Assembly (NCBI RefSeq): GCF_013167895.1
Contig: NZ_BLWC01000001.1
Coordinates: forward strand, 4,092,001 to 4,156,000
From: Streptomyces fulvorobeus
GTDB lineage: Bacteria; Actinomycetota; Actinomycetes; Streptomycetales; Streptomycetaceae
Direction of reading: 5' to 3'
Length of the DNA stretch: 64,000 nt
The position numbers and the translations under genes were made by a program. Shown here piece after piece: positions 1 to 64,000 of the stretch (positions are counted from its first letter, which is position 1; each line of letters opens with the position of its first letter). The notes under the pieces are model-generated. The model was given only the letters and a program-made list of their open reading frames with translations. It was not told the DNA's origin and searched no databases.

Positions 1-267
1 ACCCTGGTGCAGCTGGTCGCTGGCGGGCTCGGGGTGACGCTGCTGCCCCGGACCGCGGTGACGGTGGAGGCGGGCCGCGACGACGCGCTGGCGACCGGCT
101 ACTTCGCCGACCCGGCGCCCTCGCGGCGGGTGGCACTGGCGATGCGCTCGGGGGCGGCCAGGCGCGAGGAGTTCGAGGAGTTCGCCGCGGCGCTGCGCGA
201 GGCGATGGAGGCGCTGCCGGTACGTGTGACCAGAGGCGCCCGGTCGTCGGGCCCGTCCGGGGAGTGA
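1..267 (+). CDS. LysR-family regulator (OxyR-like), C-terminal fragment
   Basis: This is the 3' end of a gene that begins before the window; 88 codons are visible. The fragment starts with TLVQLVAGGLGVTLLP and is followed by an Arg/Glu-rich helix. This matches the end of the effector-binding domain of LysR-type regulators, where the 'GLGV-LLP' turn precedes the last strand and helix. The family binds DNA as tetramers, and OxyR members sense peroxide; the OxyR-like assignment here is only an impression from the tail. The helix-turn-helix and any redox cysteines lie outside the window, so ligand and target cannot be judged. The stop is TGA at 265-267, on the same strand as the penicillin-binding protein but 331 bp upstream of it. 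Confidence 0.7.
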   Translation, partial: TLVQLVAGGLGVTLLPRTAVTVEAGRDDALATGYFADPAPSRRVALAMRSGAARREEFEEFAAALREAMEALPVRVTRGARSSGPSGE

Positions 268-598
268 GGCGGGGGTCATACCGTCCGCGGGGCGGACCCC
301 AGGGGCCCCGGAATGGTCTGCCCGCGGGGCATGTGAGGGACTCCACACGCGGTGTGCGTACGGGCTCCGCAGCCCTGGGGCGCAGGTGGGGCGGTTCGGG
401 GCGGAGCTGGGGGGCACCTGTGGATACGCCCGGTTCCCGCAGCCCCTTTCCGTCCCTCATGAGGCGGTTCCTGGGCGCACGGGTGCTGATTGTCACGTCC
501 GGAAAAGACCGGATCGCTTGCATTTCGTCCGACCCGACGGTGTTAGCTGGCTGGGGCGGACGACGCCGGTCGAGCAGAGGAACGGGAGCACCACAGCG
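268..598. other. Intergenic region upstream of the PBP gene
   Basis: No convincing gene is seen in these 331 bases. The open frame upstream of the PBP start continues back to about 386 but has poor codon character, so I treat it as leader. The best promoter candidate is TTGCAT (518-523), a 17-bp spacer and TGTTAG (541-546), about 50 bp before the PBP start. Confidence 0.4.
518..546 (+). promoter_or_regulatory. Candidate promoter of the PBP gene
   Basis: TTGCAT (518-523) and TGTTAG (541-546) are separated by 17 bp and lie 53 bp upstream of the chosen ATG. The -35 box is 4/6 against consensus and the -10 is weak. This is an inference from position and match only. Confidence 0.3.
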
Positions 599-2863
599 AT
601 GGGTCGAGCGGAAGCGCGACGAGGCCAGGGGCGAGAAGCGCGCCGGGCCGGGAGGGGCGGCGGCATACGCGGACTCCTCACCCGGCGGAGAGTGCTGGGC
701 ACGTTCTTCGGGCTGTGCCTGCTGGCGGTGGGCGCGTTCGTGGCGCTCTACGTCCTCGTGGACGTGCCCGCGGCCAACGCCACGGCCAAGAAGCAGAGCA
801 ACGTCTACAAGTACAGCGACGGCACCCTGCTGGCCCGCGCGGGCGAGGTCAACCGCGAGATCGTCGACCTGGACGTGGTCCCCGAGGACGTCCGGAAGGC
901 GTTCGTCGCCGCGGAGAACAAGACCTTCTACCAGGACCAGGGCGTCGACCTGAAGGGCAGCGCGCGCGGGCTGTTCAACACGGTGTCGGGCAAGGGCAAG
1001 CAGGGTGGCTCCACGATCACCCAGCAGTACGTGAAGAACTACTACCTGACGCAGGACCCGACCATCAGCCGCAAGGTGAAGGAACTGGTGATCGCGCTCA
1101 AGGTCGACCGCAGGATGGACAAGGACGACATACTCGCCGGGTACATGAACACCGCGTACTACGGCCGTGGAGCCAGCGGCATACAGGCCGCCGCGCAGGC
1201 GTACTACGGCGTCGACGCCAAGGATCTCGACCTCTCCCAGGGCGCCTACCTCGCCTCGCTGCTCCAGGCCCCCAGCCAGTACGACTGGGCGATAGCCTCC
1301 GCGACCGGCAAGAAGCTCGTCACCGAGCGCTGGGGGTACACGCTCGACAACATGGTCGAGAAGGGCTGGCTCGACGACTCGGAGCGCGCCGGGATGACGT
1401 TCACCGTCCCGCGCGAGCCCAGGGCGGCCCCCGGCATGGAGGGTCAGGCCGGCTACCTCGTCGAGGCGGCCGACGAGGAGCTGGAGCGCCAGGGCGTCTC
1501 CGAGGAGGCCCGCGAGGCCGGCGGATGGACGATCACGCTGAACATAGACAAACAGCGTCAGAAGGAGCTGGAGAAGGCGGTCGACCGGCAGCTGGAGTCC
1601 CAGCTCGACCGCGAGGGCAACAAGATCGACGCCACGGTCCAGGCCGGCGCCACCTCCGTGGACCCCACGAACGGCGAGGTCGTCGCGTTGTACGGGGGCG
1701 TCAGCGCCACCCGGCACTGGATCTCCAACGCCACCCGCCGGGACTACCAGCCGGCCTCCACCTTCAAGCCGCTGGTGCTCGCCTCGGCGCTGGAGAACAG
1801 GTCGAAGACCCAGAGCGGCAGTCTGATCGGCCTCGACACCGTCTACGACGGCACCAGCAGGCGGCCGGTCGTGGGTTCCGACATCCCGTTCAAGCCGCAG
1901 AACGAGGACGGCCGCAGTTACGGCGACATCAGCGTCCAGACGGCGATGGACAGGTCGGTCAACTCCGTCTTCGCGCAGATGGTCGTCGACGTGACGCCCT
2001 CCACCGTGAAGCGGACCGCCCTCGACCTGGGCATGCCGGACAAGGGATTCCCCGCGGTCCCCTCGATCACCCTGGGCACCATGAACGCCTCGACCTGGGA
2101 CATGGCCGGTGTCTTCGCGACGCTGGACAACCACGGCAAGAAGGTCAACCCGCACATCATCAAGTCCGCCGAGCACCGGGACCGCGTGGCGAAGCCGGTC
2201 GACGGCACCGGCGGCCAGGCGATCAGCCGCAGCACCGCGGACACCGTGACCCGGTCGCTGACCGGGGTCGTGGACAACGGCTCCGGGCACGAGGCCGACT
2301 CCGCGGCGTACGACGCGGCGGGCAAGACCGGCACGTCCGAGAACAACAAGGCCGCCTGGTTCGCCGGGTACACCCCGGAGCTGACCACCGTCGTCGCGCT
2401 CTACGGAGAGTCCGCGGAGGCGGGCGGCGGGCAGGTCACGCTGACCGGAACGGCCAACTCGGGCCGCGCCAACGGCGGCGGCTTCCCGGCGAGGATCTGG
2501 GCGGACTACACGCGCGGCGCGCTGAACGGCGGCTCGGCCGCCACCTTCGACCTGGAGGACGTCGAGCACGGCGAGTCGGGCATCACCCAGGCCCCCGTCA
2601 CGCCGCCGGCCAGGACCGGGGAACCCGAGCGGACACAGCCGCCCGGGACGGAGCCGCCGGCCCGGTCGCCGAGCAGGAGCCCCACGCGGGAGCGCCCGTC
2701 GGCCAAGCCGGCACCCAGCCGGACGACGGAGCCGGCACCGAGTGCGTCGACGACTCCACCGGCCGAACCCACCGACCCCGCGGAACCCACCGCCCCCGTC
2801 GATCCGGCCGACCCGCCGGACGAGCGGCCCGGCCGTGGCGGGGACGGCCCGCTGGGACAGTGA
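599..2863 (+). CDS. Bifunctional class A penicillin-binding protein (transglycosylase/transpeptidase)
   Basis: The protein is 754 aa. It polymerises lipid II into glycan strands and cross-links the stem peptides outside the membrane. Start ATG 599 is chosen because GGGAG lies about 10 nt upstream and a basic N-terminus follows, then one membrane anchor (about residues 34-56). The GT51 domain shows EDVRKAFVAAENKTFY with the catalytic Glu, QGGSTITQQYVKN and the RKVKELVIALKVDRRMDK region. The transpeptidase domain has the active-site STFK, the SVN motif and KTGTSE. The last ~100 residues are rich in Pro, Thr, Glu and Ser, an extracytoplasmic tail common in actinobacterial PBPs. The gene stands alone and ends at a strong hairpin shared with the convergent phosphatase gene. 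Which cell-wall process it serves (tip growth or sporulation) cannot be told from sequence. Confidence 0.93.
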   Translation: MGRAEARRGQGREARRAGRGGGIRGLLTRRRVLGTFFGLCLLAVGAFVALYVLVDVPAANATAKKQSNVYKYSDGTLLARAGEVNREIVDLDVVPEDVRKAFVAAENKTFYQDQGVDLKGSARGLFNTVSGKGKQGGSTITQQYVKNYYLTQDPTISRKVKELVIALKVDRRMDKDDILAGYMNTAYYGRGASGIQAAAQAYYGVDAKDLDLSQGAYLASLLQAPSQYDWAIASATGKKLVTERWGYTLDNMVEKGWLDDSERAGMTFTVPREPRAAPGMEGQAGYLVEAADEELERQGVSEEAREAGGWTITLNIDKQRQKELEKAVDRQLESQLDREGNKIDATVQAGATSVDPTNGEVVALYGGVSATRHWISNATRRDYQPASTFKPLVLASALENRSKTQSGSLIGLDTVYDGTSRRPVVGSDIPFKPQNEDGRSYGDISVQTAMDRSVNSVFAQMVVDVTPSTVKRTALDLGMPDKGFPAVPSITLGTMNASTWDMAGVFATLDNHGKKVNPHIIKSAEHRDRVAKPVDGTGGQAISRSTADTVTRSLTGVVDNGSGHEADSAAYDAAGKTGTSENNKAAWFAGYTPELTTVVALYGESAEAGGGQVTLTGTANSGRANGGGFPARIWADYTRGALNGGSAATFDLEDVEHGESGITQAPVTPPARTGEPERTQPPGTEPPARSPSRSPTRERPSAKPAPSRTTEPAPSASTTPPAEPTDPAEPTAPVDPADPPDERPGRGGDGPLGQ

Positions 2864-2872
2864 GCGGGACAT

Positions 2873-2910
2873 GAGGGAGGGGCGGTGCCCGCGGGCACCG
2901 CCCCTCCCTC
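2873..2910. terminator. Bidirectional terminator between convergent genes
   Basis: This is a perfect 18-bp inverted repeat (GAGGGAGGGGCGGTGCCC and its complement) with a 2-nt loop between two convergent stop codons. There is no T-tract, as is usual in Streptomyces. Confidence 0.85.
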
Positions 2911-2921
2911 TGTGCGGGGTC

Positions 2922-4853
2922 CTACTGGCTCCTGGTGGCCATCTCGAACCAGACCACCTTGCCGGTCGAGAGCCGGGTGGCCCCCCACCGCCTGGCCAGA
3001 CGGTTCACCAGGAACAGGCCGCGCCCGCCCTCGTCCGTCTCCCTGGCCCGCCGCTGCCTGGGCAGCTGCGGGGAGTCGTCGCCCACCTCGCAGCGCAGGA
3101 GGTCGGTCCGCAGGAGCCGCAGGGTCACCGGCCGCTCCGCGTACCGCACGGCGTTGGTCACCACCTCGCTCACCAGCAGTTCCACCTCGTCCGACAGCTC
3201 CTCCAGGCCCCAGCGGCTGAGCGCCCTGCGGGCCAGCTTGCGGGCCCGGCCCGGTGCCTCGTCCTCCGGCTCCAGATACCAGTACGCGACATCGCTGGGC
3301 GCGATCCCCTCGAAGCGGGCCGCCAGCAGCGCGATGTCATCGTCCCGGTCGCCAGGACCGAGCATGTCCAGCACGTCGTCGCAGAGCGCCTCCAGCGGAG
3401 GCGCGTGGTCGGGGCCGGTCAGCCGGGCGGTGGCGGCGAGCCGCTCCCGCAGCTGCTCGATGCCGGTCCACACGTCCCGCAGCCGGGACTCGACCAGCCC
3501 GTCCGTGTACAGCAGGAGCGTGGCGCCCGACGGCGCGTCCAGCTCGACGGCCTCGAAGTCGACGCCGCCCACCCCGATCGGGGCGTCGGGCGGCACCCGC
3601 AGCACCTCGGCCCGGCCGCCCAGGTGCAGCAGGACGGGCGGCGGGTGGCCGGCGTTGGCGATGGTGATGCGGTGCGCGACCGGGTCGTACACCGCGTACA
3701 GGCAGGTCGCCATGCGGTCGCTGCCGAGCCGCTGCGCCTGCTCGTCCAGGTGGTGCAGCACCTCCTGCGGCGGCAGGTCCAGCCCGGCCAGCGTCTGGGC
3801 GGTCGTGCGGAGCTGGCCCATGATCGCGGCGGAGGTCATGGAGTGGCCCATGACGTCACCGACGACGAGCGCGACCCGGCTGCCGGGCAGCGGGATCGCG
3901 TCGTACCAGTCACCGCCGACCCTGGCCGTCTCGGCGGCCGGGAGGTACCGGGAGGCGAGGCGGACCCCGGTCGGCTGCGGCAGCGAGTCGGGCAGCATGG
4001 TGCGCTGGAGCTCGTCCGCGATGTACGCCTCGCGCCCGTACAGCACGGCCTTGTCGATGCCGAGCGCGGTGTGCGTGGCCAACTGCGCCGCTACCAGCAG
4101 GTCGTTGGCCTCGAACGCCGGACGCTCGGTGCCGCGCAGGAAGACGGCGGCGCCGATCACCCGCCGCCGCCCGCGCAGCGGCGCCAGGATCGCGCGGTGC
4201 CCGGTGGGCACGGCCCGTCCCGCGCCGAGCAGTTCGGGCAGCGCGGCGCGCGCCGCGGCGGAGTCCCCGAACACGGGACGCACTCCGCGCAGCACCTCGG
4301 CCAGCGCTCCGCCCGAGCGGACCTCGCACAGTTCGGCGGCGGGCATCAGGTCGGACTGGGGGTCGGCGCCCGGAAGTCGCAGACGCTCGCTCTCCGGGCC
4401 GTTCTCGTTGTCCTCGTCGGTTAAACGCAGCCGGTCGGTACGCCGCAGCCGCAGCACGAACGGGGAGACGGGCCGCTCGTCGCCCACCGGCAGCGGGTCA
4501 CGGAGGTAGACGAGTATCGCGTCGGAGAAGGTCGGCACACTGGCCCGGCAGAGGCCGAGGACGATCTCGTCCAGGTCTATGCCCCGGGCGATGCGGCGGG
4601 TCGCCGCTCCCACGAAGCGCAGCCGGTCGCCTTCGCGACGGGCTACGGCCTGCGCCTCCACCGCCGTCGCGGCGGGCTTGGCCGAGGTGTGCGGTACGGG
4701 ACTGGGGCCGGGGTTCGGCGGGGTGGCCGGTCCGGGGATCGCGGCGGTGGCAGGGTTCGCCGTCGCGGCGTCCTGCTGCCGGGGCCGGGTGCGCTCCTGG
4801 GGCCGGGCCGCGAGGGGCTGCCGGCCTTCGTGGGAGGTGGGATGCTCCGTCAC
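2922..4853 (-). CDS. SpoIIE-type PP2C phosphatase with GAF-like and HATPase domains
   Basis: The protein is about 643 aa from GTG 4853 (VTEHPTSHEG). An upstream in-frame TTG at 4940 would add a segment with rare codons including TTA, so it is less likely. Order of parts: a disordered Pro/Ala-rich N-terminus, a GAF-like sensor (about 90-280), a SpoIIE/PP2C phosphatase core (RVGGDWYDAIPLPGSRVALV, VGDVMGHSM, YTDGLVESR with metal-binding acidic residues), and a C-terminal anti-sigma-type ATPase domain (ELLVSEVVTNAVRYA, DEGGRGLFLVNRLARRWGA). In this family the phosphatase dephosphorylates anti-anti-sigma factors and the ATPase domain can act as an anti-sigma kinase, so one protein may do both. It is transcribed alone. 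Its partner sigma factor is not in the window. Confidence 0.9.
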   Translation of the reverse strand: MTEHPTSHEGRQPLAARPQERTRPRQQDAATANPATAAIPGPATPPNPGPSPVPHTSAKPAATAVEAQAVARREGDRLRFVGAATRRIARGIDLDEIVLGLCRASVPTFSDAILVYLRDPLPVGDERPVSPFVLRLRRTDRLRLTDEDNENGPESERLRLPGADPQSDLMPAAELCEVRSGGALAEVLRGVRPVFGDSAAARAALPELLGAGRAVPTGHRAILAPLRGRRRVIGAAVFLRGTERPAFEANDLLVAAQLATHTALGIDKAVLYGREAYIADELQRTMLPDSLPQPTGVRLASRYLPAAETARVGGDWYDAIPLPGSRVALVVGDVMGHSMTSAAIMGQLRTTAQTLAGLDLPPQEVLHHLDEQAQRLGSDRMATCLYAVYDPVAHRITIANAGHPPPVLLHLGGRAEVLRVPPDAPIGVGGVDFEAVELDAPSGATLLLYTDGLVESRLRDVWTGIEQLRERLAATARLTGPDHAPPLEALCDDVLDMLGPGDRDDDIALLAARFEGIAPSDVAYWYLEPEDEAPGRARKLARRALSRWGLEELSDEVELLVSEVVTNAVRYAERPVTLRLLRTDLLRCEVGDDSPQLPRQRRARETDEGGRGLFLVNRLARRWGATRLSTGKVVWFEMATRSQ

Positions 4854-5147
4854 GCGTGGGGTTCCGTCCGTCCGGGCCGGCTGTATGAGGCAGTCGCCTC
4901 GTGGGGCGCTACTGTGCCCCGGCAAGAGCGGTAAGAACAACGGCTGTCACCGGATGCCCCGAACGCGGGCCGAAACCGGCTGCTCACGACCGGGCACGGT
5001 GACATCGCTTCCCGCGGAGGGACGGCGGACTGCGGGCACGTCTCCACCCCCTCCTCGTGGTTCACGCGAGCGTGCGGACCGCTCCGGGCTGTGCCGCCCG
5101 CGTGGTCCGTACGCCTCGTACGTCGACTTGTGGTCGGTCCAAGGATC

Positions 5148-5843
5148 TCACGACGGCATATGGGCCGGGGTGCGGTCCCAGTCATCGGGCAGGGGCGGTA
5201 CCGGCCAGTGCGGCTCCGGCCGCCAGTGCTCCCAGCCGTCCCGGAACGGGGTCCCCCACTCCTGGATGACCCCGACGGCCGCGCGGCCCGCCTCCCGCAC
5301 CCGGGCCGCGGTGGCCCGGTCCATCAGGCCGACCCGCTGCGCCTGCGCGAACTCGTCCTCGTCGAGCCACCGCCAGCTGCGGTCGGGGTTCACGGAGATG
5401 TCGAGGAAGTGGTCCTCGGAGTCCACCCCGCCGGACCAGCGGGCGAGCGGCTCCTCCAGGTTCACGTACCAGTTGCGGAAGGACCAGCCGCGGTCCCAGA
5501 ACAGCCACACCGACCAGGGGTCGCCCGGCCGGGCCAGCTTCAGCACGCCGCTGCCGAACCACGTCGAGCGTGCCGTGGTACGCGGCGCGGTGTAACGGGT
5601 GGCGAGCGGCTCGGCGTGCACCTGGGTGCCGTCGGCGAGGACGGGTCTCACGCATTGGGTGCCCGGCGCCATCCAGACGGCGAGCAGCTCGGGCGTGTCC
5701 CGCACGACGGTGACAGGGCGGCAGATGTGCACGGCGCGCCGGCCGGTCCCGTCGCCGTCGCCGCGGTCACTGCCACCGTTGTCGCGGTAGCGCCAGAGGA
5801 TCTGGTCCCCGGGCGCCCAGCGAGCCTCTCCCGTACCTGTCAT
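5148..5843 (-). CDS. DUF402 (FomD-like) protein
   Basis: The protein is 231 aa. It has the features of the DUF402 family: a small beta-barrel rich in Trp and Tyr (WFGSGVLKLARPGDPW, WYVNLEEPLARW) with an acidic cluster HFLDISVNPDRSWRWLDEDE followed by a helical tail. DUF402 includes FomD, a hydrolase that removes CMP from phosphonate nucleotides in fosfomycin synthesis, and related nucleoside-diphosphate phosphatases. The paired Asp/Glu residues fit metal binding. No fosfomycin genes are nearby, so a housekeeping nucleotide phosphatase is more likely; the substrate is unknown. The ATG at 5841-5843 has no ribosome-binding site, but a TAAGAT hexamer sits 6 nt upstream, which suggests a leaderless mRNA. 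It lies just downstream of fumC on the same strand. Confidence 0.8.
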   Translation of the reverse strand: MTGTGEARWAPGDQILWRYRDNGGSDRGDGDGTGRRAVHICRPVTVVRDTPELLAVWMAPGTQCVRPVLADGTQVHAEPLATRYTAPRTTARSTWFGSGVLKLARPGDPWSVWLFWDRGWSFRNWYVNLEEPLARWSGGVDSEDHFLDISVNPDRSWRWLDEDEFAQAQRVGLMDRATAARVREAGRAAVGVIQEWGTPFRDGWEHWRPEPHWPVPPLPDDWDRTPAHMPS

Positions 5844-5849
5844 GAAGAG

Positions 5850-5855
5850 ATCTTA
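5850..5855 (-). promoter_or_regulatory. -10 hexamer of leaderless DUF402 promoter
   Basis: TAAGAT on the minus strand is followed by 6 nt and then the ATG of the DUF402 gene. The predicted transcription start falls on the start codon. Confidence 0.6.
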
Positions 5856-5887
5856 GAGATCAGGCCGCCCGCTCGCTGCGATACGCG

Positions 5888-7291
5888 TCACGGGCGGGTC
5901 ATGCGCAACACGTCGAGCGCCTCGTCGAGTTGTTCCACGGTGAGGTCGCCGCGCTCGACGTATCCCGAGGCCAGCACCGTCTCGCGGATGGTCGTGCCCT
6001 GGGCGAGCGACTTCTTGGCGACCTTCGCCGCCTCCTCGTAGCCGATGTACTTGTTGAGCGGGGTGACCACGGAGGGCGAGGACTCCGCGTACGTACGGGC
6101 GCGTTCCACGTTGGCCGTGATGCCGTCGACCGTGCGGTCGGCGAGGAGGCGGGAAGCGTTGGCGAGCAGGCGCACCGACTCCAGCAGGTTCTTGGCGATC
6201 ACGGGCAGCATGACGTTGAGTTCGAAGTTGCCCGCCGCCCCTGCGGTGGCGACCGTGGCGTCGTTCCCCACCACCTGCGCGGCGACCATCAGCACGGCCT
6301 CCGGGATGACCGGATTCACCTTGCCCGGCATGATCGACGAGCCCGGCTGGAGGTCCGGCAGGTTGATCTCGGCCAGTCCGGTGCGGGGTCCCGACGCCAT
6401 CCAGCGCAGGTCGTTGGAGATCTTCGTGAGGGAGACCGCGATCGTGCGCAGCTGCCCGGAGGTCTCGACGAGCCCGTCCCTGGCCCCCTGTGCCTCGAAG
6501 TGGTCGCGGGCCTCGGTGAGCGGCAGGCCCGTGGTGCGGGCGACCTCGGCGATGACGGCGGCGGAGAAGCCGGGCGGGGTGTTGATCCCGGTGCCCACCG
6601 CCGTACCGCCCAGAGGCAGTTCGGCGAGGCGGGGCAGGGAGGACCGCAGGCGCTCGACGCCGTACCGGATCTGCGCCGCGTAACCGCCGAACTCCTGGCC
6701 CAGGGTGACGGGTGTGGCGTCCATCAGGTGGGTGCGGCCGGCCTTGACGACCTCCGCGAATTCGGCCGATTTTCGCTCCAGGGCGGCCCCCAGATGATCG
6801 AGCGCCGGCATCAGGTCCGCGGTGACGGCGGCGGTGGCCGCGATGTGGATGGAGGAGGGGAAGACGTCGTTGGAGGACTGCGAGGCGTTGACGTGGTCGT
6901 TGGGGTGGACCTCGCGGCCCAGGCGCTCGGTGGCGAGGGTGGCGAGCACCTCGTTGGTGTTCATGTTGGACGAGGTGCCGGACCCCGTCTGGAAGACGTC
7001 GACGGGGAAGTGCGCGTCCCAGCGGCCCGCGGCCACCTCGGCGGCGGCCTCCTGGATCGCGGTGGCGATGTCCGGGTCCAGGACCTCCAGTTCCGCGTTG
7101 ACCTTGGCGGCGGCGGCCTTGATCCGGGCCAGGGCCTCGATGTGGGCCCGTTCGAGCCGCTGCCCCGAGATGGGGAAGTTCTCCACGGCGCGCTGGGTCT
7201 GGGCCCGCCACTTGGCGTCCGCGGGGACCTTCACCTCGCCCATCGAATCGTGCTCGGTGCGGTAGCGCGGGGCGTCTGACGAACCGTTCAT
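5888..7291 (-). CDS. fumC: Fumarate hydratase class II
   Basis: The protein is 467 aa, the usual class II length. It interconverts fumarate and malate in the TCA cycle as a homotetramer without an iron-sulfur cluster. Start ATG 7291 is chosen because AGGAGG lies 7 nt upstream; the open frame runs further back only by chance. The signature [12 protein letters not shown] (catalytic loop) is intact, as are [31 protein letters not shown] and the catalytic-His segment [17 protein letters not shown] class I fumarase of unrelated fold is encoded 1.7 kb away on the same strand, so the organism can hydrate fumarate by both iron-dependent and iron-independent enzymes. Confidence 0.96.
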
Positions 7292-7397
7292 GTTCCAAAC
7301 CTCCTGAGAAAGATGAGCACGTGTCTTGTTCTGCGTATTCCCATGTCGCCTACCGGCCAGTAAATACCTGGGGTGACCCCACAACCCGGGAGGCGCA

Positions 7398-8933
7398 ATG
7401 AGGCGCACCAGGCACAGACTCCGCGCACTTCGCTGTACGGTCGCGGCGACCGCCGCGCTGGCGGTGGCCGTCGGCACCATGGCGGTCGCCGGACCGGCGG
7501 GCGCGGCACAGAGCCGGACCGGCACCACCGCATCCACCCCGCTCCCGCCCGCTCTCGAAGCCGTCAGGGCGGCGGAGGCCATCCAGCTGTACGGAAGCCC
7601 CGCCGAGCGGCCGCTCGCCGACCGCAGGACCGGGCTGATCTCGCTCGGCGACAGCGAGATCTCCGGCGAGGGCGTCGGCACCTACGAGGCCGGCACCAAC
7701 GGCCCGGACAACTGGTGCCACCGGTCGCCCGACGCGGCCATCCACCGCACGGGCATCGCGGCGGACGTCACGTACAACGTCTCCTGCTCCGGCGCCCATA
7801 CCGGGAACATCAGGATCGGCGGCTCCAGGCAGTACGCCGACGAGCTGGTCCAGAGCGACAGCCTCGCCGTGAAGGCCCGCAACACCCGTATCAAGATGAT
7901 CGTGCTGGTGGCGGGGGCCAACGACGACCTCCAGTTCGGCCCGGTCATGACCGACTGCGTGGTGCGCTACCTCACCCTCCAGGGCCCCTGCGAGTCCAAG
8001 TACGCCGGGGGCTGGCAGGCCCGCGTCGACGCACTCGTCCCCAAGGTCGAACAGACCGTACGCGACCTGCGCACGGTGATGACCGGCGCCGGTTACGCCG
8101 AGGGCGACTACAAGCTCGTCGTCATGGGCTACCCGAGCCCGATCGGCCCCGACTTCCGTGACAACCCCTACTTCCCCGGCAAACTGGTCTGCGGCGGTCT
8201 GGGGTACGACGCCGACACCGTCTGGGGCCGCGACACCGCGGTACCCGCCTTCCAGGCCGGCATGCGCAGGGCGGCCGCCGCCACGGGCGCCGCCTACCTC
8301 GACAACTCCCGGCTCTTCCACGGCCACGAGGTCTGCACCCAGCACCCCTGGGCCCGCGGCCTGTACGTCGACGTGACCAAGCCGGGCCTGCCGGACGCCA
8401 ATTCGGTACGCCAGTCCTTCCACCCCAACCTGGCCGGGCACGGGGCCTTCGCCTCCTGCCTCACCCAGATGTACGACTCCGGGGTACGCGAGGCGAGCTG
8501 CGCCGACCCGGCGAGCGCCGGCCGGCCGGCGCTCCAGCCGGTCGCCTGGGACGACGTGTTCGGCCCGCTGAGGAACGAGGCCACCGGAACGTGCGTCGAC
8601 GTCCCGGGGTCGGTGACCCGCAACGGCACCGAGGTCACCGGCTGGGACTGCCACGGCGGACGGAACCAGGGCTGGTGGTACGACACCGCCGAGTGGACGG
8701 TCCGTACGGAACTCAGCCACGACCGCTGCCTGGACGTGCCGGGCGCGAGGTACGAGGCGGGCGCGGAGCTCGTCCTGTGGGACTGCTCGGGCGCGGCGAA
8801 CCAGAAGTTCGTGAAGCGGTCGGGCACTCTGCGCCCGGCGGCGGCCACCGCGCTCTGCCTGACGCTCGCGTCGGCGAAGGACCCGCTGCGGCTCCAGGCG
8901 TGCGACGGAGGCGCGGGCCAGCGCTTCGCGTGA
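7398..8933 (+). CDS. Secreted SGNH-type esterase/lipase with C-terminal ricin-type lectin domain
   Basis: The protein is 511 aa. Start ATG 7398 follows GGGAGG. The N-terminus ([20 protein letters not shown]...) is a secretion signal with cleavage probably after AGPAGAA. The hydrolase core carries GDSEISGEG (block I with the nucleophile Ser), AGANDD (block III Asn) and SFHPN (block V with His), as in secreted Streptomyces GDSL esterases. The last ~130 residues form a beta-trefoil with repeated CVDVPG...[14 protein letters not shown]...LVLWDCSG and CLTL...LQACDGG units, i.e. a ricin-B carbohydrate-binding module. It probably deacylates a polysaccharide or lipid substrate outside the cell. It sits between two divergently placed fumarase genes, with its own terminator after the stop. 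Confidence 0.88.
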
Positions 8934-8950
8934 CCGGGTGACAGAAGGAG

Positions 8951-8977
8951 GGGCGCCCGCGACGCGGGCGCCCTTTT
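8951..8977 (+). terminator. Intrinsic terminator of the esterase gene
   Basis: GGGCGCCCGC, loop GAC, GCGGGCGCCC and then TTTT, 18 bp after the stop. The near-perfect 10-bp stem also serves the convergent class I fumarase gene. Confidence 0.9.
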
Positions 8978-9006
8978 CCGCTTCCCGCGGCCGGCTGACC
9001 GACCGG

Positions 9007-10674
<1,668 letters not shown>

Positions 10675-10869
10675 TACGGCCATTCCTCACTCGGCAGACG
10701 GCGGCTGACCTCCCTTGGGCAGCGCACCCACCAGCGTAGAGCGCCGTGGCCGCCCCGCCCCTGTGAGGTAAGGCTCACCCGCCCGCCCCGGCCCTCCGGA
10801 GATCCGTGCTCCATCAGCCAACCCGCCACGCCCACGCGCGACCCCTGGTCGCGATCTATCGCGTCTGGG

Positions 10870-10875
10870 TACGCT
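10870..10875 (+). promoter_or_regulatory. -10 hexamer of leaderless DUF1707-gene promoter
   Basis: TACGCT is followed by 6 nt and the GTG at 10882. No ribosome-binding site is present, so the mRNA probably begins at the start codon. Confidence 0.6.
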
Positions 10876-10881
10876 GGGCCG

Positions 10882-11580
10882 GTGGACCTCCAAAAGCAGC
10901 CCCAGCAGCCGCAGCCGCCCGCCGCCCCGGCCGGTACCACTCCCGCGGAACCCGCTCCGGCCGGCATCCGGGCCTCCGACGCCGACCGCGACCGGTTCGC
11001 CGACGTCCTGCGGGAGGCCGTGGCCGACGGCCGGCTGACCGCGGAGGAGCACGCCGAGCGGATCGACCTGGTCTACCGGGCCAAGACCGTCGGCGAGCTC
11101 GAACCACTCGTGCGGGACCTGCCGGGCGGAGCGGGGGCCGCACGGCACTCCGTGGCGTCCTCGCATGCCTACGGCCCCGACGTGCCGGCCGGGCCAGCCG
11201 ACACCATGGTGGCCGTCTTCAGCAGCTCCACCCGGCGGGGGCGGTGGCGGGTGGCCGGCCGGACCAATGCCTTCACCCTGTTCGGCAGTATCGAGATCGA
11301 TCTGACCGAGTCTCTTTTCGGTCAGAGGCTGAGCGTCATCAACGCCACCTCCATCTTCGGCAACGTCGAGATCCGGGTACCCGAGAACATCTCGCTGCGC
11401 GGCAGCGGAACCGGATTCTTCGGCAACTTCGAAGTGGTCACCCTCGAATCCGCGGACCCGGAAGCGCCGGTGGTCGTGGTGAACGGCTATTCGGTGTTCG
11501 GAAACATCGAGGCGAAACCCAGACGGGGCAAGCTCATCGCCAACCTCCACGACCAGCTGCGCAAACACTTCGGCCGCTGA
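10882..11580 (+). CDS. DUF1707 / LiaF-like cell-envelope protein
   Basis: The protein is 232 aa from GTG 10882 (VDLQKQPQQPQPP). After a Pro/Gln-rich N-terminus comes the DUF1707 helix pair: IRASDADRDRFADVLREAV then DGRLTAEEHAERIDLVYRAK. This motif is found at the N-terminus of many short actinobacterial proteins. The second half is a beta-helix-like repeat region (FTLFGSIEIDL, TSIFGNVEIRVP, TGFFGNFEVV, YSVFGNIEAK), typical of the LiaF/YvqF 'cell-wall-active antibiotics response' domain. There are no membrane segments. The family is linked to envelope stress, but the exact role is unknown. An 880-codon open frame runs into this gene from antisense of the fumarase and is not real upstream of the GTG. 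Confidence 0.8.
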   Translation: MDLQKQPQQPQPPAAPAGTTPAEPAPAGIRASDADRDRFADVLREAVADGRLTAEEHAERIDLVYRAKTVGELEPLVRDLPGGAGAARHSVASSHAYGPDVPAGPADTMVAVFSSSTRRGRWRVAGRTNAFTLFGSIEIDLTESLFGQRLSVINATSIFGNVEIRVPENISLRGSGTGFFGNFEVVTLESADPEAPVVVVNGYSVFGNIEAKPRRGKLIANLHDQLRKHFGR

Positions 11581-11738
11581 GCCGCCCGGCCGCCGCACTC
11601 CATGTTTCGGCCATTCGGGGCGACGGACCGCGATTGCGTGCACCGCACGTCAGTGCCACTCAGTGCATAGGCGCGCGCACAGCGGGTAGGGAGGCTGCAT
11701 CGTCTCTCGCTCGCGAAGCCGTCGTCAGGAGTGGACCC

Positions 11739-12110
11739 GTGCTGCAACCGCCGCTTCAGTCTCCGCAGGTCGCCGCCGTGCCTTCCCAGCGCACTCCCGC
11801 GCGGGAGGACGAGGGCGGCCCCTGGCATGCGGAGGCGGTGTGCCGCCGGGACGAAGCCGGGCTGTTCTTCGCCCCGTCGAAGGAGCCGACCGCCGCCCGG
11901 CTGTCCCGTGAGGACGCGGCGAAGCGCGTCTGCGCGCGCTGCCCGGTGATGGTGGAGTGCCAGGAACACGCCCTGGTCCAGCCCGAGCCGTACGGGGTGT
12001 GGGGCGGCCTCACCGCCGCCGAGCGCCGCGTCGTGCTCGCCCGCAGGCGCAGGCGTGACATCGAGCTGAAGGCGACGGCCACCACGGAGCACATAGCCGC
12101 GGCCGGCTGA
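11739..12110 (+). CDS. wblI: WhiB-family iron-sulfur regulator (WblI-type)
   Basis: The protein is 123 aa. Start GTG 11739 has AGGAG 8 nt upstream. The four cluster-binding cysteines are present: EAVCRRDEAGLFFAP, then KRVCARCPVMVEC. They are followed by the WhiB turn YGVWGGL and the basic tail ARRRRR, which contacts DNA. WhiB-like proteins bind a [4Fe-4S] cluster and act with the main sigma factor in differentiation and redox control. The symbol rests on gene order (DUF1707 before, glpX after) and on memory of the S. coelicolor map; the family assignment itself is firm. Confidence 0.88.
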   Translation: MLQPPLQSPQVAAVPSQRTPAREDEGGPWHAEAVCRRDEAGLFFAPSKEPTAARLSREDAAKRVCARCPVMVECQEHALVQPEPYGVWGGLTAAERRVVLARRRRRDIELKATATTEHIAAAG

Positions 12111-12232
12111 CCCGCAGGCCCCGCACCCTGCCGGCCCGTGCCCCGCCCGCCCGGTGTGCGGGTCGGGGGCCGCCCCGACCGGCAGCCCCCGACCCGGACC
12201 GTTCTTCGTCCGCGCGGCACCGCGTACGGAAC

Positions 12233-12255
12233 CCCGGCGGCCCGCGGCCGCCGGG
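12233..12255. terminator. Hairpin between wblI and glpX
   Basis: CCCGGCGGCC, loop CGC and GGCCGCCGGG form a perfect 10-bp stem between two convergent genes, probably terminating both. Confidence 0.7.
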
Positions 12256-12273
12256 ATCTCCCGCGTACGGGGG

Positions 12274-13307
12274 TTACTTCGCGCGGTCGAAGTCGATGGC
12301 GCTGTAGGCGCGCAGCTTCGAGAGGCGGTGCGTCGAGTCGATCTTCCGGATCGTGCCCGACTTGGAGCGCATGACGATCGACTCGGTGGTGGCGGTCTCC
12401 GCGCGGTACCGCACACCGCGCATGAGCTCGCCATCGGTGATCCCCGTCGCCACGAAGAACACGTTGTCGCCGCTGACCAGGTCGTCCGTCGACAGCACCC
12501 GGTCCAGGTCGTGCCCGGCGTCCAGCGCGCGCCGCCGCTCGGCGTCGTCCTTCGGCCAGAGCTTGCCCTGGATGACGCCGCCGAGGCACTTGATGGCGCA
12601 GGCCGAGATGATGCCCTCGGGGGTGCCTCCGATGCCCATGAGCAGGTCGACGCCGGTGCCTTCGCGGGCGGCCATGATGGAACCGGCCACGTCGCCGTCG
12701 GAGATGAACTTGATCCGGGCGCCCGTCTCCCGGATCTCCTTGACGATGCGGTCGTGGCGGGGGCGGTCGAGGATGACGACGGTGACGTCCTCGGGGGTGG
12801 AGTTCTTCGCCTTGGCGACCCGGCGGATGTTGACCGAGACGGGGGCGTTGATGTCGACGAAGTCGGCGGCCTCGGGCCCGGTGACGAGCTTGTCCATGTA
12901 GAAGACCGCGGACGGGTCGAACATGGCGCCCCGGTCGGCCGCGGCGAGCACGGCGATGGCGTTCGGCATGCCCTTGGCGTTCAGCGTGGTGCCGTCGATC
13001 GGGTCGACCGCGATGTCGACCTCGGCACCGGTGCCGTCGCCGACCCGCTCACCGTTGTAGAGCATGGGGGCTTCGTCCTTCTCACCCTCACCGATGACGA
13101 CGATGCCGTTCATCGAGACGGTGGAGACGAGGGTCCGCATGGCGTTCACCGCGGCGCCGTCGGCCCCGATCTTGTCGCCGCGACCGACCCAGCGGCCGGC
13201 GGCCATGGCCGCGGCCTCGGTGACCCGGACCAGTTCGAGGGCCAGGTTGCGGTCGGGGCCTCGGGAGAGACCTCCAGCTGGGAGGGCAGGTGATGTTGCT
13301 CGGACAT
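12274..13307 (-). CDS. glpX: Fructose-1,6-bisphosphatase class II (GlpX), apparent frameshift
   Basis: GlpX removes the 1-phosphate from fructose-1,6-bisphosphate in gluconeogenesis. Metal-site motifs are present: [39 protein letters not shown]. The true start is ATG 13307 ([18 protein letters not shown]) with AAGGTG upstream. The frame is broken at the G-run 13255-13258 (CCCC on the coding strand). Restoring one C gives ...[14 protein letters not shown]... and a 344-residue protein, the normal family length. Read as given, the long frame would start at 13317 with an unrelated N-terminus. The same one-base loss in a C-run occurs in other genes here, so a sequencing error is likelier than a null mutation. 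Confidence 0.9.
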
Positions 13308-13451
13308 CGGAGCGCACCTTTCTGTACGACGACGACCGGAAAAGAGGGTGCCTGTGACTCTATCGGTAGGTCGATAAAATGAGCAGGGCGGGTCACGTAT
13401 GAGCGGCCGCCCCCGGTGGGGCGCGCGGAGCCTCATGCCACCATTGAGCGT

Positions 13452-13970
13452 GTGGCAAGCAAGCGAGGCAAGCAGACCGTCCGGGACATGGTCCTGTCGA
13501 TGATCGTGATCTCGGCCGTCGCCGGGGTCATCTACCTGTTCATCCCGCACGACGACACGGCCGCCCCGGTGAAGGCCGTCGATTACCGGGTGGAGCTCCT
13601 GACCGCGCGGCGGGCGGCGCCCTACCCGGTGGCGGCGCCGGACGGGCTGCCGAAGGGCTGGAAGCCGACCTCGGTCTCCTACGAGCGTCAGGCGGACGAC
13701 AGCTGGCACCTGGGATTCCTCGACCCGGACGGCAAGTACGTCGCGGTGGAGCAGTCGACGGCGCCCGTGCAGAAGTACGTCACCCAGGTCAGCCAGCGGG
13801 CGACGGACACCGGGCGCACCCACGAGGTGGCGGGCGAGGCGTGGGCGCACTGGAAGGGCCCCAAGTACGACGCCCTCGTGCTGCACCAGGACGGTGCGAC
13901 CACGGTGGTGACGGGGTCGGCCTCCACCCAGCGGCTCGCCCAGATGGCCGCGGCGCTCAAGACGTCCTGA
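13452..13970 (+). CDS. DUF4245 membrane-anchored protein
   Basis: The protein is 172 aa from GTG 13452 (VASKRGKQTVRDM). One N-terminal membrane segment (MVLSMIVISAVAGVIYLFIP) is followed by an extracytoplasmic domain of about 140 residues with YPVAAPDGLPKGWKPTSV, WHLGFLDPDGKYVAVEQS and a final TVVTGSASTQRLAQMAAALK. This is the pattern of DUF4245, a conserved actinobacterial family of unknown function usually found beside glpX. No enzymatic motif is visible. It is divergent from glpX, with about 145 bp between the starts. No clear ribosome-binding site is seen. Confidence 0.82.
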   Translation: MASKRGKQTVRDMVLSMIVISAVAGVIYLFIPHDDTAAPVKAVDYRVELLTARRAAPYPVAAPDGLPKGWKPTSVSYERQADDSWHLGFLDPDGKYVAVEQSTAPVQKYVTQVSQRATDTGRTHEVAGEAWAHWKGPKYDALVLHQDGATTVVTGSASTQRLAQMAAALKTS

Positions 13971-13994
13971 GGCCCTGCCCCGGAAGGGACGTGA

Positions 13995-14032
13995 GAAGGC
14001 CCCGGAGCGCGAGGAGCGCTGCCGGGGCCTTC
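13995..14032. terminator. Terminator between DUF4245 and nitroreductase genes
   Basis: GAAGGCCCCGG and CCGGGGCCTTC form an 11-bp stem, with AGCGC/GCGCT able to extend it inward. It lies between two convergent stops. Confidence 0.85.
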
Positions 14033-14048
14033 CGCCGTGATCGCCGGA

Positions 14049-14639
14049 TCAGACGGTGGTGACGACCTCGTCGTAGGCGAGGCGCGGCAGGCGGGGGAGC
14101 CAGGCGGTCTCGCCCGGCTTGCCGATGTTGACGACCATGAGGACCTTGTGGTCGCCGTCCAGGAACTCCTTCTCGATGCCCGCGGCGTCGTAGCCGGTCA
14201 TCGGGCCCGCGGCGAGACCGGCGGCGCGGACGCCGATGATGAAGTAGGCGGCCTGGAGCGAGGCGTTCAGCGCGGCGGACTGCTCGCGGACCGGGCGCTC
14301 GGAGAAGAACGCGTCCTTGGCCTGCGGGAAGTGCGGAAGAAGCGCCGGGAGCTCCTCGTGGAACTCGTTGTCGGCGGCGAGGATCGCGACCAGCGGCGCG
14401 GAGGAGGTCTTCGGCCGGTTGCCCTCGGCCATGTGCCTGACGAGGCGCTCGCGGCCCTCGGCCGTACGGACCAGGACGACGCGCAGCGGCGACTGGTTGA
14501 AGGCGGTCGGGCCGTACTTGACGAGGTCGTAGACCGCCTGGACCTGCTCGTCGGTCACCGGCTCGTCGGTGAACGTGTTGGCGGTACGGGCCTCACGGAA
14601 GAGGAGGTCCTGGGCGGCGGGGTCAAGAACGAGGGACAT
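14049..14639 (-). CDS. Nitroreductase-family protein (malonic semialdehyde reductase RutE-like)
   Basis: The protein is 196 aa from ATG 14639 (MSLVLDPAAQDLLF), preceded by GGAAGG. It is an FMN-dependent oxidoreductase of the nitroreductase fold: ARTANTFTDEPV at the N-terminus, YGPTAFNQSPLRVVLVR (FMN contact region), QAAYFIIGVRAAGLAAGPMTGYDAAGIEKEF and the late MVVNIGKPG. This combination is typical of the HadB/RutE subgroup, which reduces malonic semialdehyde to 3-hydroxypropionate in pyrimidine breakdown. No other rut genes are nearby, so the physiological substrate is uncertain. It is transcribed alone and ends at a shared terminator. Confidence 0.88.
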   Translation of the reverse strand: MSLVLDPAAQDLLFREARTANTFTDEPVTDEQVQAVYDLVKYGPTAFNQSPLRVVLVRTAEGRERLVRHMAEGNRPKTSSAPLVAILAADNEFHEELPALLPHFPQAKDAFFSERPVREQSAALNASLQAAYFIIGVRAAGLAAGPMTGYDAAGIEKEFLDGDHKVLMVVNIGKPGETAWLPRLPRLAYDEVVTTV

Positions 14640-14843
14640 CGTGCGGGTTACCTTCCGGACGTACAGGATCAAGCGATGGCACGACCGTAGCCGAGAAGTA
14701 GGTTAACTTTCAACTAAAGTGACGCCGGAGTGACCTGCTCCACAAGTGCCCCATCCCGCGTTCGAGGCGCGGGGTGGGGCGCCCGCGGTTACGGGAAGGA
14801 GCGGGCAGGGAACAAGCTCCGCGCACCGGCCCCGACCGCGTCC

Positions 14844-15119
14844 TCACTCCTCCCGGCCCACACCCTCCGCGCCGCCGGTACGCTCCTCCGGCCCCGCCAA
14901 CGCCGCGTCGAGCCGCGCCCGCGCCCCCTCCAGCCACCGCCGGCAGACCTTGGCCAGCTCCTCGCCGCGCTCCCACAGAGCCAGCGACTCCTCCAGCGTG
15001 GTGCCGCCCGCCTCCAGGCGGCGCACGACCTCGATCAGCTCGTCCCGCGCCTGCTCATAGCCGAGCGTGCCCGTCGCGGCGGCAGTCACGGCAGCCGTCG
15101 TCGTCCCGTCGTCCGTCAT
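14844..15119 (-). CDS. xseB: Exodeoxyribonuclease VII small subunit
   Basis: The protein is 91 aa from ATG 15119 ([11 protein letters not shown]). A start three codons earlier at 15128 is possible, but the TAGGGT hexamer 7 nt before 15119 argues for a leaderless start here. The central part [51 protein letters not shown] is the XseB coiled helix pair that packs on the large subunit. The enzyme degrades single-stranded DNA from both ends. It lies directly downstream of xseA on the same strand. Confidence 0.94.
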
Positions 15120-15126
15120 GTGATCC

Positions 15127-15132
15127 ACCCTA
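15127..15132 (-). promoter_or_regulatory. -10 hexamer of leaderless xseB promoter
   Basis: TAGGGT on the minus strand, then 7 nt, then the xseB ATG. xseB may therefore be transcribed separately from xseA. Confidence 0.55.
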
Positions 15133-15195
15133 TGTCCGAGCTACGACAGCCCAACCGCCGAACCATCCCGCATCCACCCTGACGACCCCGGCCGC

Positions 15196-16407
15196 TCACT
15201 CCGCGACCCGCACCACGAAGTCGCCGTCCGACACCCGCGCGCGCAGCTCGTCGCCGGGCGCACCGGCCTCGGCCGGGGAACGCACCACATGGCCGTCCGG
15301 GCGCTGGAGCACCGCGTACCCGCGCTCCAGCGTGGCCGCGGGTGACAGGGACACCACCCGGGCGAGGGTGTGCGAGATCTCCGACTCGGCGCGGTCCAGC
15401 AGATGCCCGAGCACCCGCCGGCCGCGCCCCGCCAACGCGTCGACCTCCGCCTCCCGCTCGTCCACCAGCCGGTGGGGACGCTCCATCGCGGAACGGCCCA
15501 GTGTGTGGGCCAGCCCCCGCTCCTCCCGCTCCAGCAGCCCCCGCACCGTCCGCCGCGCCCGGTCCCGCAGCTGTCGTACCCGGTCCAGCTCCTCGCCGAC
15601 GTCGGGCACCACCTTCTTCGCCGCGTCGGTGGGCGTCGAGGCGCGCACGTCCGCGACGAGGTCGAGCAGCGGGGAGTCCGGTTCGTGTCCGATCGCGGAC
15701 ACCACGGGCGTACGGCACGCGGCCACCGCCCGGATCAGCTGCTCGTCCGAGAACGGCAGCAGGTCCTCCACACTCCCGCCGCCCCGGGCGACGACGATCA
15801 CGTCGACCTCGTCCATCGCGTCGAGCTCCCGCACCGCCTGGACCACCTGGTTCACCGCGTGCACGCCCTGCACCGCCGTGTTGCGGACCTCGAAGCGCAC
15901 GGCGGGCCAGCGCCGCCGCGCGTTCTCCAGTACGTCCCGCTCGGCCGCCGAAGCCCGCCCGGAGACCAGGCCGATCAACTGCGGCAGGAACGGCAGGGGC
16001 TTCTTGCGGTCCAGCGCGAACAGCCCCTCGGCGGCGAGGGACCTCTTCAGCTGCTCCAGCCGTACGAGCAGCTCGCCGATGCCCACCGGCCGTATCTCCG
16101 TCGCCCGCAGGGAGAGCTGCCCGCGGGGGGCGTACCACTCGGGCTTGGCGAGGACGACGACGCGCGCGCCCTCGGTCACCACGTCGGCGATCCGGTCGAA
16201 GACCTGCCGGAAGCAGGTGACGCCCACCGAGATGTCGTGCGAGGGATCGCGCAGTGTCAGGAACACCACCCCGGCGCCCGGCCGCCTCGACAGCTGCGTG
16301 ATCTGCCCCTCGACCCAGACCGCGCCGAGCCGGTCGATCCACCCGCCGATGAGCCGTGACACCTCACCGACGGGCAGCGGGGCTTCCGCGGACGTATTGA
16401 GAGCCAT
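15196..16407 (-). CDS. xseA: Exodeoxyribonuclease VII large subunit
   Basis: The protein is 403 aa from ATG 16407 ([17 protein letters not shown]). The N-terminal OB-fold ([25 protein letters not shown]) binds single-stranded DNA. The catalytic domain follows with [43 protein letters not shown] and [27 protein letters not shown], the conserved XseA core. A long coiled-coil region binds XseB copies. It forms a pair with xseB 76 bp downstream. TACGCT lies 6 nt before the ATG and there is no ribosome-binding site. The open frame extends upstream over the antisense of the permease, which is not coding in that frame. Confidence 0.95.
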
Positions 16408-16413
16408 GCGCCG

Positions 16414-16419
16414 AGCGTA
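16414..16419 (-). promoter_or_regulatory. -10 hexamer of leaderless xseA promoter
   Basis: TACGCT on the minus strand, 6 nt before the xseA ATG. Confidence 0.6.
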
Positions 16420-16481
16420 TCGGCCCGCGCCGACAGGAACCCCCGGCCGGCGCACCCGCCCCAGCCTCGCCGACCCCCCCC

Positions 16482-17888
16482 TCAGCGCGACCCCGCGGCC
16501 CTCTCCGGCCCGGACCCCGAACCGGCGCCGTCCGGACCCGACCGCCGTCCCCACTGCACCGCGAGGACCACGAGACCGATCCCCAGCCAGCACACCCCCA
16601 CCACCTGCGCGCTCGTCGTGGCCTCCACGATCACCACGATCAGCACGGTGGCACCGGCCGCCGGCACCAGCACGTGGCGCCACCAGCTCGGCGGCCCCGC
16701 CATCCGGCGTACGGCGAACCAGCCCACGACCGACGCGTGCAGCAGGACGAACGCCGACAGCGCGCCGATGTTCACGACCGACACCAGATGGTCCAGTCCG
16801 TCGTCCCGCCGGGCCGCCCACACCGCGGCGACCAGCGTCACGACCGCCGCGAGGAGGATCGCGGTCCTCGGGACCCCGGAACGCGCGTCCACCTGGGCCA
16901 GGAACCCCGGCAGCCGCCGCTCCCGCGCCATCGCGAACACCAGCCGGCCGGCCGCGGCCTGCCCGGCCAGGGCGGCGAACGCCGCGCCGATCGCCTTGCT
17001 CACGGCGACCAGGTCGTGCAGCCACGTACCGACCGAGGCATCCACCGCGTCGTAGAACGCCGACCCCTGCGCCGCCGGATCGGCCGCCAGCTCCGCCGAG
17101 CTCAGTGGCTCAAGCAGCGCGGCCAGGTACGACTGCGCGATGAACAGCGTCCCCGCCAGCGCCAGGCAGAACAGCACCGCACGGGCCACCTTCGCCGAGC
17201 CGCCGGTCACCTCCTCGGCGAACGAGGCGATCGCGTCGAAGCCCAGATACGACAGCACGGCCACCGACACGGCCGCGAGCACCGCCGTCGTCGAGAACCC
17301 GGAGTCCCCGGTGAACGGTGTCAGCCACCCGCGCCGCGCCCCGTCCTGTACGAGCACCCACACCGCCGACACCACGAAGACCAGCAGCACCACGATCTCC
17401 ATGGCGAGGACCGCGAAGCCGACCCGGGCCGCCGCCCGTACGCCCCGCAGGTTCAGCAGGGTGGTGATGAGCACGGCGATGGCCGTCCAGACCCACCGCG
17501 ACACCTCGGGGACCAGCGCGTTCATCGCGATACCGGAGAAGAGGTAGGCGACCGCCGGGATGAGGAGGTAGTCGAGCATCGCCATCCACCCGGCGATGAA
17601 CCCCGGCCCTTCCCCGAGGCCCTTGCGCGCATACGTGAAGACCGAACCGGCCAGCGGGGCGACCCGCACCATCTGGGCGTAACTGAACGCGGTGAACGCC
17701 ATGACGACCGTGGCCACGACGTAGACCAGGGCGACCGCGCCGCCGGACTTCGCGTCGAGCGTGCCGAACACCCCGACCGGAGCCATGGGTGCGATGAACA
17801 GGAGCCCGTAGACGACCAGGTCCCGGAAGCCGAGCGTCCGTCGCAACGTGCCCGGGTCCGCGTCGCGTTCCTTGGTGCTGCCGGCCAT
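16482..17888 (-). CDS. APC-family amino acid permease
   Basis: The protein is 468 aa with about 12 hydrophobic segments. It is an inner-membrane secondary transporter of the amino acid-polyamine-organocation family. The first helix contains the unwound substrate-binding turn seen in the family ([20 protein letters not shown]). [19 protein letters not shown] and [20 protein letters not shown] are further family landmarks. The start ATG follows GGAGGG. It is divergent from ispH with about 90 bp between the starts. The substrate cannot be assigned from sequence alone. Confidence 0.88.
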
Positions 17889-17967
17889 GAACCCTCCATC
17901 GTCCGGGTGTGCGCGTGATGCACCAGTCTCCCGACCCGGCGGGACCCGCGCCTGTTCGGTACGGCCT

Positions 17968-17973
17968 TACGAT
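17968..17973 (+). promoter_or_regulatory. -10 hexamer of leaderless ispH promoter
   Basis: TACGAT, 7 nt, then the ispH ATG; no ribosome-binding site. Confidence 0.6.
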
Positions 17974-17980
17974 GGGACGC

Positions 17981-18961
17981 ATGACTGCAACGCCTGCACG
18001 CCGTGTCCTGCTCGCCGCTCCCCGTGGCTACTGCGCGGGCGTGGACCGTGCCGTGATCGCCGTCGAGAAGGCCCTGGAGCAGTACGGGGCCCCGATCTAC
18101 GTGCGCCACGAGATCGTGCACAACAAGTACGTCGTCCAGACCCTGGAGAAGAAGGGCGCGATCTTCGTCGACGTCACGGCGGAGGTCCCCGAGGGCTCCA
18201 TCGTGATGTTCTCCGCGCACGGGGTCGCGCCGGCCGTCCACGCCGAGGCCGCCGAGCGCAAGCTCGCCACGATCGACGCCACGTGCCCCCTGGTCACCAA
18301 GGTCCACAAGGAAGCCGTCCGCTTCGCCAAGGAGGACTACGACATCCTGCTGATCGGCCACGAGGGCCACGAGGAGGTCATCGGCACCAGCGGCGAGGCC
18401 CCCGACCACATCACCCTGGTCGACGGCCCCGAGGACGTCGCCAACGTCTCCGTCCGTGACGAGTCGAAGGTCGTCTGGCTCTCGCAGACGACGCTCTCCG
18501 TCGACGAGACGATGGAGACGGTCGACGCCCTCAAGGAGAAGTTCCCGAACCTCCTCTCGCCGCCGAGCGACGACATCTGCTACGCCACGCAGAACCGTCA
18601 GATCGCGGTGAAGAAGCTGGCCGAGGACGCCGAACTGGTCATCGTCGTGGGCTCCAAGAACTCCTCGAACTCGATCCGCATGGTCGAGGTCGCCCTCGAC
18701 GCGGGCGCCCCCGCGGCCCACCTGGTGGACTTCGCGGACGAGATTGACGAAGCATGGCTGGAGGGCGTCACCACGGTGGGCCTCACCTCCGGCGCCTCCG
18801 TCCCCGACGTTCTCGTGGACGGCGTACTGGAATGGCTGGGCGAGCGCGGTTACGCGGACGTCGAGACGGTGAAGACCGCCGAGGAGTCGATCACCTTCTC
18901 GCTTCCCAAGGAGCTCCGCCGCGACCTGCGCGCGGAGGCGGCGGAACTCTCCGGCAAGTAG
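17981..18961 (+). CDS. ispH: 4-hydroxy-3-methylbut-2-enyl diphosphate reductase
   Basis: The protein is 326 aa from ATG 17981 ([25 protein letters not shown]). It performs the last step of the MEP pathway, making IPP and DMAPP with a [4Fe-4S] enzyme. The three cluster cysteines are visible in [23 protein letters not shown] and [28 protein letters not shown] and the [10 protein letters not shown] loop complete the active site. The last 15 or so residues form a polar tail. ppgK follows 38 bp downstream with its own leaderless promoter. Confidence 0.96.
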
Positions 18962-18986
18962 CGGGACGCGCGGCGCCCGCTACCCG

Positions 18987-18992
18987 TACGGT
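18987..18992 (+). promoter_or_regulatory. -10 hexamer of leaderless ppgK promoter
   Basis: TACGGT, 7 nt, then the ppgK ATG, with the same spacing as at ispH. Confidence 0.55.
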
Positions 18993-18999
18993 GGACCGC

Positions 19000-19746
19000 A
19001 TGCAGATCTTCGGCGTGGACATCGGCGGCTCTGGGATCAAGGGTGCTCCCGTGGACCTGGACCGCGGAGACCTGGCGCAGGAGCGCCACAAAGTACTGAC
19101 ACCGCACCCCGCCACGCCCGAGGGCGTGGCCGGGTGCGTGGCCGAGGTGGTCGGCCACTTCGACTGGCAGGGGCCCGTCGGCGTCACCTTCCCGGGTGTC
19201 GTCACGGACGGAATCACCCGTACCGCGGCCAATGTCGACAAGGGCTGGATCGATATGGACGCCCGTGCCCTCCTCGCGGAGCGCATCGGCCGGCCGGTCA
19301 CGATCCTCAACGACGCCGACGCGGCCGGAACGGCGGAGATGGCGTTCGGCGCGGGCCGCGGACGCAAGGGCACCGTGATCGTGCTGACCTTCGGCACGGG
19401 TATCGGCAGCGCGGTCTTCACGGACGGGCTGCTGGTTCCCAACACCGAGCTGGGCCATCTTGAGCTGCACGGTCACGACGCGGAGAAGCGTGCCTCCACG
19501 AAGGCCAAGGAGGACGAGGACCTGAGCTGGCAGCACTGGGCGCACCGGGTGCAGAAGTACCTGCGCCATGTGGAGATGCTGTTCTCACCCGAGCTGTTCG
19601 TGATCGGGGGCGGAGTGAGCCGCAAGGCGGACAAGTTCCTGTCCCTGATCGAGGGCGTACGGGCGGAGATGGTCCCGGCCGAGCTCCAGAACAACGCGGG
19701 GATCGTGGGCGCGGCCATGGCGGCCTCCAAGAGCTCCGTCTCCTGA
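19000..19746 (+). CDS. ppgK: Polyphosphate glucokinase
   Basis: The protein is 248 aa from ATG 19000 ([20 protein letters not shown]). It phosphorylates glucose to glucose-6-phosphate with polyphosphate (or ATP). ROK-fold motifs are present: the phosphate-1 loop [12 protein letters not shown], glucose-binding [18 protein letters not shown], phosphate-2 [13 protein letters not shown], and [11 protein letters not shown], where ROK proteins keep a conserved Glu/His. The insert with [17 protein letters not shown] is typical of actinobacterial PpgK. It lies directly behind ispH. Confidence 0.94.
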
Positions 19747-19765
19747 CGGCCAGCCGCGCGTACGC

Positions 19766-20370
19766 CTACGGCTGCTGAGGCCGACGCGCCGCCTGCACCC
19801 CCGCGCCGCCTGCGCGGCGCGGAGCAGGTGGCGCTGACGCATGTGCCGGATCTTCCGTACGCTCGCGATGAGCCCGGCGACGAGTGTGCCCCCGTACAGC
19901 CAGCCGGCGTGCACCGCGAGAGCCGTGACCACCGCCATCGTCTGCCCGCCGACGCCGCCGCCGCCCCCGGAGATGGGAATGACTCCGACGGCGAAGGCGA
20001 TCGGCACGCCGATCGGCGCGGTGACCAGGTCGGCGGGCCGGACCCAGAGCGCGGTCAGGGCGCTGACCGGCAGGAACAGCAGCCCGTACACCGTCTCCGA
20101 GCCGTTGAGGAGCAGGCGGTCGAGGCAGGCGAGCACGAACATGGTGACGGCGGCGAAGAGCCCCGCCCCGATGCCCGTCAACCGCGGATTGGGGAACCTG
20201 CCGAGCGCCGCCACGGCGGGCACCGCAGGGGGCCTGGCGCCGCCCGCGCCCGCCACCTGGTAGACGGCTGCGGTCTCACCGATCGTGGCCTGCGGGGATG
20301 CCTGCGGGGACAGCGGGGCCTGCTGGTGAGGCTGCCTGCGCTGCGCGGGTCGTGTCCTGTGCTGCTCCAC
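19766..20370 (-). CDS. DUF6542 membrane protein, apparent C-terminal frameshift
   Basis: The protein is about 201 aa once corrected. It starts at GTG 20370 (VEQHRTRPAQRRQP), chosen because TACGTT lies 6 nt upstream. A Gln/Pro-rich cytoplasmic stretch precedes three or four hydrophobic segments: LTGIGAGLFAAVTMFVLACL, VYGLLFLPVSALTALWV, IAFAVGVIPISGGGGG and a last helix before RKIRHMRQRHLLR. This is a small actinobacterial membrane family of unknown function. As given, the frame misses its stop and runs on antisense to ppgK. One extra base in the C-run 19798-19802 restores ...AQAARGVQAARRPQQP and a TAG at 19766-19768. Confidence 0.7.
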
Positions 20371-20376
20371 CAGCAC

Positions 20377-20382
20377 AACGTA
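20377..20382 (-). promoter_or_regulatory. -10 hexamer of leaderless DUF6542-gene promoter
   Basis: TACGTT on the minus strand, 6 nt before the GTG at 20370. Confidence 0.5.
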
Positions 20383-20564
20383 GGTCGCCCGGCGGGAGGA
20401 ATCAGGCGTTGGACACGCGCTTTGGCCGAGCTTGGCGTTGAGTTCGATGTCACACGGCCGAAACCCACCCTGTTCGGCCGTGCGCCCGACCCGTGGCTGT
20501 CCGCCCGGGCCCGCCCGTAAACTGGACGCTCTCCCCTTCATCCTTACTCCAGGAAGCCGCCAAA

Positions 20565-21652
20565 GTGTCGCTCACGATCGGAATCGTCGGTCTGCCGAAT
20601 GTCGGCAAGTCGACCCTGTTCAACGCCCTGACCAAGAACGACGTGCTGGCGGCCAACTACCCGTTCGCCACGATCGAGCCGAACGTCGGCGTCGTGGGCG
20701 TCCCGGACCCGCGCCTCGCCAAGCTGGCCGAGATCTTCCGCTCGCAGAAGATGCTTCCCGCCACGGTCGACTTCGTCGACATCGCGGGCATCGTGCGCGG
20801 CGCGAGCGAGGGCGAGGGCCTGGGCAACAAGTTCCTCGCGAACATCCGCGAGTCCGACGCCATCTGCCAGGTCATCCGCGCCTTCAAGGACGAGAACGTC
20901 GTCCACGTCGACGGCAAGGTCTCGCCGAAGGACGACATCGAGACGATCAACACGGAGCTGATCCTCGCCGACCTCCAGTCCGTCGAGAAGCAGATTCCAC
21001 GCCTCCAGAAGGAGTCCCGCCTCCAGAAGGAGAAGGTCGCGGTCCTCGCCGCGGTCGAGGAGGCCCAGAAGATCATGGAGGCGGGCCAGACCCTCTTCGC
21101 CGCGGGCATCACCGCGAACACGGAGAAGGGCCGCCTCCTCCACGAGCTGCACCTGCTCACGACCAAGCCCTTCCTGTACGTCTTCAACGTCGACGAGGAC
21201 GAACTGGTCGACGAGGACTTCAAGAACGAGCAGCGCGCCCTGGTCGCCCCGGCCGAGGCGATCTTCCTCAACGCCAAGATCGAGTCCGAGCTGATCGAGC
21301 TCGACGACGACGAGGCGCTGGAACTCCTCCAGTCGATGGGCCAGGAAGAGCCCGGCCTGGCCACCCTCGGCCGCGTCGGCTTCGACACCCTGGGCCTCCA
21401 GACCTACCTCACGGCAGGCCCGAAGGAGACCCGCGCCTGGACGATCAAGAAGGGCGCGACGGCCCCGAGGCGGCCGGTGTGATCCACACCGACTTCCAGA
21501 AGGGCTTCATCAAGGCCGAGATCATCTCCTACGAGGACCTGATCGAAACAGGCTCGGTGGCCGAGGCCCGCGCCAAGGGCAAGGCGCGCATGGAGGGCAA
21601 GGACTACGTGATGCAGGACGGCGACGTGGTGGAGTTCCGCTTCAACAACTGA
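20565..21652 (+). CDS. ychF: Redox-regulated ATPase/GTPase YchF (OLA1), apparent frameshift, island insertion site
   Basis: The corrected protein is 362 aa, the usual YchF length. It is a ribosome-associated P-loop NTPase that prefers ATP. G1 is [15 protein letters not shown]3 is [10 protein letters not shown], the G4-type motif is NVDEDE, and the C-terminal TGS domain ends [18 protein letters not shown]. The start is GTG 20565 with AGGAAG upstream. At the C-run 21463-21466 one base is missing: as read, the frame stops at 21482 (...TAPRRPV), while the rest of the TGS domain ([18 protein letters not shown]) continues in the next frame to TGA 21652. The last two codons before the stop are supplied by the inserted island: FNN here, whereas the displaced original end at 39396-39413 would encode FNV-stop. 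Confidence 0.92.
21623..21646 (+). repeat. attL: left copy of the 24-bp island boundary repeat
   Basis: These 24 bp, starting GACGTGGTGG and ending CCGCTTCAAC inside the last codons of ychF, recur perfectly at 39384-39407. The flanking bases differ on both sides, which fits a recombination core. Confidence 0.85.
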
Positions 21653-21685
21653 ACTCCACCACGTCGCTGATGTGGTGGAGTTCAG
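21649..21685. repeat. Perfect 14-bp inverted repeat at the left island end
   Basis: CTGAACTCCACCAC and GTGGTGGAGTTCAG flank a 9-nt loop (21663-21671) right at the ychF stop. The left arm is also complementary to GTGGTGGAGTTC within attL. It could terminate ychF transcription or fold as a recombination structure. Confidence 0.7.
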
Positions 21686-21964
21686 CCCGAAAGTACAAGT
21701 GAGTGATGAGGCCGGGATGACCTCGTTCCGACCTCATCAGTCATGCCCGCCATCTTTGACGGTGCACGAAGGGCCTAAGCTGTCCTCCTGGGGTCTGCGT
21801 CACTGCCAGCGGCGGGGCGCCTGCCGGGAGCGTCGAATACGAGCGGCTGGTGCGTCTCGCCGTCAGTACGAGCCGTGACGCCAACTCATCCGTTCAGTCC
21901 CGCCGGCCCACGCTTCTCGTAGCATAAGAGAAGTTCAAACGCGTGGTCGTGACTGGGGGCAGGG
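21653..21964. other. Island left-end non-coding region
   Basis: No gene is seen in these 312 bases. They hold the end of the 14-bp hairpin, CACCACGTCGCTGAT (21657-21671, repeated at 38216-38230), an 8-bp inverted repeat TGATGAGG/CCTCATCA (21704-21739), and a CTTCTC-N9-GAGAAG palindrome before the AIPR gene. Confidence 0.6.
21913..21933. promoter_or_regulatory. Inverted repeat upstream of the AIPR gene
   Basis: CTTCTC-N9-GAGAAG lies 31 bp before the ATG, in an AT-richer stretch with GCATAAGAG. It is a candidate operator or -10 region for the defence gene. Confidence 0.4.
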
Positions 21965-24121
21965 ATGAGCAAGAGCGGGCAGGCAATGCCGCTGGAAGTC
22001 CGGCATGTTCGCGATGCGTTGAAGCGCGAGTTCGATCCGCTGATCTCGCTCGCTGACTACGAGAAACGTCAGCCGTTGGAACGTGAGAATGCCTTCAACT
22101 CGCGTGCGTTGTCCGCCAGGGCGGCTCGCATGCTCACGGACTGTACGTCCGAGGAAGCTGCCGAGTCGGTGATCGACGGCCGGGACGACTTCGGTATCGA
22201 CGCCGTCGCTTTCTCCGCCTCCGCTCCTGAACTGTGGCTGATCCAGGCCAAATGGAGCGACAAAGGCAAGGCCGGCTTTGACACGAGTGCCGCACACAAG
22301 CTGGTGCACGGCCTGAAGAAGCTCGACAACCGGGACTTCGATCAGTTCAACGAACGGTTCCGCCGTCTCGCTGACCGTGTGCGGTCAGTGCTTGACGTGC
22401 CTACCTGCAAGGTGGTCCTCGTCATCGCTGTCATGGGCGAAGGACACCTTTCTACGGAGACCGAGGCCATACTCGTCGAAGCGGCTGAGGAGTTCGGCGG
22501 CTACACGCGCTCCATCGAGCACCGGGTGTTGAATCAGACGGACTTCCACCGTGCCGTCCGCGAGGACCTCACCCCAGAGCCGATCACCCTCACCGCCACC
22601 ATGACGCAGGGCTGGCATTCCCGGGAAACCCCATTTCAGGCATATTCGGGGCTGGTGGCGGCCGACGAACTCGCTCAGTGGTACGCCGACAACGGAGAGC
22701 GGTTGTACGACCGCAACGTCCGCAGATCGCTGGGCCTGACCGGAGTCAACCAGACGCTCGTCGAGAGTCTGATTCGGGATCCGCAGGGCTTCTGGTACCG
22801 CCATAACGGCATCACGGTTCAGTGCGACAAGATCGAGCCGCATTTCTTCGCGAAGCAGAAACCCAGTGAGCCCGTGAAGCTGGTCCTCGAAAACGCAAGC
22901 GTCGTCAACGGTGCGCAGACCGTCAGTTCTGCCCACCGGGCGTTCCAGCAGAACGAAGAAGCGGTGGGAGAGGCGTACGTCACCGTCCGGATCATCTCAG
23001 TTTCCGGTGCCCCGGAGGGGTTCGCGGGCGAGATCACCGAGGCGACCAACACGCAGAACCACATGGAGCGGTCGGACTTCATCGCGATCAAGCCAGTACA
23101 GAGCCTGATCCGTGAGGACTTCCGACTCTCTCTTGACAAGGACTACGTATTCAAGCGCGGTGAGATTGAGCCGTCGCCGGCGTTCGGATGCTCGGTCCGC
23201 GAGGCCGCCACTGCCCTTGCCTGCGCTCACCCAGACCCGGCCCTGGCGGTACGGGTGAAGGGCTCAGCCGACGCGCTCTGGGAGGACGGTCCTGGGGGCA
23301 TTTACACCCGACTGTTCGGGCGCAGGCCCAGCGCATATCAGATCTGGCGTAGCGTCCTACTTATGCGGCGGGTGCGGGAGTCCTTGCACGAGGTCCGCTC
23401 CACGCTCACCGGACGGGCGGGTTCGATCGCTGACAGTGGTGCTCTGCTGGTGGCGCACATGGTCGCCCAGCAGGTCGGCTCAGAGGGAATCGACGAACCA
23501 GACTCAGGTTGGGAGTCCTCTCTGGAGGCCGTACCGGCGCGGGTCGGCGCAACGCTTGCCCAGCTTATCCCGCTGGTGAACCACCTTTTTGGGGGCGGAA
23601 GTTACATCACCAGCACCTTCGCCAGCGAGGAACGCTCCCGAAAACTGGTCGCCGCCGTCCTTCAGGCGCTCTCCGACGGTACGGATGCCGGAGACCTCGC
23701 TGCGTACCAGCAGCGGGACGACTCGAAGCCGCCCAGGCGCCCCAATACCGTGACCCTGCTGATCGACCATGACCGTATTCCATCCGGTACCAGGCTGATG
23801 TACCACCCCAGCGCGACGGAGGAGCAGGCCATCGGGGACTGGCTGAACGCTGACCCGCGCCGGGCCTACGCGACCTGGGTCAACGACCGGCGCAAGCCGT
23901 TGCTCTGGGAGGCTGACGGGAGCCGTTACTCGCCAAGCGGCCTGGTCACGCATATCTGGCAGCAGGCCCAGTGGCGCGAGGCGTGGAGCGCGGTCCAGGG
24001 GCCAAAACAGTGGGGTGTGCTGGGCGAGGATGGAACGCTTGTTGACCTTGCAGAGCAGCTCTGGCAGCAGCTCCTGACGGAGTCCTTGCCTGAGGAGGAA
24101 CAGTTCGAGTCGCTCCAGTAA
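21965..24121 (+). CDS. AIPR (abortive infection phage resistance) family protein
   Basis: The protein is 718 aa; ATG 21965 follows GGGGGCAGGG. The N-terminal part has GRDDFGIDAVAF and, 15 residues on, WLIQAKW (D79 and Q94-A-K96), the Asp...Q-x-K pattern of Mrr-type restriction nucleases. The middle (about 225-420) matches the AIPR domain: YDRNVRRSLGLTGVNQTLVESL, FWYRHNGITVQCDKI, NASVVNGAQTVSSAHRAF, EATNTQNHMERSDF. Residues about 610-690 resemble the small RAMA/DUF4357 module (LLWEADGSRYSPSGLVTHIW) seen in restriction systems. AIPR proteins are linked to phage abortive infection, so a nuclease acting on infection is a reasonable inference. It is the first gene of the island, alone on its strand before a convergent gene. 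Confidence 0.82.
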   Translation: MSKSGQAMPLEVRHVRDALKREFDPLISLADYEKRQPLERENAFNSRALSARAARMLTDCTSEEAAESVIDGRDDFGIDAVAFSASAPELWLIQAKWSDKGKAGFDTSAAHKLVHGLKKLDNRDFDQFNERFRRLADRVRSVLDVPTCKVVLVIAVMGEGHLSTETEAILVEAAEEFGGYTRSIEHRVLNQTDFHRAVREDLTPEPITLTATMTQGWHSRETPFQAYSGLVAADELAQWYADNGERLYDRNVRRSLGLTGVNQTLVESLIRDPQGFWYRHNGITVQCDKIEPHFFAKQKPSEPVKLVLENASVVNGAQTVSSAHRAFQQNEEAVGEAYVTVRIISVSGAPEGFAGEITEATNTQNHMERSDFIAIKPVQSLIREDFRLSLDKDYVFKRGEIEPSPAFGCSVREAATALACAHPDPALAVRVKGSADALWEDGPGGIYTRLFGRRPSAYQIWRSVLLMRRVRESLHEVRSTLTGRAGSIADSGALLVAHMVAQQVGSEGIDEPDSGWESSLEAVPARVGATLAQLIPLVNHLFGGGSYITSTFASEERSRKLVAAVLQALSDGTDAGDLAAYQQRDDSKPPRRPNTVTLLIDHDRIPSGTRLMYHPSATEEQAIGDWLNADPRRAYATWVNDRRKPLLWEADGSRYSPSGLVTHIWQQAQWREAWSAVQGPKQWGVLGEDGTLVDLAEQLWQQLLTESLPEEEQFESLQ

Positions 24122-24385
24122 GGGCAGCTTCCGGCAACGCCCGACACAGTGACGCGTGTCGGCGAACCAGCTCCGCCTCGGTCTCCTACCGATTCGGCGT
24201 TTGGTGGGCGAGGCGCTAGCGAGGAGCGCGCGGCGCTCTGCGCGAGCCTCGGTGACTTCGATGCGCAAAGTGCACGGCCTCAACGTGAATCGGAAGTCGA
24301 AGTCCCGTCCGACGACGCGTGAGCTGATCCGCGCGGCCGAACCCCCCTTGACCCTGATGCCGAACCTTTCCAGGATGAGGAAGTT

Positions 24386-25225
24386 TCAGGCCCCCTCTGC
24401 GAACCGGGGCCGAGCCGTGTGCCGCGAGATGCGCGGCATCGTCTCGCCTGGTGAACGACGGAGCAGCTTCATGTCGCGGCCCTCGACCCAGGCGTTCCAG
24501 GACTTGAGGTAGTAGAGCAGGTGCTCTCGCGAGTCGTCGCGCCTGCGGTGGGCCTTCCCGGCCGCCAGGTTCAGCAGCGTATTGCGCAGAGTCAGCCGCG
24601 GGTCACCGATGCGCAGCCCCGCACCGGTGACCAGGGCCTCGTGCCAGGGGAGCTGATCGAGCTCGGGACGGGCGTCGGTGGTCGCGTACCAGCCGACCGC
24701 AGCGGCCGTCACGGTGATGCGGAACGCCTTGTTCATCGGGATCGCCGCCCGGACAGCGTCCCGCATACAGGGGTGCTGGTCGAGGACGGTGAGCAGTAGA
24801 TCGTTACTGACGGCGGCGCTCTGCCCGCTCCACGCGGAGTCCGGGGCGGTCAGATAGAGGTGCAGACCGCGCAGAGCGGCGGCCAGGTGGGTGCTGTGCT
24901 CCTCGCCCGCCAGGGCCAAGGCGTCGCGTCCGCTCCGCTTGCGGCCGGTGTCCATCACTGTGAACGCGGACTGCGCCACCCCGCGTGTCACCACGCACTG
25001 CACGGGGATGCCCGCCTTCGCGACCGCCTCCAACCGGTGCTGGCCGTCGATCAGTGCCCCGTGGTCGTCGAAGGCGATGCCCTGGTGGGTGAGCTGCCAC
25101 TCGCCGCGCTCGATCTGCTGGGTGAGCTGCTGGACGAACGCTTTGCTCAGCGGGCGGTTCCTGGTGTTGCACAGCAACCACTCGCGAGCCAGCTCGGGCG
25201 TGATCACTTCTACGTTGCTCTGCAT
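24386..25225 (-). CDS. DGQHR/ParB-like protein, possible regulator of the R-M operon
   Basis: The protein is 279 aa from ATG 25225 (MQSNVEVITPELAREWL), with GGAGGGG 7 nt upstream. It has a ParB/sulfiredoxin-like start: ITPELAREWLLCNTRNRPLS, QQIERGEWQLTHQGIAFD, then ALIDGQHRLEAVAKAGIPVQ. The DGQHR motif is shared with DndB, the regulator of DNA phosphorothioation genes, and with phage and mobile-element proteins. The rest is helical with no further motif. It is divergent from the HTH-methyltransferase gene and shares a 136-bp promoter region that holds a palindrome. A regulatory role is inferred from motif and position; a role in replication or partition of a former mobile element is the alternative. 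Confidence 0.65.
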   Translation of the reverse strand: MQSNVEVITPELAREWLLCNTRNRPLSKAFVQQLTQQIERGEWQLTHQGIAFDDHGALIDGQHRLEAVAKAGIPVQCVVTRGVAQSAFTVMDTGRKRSGRDALALAGEEHSTHLAAALRGLHLYLTAPDSAWSGQSAAVSNDLLLTVLDQHPCMRDAVRAAIPMNKAFRITVTAAAVGWYATTDARPELDQLPWHEALVTGAGLRIGDPRLTLRNTLLNLAAGKAHRRRDDSREHLLYYLKSWNAWVEGRDMKLLRRSPGETMPRISRHTARPRFAEGA

Positions 25226-25272
25226 GACGTCCCCTCCATTGCCATCACCGGCAGCACCCGTCGATAGCAACG

Positions 25273-25301
25273 ATGAGAGCATCGCCTGAAAGCATTGTCA
25301 A
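25273..25301 (-). promoter_or_regulatory. Promoter of the DGQHR gene
   Basis: On the minus strand TTGACA (25296-25301), a 17-bp spacer and TCTCAT (25273-25278). The -35 is a perfect consensus and the -10 is 4/6. It lies 48 bp before the ATG. Confidence 0.6.
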
Positions 25302-25327
25302 ACAGTATTCTGCCGTGCTGTACTGTT
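25301..25327. promoter_or_regulatory. Candidate operator between divergent island genes
   Basis: AACAGTA-N13-TACTGTT, a 7-bp perfect inverted repeat that touches the -35 of the leftward promoter and covers the rightward promoter region. It is placed to control both the DGQHR gene and the methyltransferase operon. Confidence 0.5.
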
Positions 25328-25361
25328 CGTGCGTGTTCGATGAAGACGAAGGGGGCTGCTG

Positions 25362-27446
25362 ATGGCCGCACAGACCACGGTGAGTACCTCCGACATCGCC
25401 CGTATCGCGGACGTCGGCCGCGCGACCGTGACCAACTGGCGGCGCCGCCACTCCGACTTCCCCGCTCCCACGGGCGGTACGGAATCACGTCCCACGTTCA
25501 CGCTGGAGGATGTGGAGGGGTGGCTGGCCGAGCATGGCCGCCTCCCGCAGTTCACCGAGCAGCAGCAGTTGTGGCGTGAGCTGCTGCGAGAGGCCGAGGG
25601 GTCGGGGCTGACTGAAGCGATGGCCCGGGCCGCGCTCTTCCTCGCCTTCCTGGAACGCGAAGGTCACACCTCACGGGAGACGCGTTACCTTCACTACGCC
25701 GAAGGGCCGGACCTGGAACACGAGAGTCTCGGTGACGGCATGCTCGACGAGATCGGCAGAGCACTTCAGGACATGCCTGAGCCGCTCGCCCTGCTGCGTT
25801 CCGCGTCGCTGATGCGTGAGCTCGCGGCTGCCGCGACACGGCAGACGCCGGACGAGGTCCTGTCGGACATGCTCGACCGCTACGCGAGCGAGTCGCGAAG
25901 GCGCGGGCCGGGGACCCCGGCGGCGGTGGCCCACTTCATGGCGACACTGGCCAAGGCCGCCTCGCCGGACGGCGCGCTGAGCGCCGTACTCGACCCGGCA
26001 TGCGGGACGGGGGACCTGCTGGAGGCGGCCCGGATCCAGGGGGCCACGCAGCTTGACGGCCAGGACCGGGAGCTGCATTTGGCCCAGCTGGCCGCGTCCC
26101 GGCTCTCCCTCCGGCTGGGCGGGAAAGGGTACTGCTCTGTCGATGCCGAGGACGCTCTCGCCCGATCCCGGCATACGGGTGGGGAGTTCGACGCGGTCCT
26201 GTGCAATCCCCCGTACAACGAACGTGACTGGGGCGCGGACGAGTTGGCGTACGACTCCCGCTGGGAGTATGGCCTGCCGTCCCGGTCCGAGTCCGAGCTC
26301 GCCTGGGTGCAGCACAGCCTGTCGCGGGTGCGGCCGGGTGGTGTGGTGGTCATGCTGCTGCCGCCGTCCGTCGCCTCCCGGAGTTCTGGGCGGCGGATCC
26401 GGGCGGCGCTCGTACGGCACGGCGCGCTGCGGGCTGTGTTGGCACTGCCTGCCGGGGCCGCTCCGCCGGCGCACATCGGGCTGCATCTGTGGGTCCTGCG
26501 GAGGCCGGGCGGGGGCAACGGCGCAGAGGCCAGCCATGTGCTGTTCATGAACTGCAAGTCGTTGCCGGACATGAACAGCCGTGGCGGGCGTCCCTCCGTC
26601 ACCTACCGAGAGCTGCTTGCAGCGCCTGAGAAGTGTCTTGCCATGCCAGGCGTGTACCGTGCCGTCCCAATCACGGATCTGCTCGACGACACAGTCGACC
26701 TCACGCCCGCGCCACGACTCGCGGGGGAGCGCGGCATGCCGCAGGTAGACGACCTCCGCCGTACCCTGAGCGGCCGTCGCGACAGCCTCGGCTCCGTGCT
26801 GTCGCAGGCATCGGCACTCGCCCCGAGCGACGATTGGGGCGTCTCCCGGACGGGCGGGCCATGGACGATGGCCCCGCTCGCCGATCTGATCCGTACGGGG
26901 GCGCTGACTCTGCTCAAGCCCAAGGCGAAGGGCGGCAGCGGGGATTCGGATGGCGACGATCCCGTCCTCACGGCTGCGGATGTGAACGAGGGGCGCTCCC
27001 CGTCCGGGCGCGGTCCGGCAGGGGATGAGGACGCGGTGCGGATCAAGGTCGGGGACGTGATCATCCCCGGGACCCTGCTGTCCGCGGACAGGACCGCCGC
27101 GCGGGTTGCGGACGACACCGACGCGGGGGCCCTGCTCGGCAGGAACCTGCACCTGCTGCGCCCGGACGAGGCGCGGCTCGACCCGTGGTTCCTGGTCGGC
27201 TTCCTCGCCGACCCGGCCAATATGCAGCGGGCGAGCCAGGGGACGTCGATCGTTCGGGTGGACGCGCGCAGGCTCCAAGTGCCCTTGCTGCCGCTGGAGG
27301 AGCAGCAGACATACGGGGCGGCGTTCCGGCGGCTACACACCTTTACGACGGCTCTGCGCCGGGCTGCGCTCCAGGGTGAGGAGACTGCCGGGAAGTTGCG
27401 GGCCGCGCTCACGACAGGCGCTTTGCGGCCCCCGCCACCGGCCTGA
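25362..27446 (+). CDS. N6-adenine DNA methyltransferase with N-terminal HTH and S-like C-terminus
   Basis: The protein is 694 aa. Residues 7-60 form a MerR/excisionase-like helix-turn-helix (TSDIARIADVGRATVTNWRR, then LEDVEGWLAEHGRLPQ). The catalytic domain has motif I DPACGTGDLLEA (from residue 211) and motif IV NPPY (282-285), so it should methylate adenine in DNA. From about residue 510 it looks like half of a type I specificity subunit: PLADLIRTG, IKVGDVIIPGTLLSAD, LRPDEARLDPWFLVGFL, then VPLLPLEEQQTYGAAFRRL. It thus combines modification, target recognition and a DNA-binding head in one chain. It heads the operon, 92 bp before hsdM. It may be an accessory methylase, a BREX/Pgl-like enzyme or a regulator; the fusion is unusual. 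Confidence 0.8.
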   Translation: MAAQTTVSTSDIARIADVGRATVTNWRRRHSDFPAPTGGTESRPTFTLEDVEGWLAEHGRLPQFTEQQQLWRELLREAEGSGLTEAMARAALFLAFLEREGHTSRETRYLHYAEGPDLEHESLGDGMLDEIGRALQDMPEPLALLRSASLMRELAAAATRQTPDEVLSDMLDRYASESRRRGPGTPAAVAHFMATLAKAASPDGALSAVLDPACGTGDLLEAARIQGATQLDGQDRELHLAQLAASRLSLRLGGKGYCSVDAEDALARSRHTGGEFDAVLCNPPYNERDWGADELAYDSRWEYGLPSRSESELAWVQHSLSRVRPGGVVVMLLPPSVASRSSGRRIRAALVRHGALRAVLALPAGAAPPAHIGLHLWVLRRPGGGNGAEASHVLFMNCKSLPDMNSRGGRPSVTYRELLAAPEKCLAMPGVYRAVPITDLLDDTVDLTPAPRLAGERGMPQVDDLRRTLSGRRDSLGSVLSQASALAPSDDWGVSRTGGPWTMAPLADLIRTGALTLLKPKAKGGSGDSDGDDPVLTAADVNEGRSPSGRGPAGDEDAVRIKVGDVIIPGTLLSADRTAARVADDTDAGALLGRNLHLLRPDEARLDPWFLVGFLADPANMQRASQGTSIVRVDARRLQVPLLPLEEQQTYGAAFRRLHTFTTALRRAALQGEETAGKLRAALTTGALRPPPPA

Positions 27447-27538
27447 ACCCGTGCGAGCCTCCCCGCACACACGACACACTGAGCGCGTACGTACCGCACT
27501 GAAGTAATCGCCGCCCCGGCGGCCCGGAAAGGACAACG

Positions 27539-29563
27539 GTGGAGCAGGACCACAGCAGGCACTCGGAGATGATCAACTTCATCTGGAAAGTCGCCGACTT
27601 GCTGCGCGGCGACTTCCGGGCGCATGACTACGGGAAGATCATTCTTCCGTTCACGGTGCTGCGGCGTCTGGACTGTGTGCTGGAGCCGACGAAGGTCGAA
27701 GTGCTCGCGGAAGTTGCGGAGATGGAAGAGCGAGGTCGACCGCTGGCCTACCGGGAGATGAAGCTCCGTGAGGTTGCGGGGCACGGCTTCTACAACACCA
27801 GCGAACTCACCTTCAAGCTGATCGCTAAGGATCATTCACAGGCGCAGACGCTGCTGAAGTCGTACTACGGCGCCTTCTCCGAAAACGCCCGGAAGATTCT
27901 CGACCGCTACAACTTCGAGAAGCACATCGCCGATCTGCAGGAGAAGGGGCTGCTCTACCAGGTGGTTGGCGAATTCGCCAAGATCGATCTGCGGCTACCG
28001 AAGGGGCCGGACGACAAGGACGGCATCGACAACCATCAGATGGGCTACATCTTCGAGGAGCTCATCCGGAAGTTTTCCGAAGACAACCCCGCAGGTGAGC
28101 ACTTTACACCGCGCGAGGTGGTAAGGCTGATGGTGAACCTGCTGCTGGCCCCGGATGAAGGGGAGGGCAAGACCAGGACGGTCCTCGACCCAGCCTGCGG
28201 GACGGGCGGCATCCTCAGCGAGACCGAGGAGCACATCAAGCGCAAGGCCCCGCAAACGACTGTCGGGCTGTACGGGCAGGAGCTGAACCCTGAGTCGCAC
28301 GCCATCTGCCAGTCCGACCTGCTGATCAAGGGGCAGGAACCGGACAACATCAAGTACGGGAACTCCTTCACCCAGGATGGCCACAAGGAGCAGAAGTTCG
28401 ACTATCTGGTCGCGAACCCGCCCTTCGGAGTGGAGTGGAAGAAGGTCAAGCAGGATGTGGAGCGGTTCGCCAGAAACGGGGATCGTTTCCAAGCGGGACT
28501 GCCGAGGATCAGTGACGGTTCCTTCCTCTTCCTCCAGCACATGATCTCGAAGATGAAGCCGGCGCGTCCTGACGGGAAGGGCGGCTTCGAGGGCGGAAGC
28601 CGTATCGCGATCGTCTTCAACGGGTCGCCGCTGTTCAGCGGTGGGGCGGGCTCCGGCGAGTCCGACATCCGGCGGTGGATCTTGGAGGAAGAGGACCTGC
28701 TGGAGGCCATCGTGGCTCTGCCGGACCAGCTCTTCTACAACACCGGCATCTCCACCTACTTCTGGATCCTGTCGAACCGGAAGCACCGGGGCCTCAAGGA
28801 CAAGGTCATCTTGCTGGATGCGCGAGGCCAGTGGACGAAGATGCGGAAATCGCTGGGCGACAAGCGAAAAGTCATCTCCGATTCCCAGATCGCAGCGGTG
28901 ACGGACATGTACATGGAGGCGGTGGCTGCGGCGGCTGATCCTGAACAGTCGCCGCCGGAGAACGTGAAGATTCTCGAAACGAAGGAGTTCGGTTACCAGC
29001 GCATCACCGTGGAAAGGCCGTTGAAGTTGCGCTTCGAGGTCACGGAAGAGACGCTGACAGCTCTCCGGGCTTCGGCTGCGATCGACAAGGCGGTTGATGC
29101 GGGGGCGTTCACGGATGCGCTGAAGTTGCTGGTGGGCGAGCGTTGGGCGACAAAGGCGGAGGCGTGGGACGCGATTCGTCAGGCGATGGTGCCAGCGGGC
29201 CTGATGATGCCGACGGGCAAGCCCTTCCAGAAGGCGCTACGGGATGTGGTGGGGGTGCGCGACCCCGAGGGCGAGGAGCAGTACCTCAAAAAAGGCGACC
29301 CGCACCCGGAACCGGACCCCGACCTTCGTGACAACGAGAACGTGCCGCTGGAGGAGGACATCGACGCGTATATGAAGCGCGAGGTGTTGGAACACGTGCC
29401 GGACGCGTGGGTGGACCACACGAAGACGAAGATCGGGTACGAGATTCCATTCAGTCGGCAGTTCTATGTGTATGCGCCGCCGATGCCGTTGGAGGCGATT
29501 GACGCGGAGCTGATGTCACTGGAGACCGAGGTCCGACGGCTGCTTGGGGAGGTGACGAAGTGA
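27539..29563 (+). CDS. hsdM: Type I restriction-modification methyltransferase subunit
   Basis: The protein is 674 aa; GTG 27539 follows AAAGGA. An N-terminal helical domain (EMINFIWKVADLLRGDF) precedes the methylase core with motif I DPACGTGGIL (from residue 218) and motif IV NPPFG (293-297). HFTPREVVRLMVNLL and the long C-terminal region (about 490-674) match the longer HsdM subclass. It methylates adenine in the recognition site and holds HsdS in the M2S complex. The stop overlaps the hsdS start by 4 nt, indicating translational coupling. Confidence 0.93.
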   Translation: MEQDHSRHSEMINFIWKVADLLRGDFRAHDYGKIILPFTVLRRLDCVLEPTKVEVLAEVAEMEERGRPLAYREMKLREVAGHGFYNTSELTFKLIAKDHSQAQTLLKSYYGAFSENARKILDRYNFEKHIADLQEKGLLYQVVGEFAKIDLRLPKGPDDKDGIDNHQMGYIFEELIRKFSEDNPAGEHFTPREVVRLMVNLLLAPDEGEGKTRTVLDPACGTGGILSETEEHIKRKAPQTTVGLYGQELNPESHAICQSDLLIKGQEPDNIKYGNSFTQDGHKEQKFDYLVANPPFGVEWKKVKQDVERFARNGDRFQAGLPRISDGSFLFLQHMISKMKPARPDGKGGFEGGSRIAIVFNGSPLFSGGAGSGESDIRRWILEEEDLLEAIVALPDQLFYNTGISTYFWILSNRKHRGLKDKVILLDARGQWTKMRKSLGDKRKVISDSQIAAVTDMYMEAVAAAADPEQSPPENVKILETKEFGYQRITVERPLKLRFEVTEETLTALRASAAIDKAVDAGAFTDALKLLVGERWATKAEAWDAIRQAMVPAGLMMPTGKPFQKALRDVVGVRDPEGEEQYLKKGDPHPEPDPDLRDNENVPLEEDIDAYMKREVLEHVPDAWVDHTKTKIGYEIPFSRQFYVYAPPMPLEAIDAELMSLETEVRRLLGEVTK

Positions 29564-30741
29564 GCATCGTCCGCGTAAAGACCGTTGTCCAGAACTTCAC
29601 GATTAAGTCAGACGGGTTGGCTCACCCTTTTATCGGGCTGGAGAATCTAGAGAGCGGAACTGGCAGGCTGCTAGTTGATCCGATTCCATGCAAATCTGCT
29701 GAAGACAGTCTTGTGCATCAACGGGGAGACGTCCTATTCAGTAAGCTGCGCCCTTATCTGGCTAAGTCTTACCTTCCGCAGATGTCGGGGACGGCCACAG
29801 GGGAGCTTCTCGTGCTGCGGCCGAAAAAATTGATCAGCACTCGCTTTCTGATGTACTTGACCCTTTCGGGCCCTTGGGTCGAATGGGCCAATGTTTCTGC
29901 TTATGGAACGAAGATGCCTCGCACCTCATGGGAGCTGATGGGTGAGTTCCGGTTTTCCTTGCCGTCGCTTGAAATGCAGGAACGTATCGCGGAGTTTCTA
30001 GATGGTGAGATCGAAAAGATCGATGCCATCAGCCAAGCAAGGAAGCGGCAAGGTGTTCTGCTTGGTCGGCATCGAGCGGTAGCCCTTTCCGGCCTCTTCA
30101 CGCGAGCCAGCTCTTCGGTGCCGACTCGGTTGAAATACCTAATGCGAAACAAGCCGCGTTATGGTGTTCTGGTTCCAGAATTCACTGACAATGGTGTGCC
30201 CTTCGTGCGTATCAACGACCTGCTGGACTTGCGGGGGCGAGCAGCTTCTCTTGTGCGCATTCCTGAGGATCTATCGCAGCAGTACGCCCGTACCCGTGTC
30301 CAGCCGAACGACATTCTGCTCAGTGTTGTCGGAACTCTAGGGCGCGCCGCATTGGCACCAGCCGAGTTGGAAGGAGCCAATATCGCGCGTGCGGTCGCTG
30401 CACTGCGGGTTCGGCATGACGTCGATCCCGGCTTGTTCATCCGCTGGATCGAGACCGCTGACTTCATGCGTCAAGCCCTCAACGCGACGGGCAGTGACAC
30501 AGCACAGCCGACTCTGGGTATGGAAGACCTCGCGAACTTCAACCTCCGGTGGCCGACAGACGCTCACGAGCAGCGGCGACTGGCCCGCGAGGTGGAAGAG
30601 GTGGCTAAGCATCACGACGAACTGGCTGCTTGCTACGAGAAGCAAACCCGTCTGCTCTCCGAGCGTCGCCGCGCCCTGATTACCGCCGCAGTGACCGGCC
30701 AAATCGATGTAACAACCGCACGGGGGGTGCGAGTTCCGTGA
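29560..30741 (+). CDS. hsdS: Type I restriction-modification specificity subunit
   Basis: The protein is 393 aa with two target-recognition domains, each followed by a conserved helix (EMQERIAEFLDGEIEKIDAI and EQRRLAREVEEVAKHHDELA). Composition is clearly less GC-rich than the neighbouring genes in the first TRD (about 29570-30150), which is usual for exchangeable specificity domains and signals transfer. It determines the bipartite DNA site recognised by the complex; the site cannot be read from sequence. The ATG-like start GTG 29560 lies inside the end of hsdM, and its stop overlaps the hsdR start. Confidence 0.92.
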   Translation: MSIVRVKTVVQNFTIKSDGLAHPFIGLENLESGTGRLLVDPIPCKSAEDSLVHQRGDVLFSKLRPYLAKSYLPQMSGTATGELLVLRPKKLISTRFLMYLTLSGPWVEWANVSAYGTKMPRTSWELMGEFRFSLPSLEMQERIAEFLDGEIEKIDAISQARKRQGVLLGRHRAVALSGLFTRASSSVPTRLKYLMRNKPRYGVLVPEFTDNGVPFVRINDLLDLRGRAASLVRIPEDLSQQYARTRVQPNDILLSVVGTLGRAALAPAELEGANIARAVAALRVRHDVDPGLFIRWIETADFMRQALNATGSDTAQPTLGMEDLANFNLRWPTDAHEQRRLAREVEEVAKHHDELAACYEKQTRLLSERRRALITAAVTGQIDVTTARGVRVP

Positions 30742-33700
30742 TTCACAGCAACCCGTTCAGCAACAAAGGCTCGAAGGAACCCCAGCACAAGGTCCACCAC
30801 GAAGAGGCGTTCCGCGTCGCGATCATCGAGTGGCTCCTCGCCCACGGCTGCGAGGGGGGCCTCGCCCTCCGCTGGAGGATGGGCCTCAGCTCTGACTACC
30901 GCCGTGACCTCGCCCTCGACACCGCGCAGGTCTTCGCCTTCATCGGGGCCACCCAGAACAAGGCTTGGCTGAGCTACGCCGGCTACCACGACGACGACCC
31001 CGACATCGCCCAGCGTGCGTTTGCCGAGCACCTCGCCCGGTGGATCGACAAAAGGGGCACCCTCCAGACCCTCCGCCAAGGGGTCAAGGCGCACGGCATC
31101 CACTTCGACCTCGCCTACTTCAAGCCGTCACAGACGATCGACCCCGGCGCCCTCACCTTGTACAGCAAGAACCGGCTCACCGTAGTCCGTGATCTCGTCT
31201 ACGCCACCCGCCGTGTGGCGGACGGCGCGACCAGCAACGACGAGGGCAACAAGCCCGACCTCACTCTCTTCGTCAACGGCATCCCCGTTGCCACCGCAGA
31301 GTTGAAGAACCCGCTCACCGGCACCGGTACAGCCGAGGCCATGCACCAGTACCGGACCACCCGGGACCACCGGGAACCGCTCTTCGCCAAGCGCGCCCTC
31401 GCGCACTTCGCGGTCGACCCGGACGCTGTCTTCCTCACCACCCAGTTGAAGGGTAGGGACACCGTCTTTCTGCCTTTCAACACCGGTTCCGACGGCCCCG
31501 GAAACCGTGGCGGTGCCGGAAATCCGGCGATCCCCGACGCGGCTCCCGCCGGCACGTACCGGACCTCGTACCTCTGGGAACAGATCTGGCACCCGGACAC
31601 CTGGCTGGATCTTCTGGAGCGGTACGTTCACCAGAGCACGGAGAAGAAGGATGACGGCAGCACCGTCAAGAAGCTGATCTTTCCGCGCTTCCACCAGTGG
31701 CACGCCGTGAGGGAGTTGACCGCGCACGCCGCGCGGCACGGGGCGGGGCACAACTACCTGGTCATGCACTCCGCGGGGTCCGGCAAGTCGAACACCATCG
31801 CCTGGCTCGCCCACCGGCTCTCCGACCTGCACGATGCACGACACGAGTCGGTTTTCGACAAGGTACTGGTGATCACGGACCGTACGGTCCTGGACGATCA
31901 GCTGCAGGAAACCATAGGTGACTTCCAGCAGACCAATGGCCTGGTCCTCGGCATTGGCGGCAAGGGCGGCTCGAAGTCGTCGCAGCTGGCGGATGCGCTC
32001 GCGCAGGAAACGGCGAAGATCCTCATCGTCACCCTCCAGACCTTCCCCGCGCTGCTTGCCTACCTGCGCAAGTCGCCCGTCGAGATACGCGGCAGTCGCT
32101 TTGCGATCGTCGTCGACGAAGCGCACTCATCCCAGTCGGGCGAAGCCGCCACCGACGTCAAGAAGGCCCTGCGCGATCTCGGCCTCGACGCCGACGACGA
32201 AGAGACCGGAGCCACGGAGGCCGAGGCGGAAGTGTCGGAGCCCACCACCGACGAGCGTCTCGCCGCGTCCGCCCGTGCCCGTGGTCAGAGCGCGAACCTC
32301 TCCTACTTCGCCTTCACCGCCACCCCCAAGCACAAGACGCTGAAGCTCTTCGGCACCAAGAACCCGCTCACCGGCCTTTATGAGCCCTTCCACACCTATT
32401 CGATGCGGCAGGCGATCGAAGAGAAGTTCATCCTTGACCCGCTGTGCCAGTACGTGAGGTACGAGACGTACTGGCAGATGGTCAACGAGGACCCGCACGA
32501 GGCGGACCGCGAGGTCGACAAGAAGAAGGCCAACGCACTGCTCGCCTTGACCGCGCACGGTCACACCGAGACCGCCGTGCAGCGGGCCAGGGTGATCGCG
32601 GAGCACTTCATGGCCCACACCCGCAGGCGGCTGGGAGGGCGGGCCAAGGCCATGGTGGTGTGCCGTTCGCGGTACGGCGCGCTCCAGCTGTACCGGCAGA
32701 TCGTCAAGTACTTCGACGACAACGGCTATCCGGACCCCGGGGTGCTGGTTGCCTTCTCCGGCTCTCTCAAGGAGGGAGAGGAGGAGGTCACCGAGGCGAA
32801 GCTCAACGGCTTCTCGGAGGGCGAGCTACGCAAGAGGTTCGCGTACACCGCGGCCGACGACAAGAAGGGCACGTCAGCCAGGAGCCGGCGCGAGTACCGG
32901 ATCCTGGTGGTCGCGGACAAGTACCAGACGGGCTTCGACCAGCCGCTGCTGACCACGATGTACGTCGACAAGAAGCTGAAGGGTGTCGCCGCTGTGCAGA
33001 CGCTCTCCCGCCTTAACCGCACGCATCCTCTCAAGGACCAGCAGGATCTTTGCGTCCTGGACTTCGCGAATGACGCGCACGACATCCAGAGCGAGTTCCG
33101 GCCGTTCTTCGAAGAAGCCCAGACCATGCCCACCGACCCCAATCTGATCTATGACGCGCAGCATCAAGTCATGGATCCGCCGATCCTGTTCGTCGACGAG
33201 ATGCAGTCGTTCGTTGCGGCGTACCTCAGGGCACAGGACGCGGCGGCCGGGGACGGCACCCGCTGGGAGAAGCTGCACGCGGAGCTCTACCGGCACACCG
33301 ACCCCGCCCGCGACAGGTTCATCGTGCTTAGGGAAAGCGAATTGCCGGCCGAGCACGAAAGCGCCGAGCAGTTCCGGGCCGACCTCGCCGACTATGCGCG
33401 CAAGTACAGCTTCCTTGCGCAGATCGTGCCGTACATCGACATCGATCTGGAGCGCCTGCACCTCTTCGGGCAGCATCTGCTGCGCAGGCTGCCCCGCGCG
33501 AGGGAGGTGCGGTGGATATCGGAGAAACCCGGCTTGAGGCCGTGCGCCTGGAGAAGGTTGGGGAGGTCAACGTGAGCCTGACTGCCGAGGGCGCGGTCGA
33601 ACTGAAGGGCTTCGGCAGTGGTGCCGGTGGGGCGGCTGAACCCGACAAATCGCCGCTGGCCAAGGTGATCGACCAATTCAACGAGCGGTTCGGTACGGAC

Positions 33701-33973
33701 TTTACCGAGGACGACTTCATCGTGCCGCTGCGGGCGGTGATGGCCGACGAGAAGGTGCGGCGGTCCGCCTCGCAGGACGACGAGGACGGATTCAAGCACG
33801 TCATCGACCCGGTGCTGGATGCCGAGATGATGAAGCATATCGACTCCGTTCGTGAGTTGGGGGACCACTACTTCCACGACGACCGCGATCACCGGGAGTC
33901 GATCAAGCGTGACCTGCGGCGGCACGCCTTCCGCATGCTGCGCCGCGAACTGGGGATGGACGACGCGGCCTGA
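30738..33973 (+). CDS. hsdR: Type I restriction endonuclease subunit R, apparent frameshift
   Basis: The corrected protein is 1078 aa, normal for HsdR. GTG 30738 overlaps the hsdS stop. The nuclease part has KPDLTLFVNGIPVATAELKN (the Asp...Glu-x-Lys site near residue 173). The SF2 translocase motor has Walker A HSAGSGKSNTIAWL (about 343-356), DEAH in VVDEAHSSQSGE (about 458) and motif VI QTLSRLNR. As read, the frame leaves the family at the C-run 33492-33495 and stops at 33575. Restoring one C gives LLRRLPPREGGAVDIGETRL and joins the C-terminal domain that ends at 33973. The same error type occurs elsewhere, so the enzyme is probably intact; true inactivation or phase variation cannot be excluded from this sequence. 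Confidence 0.88.
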
Positions 33974-33993
33974 ACCCGCCGCGGGCAGCGCGG

Positions 33994-34028
33994 ACCGTCC
34001 ACGGCAACTCCCCGTAACCGTGGACGGT
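33994..34028 (+). terminator. Terminator of the R-M operon
   Basis: ACCGTCCACGG and CCGTGGACGGT, an 11-bp stem with a 13-nt loop, followed by TTTACGG, 20 bp after the hsdR stop. It separates the restriction operon from the kinase-helicase pair. Confidence 0.7.
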
Positions 34029-34089
34029 TTACGGCGACACGCGCCACACTGGGCACACATGATCACGGGGCACGGGGAGGACAGAGCAG

Positions 34090-35697
34090 GTGGCGCCAGA
34101 AGTACGAGTCATCGCAGAACGCTATGAGCTGCGGACCAGGATCAGCACCGGGGGTATGGGACAGGTCTGGCTTGGCTACGACCCGATTCTGAACCGGGAC
34201 GTAGCGGTCAAACTCATCCGCCGGGACCTGACCACGCCGGGCCCGGACGCGGAAGAGCTGGCCGAGCGCTTCAAGCGGGAAGCCCGGGTTACAGCCAAGT
34301 TCGACCACCCAGGGGTGCCCGCCGTCCATGACGCGGTGCTCGACCGGGAGGCGGACGGCGTCTACATGGTGATGCAGCTGGTGCGTGGCGCCCTGCTCAC
34401 CGACATCCTCGCCAGGCCCGGTGTGCTGCCGGTCCCCTGGGCGGTTTCCGTCGCCGCGCAGGTCTGCTCGGTGCTCTCGTACGCTCACGCCGTGCCCGTC
34501 GTTCACCGCGACTTGAAGCCGGACAACATCATGGTCGCCGGGGATGGCACCGTGAAGGTTCTCGACTTCGGAGTCGCCGCGGTACTCGGAACCGATGTCA
34601 CCAAGCTGACGTCCACCGGGCACATCATCGGCACCCGCCGCTACATGTCGCCCGAGCAGATCCAAGCGGCCGCGGTCAGTCCGCGCAGCGATCTCTATGC
34701 GCTGGGCTGCATCCTTCATGAACTGCTCGCCGGGAAACCGCCGTTCACGGCCGAGGCAGAGTTTCAGCTGATGGAGGACCACATGTACCGGGCGCCGGCG
34801 CCGCTATGCGGGCTGCGCGCTGAGGTGGACCCGGCACTGGAGCGGCTGGTTCTGGATCTGCTGGCCAAGGTGCCCCATCAGCGGCCTGACTCAGCCCAGG
34901 ATGTCTACGACCGTCTGGTGCCCTTTCTCCCCGCACCCGACCCTGAGCGGACCACCGAGCAGCGGGGGCAGGAAGCCACTGACCCCACGGGGCCTTACCG
35001 TCGTCCGCTCGCGCCCCGTCCCCGCCCGAGCGAGAAGGCCGTGTACACGCCGACCGCTGTGGACTCGCCACTGCGGTCGGCCGCCCCTGCTGTACCGGAT
35101 GAGGAACTGCAGCAGGCCCGCGGGCACGCAGCGGCGCTCGTCGAGGAGGAGCGGTTCTCCCAGGCATCCGGAATGCTGGAGGACGTCCTGGCCCGCGCTG
35201 CTGCGGTGCGTAGCGCTTCCGAACCGCTGATGGTCGGCCTCCGTCTTGTCCACGCGCTCGCGCTCTTTTGTGACGATGACTACGGACGAGCACTGCCGGA
35301 GTACGAGGCACTCGTTGAAGTATTGGAAGCCGCAGGTCCTAACCGTGGCGAGGATGCCCTTTACTGCCGCAGGCAGGCCGCCTTCTGCCGGATGGAGCTC
35401 GGCGACAGCGAAGGTGCGCTGGCCGAGTTCGAGGCCGTACTGGGACAGATGAGGCAGGGGCTGCCGGACAGCGACATGGATGTCCTTGAGGTACGCAGGC
35501 ATGTCGGCCTGCTGCTTCAGGCGGTCGACCGGCTCCGGGAGGCGGTCGAGGCGTTGATGCCGCTGTACCGGGACCTAATGGCCGAGTACGGACCGGACGC
35601 CCCGGAGACCGCCCAGGTGCGGGACGCACTCGTGCGTATCCGGCTGCGGACCTCGCGTACAACCGGCTCCGGCAGGGCCGTCACAGGCAGAAATTGA
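34090..35697 (+). CDS. Soluble Ser/Thr protein kinase with TPR-like tail
   Basis: The protein is 535 aa from GTG 34090, with GGGGAGG about 11 nt upstream. Residues 10-270 are a Hanks-type kinase: glycine loop STGGMGQVW, VAVK (Lys41), catalytic HRDLKPDN (139-146), DFG (159-161) and GTRRYMSPEQ. All catalytic residues are kept. A Pro/Arg linker (about 285-335) leads to a helical region (about 340-520) with repeated A-x-F/L patterns (ALPEYEALVEVLEAAG, ALAEFEAVLGQMRQGL, AVEALMPLYRDLMAEYG) that fits tetratricopeptide repeats. There is no membrane helix and no PASTA domain, so it is cytosolic. The helicase gene starts 17 bp downstream, so the two are almost certainly one operon, and the helicase or its toxin-like head may be the substrate. 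Confidence 0.85.
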   Translation: MAPEVRVIAERYELRTRISTGGMGQVWLGYDPILNRDVAVKLIRRDLTTPGPDAEELAERFKREARVTAKFDHPGVPAVHDAVLDREADGVYMVMQLVRGALLTDILARPGVLPVPWAVSVAAQVCSVLSYAHAVPVVHRDLKPDNIMVAGDGTVKVLDFGVAAVLGTDVTKLTSTGHIIGTRRYMSPEQIQAAAVSPRSDLYALGCILHELLAGKPPFTAEAEFQLMEDHMYRAPAPLCGLRAEVDPALERLVLDLLAKVPHQRPDSAQDVYDRLVPFLPAPDPERTTEQRGQEATDPTGPYRRPLAPRPRPSEKAVYTPTAVDSPLRSAAPAVPDEELQQARGHAAALVEEERFSQASGMLEDVLARAAAVRSASEPLMVGLRLVHALALFCDDDYGRALPEYEALVEVLEAAGPNRGEDALYCRRQAAFCRMELGDSEGALAEFEAVLGQMRQGLPDSDMDVLEVRRHVGLLLQAVDRLREAVEALMPLYRDLMAEYGPDAPETAQVRDALVRIRLRTSRTTGSGRAVTGRN

Positions 35698-35714
35698 CCG
35701 AAGGAGCTTCTCGC

Positions 35715-37859
35715 ATGGCACAGCTGGCTCTCTCGGTCCGGTTCCTTGATGAATTCGGGAAGCTCGACTCCAAGGCGCGGTCCGGGGCCGTGAAGACGGC
35801 TCTGAAGTTCCAGCAGCTCACGCTCAAACAGCTCTGGTCGGACGCCGGACTCGATTTCAAGCAGCCCAAGGGGGCCAGGGACAAGCATATTTACACCTGC
35901 CGTATCGACAGGTTCTACCGGGGAGTCGTACTCGCGCCGGGCACCGGCGAGGACTTTCTGCTGCTGCGTGTGATGGCGCACGACGACGCCTACGCCTGGG
36001 CTTCCAAGCAGGTGCCGAGCGTAAACGCGGTGACCCATGGACTGGAGATCCGTGACGTCGTCACAGTGGAGCAGCTGGTGCCGGCATGGGAGGCGGAGGC
36101 GGCCACCGCCGCGGCGGAACCTCTCTTCGCTCGTCACCCGGACGGAGATCTTCGTGGTCTGGGTATCGAGGATGATGTGCTGCGCGCGGCCCGTTCTCTG
36201 ACCTCCAAGAAGCAGCTCGATGCATTCGCTCCGTTGATGCCGGAGGATCAGTGGCAGGTGCTGCAGTTCCTCGCCGAGGGACTGAGCGTGCAGACGGTAT
36301 GGGGTGAGCTGGTCGCCTTCCGTGCCCGGAACGGCGCGCTTGCGGTGGACCGTACAGACCTGTCCAGCGCGATGCGGAACACCCCATCGCGTATTGCCCT
36401 GGTGACTGGCCCGGGAGAACTGTCCGACATCCTCGACAAGCCGTTCGCCGCGTGGAGGATCTTCCTGCATCCGTCTCAGCGGTATATGGCGTACCGGCCC
36501 AGCTACTCGGGTCCTGCCCAAGTGACCGGTGGACCGGGCACGGGGAAAACTGTGGTGGCACTTCATCGGGTCAAGCACCTCCTGGAGCATCTACGGACCG
36601 GCGAGCGCATCCTGCTCACCACGTACACCGGGGCGCTCACGTCGGCTCTTCGCGAGGGGCTGGCCCTGCTGATCGAAGACGAGGAGCTGCGCGGTCGGGT
36701 GGACGTGTCGACGGTCAACGCCCTGGCACGAGAAATTGTTGAACCACATGACACCGTCCGGCGTGCTTACCTCGATGGGGCGCAGGAGACTGCTCTCTGG
36801 GGAGAGATCGGCGACCAGCTGGATTTGCCGTGGAACGGCCAGTTCCTGGCCCAGGAGTACAAGCATGTCATCTTGGCACAGGGCCTGCGCTCGCTCGACG
36901 CCTACTGTGAGGCGTCCAGAAGCGGTCGGGGCTCCCGGCTCGCCTCCGCTCGACGGCACGAGGTCTGGCAGGCGGTGGAGGCGTTCCAGGTCGCGCTCGA
37001 CAAGCTTTCCGCGCGTACGCATCTGGGTGTGTGCGATGAAGCGGCGTTGCGGGTCACCGCATCCGGAGTGCAGCCCTACCGGCATGTGGTCGTTGACGAG
37101 GCACAGGACCTGCACCCCGCCCAGTGGAGGCTACTGCGGGCCGTGGTGCCCAAACGCCCTGACGACTTGTTCATTGCTGGCGACCCGCATCAGCGCATCT
37201 ACGACTCGAAGGTGTCTCTGAGATCGTTGGGGGTCGCCGTGACCGGACGTTCCACCCGGCTGCACAGGAACTACCGCAGCACGCAGGAAATTCTCGCTTG
37301 GGCGGTTTCGTTGCTGGACGGTCGGCCTGTGGAGCAGTTGGAGAACGGGAGTGCGGACACGCTGGCAGGTTTCCGGTCCTCGCTCCGCGGCGCCCGCCCG
37401 ACCGTGTGTGCCACGGATGACCCGGATGCGGAACTGACCGAGCTGGTGGCGCGCATCCGAGAGTGGGCCGACAGCGGAGTTGAGTTCTCTGATATCGCGG
37501 TGGCTGCCCGATTCAACAAGATCGTGTACCGCGTGGCGCAGCGGTTGCGGGACGAGGGAATCCCTACGGTCCGGCTACGGCAAGACGGAAGCGCAGACGC
37601 TGAGGGCGTCAGGGTCGCGACCATGCATTCTCTCAAAGGGTTGGAGTTCAGGTGTGTGGCGGTCGTTGGGGTGCGTGAAGGGACGGTTCCGTACCCAGGA
37701 GCCATCACGCCAATGGAACTTGACCCCATCCAGCACCACACGGATCTGACAGCGGAGCGTTGTCTGCTCTTCGTAGCCTGTACGCGCGCACGCGACCGAC
37801 TGCACGTGTCGTGGAACGGTCCAGCGAGCCGCTTTCTCGCTGAAGTCGGAGCGGCATAG
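35715..37859 (+). CDS. SF1 (UvrD-like) helicase with RelE-like N-terminal domain
   Basis: The protein is 714 aa. ATG 35715 follows GAAGGAG; the first seven codons of the longer frame are leader. Residues 1-98 resemble a RelE/ParE toxin fold: a basic helical start (GKLDSKARSGAVKTALKF) and a strand-rich end (RDKHIYTCRIDRFYRG, DFLLLRVMAHDDAYAWA). Then come the SF1 motifs: Walker A GGPGTGKTVVAL (about 272), DEAQDLHPAQW (about 461), LFIAGDPHQRIYD, HRNYRSTQEILAW, ATMHSLKGLEFRCVAVVG and FVACTRARDRLHVSW. It should be an ATP-driven 3'-5' translocase; the N-terminal part may bind or cut RNA on ribosomes or DNA, which is inference. It is paired with the kinase gene and is the last gene of island unit 1. 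Confidence 0.82.
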   Translation: MAQLALSVRFLDEFGKLDSKARSGAVKTALKFQQLTLKQLWSDAGLDFKQPKGARDKHIYTCRIDRFYRGVVLAPGTGEDFLLLRVMAHDDAYAWASKQVPSVNAVTHGLEIRDVVTVEQLVPAWEAEAATAAAEPLFARHPDGDLRGLGIEDDVLRAARSLTSKKQLDAFAPLMPEDQWQVLQFLAEGLSVQTVWGELVAFRARNGALAVDRTDLSSAMRNTPSRIALVTGPGELSDILDKPFAAWRIFLHPSQRYMAYRPSYSGPAQVTGGPGTGKTVVALHRVKHLLEHLRTGERILLTTYTGALTSALREGLALLIEDEELRGRVDVSTVNALAREIVEPHDTVRRAYLDGAQETALWGEIGDQLDLPWNGQFLAQEYKHVILAQGLRSLDAYCEASRSGRGSRLASARRHEVWQAVEAFQVALDKLSARTHLGVCDEAALRVTASGVQPYRHVVVDEAQDLHPAQWRLLRAVVPKRPDDLFIAGDPHQRIYDSKVSLRSLGVAVTGRSTRLHRNYRSTQEILAWAVSLLDGRPVEQLENGSADTLAGFRSSLRGARPTVCATDDPDAELTELVARIREWADSGVEFSDIAVAARFNKIVYRVAQRLRDEGIPTVRLRQDGSADAEGVRVATMHSLKGLEFRCVAVVGVREGTVPYPGAITPMELDPIQHHTDLTAERCLLFVACTRARDRLHVSWNGPASRFLAEVGAA

Positions 37860-38096
37860 GAGTCTCCTCGTGTGCGCCGCACTGGCAATCCAGCTTGAGG
37901 CTAGGGCCCGGCGCCCAGCCGTCGGGGGAATCTTACGGTCACGAGAGCACGGTTGCTTCGTCCGCGCATCAAGCGTCACTTTCGCTGAAAGGGGCGGTTT
38001 AGCGTCGTGCATCTTGTCTGGTTACGAAGTGATGGAAAAGCCTTAGGGTCTGACGCTCGAGCTGCGTAGGCGTACGGGAGGCGTCGTGCCTGCGTG

Positions 38097-38136
38097 GTGC
38101 TGGGATGAGACGCCCGTGCTGGGACAGTGCTGGGAT
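38097..38136 (+). repeat. GTGCTGGGA(T/C) repeat cluster 1
   Basis: Copies lie at 38097-38106, 38116-38125 (final base C) and 38127-38136; the last two are spaced 11 bp apart. They sit 50-90 bp before the middle att core, as arm-type recombinase sites would. Confidence 0.75.
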
Positions 38137-38158
38137 GCCCCCTGCAAAACCCACGTTT

Positions 38159-38230
38159 CCGCAGGTGGGAGCTCTGTACTACAGATTCCGCTTCAACGTG
38201 TAGTGGCTGACATATCACCACGTCGCTGAT
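38159..38230 (+). repeat. Middle att-like site between the two island units
   Basis: CCGCAGGT (38159-38166), 19 nt, TTCCGCTTCAACGT (38186-38199), then CACCACGTCGCTGAT (38216-38230). The first two elements with the identical 19-nt spacing occur at the right end (39369 and 39396). The core and the 15-mer occur at the left end (21635 and 21657). The site therefore joins a right end of unit 1 to a left end of unit 2. Confidence 0.75.
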
Positions 38231-38292
38231 CTGGCAAACGCAGAGGTCAGATGGGGTCCGACTCTTCGGGGTTGGGCCCTTGGCTCTTTCCC

Positions 38293-38403
38293 GTGCTGGG
38301 ATGGTGCTGGGATAGCTGACCCCCCGTCACCTGTCGTCATCCCTGGTCATCCATACCGTGCTGGGATTGGGCTGGGACGTGGATGCCCTGCCGGTGCTGG
38401 GAT
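38293..38403 (+). repeat. GTGCTGGGAT repeat cluster 2
   Basis: Perfect copies at 38293-38302, 38304-38313, 38358-38367 and 38394-38403, plus a one- to two-mismatch copy at 38369-38378. Pairs are again 11 bp apart, about one helical turn. Confidence 0.75.
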
Positions 38404-38533
38404 CCGCACCGGTGAGTGGCTGAACCGTGGGACGCTGGCGCTTATCGATGTCAAGCAAATGCCCTGCTCAGCCAACGAGGCAGTAAGCCTCAACCTGCTC
38501 AAGGGCGACTTGCACTGAGTAGGCGCCGAGGGG

Positions 38534-38941
38534 TCAGACGTCCTTGATCTGTACGCGGTCGCCGCACAGTTTCGACCAGTCGTCGCGGTCCGAGGTCAGC
38601 ACGAGTACGGGTGCCGGAGAGCGGAGCGCCATCGCGGCGACGAGGACGTCGATGGCGTACTTGTGGCCGTGTAGGCCGTCGGCATCGCTCAGTAGCTGCA
38701 CAGCGGTGAGGCTGTCCGCTTGGGTGACGTCTTGGACCTGAAGGCGGGAGAGCAGCCAGCGCAGCCGGGCGGTGTCCGTTTTCCCGTAGACGGCCTCGAC
38801 CACCGTCAGGGCAGATACGAGGACGGGCACGCCCACGCGTCGAGCGGCCTCGATTCGGGTGATCATCTGGCGGTCGTTGCGCAGTAGCAGCGACAGCGCC
38901 TGGGAGTCGAGCACCAGGCACCTGGCCGCGGGCTCCTTCAT
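38534..38941 (-). CDS. VapC-type PIN-domain toxin
   Basis: The protein is 135 aa. PIN nuclease acidic residues are in place: Asp in CLVLDSQALSLLL, Glu in LTVVEAVYGKTD, Asp in HKYAIDVLVAAMA and the final TSDRDDWSKL. Such proteins cut tRNA or rRNA when free of antitoxin. The ATG overlaps the antitoxin stop (ATGA), the usual coupled arrangement with antitoxin first. It is the only cargo of island unit 2, together with its antitoxin. Confidence 0.88.
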   Translation of the reverse strand: MKEPAARCLVLDSQALSLLLRNDRQMITRIEAARRVGVPVLVSALTVVEAVYGKTDTARLRWLLSRLQVQDVTQADSLTAVQLLSDADGLHGHKYAIDVLVAAMALRSPAPVLVLTSDRDDWSKLCGDRVQIKDV

Positions 38942-39213
38942 GCGGCGCTGTCGTTCGACGCGTAGGGCGCCGGTGAGTCACCGAACAGTTCGCTCTGCGC
39001 GGCCTGGACTTCGGCGTCGCTCAGTGGCTCGTGCTCGGTTTCGTAGGCGGCCACGATCTCGGCGAGGCCGTCCATGGCGAGCTGATGCTGGACCGCCGCG
39101 GTCACGTACGCGGACACGCCGCGCTTGCCGGTACGTGTGCGCAGAGCACCTAGGAGTTCCGCGGGCATCGAGACGGAGATGTTCTCCGTGCCTCCGGGGC
39201 GGGGTGACTTCAT
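38938..39213 (-). CDS. VapB-type antitoxin
   Basis: The protein is 91 aa from ATG 39213 (MKSPRPGGTENISVSMP). The N-terminus ENISVSMPAELLGALRTRTG resembles a ribbon-helix-helix DNA-binding strand and helix. The C-terminal half is acidic (YETEHEPLSDAEVQAAQSELF), as in antitoxins that wrap the PIN toxin. It should repress its own operon together with the toxin. It ends in a 4-nt overlap with vapC. Confidence 0.82.
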   Translation of the reverse strand: MKSPRPGGTENISVSMPAELLGALRTRTGKRGVSAYVTAAVQHQLAMDGLAEIVAAYETEHEPLSDAEVQAAQSELFGDSPAPYASNDSAA

Positions 39214-39335
39214 GGGCGCCAGTCTAGTACAGAAAGTATTACAACGCCTGGAATGCTGTGCGGCCCGTACCCGAAGTGGGCGTCGATGCGTAGTCTTGGC
39301 GCTTTCAGACCTTCTTGTACTTTGCAGTGAATCCC

Positions 39336-39356
39336 GTGCTGGGATGGTGCTGGGAT
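39336..39356 (+). repeat. GTGCTGGGAT pair next to attR
   Basis: Copies at 39336-39345 and 39347-39356, 11 bp apart, end 12 bp before CCGCAGGT and 39 bp before TTCCGC of the right core. Confidence 0.75.
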
Positions 39357-39368
39357 GCGCTCACATAA

Positions 39369-39444
39369 CCGCAGGTCAGACAGGACGTGGTGGAGTTCCG
39401 CTTCAACGTCTAATACGTTCGGCGAAAGGCCGTCTGACCTGCGG
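39369..39444. repeat. 13-bp inverted repeat flanking attR
   Basis: CCGCAGGTCAGAC (39369-39381) and GTCTGACCTGCGG (39432-39444) enclose the attR core. The left arm is island DNA and the right arm is chromosomal, so the match is either part of attB/attP homology or chance. Confidence 0.5.
39384..39407 (+). repeat. attR: right copy of the 24-bp island boundary repeat
   Basis: Identical to 21623-21646. The sequence continues GTCTAA, which would end an uninterrupted ychF with the usual ...FNV-stop, so this is the displaced native 3' end of ychF. Confidence 0.85.
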
Positions 39445-39521
39445 CGGAGCGGGTTGGGCGGCCTGTGCGGTCCGCACGGAGTCCGCAGCGTGCTGGATGG
39501 GCCCGGCACGCGGGGGAGCGG

Positions 39522-39991
39522 TTACGCCGCTTCGTCGACCTGCGGCTGCGCCTCGGCGGACCGGTCCGCGTACGCCTTGTCGACGGCGGCCCGGGTCCGC
39601 TCCTCGGAGTCGGGCCACAGGTGGGGAAGCCGGGGCCTGCCTCGCCGAAGGAGATGGCGGCGGCCGTCACGCATCCGATCGCGTAGGCGAGGAACCCGAG
39701 GGTGAGGGTCGCGGCCAGCCGAGCGGACTCGATTCGCCAGCCCGGTCGGGCTGCCGCGAGCACGGCTTCGGGCATTCCTGCGCGGGAGGAGCGTCCCGCC
39801 TGCCAGGCTGAGACACCGGCGAGAACAGGTCCGAGGAACAGCGTGACGACCTGGGCCGCGACGCTCGCCTCAGGCCACACACCAATCCAGTAGCGGGCAC
39901 GGCCGAAGAGAACCACCAGGTCGACGGCGATCATCACGGGCAGCGCTGTAAGGAGTGGTGAGCGGCGCAGTTCGATGCGATACGCGTTCAC
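39522..39991 (-). pseudogene. ABC-2-like permease, truncated and frameshifted
   Basis: Starts at GTG 39991, which overlaps the ATPase stop and has GAGGGGG upstream. About 125 codons encode a membrane protein with helices around LLTALPVMIAVDLVVLFGRA, VTLFLGPVLAGVSAWQ and LTLGFLAYAIGCVTAAAISF, typical of the start of a multispan exporter permease that would normally be several hundred residues long. After GEAGPGF the frame is disturbed at the G-run 39623-39626. One restored base leads into a short unrelated-looking tail (WPDSEERTRAAVDKAYADRS...) that stops at 39522. The rest of the permease is missing, so it is probably a deletion fusion. It lies 100 bp from attR. Confidence 0.6.
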
Positions 39992-40763
39992 GATGCGTCC
40001 CCCTCGTTCGACCACTGGCCGCCGAGTACCGTCATGTAGCCACGTTCCAAGGGGTTGTCGCCGGGAGTCGTGAGCGCGGCCAGCTCTGCCAGCTGTCGGG
40101 GTGTGCTGCTGTGGCGCACCTGGCCGTCGCTCAAGACGAGGACTGTGTCGCAGGCGGCGCCCACGTCTTCGACCAGGTGGGTACTGAGGACGACGGCTGT
40201 TCCCGTGCGGGCGAGAGAGCGGATGAGCTCCCGGAAGTCGAGGTGTTGCGCTGGGTCGAGGCCGACGGTCGGCTCGTCCAGCAGGAGCAGGTCGGGCGAG
40301 CCGACGATGGCCGCGGCGATACCAGCCCGGCGGAGCATGCCGCCAGACATGGACTTCATACGGTCCTGGGCCCGATCAGCCAGCCCAACAGCCCCCAACG
40401 TCTCCCTGGTCATGGAGTCGGCCTTCCTGGAAGGGGCCTCCCGCAACCACGCGCAGTAGCGGACGAAATCTGTTATCGAGAAGGCCGGGAATAGCCGAAG
40501 TCCTGCGGGAGGTAGCCGATGCTACGGCGGGCTCGCCGTGCCTGCCGTTCGTTGCTTATGGGTTCACCGAACAGCTCCAGCTGCCCGCTCCACGGCGGTG
40601 CAATCGTAGCCAGGATACGGAAAAGGGTAGTCTTGCCCGCCCCGTTGGGGCCCAGCAGGCCAGTGATGCCGGGCTGGATGGAAAGGTCGAGATCTTCGAT
40701 AATTCTTCGACCACCGTACCCGTGCGTGAGGGACGTCAATCGGGCGACGAATGCTGTCGGCAT
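39988..40763 (-). CDS. ABC transporter ATP-binding protein, apparent frameshift
   Basis: The corrected protein is 258 aa from ATG 40763, with GGAGACG upstream. Walker A LLGPNGAGKTTLF, Q-loop YLPQDFGY, signature SMSGGMLRRAGIA, Walker B LLLLDEPTVGLDP and the H-loop STHLVEDV are all present. It would drive an export-type ABC transporter with the permease encoded directly after it (overlapping GTGA). The frame breaks at the G-run 40487-40489; adding one base gives DFGYSPAFSITDFVRYCAWLR and rejoins the second half. Because the permease is truncated, the transporter is unlikely to work even if the break is a sequencing error. Confidence 0.8.
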
Positions 40764-41260
40764 TGGTGAACGTCTCCGAAAAGATGGCGGGCCTCCCGTA
40801 ATGGTGGGACCGCCATCGAGACATCACTGGAACTACACGTATACGTCCGTCTTGTTGATCTTGAACGTGCACTCGTGGGTGTCAGACTTGCCCGTGTATC
40901 CTCTCGGCAGGATATCGAGGTGCGATGTGTCGATCTCGTTGTTGCAGTCGTAGAGCGTCACATACGGATGCATTGTCATAGTCGAATTCGAGCCGTCGAA
41001 GGAGCAGGCGGGGCGATCTGACTTCGGCATGTGTCCGGGAGAACTGGGCCAGCCGCTGTGGCCGAGCCGTCGAGCCCTTTGTCCGCGAAGCCCTGGCGCG
41101 GGTGCCCGATGACAGGCTGTCCGCGGCCCCGCAGAGGGTGGCTGCGGACGCGTATCGACGGCTTCGAGATCGATGTCGTCGGGGCAGACCGCGCCCCCCT
41201 TGATCGGGCCACGAGGGCTGCCGACGGTTGCCGGGGGCCTGCGTGGCCCCGGCGGGGCCC
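40764..41260. other. Low-information region with one small ORF
   Basis: About 500 bases between the ABC ATPase and the acetyltransferase. Apart from the small ORF at 40833-41030 I see no gene. Local GC is lower between about 40830 and 40990 than in the flanks. Confidence 0.4.
40833..41030 (-). CDS. Small cysteine-containing ORF, function unknown
   Basis: The product is 65 aa from ATG 41030 (MPKSDRPACSFDGSN), or shorter from the ATGs near 40983. It has three Cys (ACSF, YDCNNE, HECTF) and ends KINKTDVYV. There is no signal peptide, no membrane helix and only a weak ribosome-binding site. The composition (Asp, Asn, Thr, Tyr) looks like the end of a small secreted beta-rich protein or a peptide toxin, or a remnant of one. 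It lies just upstream of the ABC ATPase on the same strand, so an exported peptide is conceivable. I do not recognise a family. Confidence 0.35.
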   Translation of the reverse strand: MPKSDRPACSFDGSNSTMTMHPYVTLYDCNNEIDTSHLDILPRGYTGKSDTHECTFKINKTDVYV

Positions 41261-41803
41261 TCACCACTGCCGGTTCACGGTGGCCTTGGGGCCGGTCACC
41301 AGGGTTGCCGGCGGGACGTCGTCGGCCACTACCGCTCCGGCCGCGACCACGGCGTCCCGGCCGATGCTGACGCCGGGGAGGATCGTCGCGCCGGCGCCGA
41401 TCCACACGTTCTCCGCCACGTCGATGGGGCCGCCGCTCAGCCACCCCCGGCGTTCCTCGGGGTCGACCGGGTGACCGAGGGTGATGAACGTGACCCTGGG
41501 GGCGACCATCACACGCTCCCCGAGGCGGATGCCCGCGTAATCCAGGAACGTGCAGTTCTGGTTGATGAACACGCGTTCCGCGATATCCAGGTTCAGACCG
41601 TGGTCCGTGTAGAAGGGCGGATAGATCGTGACTCCCGCCGGCAGCGGTCTGCCGAGGATCTCCTCGAACAGCTCCGCCTTGCCCGCGTCGTCCTCGAAAG
41701 GCAGGACGTTCAGCCGGGAGGTGAGCTGGGTCACCTGGCGAACCCTCCGCGCCATCGCCTGGAACTCGGCGCTGCGGATGCGCATGAGGCGGTCGTCGGT
41801 CAT
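41261..41803 (-). CDS. Maltose/galactoside O-acetyltransferase-like protein (left-handed beta-helix)
   Basis: The protein is 180 aa from ATG 41803 (MTDDRLMRIRSAEFQAM), with GGAGAGGAT upstream. After an N-terminal helical region (EELFEEILGRPL) come hexapeptide repeats, FYTDHGLNLDIAERVFINQN then CTFLDYAGIRLGERVMVAP, with the His of FITLGHPVDPEERR as the probable catalytic residue, then WIGAGATILPGVSIGRDAVV. It should transfer acetyl from acetyl-CoA to a sugar or related hydroxyl. It lies behind the KAS III-like gene on the same strand, so it may acetylate a product of that small cluster. Confidence 0.86.
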   Translation of the reverse strand: MTDDRLMRIRSAEFQAMARRVRQVTQLTSRLNVLPFEDDAGKAELFEEILGRPLPAGVTIYPPFYTDHGLNLDIAERVFINQNCTFLDYAGIRLGERVMVAPRVTFITLGHPVDPEERRGWLSGGPIDVAENVWIGAGATILPGVSIGRDAVVAAGAVVADDVPPATLVTGPKATVNRQW

Positions 41804-41968
41804 CGCGCGATCCTCTCCGGGACGGCGGCAGCGCCGCTCGGTGGCGTCGGCCGCCGCCAGGGTAACGGGCGTCACCGGTGAGCCGTATCCCGGCCTCCGT
41901 CCCGTTCCGCCCTGCCGTCCGGCCCGGGTTTCCACGCGGCCCTGGCGGAAGTGACGAGCCCCGAGTGG

Positions 41969-43123
41969 TCAGCGCACGGCGAGCGGCGCCAGGAACGCGC
42001 CGCGTTCCGGGCCCGAGCCGACCACCGAGAGGCACACCACGTCGCCCGGGACCAGCCTGCCGGCCTCCAGGTCGGCGTGGAGGAGCGCCAGGGTGGAGGG
42101 CGCGGCGGTGTTGCCGATGGCGCGGGCGTTGCCCGGGGCCAGTTCCGCCGGGATGTCCGCCTCGCTGAGGAAGGCGTCGACGAGGAACGGGTGTGCCTGG
42201 TGGGTGTACAGCCGGGTGATCTCCTTGAGGTAACCGGGACGGGCGTACTCCAGCGCCTCGTGGTTGAGCGCCATGCCCGTGCTGTAGTAGCGGCGGATCT
42301 CGGGGGAGTTCATGCCGTACGCGGAGAGCTCGTCCGCTCCTGGCGTGCCCGCCGGATGGCTGCCGCCGCCACCGAGGACGTGGATCAGCGGGTCGGTGAT
42401 GCCGGGGCCGCCGTCGAAGGACAGGCTGTCGCGGGAGTAGAGCAGGACGCCGTCCGCGTCCGCCTCCCGGCGCAGGACCAGGGCAGCGGCGCCGTCGGAG
42501 AAGAGGGCGGGGGAGGCCCACATGTTCCTGCCGTACGGGTGGGCGGTGTTCCCGGCGTACTGCGGCAGGAGCGTGCCGTCGGCGCCGGTGCTCACGCGGC
42601 TGGTGATGTTGTACGCGACGACCAGGGCGCGTTCGGCGCGCATCGCCGAGACGACCGCCGCCGCGCGGGCCATGCCCCCGCACCCCGCGCCCAGTTGGAC
42701 GGGCGGGACGTGGTCGGGAATCCCCAGCCGACGCATGAGCGCGAAGGCGTCCTGGTCGAGCATCACCTGGTAGGGCGTGCAGGTGACGACGACGACCGTG
42801 GTGATGTCGCGGGGGGAGAGACCCGCATGGTCCAGGGCTTGACGGGCGACGGCCACGACCGGGCCGAGGTCCGCGAAGTGCGCCGGGTCCCAGCTCTTGC
42901 CCCGCACGCCGAGCAGCCTCGTGACGGTCGCGCCGCTCAGATGGCGGCCGGGCCGGTGGCGGTCCGGTACCTGGGTCCGCTCGGCCCAGTCGTCCATGGC
43001 GACGACGGTTCCCAGGTCGGCGTGGGCGCCGGCGATCTCGTACGGGAACGGCTCGGGGCCCGCCGGAGGGCCGAGGGGAGCGGTGCCGGCGGCGGAGGTG
43101 CAGGAATCCATGGTGAGGGGCAT
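41969..43123 (-). CDS. 3-oxoacyl-ACP synthase III-like (KAS III) enzyme
   Basis: The protein is about 384 aa; the start is uncertain (ATG 43123 or 43111; GTG 43207 is also open). The thiolase-fold residues are present: active-site Cys in LGAGCGGMARA, His in YTHQAHPFLVDAF and Asn in AIGNTAAPSTLALLH. YEIAGAHADLGTVV and the late SVVGSGPERGAF are further family marks. KAS III enzymes join acyl-CoA with malonyl-ACP, and several Streptomyces relatives act as acyl transferases or starters in secondary metabolism. HQAH instead of the FabH-typical HQAN suggests a specialised member. It is divergent from the SDR/hydratase pair and probably belongs with it. Confidence 0.8.
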   Translation of the reverse strand: MPLTMDSCTSAAGTAPLGPPAGPEPFPYEIAGAHADLGTVVAMDDWAERTQVPDRHRPGRHLSGATVTRLLGVRGKSWDPAHFADLGPVVAVARQALDHAGLSPRDITTVVVVTCTPYQVMLDQDAFALMRRLGIPDHVPPVQLGAGCGGMARAAAVVSAMRAERALVVAYNITSRVSTGADGTLLPQYAGNTAHPYGRNMWASPALFSDGAAALVLRREADADGVLLYSRDSLSFDGGPGITDPLIHVLGGGGSHPAGTPGADELSAYGMNSPEIRRYYSTGMALNHEALEYARPGYLKEITRLYTHQAHPFLVDAFLSEADIPAELAPGNARAIGNTAAPSTLALLHADLEAGRLVPGDVVCLSVVGSGPERGAFLAPLAVR

Positions 43124-43392
43124 CCCGGGGGTCGGGGGCCGACGAGGTCGACCGGTGGTGGGGGGCTGGTCGATTTTCGGTCTGGGGGAGGGCGCCGTCC
43201 AAGTCACGGCCCCTCATTCGGGTGAGCCGTCCGCCGGAGCCACCCGCCCGGAGGTGTCGTTTCTTCTGCTTCGTACGCCCGTGCGGGAGCAGTCTGCGGA
43301 TTCACTCCCACGGGGGTGTGTGGGTCGGCGAGTCGCCGCGAAGCCGGTGGCACGATGACCGCTGTTCAGGTGGAACGACAGGAAGTTGGCCG

Positions 43393-44214
43393 ATGGGCGT
43401 CCCGAGCGTTGATTCGATTCCGAAGGTGACCGGTGAGCCGGTTCCCGGACTCGGGACGCCAGAGCGTCCGCGGGGTGAAGGGGTGCTCGCCGGGATGCGG
43501 GCGGTCGTCACGGGCGGCACCACCGGTCTCGGCCGCTATCTCGCCGAGGGCTTCCTCCAGGCGGGGGCGCGGGTCATGTGCGGCGCGAGGCGCGAGGGCC
43601 AGGCGGCCGAACTGGTCGAGCGCTACGGCGAGTTCGCCGGCTACGTCCGGGCCGACGTACGCGATCCCTCGTCCGTCGACGGGCTGATGGCCGAGGCGGC
43701 CGACCGCTTCGGCGGCGTGGACATCGTCGTCGCCAACGCGGGCATCACCCGCAACGGCACGGTGCGCAGGCTCAGCCCGGCCGACTGGCGGGACGTGATG
43801 AGCACGAACGTGGACGGGGTGTTCCACACCGTCCAGGCCGCGCTGCCCCATCTGGAGCGTGGCGGCGGCGGCACCATCCTCACCCTGTCCTCCGCGATGA
43901 CCGGCCGCATCGCGCCCGGAGCCAGCGCCTACGTGGCGTCGAAGGCGGCGATCGAGGCGTTCACCCGCTGCTGCGCGGTGGAGTTCGCCGGCCGGGGCGT
44001 CCGGGTCAACTGCCTGTCGCCCGGCATCCTCACCGTGGGCATGGGCGAGGCGGTCTGCGCCGACGAGCGGTTGCGGGCGGCGTACTGGCCCCGCCTGCTC
44101 GCCGGACGGGCGGGCACGCCCCAGGAGGCGGTCAGCGCCGCGGTGTTCCTGGTCAGCCCGGCCGCCTCGTACGTCAACGGGCAGGTCCTCGAAGTGAACG
44201 GCGGACTGCTGTGA
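43393..44214 (+). CDS. Short-chain dehydrogenase/reductase (FabG-like)
   Basis: The protein is 273 aa from ATG 43393 (MGVPSVDSIPKV), with AGGAAG about 8 nt upstream. The NAD(P) loop is VVTGGTTGLGRYLAEGF; NAGITRNG and the catalytic Ser/Tyr/Lys set (LSSAMTGRIAPGASAYVASKAA) are intact, and it ends VNGQVLEVNGGLL like classical SDRs. About 35 extra residues precede the fold. It probably reduces a 3-oxoacyl or similar ketone made by the neighbouring KAS III-like enzyme. Its stop overlaps the hydratase GTG by 4 nt. Confidence 0.9.
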   Translation: MGVPSVDSIPKVTGEPVPGLGTPERPRGEGVLAGMRAVVTGGTTGLGRYLAEGFLQAGARVMCGARREGQAAELVERYGEFAGYVRADVRDPSSVDGLMAEAADRFGGVDIVVANAGITRNGTVRRLSPADWRDVMSTNVDGVFHTVQAALPHLERGGGGTILTLSSAMTGRIAPGASAYVASKAAIEAFTRCCAVEFAGRGVRVNCLSPGILTVGMGEAVCADERLRAAYWPRLLAGRAGTPQEAVSAAVFLVSPAASYVNGQVLEVNGGLL

Positions 44215-44981
44215 CGGTGCGGGTCGGCTACGAGGACGCCGTGGCCTGGGTCTGTCTGGACCAGCCGCCCCTCAACCTCTTCGACACCTCCCAGCAGCTC
44301 GCGGCGGAAGGGGCCCTGCGGGAGCTGGAGGCCAGGGACGGGCTGCGGGCGGTGGTGTTCACCGGCGCTCATGGCCACTTCTCGGCCGGCGGTGACGTCA
44401 AGGAGATGGGCTCGCTGCCCGCGGAGGAGGTGGCCGGCTACGCCGACCGGATCAGCCGTCTGACCCGCCGGGTCGCCGCCCTGCCCGTTCCCGTCATCGC
44501 GGCCGTGGAGGGTTTCGCCCTGGGGGGCGGATGTGAGCTCGCCCTCGCCGCCGACGTACGCCTCTGCACGCCCACCGCCCGTTTCGCGCTTCCCGAGACG
44601 CCCCTGGGTCTGATCCCCGGCGCCGGAGGGACCCAGCGGCTGCCCCGGCTGATCGGGCTGTCCCGGGCGAAGGACATCATCTTCTCCGGGCGCATGGTGC
44701 ACGCGGACGAGGCGGCCCGTATCGGACTCGTCGACGCCGTCGTCCCCGAGAAGGAGCTCGTCGGGACGGCCCGCGCGTGGTCACTGCGCTACACCGCCTG
44801 CCCGGCCGGTGCGCTGGCCGCGGCCAAGCAGGCCGTCGACGCGAGCGCGCAGGGCCCGCTCGAAGCCGGACTCGACCTGGAACGGGCCCTGTTCGCGCCC
44901 CTGCTGGCCGCCGGGGAGCGTACCGAGCACTTCCGCGGTTTCCAGGGGTCACGGACGGAAGCGAACGCGTCCGCCCGGTGA
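44211..44981 (+). CDS. Enoyl-CoA hydratase/isomerase family protein
   Basis: The protein is 256 aa from GTG 44211, coupled to the SDR gene. Crotonase-fold marks: FSAGGDVKEM (oxyanion hole), AVEGFALGGGCELALAADVRL (second oxyanion Gly and a catalytic Glu position), ALPETPLGLIPGAGGTQRLP with a second Glu, and RMVHADEAARIGLVDAVV. Both glutamates of true hydratases appear present, so hydration of an enoyl thioester is likely. Together with the SDR and the KAS III-like enzyme it forms a minimal carbon-chain module. Confidence 0.9.
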   Translation: MTVRVGYEDAVAWVCLDQPPLNLFDTSQQLAAEGALRELEARDGLRAVVFTGAHGHFSAGGDVKEMGSLPAEEVAGYADRISRLTRRVAALPVPVIAAVEGFALGGGCELALAADVRLCTPTARFALPETPLGLIPGAGGTQRLPRLIGLSRAKDIIFSGRMVHADEAARIGLVDAVVPEKELVGTARAWSLRYTACPAGALAAAKQAVDASAQGPLEAGLDLERALFAPLLAAGERTEHFRGFQGSRTEANASAR

Positions 44982-44984
44982 GCT

Positions 44985-45350
44985 GCCCGGCTGCCCGGCC
45001 GTCCGCACGGCCGGCTCGTCGACGCCCGCGGGCCTCTCCGCGTCCGCCGACACCACCGTCACCCGCACCTACCTGGCGGCCGTGCCGGACCGGTACGGCC
45101 GCCGGCGGCCGCCGTCCAGCGAGGTCTCCAGCCGGTGCGCCGCGGGGCGTACGTCGCTCCACCGCGGCACGAAGGAGGTGACCGCGGCCTTGCGGCCGAG
45201 GTCCACCGACAGCGCGCCCCTGGCCCCGTCAGGTGACCAGCCCGTCGCCGGGCTGCCGTCCACCGCCGCCTCCGCGTACAGGCCGGGCGTCTCGGGCGTC
45301 GCCTCCGCCGGGCGGCACCGTGCCGCGTCGGACGTCGGCCCAGGTCGGGG
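44985..45350 (-). pseudogene. Remnant of an F5/8 type C (CBM32-like) domain
   Basis: The minus strand encodes GLYAEAAVDGSPATGWSPDG, GALSVDLGRKAAVTSFVPRW and AHRLETSLDGG, the start of a discoidin-type carbohydrate-binding domain. It reaches an in-frame TAG at 45069-45071, after which VRVTVVSADAERPAGVDEP still fits the domain end. There is no start, signal peptide or catalytic domain. It is probably the leftover C-terminus of a deleted secreted glycosidase. Confidence 0.5.
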
Positions 45351-45391
45351 CGCCGGGTGGTGCGCGGCGGCCTGCCGGTGACCGCCCCCGG

Positions 45392-46505
45392 TCAGTGCGG
45401 GGCGGCGAGGCCGGTCTTGAGTCCCGCGCCGCACAGCGGCACGACCACGCTGCCCTCGGTCCAGTCACCCACGGCCGCCCAGCAGACGGCCCCGGTCGTC
45501 TCGACGTGGAGGCCGCGGGCCGCGAGGTCGAGTTGCGCGCCGCGGATGCGCTCTTCCGGCACGGTGAGGAAGGTCCCGCCCGACGCGCGCACGGCGGCCA
45601 GGATCTGGCGGGCGCGGGGCGGGCGGGGGATGGCGATGCCCTCGGCGAGCGTGGGGGCGGTGGGGGTGGTGGGGGCGGGGACTCGTCGGCCGGCAGGTCG
45701 TCGGCGCCCGCCCGGAAGGCTGTGGCCAGCGGGGAGACGGCCTCGGCCTGCACGGCGAGGAGTGCGGGGCGCCGCTCGATCAGGCCCTGGGCGAGGAGTT
45801 CGGCGGTGGCGAGGGCCGCGCCGAGGAGGAGCGTCCCGTTGCCGACGGGTACGGCGATGGCGTCCGGCAGGCTCCCGCCGAGGTCCTCCCACAACTCGTA
45901 CACGTAGGTCTTGGTGCCGTGCAGGAAGTACGGGTTGAAGACGTGCGAGGCGTAGAAGGTGCCCGGGGTGTCCGCGGCGGCCCGGGCGGCCAGCGCCGTG
46001 GCCTCGCGGCCCCGGGGACGGTCTCCAGCCGGGCGCCGTGGGCCCGGATCTGCTCGGTCTTCCCCGGGGAGGTCCCCTCGGGGACGTAGACGGTGCAGGG
46101 CAGCCCGGCCCGGGCGCAGTAGGCGGCGACGGCCGTCCCCGCGTTGCCGCTGCTGTCGGCCACCACGCGGTCCGGGTTCAGGCGCCGGGCGAGCTCGGCG
46201 AGCATCACGGCCCCGCGGTCCTTGAAGGAGAGCGTCGGCATGAGGAAGTCGAGCTTGGCGGAGACCGTGCCGGTCAGGGGGACGAGCGGGGTACGGCCCT
46301 CGCCGAGGGTGGTTGCCGGGGCGGCGAGCGGCAGCACCTCCTCGTAACGCCACAGTGAATTGACGCGACCGGCCAGGGAGCCGGGAGAGAGCGTTCCGGT
46401 GATCTCGAAGTCGAGGTCCCAGGGGCCCCGGCAGACCGGGCAGCACCAGGTCAGGGCGGTCGTCTCGGCCAGGGTCCCGTCCTGCGGGCAGCGGTAGGCG
46501 GTCAT
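45392..46505 (-). CDS. Threonine-synthase-like PLP enzyme, two apparent frameshifts
   Basis: The corrected protein is about 371 aa from ATG 46505 (MTAYRCPQDGTLAETTA). The N-terminus has a zinc-ribbon pair (YRCPQDG ... WCCPVCRGPWDL). The PLP lysine is in PTLSFKDRGAVMLAEL, and VADSSGNAGTAVAAYCARAG plus VPVGNGTLLLGAALA bind the cofactor phosphate. The frame breaks at 46010-46017 (C4G4) and at the G-run 45677-45680. One added base at each site gives a continuous protein ending GAGLKTGLAAPH. Threonine synthases convert phosphohomoserine; relatives make diaminopropionate or other beta-substituted amino acids. The substrate is open. Confidence 0.8.
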
Positions 46506-46723
46506 GGCGGCCAGCATGCCAGGCGGATGGCAGGTGAATGTCAGGTGCATTGCGATCCCCGTGGCGCTCTTGTGTGATTCCTATGGATGGGTCAATCTTT
46601 CGTCGGCAGCAGGTCATGCCGGTCCTCGCGACAGCGCGCACGGCGTGGCGCTGTGACGGCTGGATTGTCATGCTCATGTCGCTTTCCCCCACCAGGGCAC
46701 CGCCGATCGGGAGGACCCCTCAC

Positions 46724-48298
46724 ATGCGTCAGACCCCCTGCACCCGCCGAAGACTGGCCGCGGCGAGCGTCATAGCCGGTGCCGCGATGGCACTCACGAC
46801 CGCGGCGGCCTTCCCCGCCACCGCGTCGCAGGCCGAGCCGGAAGGCCGGATCGAGAACGCCGGCGCCCCGGGCGCCATCAGCGGCAGCTACATCGTCACC
46901 CTCGACGAGTCGGCGCCGGACGCGGGCTCCGCGTCCGGCAAGGCGCTGGCCAAGGAGTACGGCGCCGAGATCAAGAGGACCTACCGCGCCGCGCTCAACG
47001 GCTATGCCGTCGAACTCTCGGCCGCGCAGGCCAGGAAGTTCGCCGCGGACCCGGCCGTCGAGTCCGTCGTCCAGAACCGCACCTTCACGATCTCGGCCAC
47101 CCAGCCCTCACCGCCCTCGTGGGGCCTGGACCGGATCGACCAGAAGACCCTCCCGCTGAACCGCAGCTACACCTACCCCGACACGGCGGGCCAGGGTGTC
47201 ACCGCGTACGTCATCGACACCGGGGTGCGGATCAGCCACAGCGACTTCGGAGGCCGGGCCTCGTACGGCTACGACGCCATCGACAACGACAACACCGCGC
47301 AGGACGGCAACGGACACGGCACCCACGTGGCGGGCACCGTGGGCGGCACCGCGTACGGCGTCGCGAAGAAGGCGAAGATCGTCGGCGTCCGCGTGCTCGA
47401 CAACAGCGGGTCGGGCACCACCGCGCAGGTCGTCGCGGGCATCGACTGGGTGACGGCCAACGCCGTCAAGCCGGCCGTCGCCAACATGAGCCTCGGCGGC
47501 GGGGCGGACAGCGCGCTCGACACCGCCGTACGCAACTCCATCGCGTCAGGCATCACCTACGCCGTCGCGGCGGGCAACGAGTCGACCAACGCCTCCACCA
47601 AGTCCCCGGCGCGCGTCACCGAGGCCATCACCGTCGGCTCGACCACCAACACCGACGCCCGCTCCAGCTTCTCCAACTACGGCACGGCCGTGGACCTCTT
47701 CGCCCCGGGTTCCTCGATCACCTCGACGTGGAGCACCGGCGACACCGCCACGAACACCATCTCCGGTACGTCGATGGCGAGCCCGCACGTGGCCGGTGCC
47801 GCCGCCCTCCACCTCGCGGCCAACCCGGGCCAGACCCCGGCACAGGTCGCGGCCGGCCTGGTCGCCGCCTCCTCGACCGGTGTGGTCACCAACCCGGGCA
47901 CCGGTTCGCCCAACCGCCTGCTGAACGTCGGCACCGGCACGGTCACGCCGCCCGGGCCGAAGTTCGAGAACACGACCGGGTACACGATCGCCGACAACGC
48001 CACGGTCGAGTCCCCGGTCACCGTCTCCGGAGTCGCGGGCAACGCTCCGGCCGCGCTGAGCATCCCGGTCAGCATCACGCACACCTACATCGGTGACCTG
48101 AAGATCGACCTGGTCGCGCCCGACGGTTCGGTCTACACCCTGAAGGCGTACGGGACGGGCGGCAGCGCCGACAACGTGAACACCACCTACTCGGTGAACG
48201 CGTCGGCGGAGACCGCCAACGGCACCTGGAAGCTCCGCGTCAGCGACAACGCGGCGGCCGACACGGGCCGGCTCAACTCCTGGGCGCTTCAGTTCTGA
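46724..48298 (+). CDS. Secreted subtilisin-like serine protease (S8) with P-domain
   Basis: The protein is 524 aa from ATG 46724 ([15 protein letters not shown]), with GGGAGGACC upstream. It has a signal peptide, then an I9-type propeptide ([14 protein letters not shown] ... [11 protein letters not shown]). The catalytic domain has Asp in [15 protein letters not shown], His in [12 protein letters not shown] and Ser in [15 protein letters not shown], the full S8 triad. The C-terminal ~120 residues ([23 protein letters not shown] ... NSWALQF) are a proprotein-convertase P-domain that stabilises the enzyme. It is an extracellular protease for protein scavenging. It ends at a long hairpin shared with the convergent chitinase gene. 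Confidence 0.94.
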
Positions 48299-48316
48299 CG
48301 CTCTGAGCTGTGGCAA

Positions 48317-48355
48317 GGGTGTGGGGCGGCTGCCGGTGGCAGCCGCCCCACACCC
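48317..48355. terminator. Bidirectional terminator between subtilase and chitinase genes
   Basis: A perfect 18-bp stem (GGGTGTGGGGCGGCTGCC and complement) with a 3-nt loop, midway between convergent stops. Confidence 0.88.
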
Positions 48356-48362
48356 AGTGCCG

Positions 48363-49714
48363 TCAGCGTCCGTTGAGTCCGCGGTGGACGGCGGTCATCA
48401 GCTCGCCGTCGTCCGTGTCCCCGTCCAGCGACCAGAACATCGCACCACCGAGACCGCGGTCACGGATGTACGACGTCTTGGTGCGCAGGACCTGCGGGTC
48501 GTCGTACGTCCACAGGGTCGTGCCGTCGAACAGCCAGGCGTGGCCGTTGCGCACGTCGCGGTGGACCTTGTACGCGCCCGAGTCGGCCAGCTTCTTGAGT
48601 GCCTTGTAGTCCTCGTACCCGGCGGCCCAGGTGGCCGGCGCGGGAGCCGTGGCGGGCTGTCCCAGTCCGTCACCGCCACCCGTCACTCCGGTCCAGCCCT
48701 GCCCGTAGAACGGCATGCCCACCACGAGCTTGCGGGCGGGAGCGCCGCGGCTGATCCAGTCGCGGACCGTCTGGTCCACGCTGAAGTCGTCCTTCGCGAA
48801 CAGCGCGGACTGCTGGGCGGTGGTCTTCTCACCGGAGACGTGGAAGTCGTACCCCTGGAGGTTCACGAAGTCGAAGTCGCGCATGATCCGGCGGACGTCG
48901 AAACCCGCGTCGATCTTGGCGGGGAGGTGGGGACGAACGCGGACAGCTCGTAGTGCTTCGGCTTGGCGTGCCGCGCGGAGCTCCTGGCGTACCTGTCGAG
49001 CTGCTCACGGAACTCGCGCACCAGGGCGGTGAAGTTCCGCTTGTCCTCGGGGCGGTAGACCGTGTCCGTGTCACCTTCCGAGCCGGGCCACTCCCAGTCG
49101 AGGTCGACACCGTCGAAGAGACCGGCTGCGGCTCCCTCGCCGCCGCGTGCCCCGTCGACCGGCAGATTCCCCTTGATGTACAGGTCGAGGCAGGAGGAGA
49201 CCAGGGCCTTGCGGGAGGCGGCGGTCCGCGCCGCGTCGGAGAAGTGGGTGGACCAGCTCCAGCCGCCGAGGGAGATCATCACCTTCAGCCCGGGGTGCTT
49301 GGCCTTGAGCTCGCGCAACTGGTTGAAGTTGCCTGCGAGCGGCTGGGTGCCGGTGTCGGCGACACCGTCCACCGAGCCGGCGGCGTCCAGCGGACGGGCG
49401 TAGTCCGCCCAGGCGTCGGTCTCGCCGGGCACGTTGCCGGTGAAGCACTTGCCCTCGGCGTTCACGTTGCCGAAGGCGTAGTTGATGTGCGTCAGCTTGG
49501 CCGCGGCGCCGCTCGTGTCCAGGTCCTTGACCTGGAAGTCGCGTCCGTAGACGCCCCATTGGGTGAAGTAGCCCACGCTCCGGTAGGAGTGCTTCTTGTG
49601 GTGCTCCCCCTCCCGGCTCTGGCCGGGACCGGCCGTGGCGGCGGGGGCGATACCGGCCAGCAGCGCGAAGGCGCAGGTGGCGACGGTCAGTCTGGACAGG
49701 TTTCTGCGGCGCAT
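48363..49714 (-). CDS. Secreted GH18 chitinase, apparent frameshift
   Basis: The corrected protein is 450 aa from ATG 49714 (MRRRNLSRLTVATCAFALLA), a signal peptide ending near TAGPG. The GH18 barrel shows SVGYFTQWGVYGRDFQ, LTHINYAFGNV, MISLGGWSWSTHFSD and the catalytic DxxDxDxE in FDGVDLDWEWPG, then NLQGYDFHV and GGAMFWSLDGD. It hydrolyses chitin to chitobiose outside the cell. There is no separate binding domain. The frame breaks at the G-run 48921-48924; one restored base gives FVPTSPAKIDAGFDVRRIMRD and a normal length. A DasR-type operator lies between the promoter boxes, so N-acetylglucosamine-dependent control is expected. Confidence 0.92.
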
Positions 49715-49769
49715 GGGGCTCGTTCCTGTGCGAGGGACTGGCTGGGCGGGTGGAGCCGTGCTGCACAGG

Positions 49770-49799
49770 AAGGTATTGGTCTGGACCAAAGGAGGTCAA
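49770..49799 (-). promoter_or_regulatory. Chitinase promoter
   Basis: On the minus strand TTGACC (49794-49799), an 18-bp spacer and TACCTT (49770-49775), 56 bp upstream of the ATG. The spacer is almost entirely the operator palindrome. Confidence 0.6.
49775..49790. promoter_or_regulatory. DasR-type operator (dre) of the chitinase gene
   Basis: ATTGGTCTGGACCAAA matches the known dre consensus ACTGGTCTAGACCAGT at 12 of 16 positions and also contains the TGGTCCAGACC element long known from Streptomyces chitinase promoters. It sits between the -35 and -10. Confidence 0.75.
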
Positions 49800-49994
49800 G
49801 GGTCTGGGAGTTACGGGAACGGGCGGGGGAGTGAGGCGCCGGGGCCCGCGCGGCGCGGACGCTTGAAGGGGGTGCCGGGGTATGCGCCGAACGGCGAGGA
49901 ATCATCACTTCGAGTGAAACTTTGGCCATCGCTTGCGGTGTTCAACCGACGGTTGCGACGCTGTCGCAGACTGTCAACCTGTTGGGAGTGGCCT

Positions 49995-50747
49995 GTGGCT
50001 TTCGGTGAGCAGCCCGCCTATCTGCGCGTGGCGAGCGATCTCAGGAAGAAGATCGTCGACGGCGCTCTGGCGCCCCATACCCGTCTGCCCTCGCAGGCCC
50101 GTATCCGCGAGGAGTACGGAGTCTCGGACACCGTCGCCCTGGAGGCGCGCAAAGTGCTGATGGCCGAAGGGCTGGTCGAAGGGCGCTCCGGCTCCGGCAC
50201 CTATGTGCGCGAGCGCCCCGTTCCGCGCCGGATCGCCCGCTCCGGCTACCGGACGGGGCCGGGCGCCAACCCCTTCCGCCAGGAGCAGACGGCCGAGGGG
50301 GTCCGTGGCACCTGGGAGTCGCGCAGCGAGCAGGAGGATGCCGGCCCGGAGATCGCCGGACGGCTGGGCATCGAGCCGGGTGACCGGGTGATGCGTACGC
50401 GGTACGTGTTCCGGGAGGCGGGCGAGCCGATGATGCTCTCCACCTCCTGGGAGCCCCTGGCGGTCACGGGGCGTACGCCGGTGATGCTGCCGGAGGAGGG
50501 TCCGCTGGGCGGCTGCGGGGTGGTCGACCGGATGGCCGCCATCGACATCGTCGTGGACAACGTGGCCGAGGACGTGGGCGCGAGGCCGGGGCTCGCGGAG
50601 GAGCTCCTGGCGCTCGGCGGCGTACCGGGCCATGTGGTGATGGTGGTCGAGCGGACGTACTACGCCTCGGGCCGGGCGGTGGAGACGGCGGACGTGGTGG
50701 TGCCCGCCGACCGCTTCCGGGTCGCCTACCATCTGCCGGTCAGGTGA
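49995..50747 (+). CDS. GntR-family regulator (HutC/UTRA type)
   Basis: The protein is 250 aa from GTG 49995 (VAFGEQPAYLRVASDLRKKI), with GGGAG 6 nt upstream. The winged helix is AYLRVASDLRKKIVDGALAP, HTRLPSQARIREEYGVSDTV, LVEGRSGSGTYVRERP. The second half is a UTRA ligand-binding domain (RLGIEPGDRVMRTRYVFREA, GEPMMLSTSWEPL, VERTYYASGRAVETADVVVP). The family includes DasR and sugar or antibiotic-responsive repressors. It is divergent from the chitinase gene with 280 bp between the starts. The ligand is unknown, and it need not be the regulator of the chitinase. Confidence 0.88.
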   Translation: MAFGEQPAYLRVASDLRKKIVDGALAPHTRLPSQARIREEYGVSDTVALEARKVLMAEGLVEGRSGSGTYVRERPVPRRIARSGYRTGPGANPFRQEQTAEGVRGTWESRSEQEDAGPEIAGRLGIEPGDRVMRTRYVFREAGEPMMLSTSWEPLAVTGRTPVMLPEEGPLGGCGVVDRMAAIDIVVDNVAEDVGARPGLAEELLALGGVPGHVVMVVERTYYASGRAVETADVVVPADRFRVAYHLPVR

Positions 50748-50974
50748 GCCGTGCCACTCCGTCTGTGAGCCGTCGTCGGCGGAACGTTTCTGTCGAATGA
50801 CCGGTGTCTGAACCGGCTGTCCGCCACCCGTGGTGCCGGGCGGAGGTCCTGAGGGCCTCGTCGCGCCAGGGCCGGTCACCGGCACCGACCGGGTGTCGTG
50901 CCCGGCCCCCCCACATCCCCTTCGTGACCCGAGCGCCGGCGCATCCGGGCGCGTGCGGAGGGCTGACGGCCCCC

Positions 50975-51008
50975 GCGGGGGGCGCGCTCGGAAGGGAGCG
51001 CCCCCCGC
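50975..51008. terminator. GC-rich hairpin downstream of the GntR gene
   Basis: GCGGGGGGCGC and GCGCCCCCCGC form a perfect 11-bp stem with a 12-nt loop, about 230 bp after the GntR stop. There is no T-tract; a factor-independent terminator is plausible. Confidence 0.5.
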
Positions 51009-51017
51009 GCCTGGCTT

Positions 51018-51047
51018 GATGCGTATCTCTTTGTGTAAAGACGCATC
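51018..51047. promoter_or_regulatory. Nested palindrome upstream of the SPOR-like gene
   Basis: GATGCG ... CGCATC encloses TCTTT-GTGT-AAAGA. It is unusually AT-rich for the locus and lies 114 bp before the SPOR-like start; a candidate regulator site. Confidence 0.4.
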
Positions 51048-51160
51048 CGCTGAGTGAAGGTCAGGCGTAGGCTCCGGCATATGCGTACTGCGGTTTCCTG
51101 GGGATCCTTGGTGACGTGCACTCCGGTGGCGAGAGGGGCGACATGCTCGGGAGGGACACG

Positions 51161-51343
51161 ATGAGCGACAGCGCCGCCGTGCTCCCCTGGCTGGTGATAC
51201 GGCAGGACGACAACGGCAACCGCTACCGCGTCGGCAGGTACGCCACGCGGGACGAGGCCCAGAAGATCGCGGACGGCCTCGACAGCCGCGGACACAAGCA
51301 GCTGTACTGGGTGGAGCGCGTGGAACAGGGCGCCCGGCCGTAA
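51161..51343 (+). CDS. Small SPOR-like protein
   Basis: The protein is 60 aa from ATG 51161 (MSDSAAVLPWLVIRQ), with GGGAGGG 6 nt upstream. The sequence WLVIRQDDNGNRYRVGRYATRDEAQKIADGLDSRGHKQLYWVERV is a single compact unit like the SPOR domain, which binds denuded septal peptidoglycan. Here it has no signal or membrane anchor, so it would be cytosolic and its role is unclear. It is common in Streptomyces. The Nudix gene follows 33 bp downstream with its own promoter. Confidence 0.75.
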   Translation: MSDSAAVLPWLVIRQDDNGNRYRVGRYATRDEAQKIADGLDSRGHKQLYWVERVEQGARP

Positions 51344-51363
51344 CGAGGGCTGCCGGGGGCGGT

Positions 51364-51369
51364 TACGCT
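51364..51369 (+). promoter_or_regulatory. -10 hexamer of leaderless Nudix-gene promoter
   Basis: TACGCT, 7 nt, then the ATG at 51377; no ribosome-binding site. Confidence 0.6.
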
Positions 51370-51376
51370 CCCGCGT

Positions 51377-51781
51377 ATGAACGCTTCCGTGGTGGTGGCC
51401 GGCGCGGTCCTCGACCAGGGACGGCTGCTGGCCGCCCGCCGCAGCGCCCCGCCCGAGCTGGCGGGCCGCTGGGAGCTGCCCGGCGGAAAGGTGGAGCCGG
51501 GGGAGAGCGGCGAACAGGCACTCGCCCGTGAGCTCCGCGAGGAGCTGGGCGTGGAGTCGAGGGCGATGGAACGCATCCCCGGCGAGTGGCCGCTGAAGCC
51601 CGGGTACGTGCTCCACGTGTGGACGGTGGCCCTGGTGTCCGGTGAGCCGAGCGCCCTGCAGGACCATGACGCGCTGCGGTGGCTCCGGCCCGACGAGGTG
51701 GACGACGTCGACTGGCTGGACCAGGACAGGCCCGCGGTCGCCGAGGCCGCCCGCCGCCTGCGCGATACCCCTCACCGCTGA
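51377..51781 (+). CDS. Nudix hydrolase (MutT-like)
   Basis: The protein is 134 aa. The Nudix box GGKVEPGESGEQALARELRE followed by ELGV matches G-x5-E-x7-RE-U-x-EE-x-G-U, the metal-binding helix that cleaves nucleoside diphosphates linked to another moiety. The short length and the start VVVAGAVLDQGRLLAARRS, WELPGGK resemble MutT and CTP/8-oxo-dGTP pyrophosphatases. A role in cleaning oxidised nucleotides is likely, but the substrate is not certain. Confidence 0.88.
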   Translation: MNASVVVAGAVLDQGRLLAARRSAPPELAGRWELPGGKVEPGESGEQALARELREELGVESRAMERIPGEWPLKPGYVLHVWTVALVSGEPSALQDHDALRWLRPDEVDDVDWLDQDRPAVAEAARRLRDTPHR

Positions 51782-51932
51782 GCGCCCCCCGGCGTGTGGA
51801 CCCCCTCCGATGACGTGCCGGCGTACACCCGTACGCCCCTATGCGCCGTCTCGGGCGGTAGCTCGTACCGAATGACGGGTATGTGGTAGTTAGCCCTGTT
51901 TTCGGGGAGCGTGCTGTGGGTGGTCTGGGGAA

Positions 51933-52378
51933 GTGATCGGCGTGATCGACACCGAGGGCGGCTGTGCCGTCTGGGCCTTTCCGGCGGTTCCGGATTCCGT
52001 GCGTGGCGCCCGGCACGCGGTTCGTGACGCCATGCGTTCCTGGGGCCTGGACGGAGCGCTCGCCGACATCACCGAGCTGCTCGTCAGCGAATTGGTGACC
52101 AATTCTCTGCGCTATGCCTGCGGGCCCATCGGTGTGCGGCTGGTGAGGCCACACCCCGGCGCGGGCGCCGAGGCCGCCGGTCCGCCGCCGCCCGTGCCGC
52201 CGGGGCTGCTCGTGGAAGTCTCCGATCCGCTTCCGGTTGTGCCCACCGAACGCAACGCGGGCCCGGACGACGAAGGGGGGCGCGGGCTGCAGCTCGTGGC
52301 CTGTTCCGCGCGCCGGTGGGGACCCGGCGGGGAAAGAGCGGCAAGACGGTGTGGTTCGAGCTGGCTGTCCCTGGTTAG
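51933..52378 (+). CDS. ATP-binding anti-sigma-type regulator (HATPase), apparent frameshift
   Basis: The corrected protein is 148 aa from GTG 51933. N-box DITELLVSELVTNSLRYACG and G-box DEGGRGLQLVACSARRWG mark a GHKL ATPase of the RsbW/SpoIIAB type, abundant in Streptomyces. As read, the frame leaves the family at the G-run 52318-52321. One added G gives RRWGTRRGKSGKTVWFEL and a TAG at 52376. Such proteins bind sigma factors or phosphorylate anti-anti-sigma factors. It lies 160 bp before a large phosphatase with the same kind of ATPase at its C-terminus. Confidence 0.82.
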
Positions 52379-52538
52379 GAGTGGGGTGGGACGCACAGCG
52401 ATCACCAGAGGTCGGGCAGGACCTGGCTGAAAGGGACTGAGACCGTGCTGTGATCGTGAACGCCGTGTCGGTCTGGGCCGTGGTGCTGAATACTGCGGGC
52501 AGGACCGGTCCGGTGTGTGAGCTGGAGGGGACGGTCGC

Positions 52539-55130
52539 GTGAGCGAGATACCTGGGACAGCGGGCGACATCGTGTGGCAGAGCAGCCCACCTGGCTCGAT
52601 CTATGACTACGTCAGGATCGCCTCCTTCTCGATCGGGCCCGACGGGCTGATCGAGCAGTGGAGCCTGCGCGCCGCCGATCTGTTCGGCATGGCCTCCCAC
52701 GAGGTGGTGGGCAGGGACCCGGTCGATGCCTTCATGCCCGCCGAGCTCCGGGACGAGGGCCGCCTGAGGGTCGCCGAGATCCTCGACGGCAAGGAGTGGA
52801 CGGGCTTCGTCCCGTTCCGGATACCGGGCCAGGGCGGTGTGCGGGGCGTGGCGGAGATCTACGTCATGCCGACCGAGACGGTGAGCGGGAAACGGGCCGC
52901 GCTCTGCATCGTGGTCGACGTCCGCGCGCTGCGTCTGATCGAAACGGACCTAGCGGCCTCACAGGCCATATTCGGCCAATCTCCCTTCGGTTTTGTGCTG
53001 TTCGGTACCGATTTCACCGTCGTACGGGCCAACCAGCGGTTCGCCACCGTCTTCGGCGGGGAAGCCGACGACCACCGCGGGCGCACCGTCGACGACTACC
53101 TCCCGGGCCCCGAGGCCGACCGGCTTTCCGGCACCCTGAAGCGCGTGCTGGAGACCGGTGAGGCCGTCACCGACCTCCAGCTGGTGGGCAGCGCGCCCGG
53201 TGCCGGGGACCGCCGCCACTGGTCGATGAACCTCTACCGGGTACACAGCGGGGCCGGCCGGCCCGTAGGTGTGGCGGGTCTGGCCACCGATGTCACCCGC
53301 CGGCACATGGCCGCCCGCGAGGCGGCCAGCGCCCGCCGCAACCTCGCACTCCTCAACGAAGTCGGCGCGCGCATCGGCAACTCCCTGGACCTGGAGACCA
53401 CCGCCCGCGAACTCCTCGACGTGGCCGTCCCCGGCTTCTGCGACCTGGCTTCCGTCGATCTCTACCAGGGGCTGGTCACGGGCGAGGAAGCACACCCCGG
53501 CAGCTCGGGCCCACGCAGCCAGGAGCCCGGCGGCTCGGCCGAACTGCGCCGGGTCGCCATGGCCAGCGCCGTCTCCGACGCCCTGTCCGCCACCGAACCG
53601 GAGAGCGGCGCACCGGACGGGCCCGCCGGGCCCCCCGCCCTCGGCTCGGTCCACCGCTACCCGTTCAGCTCGCCCTGCGCCGTCGCCCTGCGCACCCGGC
53701 GCGTCGAGGACGTGCCCGGCGACGACAGCAGCTTCGTCCACTCCACGCTCGCGGTGCCGATGGTCGCCCACGACACGGTCGTCGGCCTCGTCCAGTTCTC
53801 CCGGGCGAAGGGCAGCGAGTCGTTCGGTGAGCGGGACCGGGCCCTGGCCACCGAACTGGCCGCCCGGGCCGCCGTCTGCATCGACAACGCCCGTCTCTAC
53901 CGCCGCGAACACGAACGCGCCCTGATCCTCCAGCGCAGCCTGCTCCCCCCGGGCGACCCCGAGGCGGCGGGGCTGGACATCGCCTGCCGCTATCTGCCGG
54001 GCAACACGGCCACCGAGGTCGGCGGCGACTGGTTCGACGTGATCGAACTCCCCGGCCACCGCACCGCCCTCGTCGTCGGCGACGTCATGGGCCGCGGGCT
54101 GCGGGCCGCCGTCGCCATGGGAGAGCTGCGCACGGCCGTACGGACCCTGGCCCTGCTCGACCTGGAACCCGCGGAGGTGCTCTCCGCCCTGGACGAGGTC
54201 GCCCGCGGTCTCGGCACCCCCGGCGGCGGCGACCGGAGCGACGGCTTCGGCGGAGGCGCCCAGTGGCCCTCGCGGGCCGCCCACAAGTCCCGCGAGGCGG
54301 ACCTCTCCGAGGTCTATCTGGCGACCTGCGTGTACGCGGTCTACGACCCGGTCACCCGCCGGTGCACGTTCGCCAACGCCGGTCACCTCCCTCCCGTCGT
54401 GGTCGAACCGGGTGAACCCCCGCTGCTGCTCGACGTCCCTCCCGGGATGCCGCTCGGCGTAGGCGGTGAACCCTTCGAGGAGGTCGAGGTGGAGCTCAAG
54501 GAGGGTGCGCTCCTCGCCCTCTACACGGACGGCCTCGTCGAATCCCGCGGCCACCCGCTCGACGAGGGGCTGGAGGCACTGCGCGCGGCCCTCACCTCCC
54601 CGGTCCGGCCGCTGGAGGATGTCTGTGACCATGTGCTGACGACGCTGGACACCCGCCACGGCGAGGACGACATAGCCCTGCTGATGGCCCGTATCCAAGG
54701 ACTGCCGGCGCACGCGATCGGTGACTGGACGCTGCCGCGGGAGCCGCGCTCGGTAGGCCGTGCCCGCGAGCTCGCCCGCGGACAGCTGCTCGCCTGGGAC
54801 CTGGACGACCTGGTGGACACCACCGAACTGCTCGTCAGCGAACTCGTCACCAACGCGCTCCGTTACGGCGAGGGCGAGATCCGGCTCAGGCTGCTGCTCG
54901 ACCGTACGCTCGTCTGCGAGGTATGGGACGCGGGTCTCGTCCAGCCGCGGCGACGTCGGGCACGCGACACGGACGAGGGCGGGCGCGGGCTGCAACTGGT
55001 CGGGCTGCTGAGCGCGGCGTGGGGGTCCAGGCGGACACCGCGCGGCAAGACGGTCTGGTTCGAACTGGCACTGCCCGACGGAGAGCCCGCCGCCGAGCTC
55101 TCGGTCGAGCAACTGCTGAGCATGTACTGA
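52539..55130 (+). CDS. PAS-PAS-GAF-SpoIIE phosphatase with C-terminal HATPase
   Basis: The protein is 863 aa from GTG 52539, with GGAGGGG upstream. Order: PAS 1 (about 20-125), PAS 2 (about 145-255, FGQSPFGFVLFGTDFTVVRA), GAF (about 275-460), SpoIIE/PP2C (about 470-720; TEVGGDWFDVIELPGHRTAL, VVGDVMGRGLRAAVAMGELR, NAGHLPPVV, LYTDGLVESRG, HGEDDIALLMARI) and HATPase (about 740-855; TTELLVSELVTNALRYG, DEGGRGLQLVGLLSAAWG, RGKTVWFEL). It is a multi-input switch in a partner-switching pathway: sensing by PAS/GAF, dephosphorylation of anti-anti-sigma factor, and possibly kinase activity in the same chain. The signals are unknown. Confidence 0.92.
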   Translation: MSEIPGTAGDIVWQSSPPGSIYDYVRIASFSIGPDGLIEQWSLRAADLFGMASHEVVGRDPVDAFMPAELRDEGRLRVAEILDGKEWTGFVPFRIPGQGGVRGVAEIYVMPTETVSGKRAALCIVVDVRALRLIETDLAASQAIFGQSPFGFVLFGTDFTVVRANQRFATVFGGEADDHRGRTVDDYLPGPEADRLSGTLKRVLETGEAVTDLQLVGSAPGAGDRRHWSMNLYRVHSGAGRPVGVAGLATDVTRRHMAAREAASARRNLALLNEVGARIGNSLDLETTARELLDVAVPGFCDLASVDLYQGLVTGEEAHPGSSGPRSQEPGGSAELRRVAMASAVSDALSATEPESGAPDGPAGPPALGSVHRYPFSSPCAVALRTRRVEDVPGDDSSFVHSTLAVPMVAHDTVVGLVQFSRAKGSESFGERDRALATELAARAAVCIDNARLYRREHERALILQRSLLPPGDPEAAGLDIACRYLPGNTATEVGGDWFDVIELPGHRTALVVGDVMGRGLRAAVAMGELRTAVRTLALLDLEPAEVLSALDEVARGLGTPGGGDRSDGFGGGAQWPSRAAHKSREADLSEVYLATCVYAVYDPVTRRCTFANAGHLPPVVVEPGEPPLLLDVPPGMPLGVGGEPFEEVEVELKEGALLALYTDGLVESRGHPLDEGLEALRAALTSPVRPLEDVCDHVLTTLDTRHGEDDIALLMARIQGLPAHAIGDWTLPREPRSVGRARELARGQLLAWDLDDLVDTTELLVSELVTNALRYGEGEIRLRLLLDRTLVCEVWDAGLVQPRRRRARDTDEGGRGLQLVGLLSAAWGSRRTPRGKTVWFELALPDGEPAAELSVEQLLSMY

Positions 55131-55143
55131 GCGAGGGCACGAG

Positions 55144-55182
55144 CTGACTCCCCCCGGTCGTCCCGCGGGGTCAGGGAGTTTT
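55144..55182 (+). terminator. Terminator of the PAS-SpoIIE gene
   Basis: CTGAC-T-CCCC pairs with GGGG-TCAG with one bulge, followed by GGAGTTTTC. The stop codon of the convergent pspA gene lies inside it. Confidence 0.5.
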
Positions 55183-55881
55183 CAGGGCGGCCAGGCGCGC
55201 TTCGATCTCGGCGCTGTCGCCCAGACCGTCCAGCTGCTCGAACTGGGCGTCCAGCGACGACGCCGCCAGCTCCTCCTTGCCCACGGCCCTGGCCTCCTCG
55301 CGCCGCACCTTGTCCTCGAAACGGCTCAGCTCGCTCGTCGGGTCGAGGACGTCGATGCTCTTCACCGCGTCCATCATCCTGTTCTGCGCCTGCGCGGACC
55401 TCGCGCGTGCCACGAGCTCGTCCCGCTTGGACTTCAGCTCCGTGAGCTTGGTCTTCATCTGGTCGAGACCGGATTTCAGTTTGTCGACCACCACCGTCTG
55501 CGAGGCGATGGTGGGCTCGGCGGTCTTCGCCTCCTTCTCCGCCTGGAGCTGGCGGCCCAGCGCGACCTTCGCCAGGTTGTCGAACCTGTCGGCGTCGGCG
55601 GCCGAGCCGGCGCCGCGCAGCTCGTCGGCCTTCCTGCTGGCGGCGAGCGCCTTCTGCCCCCACTCCCTGGCCGCGTCGACGTCCTCCCGGTGGTCCTGCT
55701 CCATCAGCCGGAGGTTGCCGATGGTGGCGGCGACGGCCTGCTCGGCCTCGGCGATGTTGCTCGTGTAGTCGCGGATCAGCTGGTCCAGCATCTTCTGCGG
55801 GTCCTCCGCCTGGTCCAGCAGGGCGTTGATGTTGGCCTTCGCGAGCTGGGTGACGCGGCCGAGGACGGTCTGCTTGGGCAT
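55171..55881 (-). CDS. pspA: PspA/IM30-family membrane-stress protein
   Basis: The protein is 236 aa, almost wholly coiled coil. The N-terminal amphipathic helix QTVLGRVTQLAKANINALLD and DPQKMLDQLIRDY are the family signature. Long helices QAEKEAKTAEPTIASQTVVV and DKLKSGLDQMKTKLTELKSK follow. PspA proteins are ESCRT-III-like and stabilise the membrane under envelope stress. The start ATG has GGAGAGG upstream. The 5' region carries tandem 10-bp repeats, a possible site of control. The TPM-domain gene lies upstream on the same strand. Confidence 0.93.
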   Translation of the reverse strand: MPKQTVLGRVTQLAKANINALLDQAEDPQKMLDQLIRDYTSNIAEAEQAVAATIGNLRLMEQDHREDVDAAREWGQKALAASRKADELRGAGSAADADRFDNLAKVALGRQLQAEKEAKTAEPTIASQTVVVDKLKSGLDQMKTKLTELKSKRDELVARARSAQAQNRMMDAVKSIDVLDPTSELSRFEDKVRREEARAVGKEELAASSLDAQFEQLDGLGDSAEIEARLAALKTP

Positions 55882-55895
55882 GGCACCTCTCCATG

Positions 55896-55983
55896 GGTGA
55901 GAACGGGTGAGAACGGGTGGGAACGGCGGATGGCAGCGGCGGGTGAGGACGGGTGAGGACCGGGGAGACCCGGGTGAGGACGT
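55896..55983 (+). repeat. Tandem 10-bp repeats upstream of pspA
   Basis: GGTGAGAACG (twice) and GGTGGGAACG run head to tail at 55896-55925. After 16 bp, GGTGAGGACG, GGTGAGGACC, a degenerate copy and GGTGAGGACG lie at 55942-55983. The 10-bp period puts all copies on one face of the helix. Confidence 0.65.
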
Positions 55984-56025
55984 GGGTGCGGTCCGGCCGA
56001 CGACGTACAGCCCTGCCGCCGTATG

Positions 56026-58140
56026 TCAGAAGCGCCCGCCCCCGCCCCGGCGCCCGCGGGTGCCCCCGCCGCCGAAACTGCCGGGCCCGCCCCCGAAACC
56101 GCCGCCCCCGGAACCCCCGAACCCTCCTCCGAACCCGCCGCGGCCACCCCCGCCGAGGAGACCGCCGAGGATGATCCCGCCCAGCACCGCGCCGTTCATC
56201 CCGCTCCCGCCTCCCTGCGCACCGCCCGGTCCGAACGGGTTCCGGTAGCTCCGTACGTCCTGCTCGGCCAGGCTCTGCGCCTGGCCGGCCAGCGCGTCCG
56301 CCCGCTGGGCCTCGGCCAGCGCGCCCTGCGGATCGTCCGAGCCCGCCAGTTCCCCGGCCCGTTCCCACCGCCGCTGGGCCTCCGCCAGCCGGGTACGGGC
56401 CTGGCTGCCCACGGCGCCCCGGTGCGTGGTGATGAAGTCGGCGGCGGCGCCGATCGTGGAGCGAGCGGTGAGCATCGCCTGATCGAGGAGCGAGCGGGCC
56501 CGGACGTGCCCCCGCTCCCGTTCGCGCGCCCCCGCCAGCGCCTCGTCCAGCGCGGCGTCCGCCTCCTCGACCCTGCGCAGCGCGTCGATCGGGTCGTACG
56601 GACCGGCCGCCAGCTCCGCCCGTACGTCGTCGAGCACCGCCTGGGCGCGGGCGGTCCTGCCACGCAGATCGGCGGTCGGCACGCCCTCGGTGGTGCCTTC
56701 CAGGAGGCCACCGGCGTCCGCGAGGTCGGTCTCGGTCTCGGTGAGTGAGACCGGCAGCCTGCCGGCGGCCTCGGCGAGCTCCGTGGCGCGCCGGTCCACG
56801 GCGTCGACCAGCGTGGCCGCCTGGCCGACCGCGCCCTCCGCCGCCCGGAGGTGGACGGCGGCCCCGGAGTTGTCCCCGCCGTCCACGGCGCGGCGGGCCT
56901 CCTGGAGCGTGGAGGTCGCGAACAGGAGCCGGTCCTTCGCCTGTCCGATGCCGCTCGCGACGGGGGCGGCAGCCGATTCCGCGTACCGGCTCCGCATCGC
57001 GGTGAGGGTCGCCTCGGCCGTGGAGATCCGGCCCGAGAGTTCCCGGAAGGTCGACTCCGCGGTGGCCAGAGCCTGCGGAGCCGTACGTTCCAGCCCCCGC
57101 AGCCGGTCGAAGTCCTCGGAGACGGTGTCCAGCCGCTCGTTGGCGTCCGCGCAACGGCTGATGATCTCGTCGAGCATCCGCCGGCGCGTCGCCTCGTCCT
57201 CCGGGAACGCGTCGTCGAGCTGCTGCCGCAGGCGGAACGCGGCCGTCAGCTCCGTCTTGGCCCGGCTGACCGCCTCGGTGAACGGGGCCGCCGCCTCTTC
57301 CCCGAACTGGGCCGTGGCGAAACCGAGTTCCTCCTCGCTCGTGCGCACCGCGTCGTCCGTGTCCACCAGCGCCTCCTTGGCCCGGGCGTCGAGCTCGGGC
57401 AGCGGGGCCGGCGGCTGCGCGCCCGATGCGGCTCCGGTTCCCCAGCCGGCCGCGGCGGGGGTGGTGCGGCCCGAGACCCGTCGCTTGCGCCGCGTGTACG
57501 CGTACGCCGCGACCGCGCCCGCCCCGGCGACGAGCGCCACCGGCAGGATCAGGTCTCCGGCCCCGCCGCCGTCGGGACCGCCCGTCCCGGGATCGGCGGC
57601 ACCGGGGGTGAGCGTGGGGGCGGGTACGGGCTCTCCTGCCAGGACCGCGGAGTAGCCGTCGGCGGCCCCGATGGCGGCCCCCGCCCAGTCGTTCGCCGTG
57701 AGGGCGGGTTCGACGGCGGTGCCCGCCACGTCCCGCAGCTGTTCGTCGGTGAACCGGGAGCCCGCGTCGACCGAGTAGGCGTACTGCCGGTCGTGCGTGG
57801 CGACAGCCAGCAGTACGTCGTCCTGCCCGAGACCGTTGCGGGTGGCCGTCTCATCCGCCCAGGTCTGCGCGGACCGCCCGGAGAAGTCGCGTACGTACAC
57901 GACGAAGAGCTGGATGCGGCGGTCTTGGCGGAGCGCGTCGAGCGCGGCCACCACCGGCTCCTCGCGGTCCCCGAGCGCTCCCACCCTGTCGGTGACCTGG
58001 CCTTCGCGGGAGAGGGCCACGGGGTCGTCGGCACGCGCGGACGCTGGGGGAGGCAGGAGCAGCCAGCACACCGCGATCAGTGCGGTGAGAAGGGCTCTGC
58101 TCAATCCGGGCGTCCGGGTACGACTCGCGGGCTGTGTCAC
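56026..58140 (-). CDS. TPM-domain membrane protein with coiled-coil and Gly-rich tail
   Basis: The protein is 704 aa. A signal peptide (LSRALLTALIAVCWLLLPPP) leads to an extracytoplasmic TPM domain (about 40-190; VTDRVGALGDREEPVVAALD, QLFVVYVRDFSGRSAQTWAD, ATRNGLGQDDVLLAVATHDR), a fold found in TLP18.3/Psb32/MOLO-1 proteins. A membrane helix at about 225-245 (LILPVALVAGAGAVAAYAYT) precedes a long coiled-coil cytoplasmic part and a final FGGGFGGSGGGGFGGGPGSF-type tail. The neighbour pspA suggests a shared role in envelope integrity; that is inference. The family is conserved in Streptomyces with no assigned enzyme activity. Confidence 0.82.
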   Translation of the reverse strand: MTQPASRTRTPGLSRALLTALIAVCWLLLPPPASARADDPVALSREGQVTDRVGALGDREEPVVAALDALRQDRRIQLFVVYVRDFSGRSAQTWADETATRNGLGQDDVLLAVATHDRQYAYSVDAGSRFTDEQLRDVAGTAVEPALTANDWAGAAIGAADGYSAVLAGEPVPAPTLTPGAADPGTGGPDGGGAGDLILPVALVAGAGAVAAYAYTRRKRRVSGRTTPAAAGWGTGAASGAQPPAPLPELDARAKEALVDTDDAVRTSEEELGFATAQFGEEAAAPFTEAVSRAKTELTAAFRLRQQLDDAFPEDEATRRRMLDEIISRCADANERLDTVSEDFDRLRGLERTAPQALATAESTFRELSGRISTAEATLTAMRSRYAESAAAPVASGIGQAKDRLLFATSTLQEARRAVDGGDNSGAAVHLRAAEGAVGQAATLVDAVDRRATELAEAAGRLPVSLTETETDLADAGGLLEGTTEGVPTADLRGRTARAQAVLDDVRAELAAGPYDPIDALRRVEEADAALDEALAGARERERGHVRARSLLDQAMLTARSTIGAAADFITTHRGAVGSQARTRLAEAQRRWERAGELAGSDDPQGALAEAQRADALAGQAQSLAEQDVRSYRNPFGPGGAQGGGSGMNGAVLGGIILGGLLGGGGRGGFGGGFGGSGGGGFGGGPGSFGGGGTRGRRGGGGRF

Positions 58141-58183
58141 ATCTGGGAGGCTATGTCCGGCCTTGTGGGCCCGCGACCCGGAG

Positions 58184-58205
58184 CGCCCGGCGGGGGGGCC
58201 GGGCG
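58184..58205 (-). terminator. Hairpin between sdh operon end and TPM gene
   Basis: CGCCCGGC, a six-G loop and GCCGGGCG. It lies about 60 bp after the sdhB stop and may terminate the sdh operon. Confidence 0.4.
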
Positions 58206-58266
58206 GCCGTGACGACGGGCCCGACGCGAGATCCGAGCCCGGCTGACCGCAGTCCCGGGCGCCGCC

Positions 58267-59043
58267 TCACGTTCCGCCGCGGCGGCGACCGATCTTGTTG
58301 CCCAGCCAGACCAGCGGGTCGTACGCGCGGTCCGCGGCGCGTTCCTTCAGCGGGATCAGCGCGTTGTCCGTGATCCTGATGTTCTCGGGGCACACCTCCG
58401 TACAGCACTTCGTGATGTTGCAGTAGCCCAGACCGTGCTCCTCCAGGGCTGCCGTCTTCCGGTCGAGCCCCGACCGGGCGGCCGCGTCCAGGGGATGCAT
58501 GTCCAGCTCGGCCACCCGCATCAGGAAGCGCGGACCTGCGAAGGACGCCTTGTTCTCCTCGTGGTCGCGCACCACGTGGCAGGTGTCCTGGCACAGGAAG
58601 CACTCGATGCACTTGCGGAACTCCTGCGAGCGTTCCACGTCGACCTGCTGCATCCGGTAGTCGCCCGCCCGCACCCCCTCGGGCGGTACGAAGGCGGGCA
58701 CCTCCCGCGCCTTGGCGTAGTTGAACGTCACGTCCGTCACCAGATCGCGTACGACGGGGAAGGCCCGCAGCGGTGTGACGGTGATCGTCTCCAGCCGGTC
58801 GAACACCGACATCCGGGTCATACAGAGCAACCGTGGCCGGCCATTGATCTCCGCGCTGCACGAACCGCACTTGCCCGCCTTGCAGTTCCAGCGGACCGCG
58901 AGATCACCCGCCTGGGTGGCCTGGATGCGGTGGATGATGTCGAGGACGACCTCACCGTCGTTCACCTCGACCGCGTAGTCCTTGAGCTCGCCGCCCCCGG
59001 TGTCCCCGCGCCAGACCCTGAACCGCGCGTCGTAGCCGCTCAT
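58267..59043 (-). CDS. sdhB: Succinate dehydrogenase/fumarate reductase iron-sulfur subunit
   Basis: The protein is 258 aa. It carries electrons from FAD to quinone through three clusters. The [2Fe-2S] set is CKAGKCGSCSAEINGRPRLLC, here given in parts: WNCKAGKCGSC and PRLLC. The [4Fe-4S] and [3Fe-4S] cysteines are in CIECFLCQDTCHVV and CCTEVCPENI. The ATG overlaps the sdhA stop, so the two are translated together. It is the last gene of the operon. Confidence 0.95.
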   Translation of the reverse strand: MSGYDARFRVWRGDTGGGELKDYAVEVNDGEVVLDIIHRIQATQAGDLAVRWNCKAGKCGSCSAEINGRPRLLCMTRMSVFDRLETITVTPLRAFPVVRDLVTDVTFNYAKAREVPAFVPPEGVRAGDYRMQQVDVERSQEFRKCIECFLCQDTCHVVRDHEENKASFAGPRFLMRVAELDMHPLDAAARSGLDRKTAALEEHGLGYCNITKCCTEVCPENIRITDNALIPLKERAADRAYDPLVWLGNKIGRRRGGT

Positions 59044-60983
59044 TCGTACAGCTCCTCTTCGGCGAGGTACTTGACCAGCTCATCCTTCTCGAACAGGGCG
59101 AGCAGGTCCGGACGGATGGGTTCGGTGGACTTCCTCACGAGCTCGATCCGGCCACTGAGCGGGTCCGCCTGTGCCGCCGGGCCGGGCTCCGTGCGGTCCG
59201 TCCCGCCGGCCAGCCGGCACAGCAGGTTCACCGGGCGCCAGGAGCGCTCCATCGCCGGGCAGTCCTCGCGGGTGTGCCCGCCCCGGCTCTCCGTGCGCTC
59301 CAGCGCCGCCCGGGCGACGCACTCGCTGACCAGCAGCATGTTCCGCAGGTCCAGGGAGAGGTGCCAGCCGGGGTTGAACTGCCGGTGGCCCTCGACGGCG
59401 GCCCGGCCTGCCCGAACGCGCAGCCCGGCCAGTTTCTCCAGGGCCTGTGCCATCTCGGGCGCACGGCGGACGATGCCGACCAGGTCGTTCATCGTCTGCT
59501 GGAGTTCCTGGTGCAGGGTGTACGGGTTCTCGGCGGCGGACCCGTCCCGGGGGCCCTTCGCGGAGAACGGGCGCAGAGCCTCCGCCGCGGCCGCGTCGAT
59601 CTGCTCCCCGTCCACCAGCGGGAGGGCGGTGAGCCCGGCCGCGTAGGCGGCGGCGTGCTGACCCGCCCGCCTGCCGAAGACAAGCAGGTCGGAGAGCGAG
59701 TTGCCGCCGAGCCGGTTGGAGCCGTGCATGCCGCCCGCCACCTCGCCCGCCGCGTACAGCCCCGGCACGGCGAGCACGGAGGCGCTGTCCGACTCGACCG
59801 CGATCCCGCCCATCACGTAGTGGCAGGTCGGTCCGACCTCCATCGCCTCCGCCGTGATGTCGACATCCGCCAGCTCCTTGAACTGGTGGTACATCGAGGG
59901 CAGCCGACGGCGGATCGCGTCGGCGGGCATCCGCGTCGACACGTCCAGGAACACCCCGCCGTGCGGCGAACCGCGCCCGGCCTTCACCTCGGTGTTGATG
60001 GCCCGCGCGACCTCGTCACGGGGCAGCAGCTCGGGCGGGCGGCGGTTGCGGTCCGGGTCCTCGTACCAGCGGTCGCCCTCCTCCTCCGACTGCGCGTACT
60101 TCTCCTTGAACACATCGGGGACGTAGTCGAACATGAACCGCTTGCCCTCGGAGTTGCGCAGCACCCCGCCGTCGCCCCGCACCGACTCAGTGACGAGGAT
60201 GCCCTTCACCGAAGGCGGCCAGACCATGCCGGTGGGATGGAACTGGACGAACTCCATGTTCAGCAGGGGTGCGCCCGCCAGCAGGGCGAGGGCGTGCCCG
60301 TCGCCTGTGTACTCCCAGGAGTTCGACGTCACCTTGAAGGACTTGCCGATGCCGCCGGTGGCGATGACGACCGCGGGCGCTTCGAGCACGAAGAACCGGC
60401 CGGACTCGCGCTCGTAGCAGAAGGTACCGCTGACCCGCTCGCCGTCCTTGAGGACGCGGGTGACCGTGCACTCCTGGAAGACCTTGAGGCGCGCCTCGTA
60501 GTCGCCGGTCTCCCGGAAGTCCTCCTGTTGCAGCGCGACGATCTTCTGCTGGAGCGTGCGGATCAGCTCCAGGCCGGTACGGTCCCCGACGTGGGCGAGC
60601 CGCGGATACTCGTGGCCGCCGAAGTTGCGCTGGGAGATCCTGCCGTCAGGCGTGCGGTCGAAGAGCGCGCCCCAGGTCTCCAGTTCCCAGACCCGGTCGG
60701 GTGCCTCCTTGGCGTGCAGCTCCGCCATCCGCCACTGGTTGAGGAACTTCCCGCCGCGCATGGTGTCGCGGAAGTGCACCTGCCAGCCGTCCCTGGAGTT
60801 CACGTTGCCCATGGAGGCGGCGATACCGCCCTCCGCCATGACGGTATGCGCCTTGCCGAAGAGCGATTTGCAGATGACGGCGGTACGCGCTCCGCGCTCC
60901 CGGGCCTCGATCGCGGCCCGCAGACCGGCGCCGCCGGCTCCGACCACCACGACGTCCCACTGCTGCCGTTCGAGCTCAGTCAT
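59040..60983 (-). CDS. sdhA: Succinate dehydrogenase/fumarate reductase flavoprotein subunit
   Basis: The protein is 647 aa. FAD motif VVVVGAGGAGLRAAIEARER is followed by KSLFGKAHTVMAEGGIAASM, where the His is the likely covalent flavin site. Substrate-binding and catalytic residues lie in HPTGMVWP and PTCHYVMGGIAVE, and NRLGGNSLSDLLVFG is the second FAD contact. It oxidises succinate to fumarate (or the reverse). It is of the longer type that pairs with a single-chain membrane anchor. The ATG directly follows the stop of the membrane subunit gene. Confidence 0.95.
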   Translation of the reverse strand: MTELERQQWDVVVVGAGGAGLRAAIEARERGARTAVICKSLFGKAHTVMAEGGIAASMGNVNSRDGWQVHFRDTMRGGKFLNQWRMAELHAKEAPDRVWELETWGALFDRTPDGRISQRNFGGHEYPRLAHVGDRTGLELIRTLQQKIVALQQEDFRETGDYEARLKVFQECTVTRVLKDGERVSGTFCYERESGRFFVLEAPAVVIATGGIGKSFKVTSNSWEYTGDGHALALLAGAPLLNMEFVQFHPTGMVWPPSVKGILVTESVRGDGGVLRNSEGKRFMFDYVPDVFKEKYAQSEEEGDRWYEDPDRNRRPPELLPRDEVARAINTEVKAGRGSPHGGVFLDVSTRMPADAIRRRLPSMYHQFKELADVDITAEAMEVGPTCHYVMGGIAVESDSASVLAVPGLYAAGEVAGGMHGSNRLGGNSLSDLLVFGRRAGQHAAAYAAGLTALPLVDGEQIDAAAAEALRPFSAKGPRDGSAAENPYTLHQELQQTMNDLVGIVRRAPEMAQALEKLAGLRVRAGRAAVEGHRQFNPGWHLSLDLRNMLLVSECVARAALERTESRGGHTREDCPAMERSWRPVNLLCRLAGGTDRTEPGPAAQADPLSGRIELVRKSTEPIRPDLLALFEKDELVKYLAEEELYE

Positions 60984-61835
60984 TCAGAAAAACCTCGGAT
61001 CGTCGAAAGCGCCGGACGCGACGAGATAGACGTAGAAGTCGGTGACCGCCACGCTGATCAGGGAGGCCCAGGCGAGTTGCATGTGCCGGCCGTTGAGCTT
61101 CCCGGCCCAGCCCCAGAGCCGGTAGCGCACGGGGTGCCTGGAGAAGTGCCGCAGCCGGCCGCCGACGATGTGCCGGCAGGAGTGGCAGGAGAGGGTGTAC
61201 GCCCAGATCAGGGTGGTGTTCACCAGGAAGATCAGCGAACCGAGACCCAGGTGTCCCCAGGCGTAGTGCTCGTCGCGGAAGGCGAGCACGGTGTCGTACG
61301 TGAGGATTCCGGCGACCGGGAGCGCCGCGTAGAAGAAGTACCGGTGCATGTTCTGGAGGATCAGCGGGAAGCGGGTCTCACCGGTGTACGAGGTGTGCGG
61401 CTCGGCCACCGCGCAGGCCGGGGGCGACGCCCAGAAGCCGCGGTAGTACGCCTTGCGGTAGTAGTAGCAGGTCAGCCGGAAGCCCAGCGGGAAGACCAGG
61501 ATGATGAGGGCGGGGGAGAGTCCCCACCAGCTGCCGAGGATCTCCCAGTTGGGGCCCGAGCGCATCGGCGCGCAGTTCTCCGCCAGGCAGGGCGAGTAGA
61601 ACGGGGAGACGTACGGGGCGGCGTAGTAGTCGGCGTTGGCGAAGGCCCGCCAGGTCGAGTAGACGATGAAGGCCAGCAGTCCTGCGGCCGTCGCGGCGGG
61701 CGCCAGCCACCAGCGGTCGGTGCGCAGATGCCGGGTGGCGATGGCGGCGCGCGAGGGGTGGCGGACGCCGGTGCCGGTGCCGGTCGCCGTGCGGGGGTGC
61801 GGGGGCTGGGTGCCTGGTTCCGTGGAGGTGGCCAA
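60984..61835 (-). CDS. Succinate dehydrogenase/fumarate reductase membrane subunit
   Basis: The protein is 283 aa. The start is TTG 61835, supported by GAGGAGC 7 nt upstream. About five membrane helices are visible: WWLAPAATAAGLLAFIVYST, WGLSPALIILVFPLGFRLTC, YFFYAALPVAGILTYDTVLA, LGLGSLIFLVNTTLIWAYTL and LAWASLISVAVTDFYVYLVA. Several His residues in or near helices (NMHRYFF, HLGLG, CHSCRH) could bind haem. It anchors the complex and passes electrons to menaquinone. It is the first gene of a tightly packed C-A-B operon. Confidence 0.88.
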   Translation of the reverse strand: MATSTEPGTQPPHPRTATGTGTGVRHPSRAAIATRHLRTDRWWLAPAATAAGLLAFIVYSTWRAFANADYYAAPYVSPFYSPCLAENCAPMRSGPNWEILGSWWGLSPALIILVFPLGFRLTCYYYRKAYYRGFWASPPACAVAEPHTSYTGETRFPLILQNMHRYFFYAALPVAGILTYDTVLAFRDEHYAWGHLGLGSLIFLVNTTLIWAYTLSCHSCRHIVGGRLRHFSRHPVRYRLWGWAGKLNGRHMQLAWASLISVAVTDFYVYLVASGAFDDPRFF

Positions 61836-61901
61836 GGAGTGCTCCTCGGGACTGGGTGGCTGGGCCGAGAAGGGGCCTGCGGGCCTGTCGCCCGGCAGGA
61901 C

Positions 61902-62135
61902 TCAGGGGGCGTGCCTGCCGCGGACTCCCAGACCTTCGTCGTCCGAGTCCGTCCACAGGGTGGCGTCGTACGGCCCCTCGGTGATGGTGACCATGTCGGC
62001 GGGGTGCTCCGGAGTGCCGGTCCGTGCCGCGGCCTCCTCGCGCAGGCGGGCGAGGCTGCGCTCCAGCCTTCCGATGGTGCGGACGAGATCGTCGAGGCAG
62101 TTCTGAGCGAGCGTCAGTTCCTCTTGCAGGGACAT
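61902..62135 (-). CDS. Conserved small coiled-coil protein
   Basis: The protein is 77 aa from ATG 62135 with GAGGG upstream. The first 38 residues (LQEELTLAQNCLDDLVRTIG, RLERSLARLREEAAAR) form one amphipathic helix. The rest is short and acidic (TLWTDSDDEGLGVRG). It lies 66 bp upstream of the sdh operon on the same strand, so it may be co-transcribed. No function is known to me. Confidence 0.65.
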   Translation of the reverse strand: MSLQEELTLAQNCLDDLVRTIGRLERSLARLREEAAARTGTPEHPADMVTITEGPYDATLWTDSDDEGLGVRGRHAP

Positions 62136-62447
62136 GACTTGCCCTCACTTCCGCGGTGGCGGGTGGCAATGCTCATGCGCATGCGAGTGTCGCGCGTCAC
62201 ATCCGGTTTGGGAAGGGAGCGCGCGTCCCTCTCTCGCGGTGGCCCGAGGTTCGGGTCCGGGGCCGGCCCGTTCGGCCGCCTGGGTGAGCTTCCCGGCGCG
62301 GCGCGTCGTGCCTGCGCCGCCTCCCGCGCGCAGGCCCCTTCAGTGGTTGGACGGAATCAGTGTGATCAACTGCAAATGCCACCAGACATGAAGAATCCGG
62401 TCCATTCCGGTACGGGGTGGACCGGGCCGGCCCCGGAGGTATCAGCC
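62136..62447. other. Divergent intergenic region
   Basis: In 312 bases I see no gene. CATGCGCATG (62174-62183) is a short palindrome near the small-protein start. The far end is the leader of the lipoprotein gene. No clear promoter stands out. Confidence 0.4.
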
Positions 62448-64000
62448 ATGTCCCACGTCGGCGTCCCGCGCGGGACCACCCGAAAGCGCCGCTCCCTCGC
62501 GCTCCTCACCACGGGTGTGCTCACGATCCCGGTGCTGGCCGGATGCGGCTCGGGCAGCGAGGAGTCCTCGTCCCCGGCGGTCCCCCAGGACATCGCCCCG
62601 GCCGCCCGGGACCTGGTGCGCGACGGCGGCACGGTGCACTGGGCGATCGACTCGATGCCCAGCACCCTCAACAGCTATCAGGCGGACGCGGACGGTTCGA
62701 CGGCGCGCGTCGCCGGCGCCCTGCTGCCCTCCCTCTTCCCGATGGACGCCAAGGGGACGCCGCGGCTCAACCCGGACTACCTGGAGTCCGCGAGGATCGT
62801 CGAGCGGGAACCCCAGCAGGTCGTGCTCTACAAGCTCAACCAGCAGGCGGTCTGGAGCAACGGACGCGAGATCGGGGCCCCCGACTTCGTTGCCCAGTGG
62901 CGCGCGCTGAGCGGTAAGGACTCGGCGTACTGGACCGCCCGCAACGCCGGTTACGAGCGGATCGAGAAGATCGAGCGCGGCAGCGACGACCTCCAGGTAC
63001 GGGTGACCTTCGCCAAGCCGTACGCGGACTGGCGCTCGCTCTTCTCGCCGCTGCTCCCCAAGGAGGTCACCGCCTCCCCGGACACCTTCAACGACGGCGC
63101 GCGCACCACGCTCAAGGTCACCGCAGGACCGTTTCAGCTCCGCGGTGCGGGCAAGAGCAAGGGGCAACTCACCCTGGACCGCAGCCCACGCTGGTGGGGC
63201 GACGAACCCAAGCTCGACTCGCTCGTCTTCCGGGCGGTCAAGCGCCAGGAACGCGCCGAGGCGCTGGCCGATGGCACCGTGGACGTGGCGGACGTCGACG
63301 CCGCCGCCGCGCATCGCATCGCCCTCGCCGCCCGTGACGGCGGCGGCAACGGACAGCCGCTCGCCCACGGCCCCGGCGCCGCCCTCACCCCCGCCGCCGC
63401 CCTGCGGTCCTGGGCCCTGGCCCACGGTTCCGACGAGGAGGAGGCGGAGGCCGCGCAGGCGGCCCGCAAGAGGAACCGGGAGGCCGTCGCCTCCTACGCC
63501 ACCGAGCAGAAGTCCCTGCGCGACTACGTCGTACGCAAGTCCCTGGAGCCCTCCTACACGCAGCTCGCGCTGAACGGCGAGTCGGGTCCGCTCTCGGACG
63601 ACCGGGTACGCCGGGCGGTGGCCCGCGCCCTGAACCGGCAGGAGCTCGCGGAGACCGTCCTGAAGCCGCTCGGGCTGCCCGCGGAACCGCTCGGCAGCCA
63701 TCTGGCGCTGACCGGGCAGCCCGGGTACAAGGACGGCAGCGGCGCGCTGGGCGACCAGGACACCAAGGAGGCGCAGGCGCTGCTGGCCGACGCGGGCTGG
63801 ACGCTCGGCGGAGCGCTGGAGAAGCCCAAGGACACCAAGGCGGGCAGCGAGGCGGAGAGGAAGAAGGCCCCGGAGGGGGAGGGCGAGGCAGCGGAGCAGG
63901 AGAAGGCCGAGAAGCGGGAGAAGGCCGAGAAGAAGGAGGCCGAGAAGAAGGAGAAGGCAGAGAAGAAAGCCGAGAAGGCCGGGAAGAGCGACGCCGCCGA
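62448..64000 (+). CDS. Solute-binding lipoprotein of an ABC transporter (family 5), 5' part
   Basis: It runs off the window; 517 codons are visible. ATG 62448 follows GGAGGT. The lipobox VLAGC at about residue 32 marks a lipoprotein. DGGTVHWAIDSMPSTLN, NPDYLESARIV, SNGREIGAPDFVAQWRAL and VTFAKPYADWRSLFSPLLPK are typical of oligopeptide/nickel-type binding proteins. LNGESGPLSDDRVRRAVARA and GYKDG-type late motifs follow. From about 63830 the chain turns into a long Lys/Glu/Ala stretch (EKREKAEKKEAEKKEKAEKK), an unusual charged insertion in the middle of the fold. The transporter subunits are beyond the window. Confidence 0.9.
   Translation, partial: MSHVGVPRGTTRKRRSLALLTTGVLTIPVLAGCGSGSEESSSPAVPQDIAPAARDLVRDGGTVHWAIDSMPSTLNSYQADADGSTARVAGALLPSLFPMDAKGTPRLNPDYLESARIVEREPQQVVLYKLNQQAVWSNGREIGAPDFVAQWRALSGKDSAYWTARNAGYERIEKIERGSDDLQVRVTFAKPYADWRSLFSPLLPKEVTASPDTFNDGARTTLKVTAGPFQLRGAGKSKGQLTLDRSPRWWGDEPKLDSLVFRAVKRQERAEALADGTVDVADVDAAAAHRIALAARDGGGNGQPLAHGPGAALTPAAALRSWALAHGSDEEEAEAAQAARKRNREAVASYATEQKSLRDYVVRKSLEPSYTQLALNGESGPLSDDRVRRAVARALNRQELAETVLKPLGLPAEPLGSHLALTGQPGYKDGSGALGDQDTKEAQALLADAGWTLGGALEKPKDTKAGSEAERKKAPEGEGEAAEQEKAEKREKAEKKEAEKKEKAEKKAEKAGKSDAA

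Follow-up and report, generated by a model that had tools for sequence, protein, structure and literature searches.

The 10-bp direct repeats GTGCTGGGAT in the 64,000-nucleotide stretch of Streptomyces fulvorobeus DNA analysed here (the window) are most likely arm-type binding sites of a tyrosine integrase family whose members insert DNA into the final codons of ychF, a reading to which we assign a probability of roughly 0.86. The preliminary description had already suggested arm-type sites of a tyrosine recombinase, and the comparative tests support it: this reading is favoured because the repeats share one geometry at dozens of ends, because an integrase gene lies near one of the end types, and because the 3′ half of the motif largely follows the lineage of the integrase. 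The geometry of the repeats, their linkage to and co-variation with integrase genes, and the absence of recognised recombinases from the elements in the window are all apparent from comparison of related sequences.

Eight exact copies of the 10-mer lie on the + strand, at 38097, 38127, 38293, 38304, 38358, 38394, 39336 and 39347, together with two degenerate copies in the same orientation at 38116 (one mismatch) and 38369 (two mismatches), and the three clusters of like-oriented repeats reported originally are therefore confirmed. The spacing of exactly 11 bp that had been attributed to the pairs holds for four of them (38116/38127, 38293/38304, 38358/38369 and 39336/39347), but the copies at 38097 and 38394 stand alone. 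Shuffled versions of the window contained a mean of 0.13 exact copies as against the eight observed, and eight or more were reached in 0 of 100 shuffles. The statement that the motif is absent elsewhere in the window is correct for exact copies, none of which lies outside 38097–39356, but not for matches with one mismatch, two of which are found at 30779 (−) and 52445 (+); matches with up to two mismatches are at chance level across the window (61 found, 61.2 expected). Equal frequency throughout the genome, which had been named as grounds for abandoning the idea, is not what was observed: 8 of the 13 exact copies in the 6.63-Mb genome fall within these 1,260 bp (the motif read backwards, as a control, occurs five times), and all four genome-wide occurrences of the 21-mer pair (≤3 mismatches) are in 38097–39356.

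Table 1. Features of the ychF-associated array, in window coordinates
Feature	Position	Strand	Remarks
ychF, target host gene	20565..21652	+	Pfam MMR_HSR1 and YchF-GTPase_C, in two different frames; start codon chosen from sequence
Left-most core TTCCGCTTCAACAACTGA	21635..21652	+	ychF/element 1 junction; no adjoining 10-mer
Element 1 cargo	21965..37859		AIPR/AbiU-like protein, two N6 methylases, HsdS, HsdR, protein kinase, UvrD-like helicase, two genes without assignment
Element 1 right-end arm-type 10-mers (R-A)	38097..38136	+	38097, 38116 and 38127, at 89, 70 and 59 bp before the core
Second core TTCCGCTTCAACGTGTA	38186..38202	+	Element 1 right end and element 2 left end; arms on both sides
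Element 2 left-end arm-type 10-mers	38293..38403	+	38293, 38304, 38358, 38369 and 38394, at +107, +118, +172, +183 and +208 from the core
Predicted VapC-like PIN-fold toxin gene	38534..38941	−	AlphaFold model pLDDT 79; best Foldseek matches VapC15 and other VapC
Putative antitoxin gene	38938..39213	−	Overlaps toxin gene start (38938–38941); co-occurs with toxin gene in related loci
Element 2 right-end arm-type 10-mers (R-B)	39336..39356	+	Two copies, 60 and 49 bp before the core
Third core TTCCGCTTCAACGTCTA	39396..39412	+	Right border of the array, then chromosome; uninterrupted site in 4 relatives

The recombination core corresponds to the last codons of ychF. The sequence TTCCGCTTCAACGT(G/C)TA is present twice, at 38186 and 39396, flanked by the repeats, and its first 12 letters recur at the end of ychF at 21635; the clusters do lie beside right island ends, as first proposed, in that they flank these two copies of the ychF 3′ end. 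When the chromosomal flank to the right of 39412 was used as query against 61 genomes, strong matches (E 2.5e-43 or better) were obtained in four genomes besides its own, and in all four ychF runs directly into this flank. The uninterrupted site in these relatives, along with the core copies, indicates that 21.65–39.4 kb is DNA inserted at the ychF 3′ end, and the core copy at 38186 divides it into two tandem elements, element 1 (21.65–38.2 kb) and element 2 (38.2–39.4 kb); both the insertion and its tandem structure are deduced from this comparison. Judged by its sequence, the junction at 38186, with arms on both sides of the core, has the layout of an attP site. The ychF reading frame itself is split near 21,465, with the N-terminal part ending at 21482 and the C-terminal part continuing in another frame to 21652, which reflects either a sequencing error or a real frameshift in this assembly.

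The paired 10-mer (≤1 mismatch) was found in 63 of 392 Streptomyces genomes and its backwards control in none. An exact pair occurs in at least 119 stretches of GTDB contigs; among those listed, 118 are Streptomyces by title and one is a cyanobacterial MAG (L087), where three 10-mers 11 bp apart at 5759–5790 lie without a ychF core and may represent chance, another element or contamination. In many species, left ends carry 10-mers near +107, +118, +172, +183 and +208 from a ychF-like core. Right ends are of two types: R-A ends have 10-mers at −89/−70/−59 from the core, and R-B ends have them at about −60/−49, also at −59/−48 and in a few cases at −57/−46. All three end types are present in the window, with R-A and a left end around 38186 and R-B before 39396. 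Multiple copies of a short motif at fixed spacing on both sides of the core are the arrangement by which arm-type sites are recognised, and the conservation of the 10-mers themselves is partly a product of selection, since GTGCTGGGAT ends were gathered mostly via the repeat.

The window contains no recognised cognate integrase, and the link to an integrase is therefore drawn through relatives. A search for the repeat next to integrase genes in related elements, proposed at the outset and carried out in Streptomyces, revealed, for 8 of 14 R-A ends, a tyrosine integrase homologue no more than 6 kb away (five near full length, the other three being fragments of 57, 141 and 122 residues), and for the R-B ends none (0 of 37) within the 1.5–6 kb of interior examined. 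For these counts duplicate ends were removed and at least 1.5 kb of interior was required, with 6 kb or more examined for 9 of the 14 R-A and 20 of the 37 R-B ends. In seven of the eight cases the integrase match ends 101–161 bp before the R-A core; in the eighth (L208) the distance is 2,075 bp. Two members of the family match PF00589 (E 4.9e-9 and 1.9e-15), and the integrase model is closest to the Tn1549 and lambda integrases (Foldseek, 16–18% identity); its first 80 residues, where the arm-binding domain is expected, are poorly modelled (block means 34–70). Searching the 392 Streptomyces genomes with the integrase protein, four candidates per genome being scored, gave 43 matches in 38 genomes, and 30 of the 43 matching loci were fetched. 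Among phage and plasmid records, at E 1e-20, a related integrase was found in two records of one phage (29.7% identity) and in no plasmid. No complete element was found that combines an intact integrase with GTGCTGGGAT arms at each end: the two arrays that have a closely related intact integrase and were followed as far as ychF (L208 and L209) lack these 10-mers at the ychF-side end, and a third locus (L185) has both arms but only an integrase fragment.

The arms vary along with the integrase. At integrase loci the variants differ in the second half of the motif, which reads GTGCTGGGAT, GTGCTGACCT/ATTC/ACTT, GTGCTGGAT or GTGCTGACT, and are mostly spaced alike, by 19 or 20 plus 11 bp; L167 carries another variant. 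A GTGCTGnnnn triplet with this spacing follows the integrase gene in 17 of the 30 loci found by integrase similarity alone, and in 20 of 33 when three repeat-found loci are added, compared with 0 of 90 control segments from the same loci; in 13 of the 30 it is missing near the gene (for example where the gene is truncated, where the target is another one or where gene and core are far apart). When simply pairs of GTGCTG at a distance of 11 bp were counted, 16/30 loci had one downstream, 1/30 upstream and 0/30 on the other strand, and the ychF core (≤1 mismatch) lies downstream of the integrase in 16 of the 30 fetched loci. Arm similarity tracks integrase similarity (Mantel r 0.66, 0 of 9999 permutations, n = 20 including the three repeat-found loci), a correlation that partly reflects shared descent and includes near-duplicate loci (L161/L162). 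Two insertions (L214 and L222) have the variant GTGCTGACT at their left and right ends alike, and two junctions (L212 and L213) have GTGCTGGAT on either side; other junctions, such as L161, join different variants. Letters that vary in the 3′ half with integrase lineage, and the same variant at both ends, are what arm-type sites predict. However, there are exceptions, as the L047 integrase is 57% identical to that of L093 and yet has GTGCTGGGAT arms, and the L175 integrase fragment is 75% identical and yet has GTGCTGGAT arms, so that there is no strict one-to-one correspondence between arms and integrases. Two loci with integrase relatives of 42% identity (L179 and L182) show the same triplet layout, here with a TerD gene whose 3′ end is the insertion site. 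In L179 the TerD coding end, TTCGGCGTCAACGTCTAA, resembles the ychF core in an orientation opposite to the arms. At L168, CRISPR-like repeats (CTGCTCCCCGCACGCGCGGGGATGGTCCC) were noted slightly more than 200 bp after an integrase match.

We infer that the integrase binds the 10-mers and that the sites still work. In the proposed mechanism, the N-terminal part of the integrase would hold the 10-mers on either side of the core and link them to it, in the manner of phage lambda and ICEs, and strand exchange would take place in the shared TTCCGCTTCAAC(GT) segment. As no recombinase is recognised in element 1 or element 2, any movement would need an integrase supplied by a co-resident or incoming element. 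This suggests that small, integrase-poor islands at the ychF end could move only if another element provides the enzyme.

Element 1 has a core and arms at its right end and a core without 10-mers at its left. The right end is highly similar to that of L093, which follows an integrase gene; to the left of 38186, no integrase remnant was detected when 22 integrases were compared with 37860–38186 by tblastn (best E 0.097). No recombinase is recognised among the cargo, which comprises restriction-modification and other defence-like genes, none of the genome's PF00589 or PF00239 matches falling in this interval, and the protein kinase is PD-T4-6/mad6-like. The 10-mer-free left-end type is rare (4 of 392 genomes; besides the window, loci L259, L260 and L261 show it) and is probably the end of a different type of element that uses the same site. 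Given such a left end, element 1 may be a hybrid. Beside the ychF stop, this left end (21635–21690) contains an inverted repeat, GAACTCCACCAC/GTGGTGGAGTTC.

Element 2, at 1.2 kb, consists of two ends and two small genes and is the smallest complete element in the set. It retains both attL and attR, with core and arms at 38186–38403 and 39336–39412, and contains neither integrase nor transfer genes, nor any PF00589 or PF00239 match. Its gene pair is VapBC-like, comprising a predicted PIN-fold toxin and an overlapping putative antitoxin, neither of which scores above a family cut-off in Pfam. A block, CTTCTTGTACTTTG, is conserved immediately before the R-B arms, both in the window (39311–39324) and at other R-B ends, whether or not these carry the toxin pair; an accessory factor might bind there. 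A conserved hairpin-like segment at the left ends had raised the suspicion of a terminator, and a terminator scan of 37900–39500 found none.

Complete elements were surveyed in 40 fetched regions plus the window, the regions having been picked mostly because both ends had matched. By the rule used there are 15 complete left-to-right elements of 1.2 to 17.2 kb, 12 of them with a PIN-type gene; further cargo in the group includes type I restriction-modification, AbiU/AIPR-like and YoeB/YefM genes. The right end is R-B in 14 of the 15, all without a member of the integrase family, and the sole R-A element has an integrase fragment. No PF00589 or PF00239 match was found inside the 14 R-B elements (E 0.001, matches listed, positions compared by eye), one PF00589 match lying just outside the left core in L202. 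The 40 regions, some of which end early, contain 28 left ends; 14 of these are without a recognised right partner in the same region, although for three of the 14 (L216, L217 and L219) there is one in the adjoining region. Judged by their sequences, the R-B elements resemble cis-mobilizable elements or else members of a dedicated non-autonomous lineage. The latter is hinted at by R-B being an end type of its own that was not seen with the integrase, although a single old loss followed by exchange of cargo could have given rise to it as well. It is tentatively proposed, with the odds somewhat against it, that the R-B elements are such a lineage rather than products of random decay, made up of the ends, a usual VapBC-like stabiliser and swappable restriction-modification or other cargo, and living, by virtue of the arm sites they retain, off a ychF-targeting integrase from other elements. 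If so, they would be the integrase-level counterpart of MITEs or satellites, spreading defence genes through Streptomyces.

A related possibility, which is compatible with an origin as arm sites, is that the elements have decayed and lost the ability to recombine, leaving the 10-mers as relics. Element 1 lacks an arm-bearing left end, half of the left ends have no recognised partner in their own region, and the S. fulvorobeus genome has no close cognate integrase (best 28% identity), all of which favour decay. The integrase family is also barely enriched in repeat-bearing genomes (8 of 63, compared with 6.1 expected, with four candidates per genome scored), and this near-absence of enrichment speaks against mobilisation in the present hosts. 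On the other hand, intact ends are found on both sides of the 15 complete elements, in regions mostly picked by matching both ends. As the conservation of the ends is partly due to selection, it does not settle whether they are relics; for this reason decay is given more weight, and the dedicated lineage and (slightly) the arm-site reading less, than each would otherwise receive, though we still regard decay as rather unlikely.

The protein that binds the 10-mers could instead be another participant in the same reaction, either a directionality factor (Xis/RDF) or a host protein that bends DNA. Proteins of these kinds, such as RdfS and BldC, are described in the available text of PMC11963761 as binding phased direct repeats beside att cores, but the presence of several copies per arm at both ends and the variation of the 3′ letters with integrase lineage are a better fit to the integrase, and this possibility is improbable. 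Operator sites of the adjoining VapBC-like pair are a still poorer explanation. At a distance of up to 2.5 kb, such a pair does accompany 36 of the 73 left ends and 18 of the 37 R-B ends, and its transcription mostly points away from the arms. However, the repeats also occur with no pair within that distance at 14/14 R-A, 37/73 left and 19/37 R-B ends, which led us to reject the operator, and the motif changes along with the integrase, at TerD too. The consensus at R-B and left ends is, moreover, similar with and without the pair (these ends being mostly repeat-found and their 10-mers partly selected), which makes it unlikely that the repeats are its operator. Iterons of a replication origin, the other option entertained in the preliminary description, would account for the direct orientation and for the spacing of about one helical turn per pair, but were discarded as next to negligible, since no initiator gene was recognised in the neighbouring genes scanned and since in dozens of genomes the copies flank insertion ends at a constant distance from a recombination core.

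Our results, starting from a 10-bp motif, identify a group of islands that is widespread and shares a single target gene, and mark ychF as an attachment site for Streptomyces integrases. They also give a rule that can be tested in vitro, namely that the letters of the arms largely follow integrase lineage, with exceptions, and a concrete case of defence and toxin-antitoxin genes that possibly travel on ends alone.

The Tn1549 and lambda integrases, which are the best structural matches although distant in sequence, have an arm-plus-core architecture. Among the literature matches listed, the GTGCTGGGAT 10-mer was not found and ychF is not named as an attachment site for a Streptomyces integrase; in the passages available, a satellite prophage is placed upstream of ychF in Streptococcus, and the other mention of ychF concerns Campylobacter fitness. 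The integrase-less R-B elements resemble the CIMEs of the ICESt1 type, which, in the excerpt of PMC5704250, keep attL and attR without integrase or transfer genes and lie in tandem at one target. CIMEs are, however, regarded there as decayed ICEs or IMEs, whereas the R-B ends form a separate type not seen with an integrase and often accompanied by a VapBC-like pair. Tandem islands at a single gene with the integration module missing are also known at ssrA in Dehalococcoides, where 15 without this module are considered possible cis-mobilizable elements by the authors; these involve a serine recombinase and the ssrA target, and arm repeats are not described in the available portion of that report (PMC3146451). 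The element PAISt of Streptomyces turgidiscabies, as presented in the accessible part of PMC4057263, is similar in its insertion at a gene end, right-end tyrosine recombinase, modular excision and one integrase-less module, but differs in its bacA target, 8-bp palindrome and far larger modules. Accretion and decay are likewise features of Streptomyces AICEs, which use tRNA and other targets and carry conjugation genes (PMC9513070, in excerpt). With regard to the arms, the parallel is the ICEMlSym-R7A IntS site, in which a tyrosine integrase acts with five 10-bp arm motifs, TGKTGGTATC, around the core, all of them required for efficient integration, according to the available text of PMC11963761. 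The wording of this motif is close to TGCTGGGAT, even though ICEMlSym-R7A carries its own integrase and transfer genes and has another host and another target.
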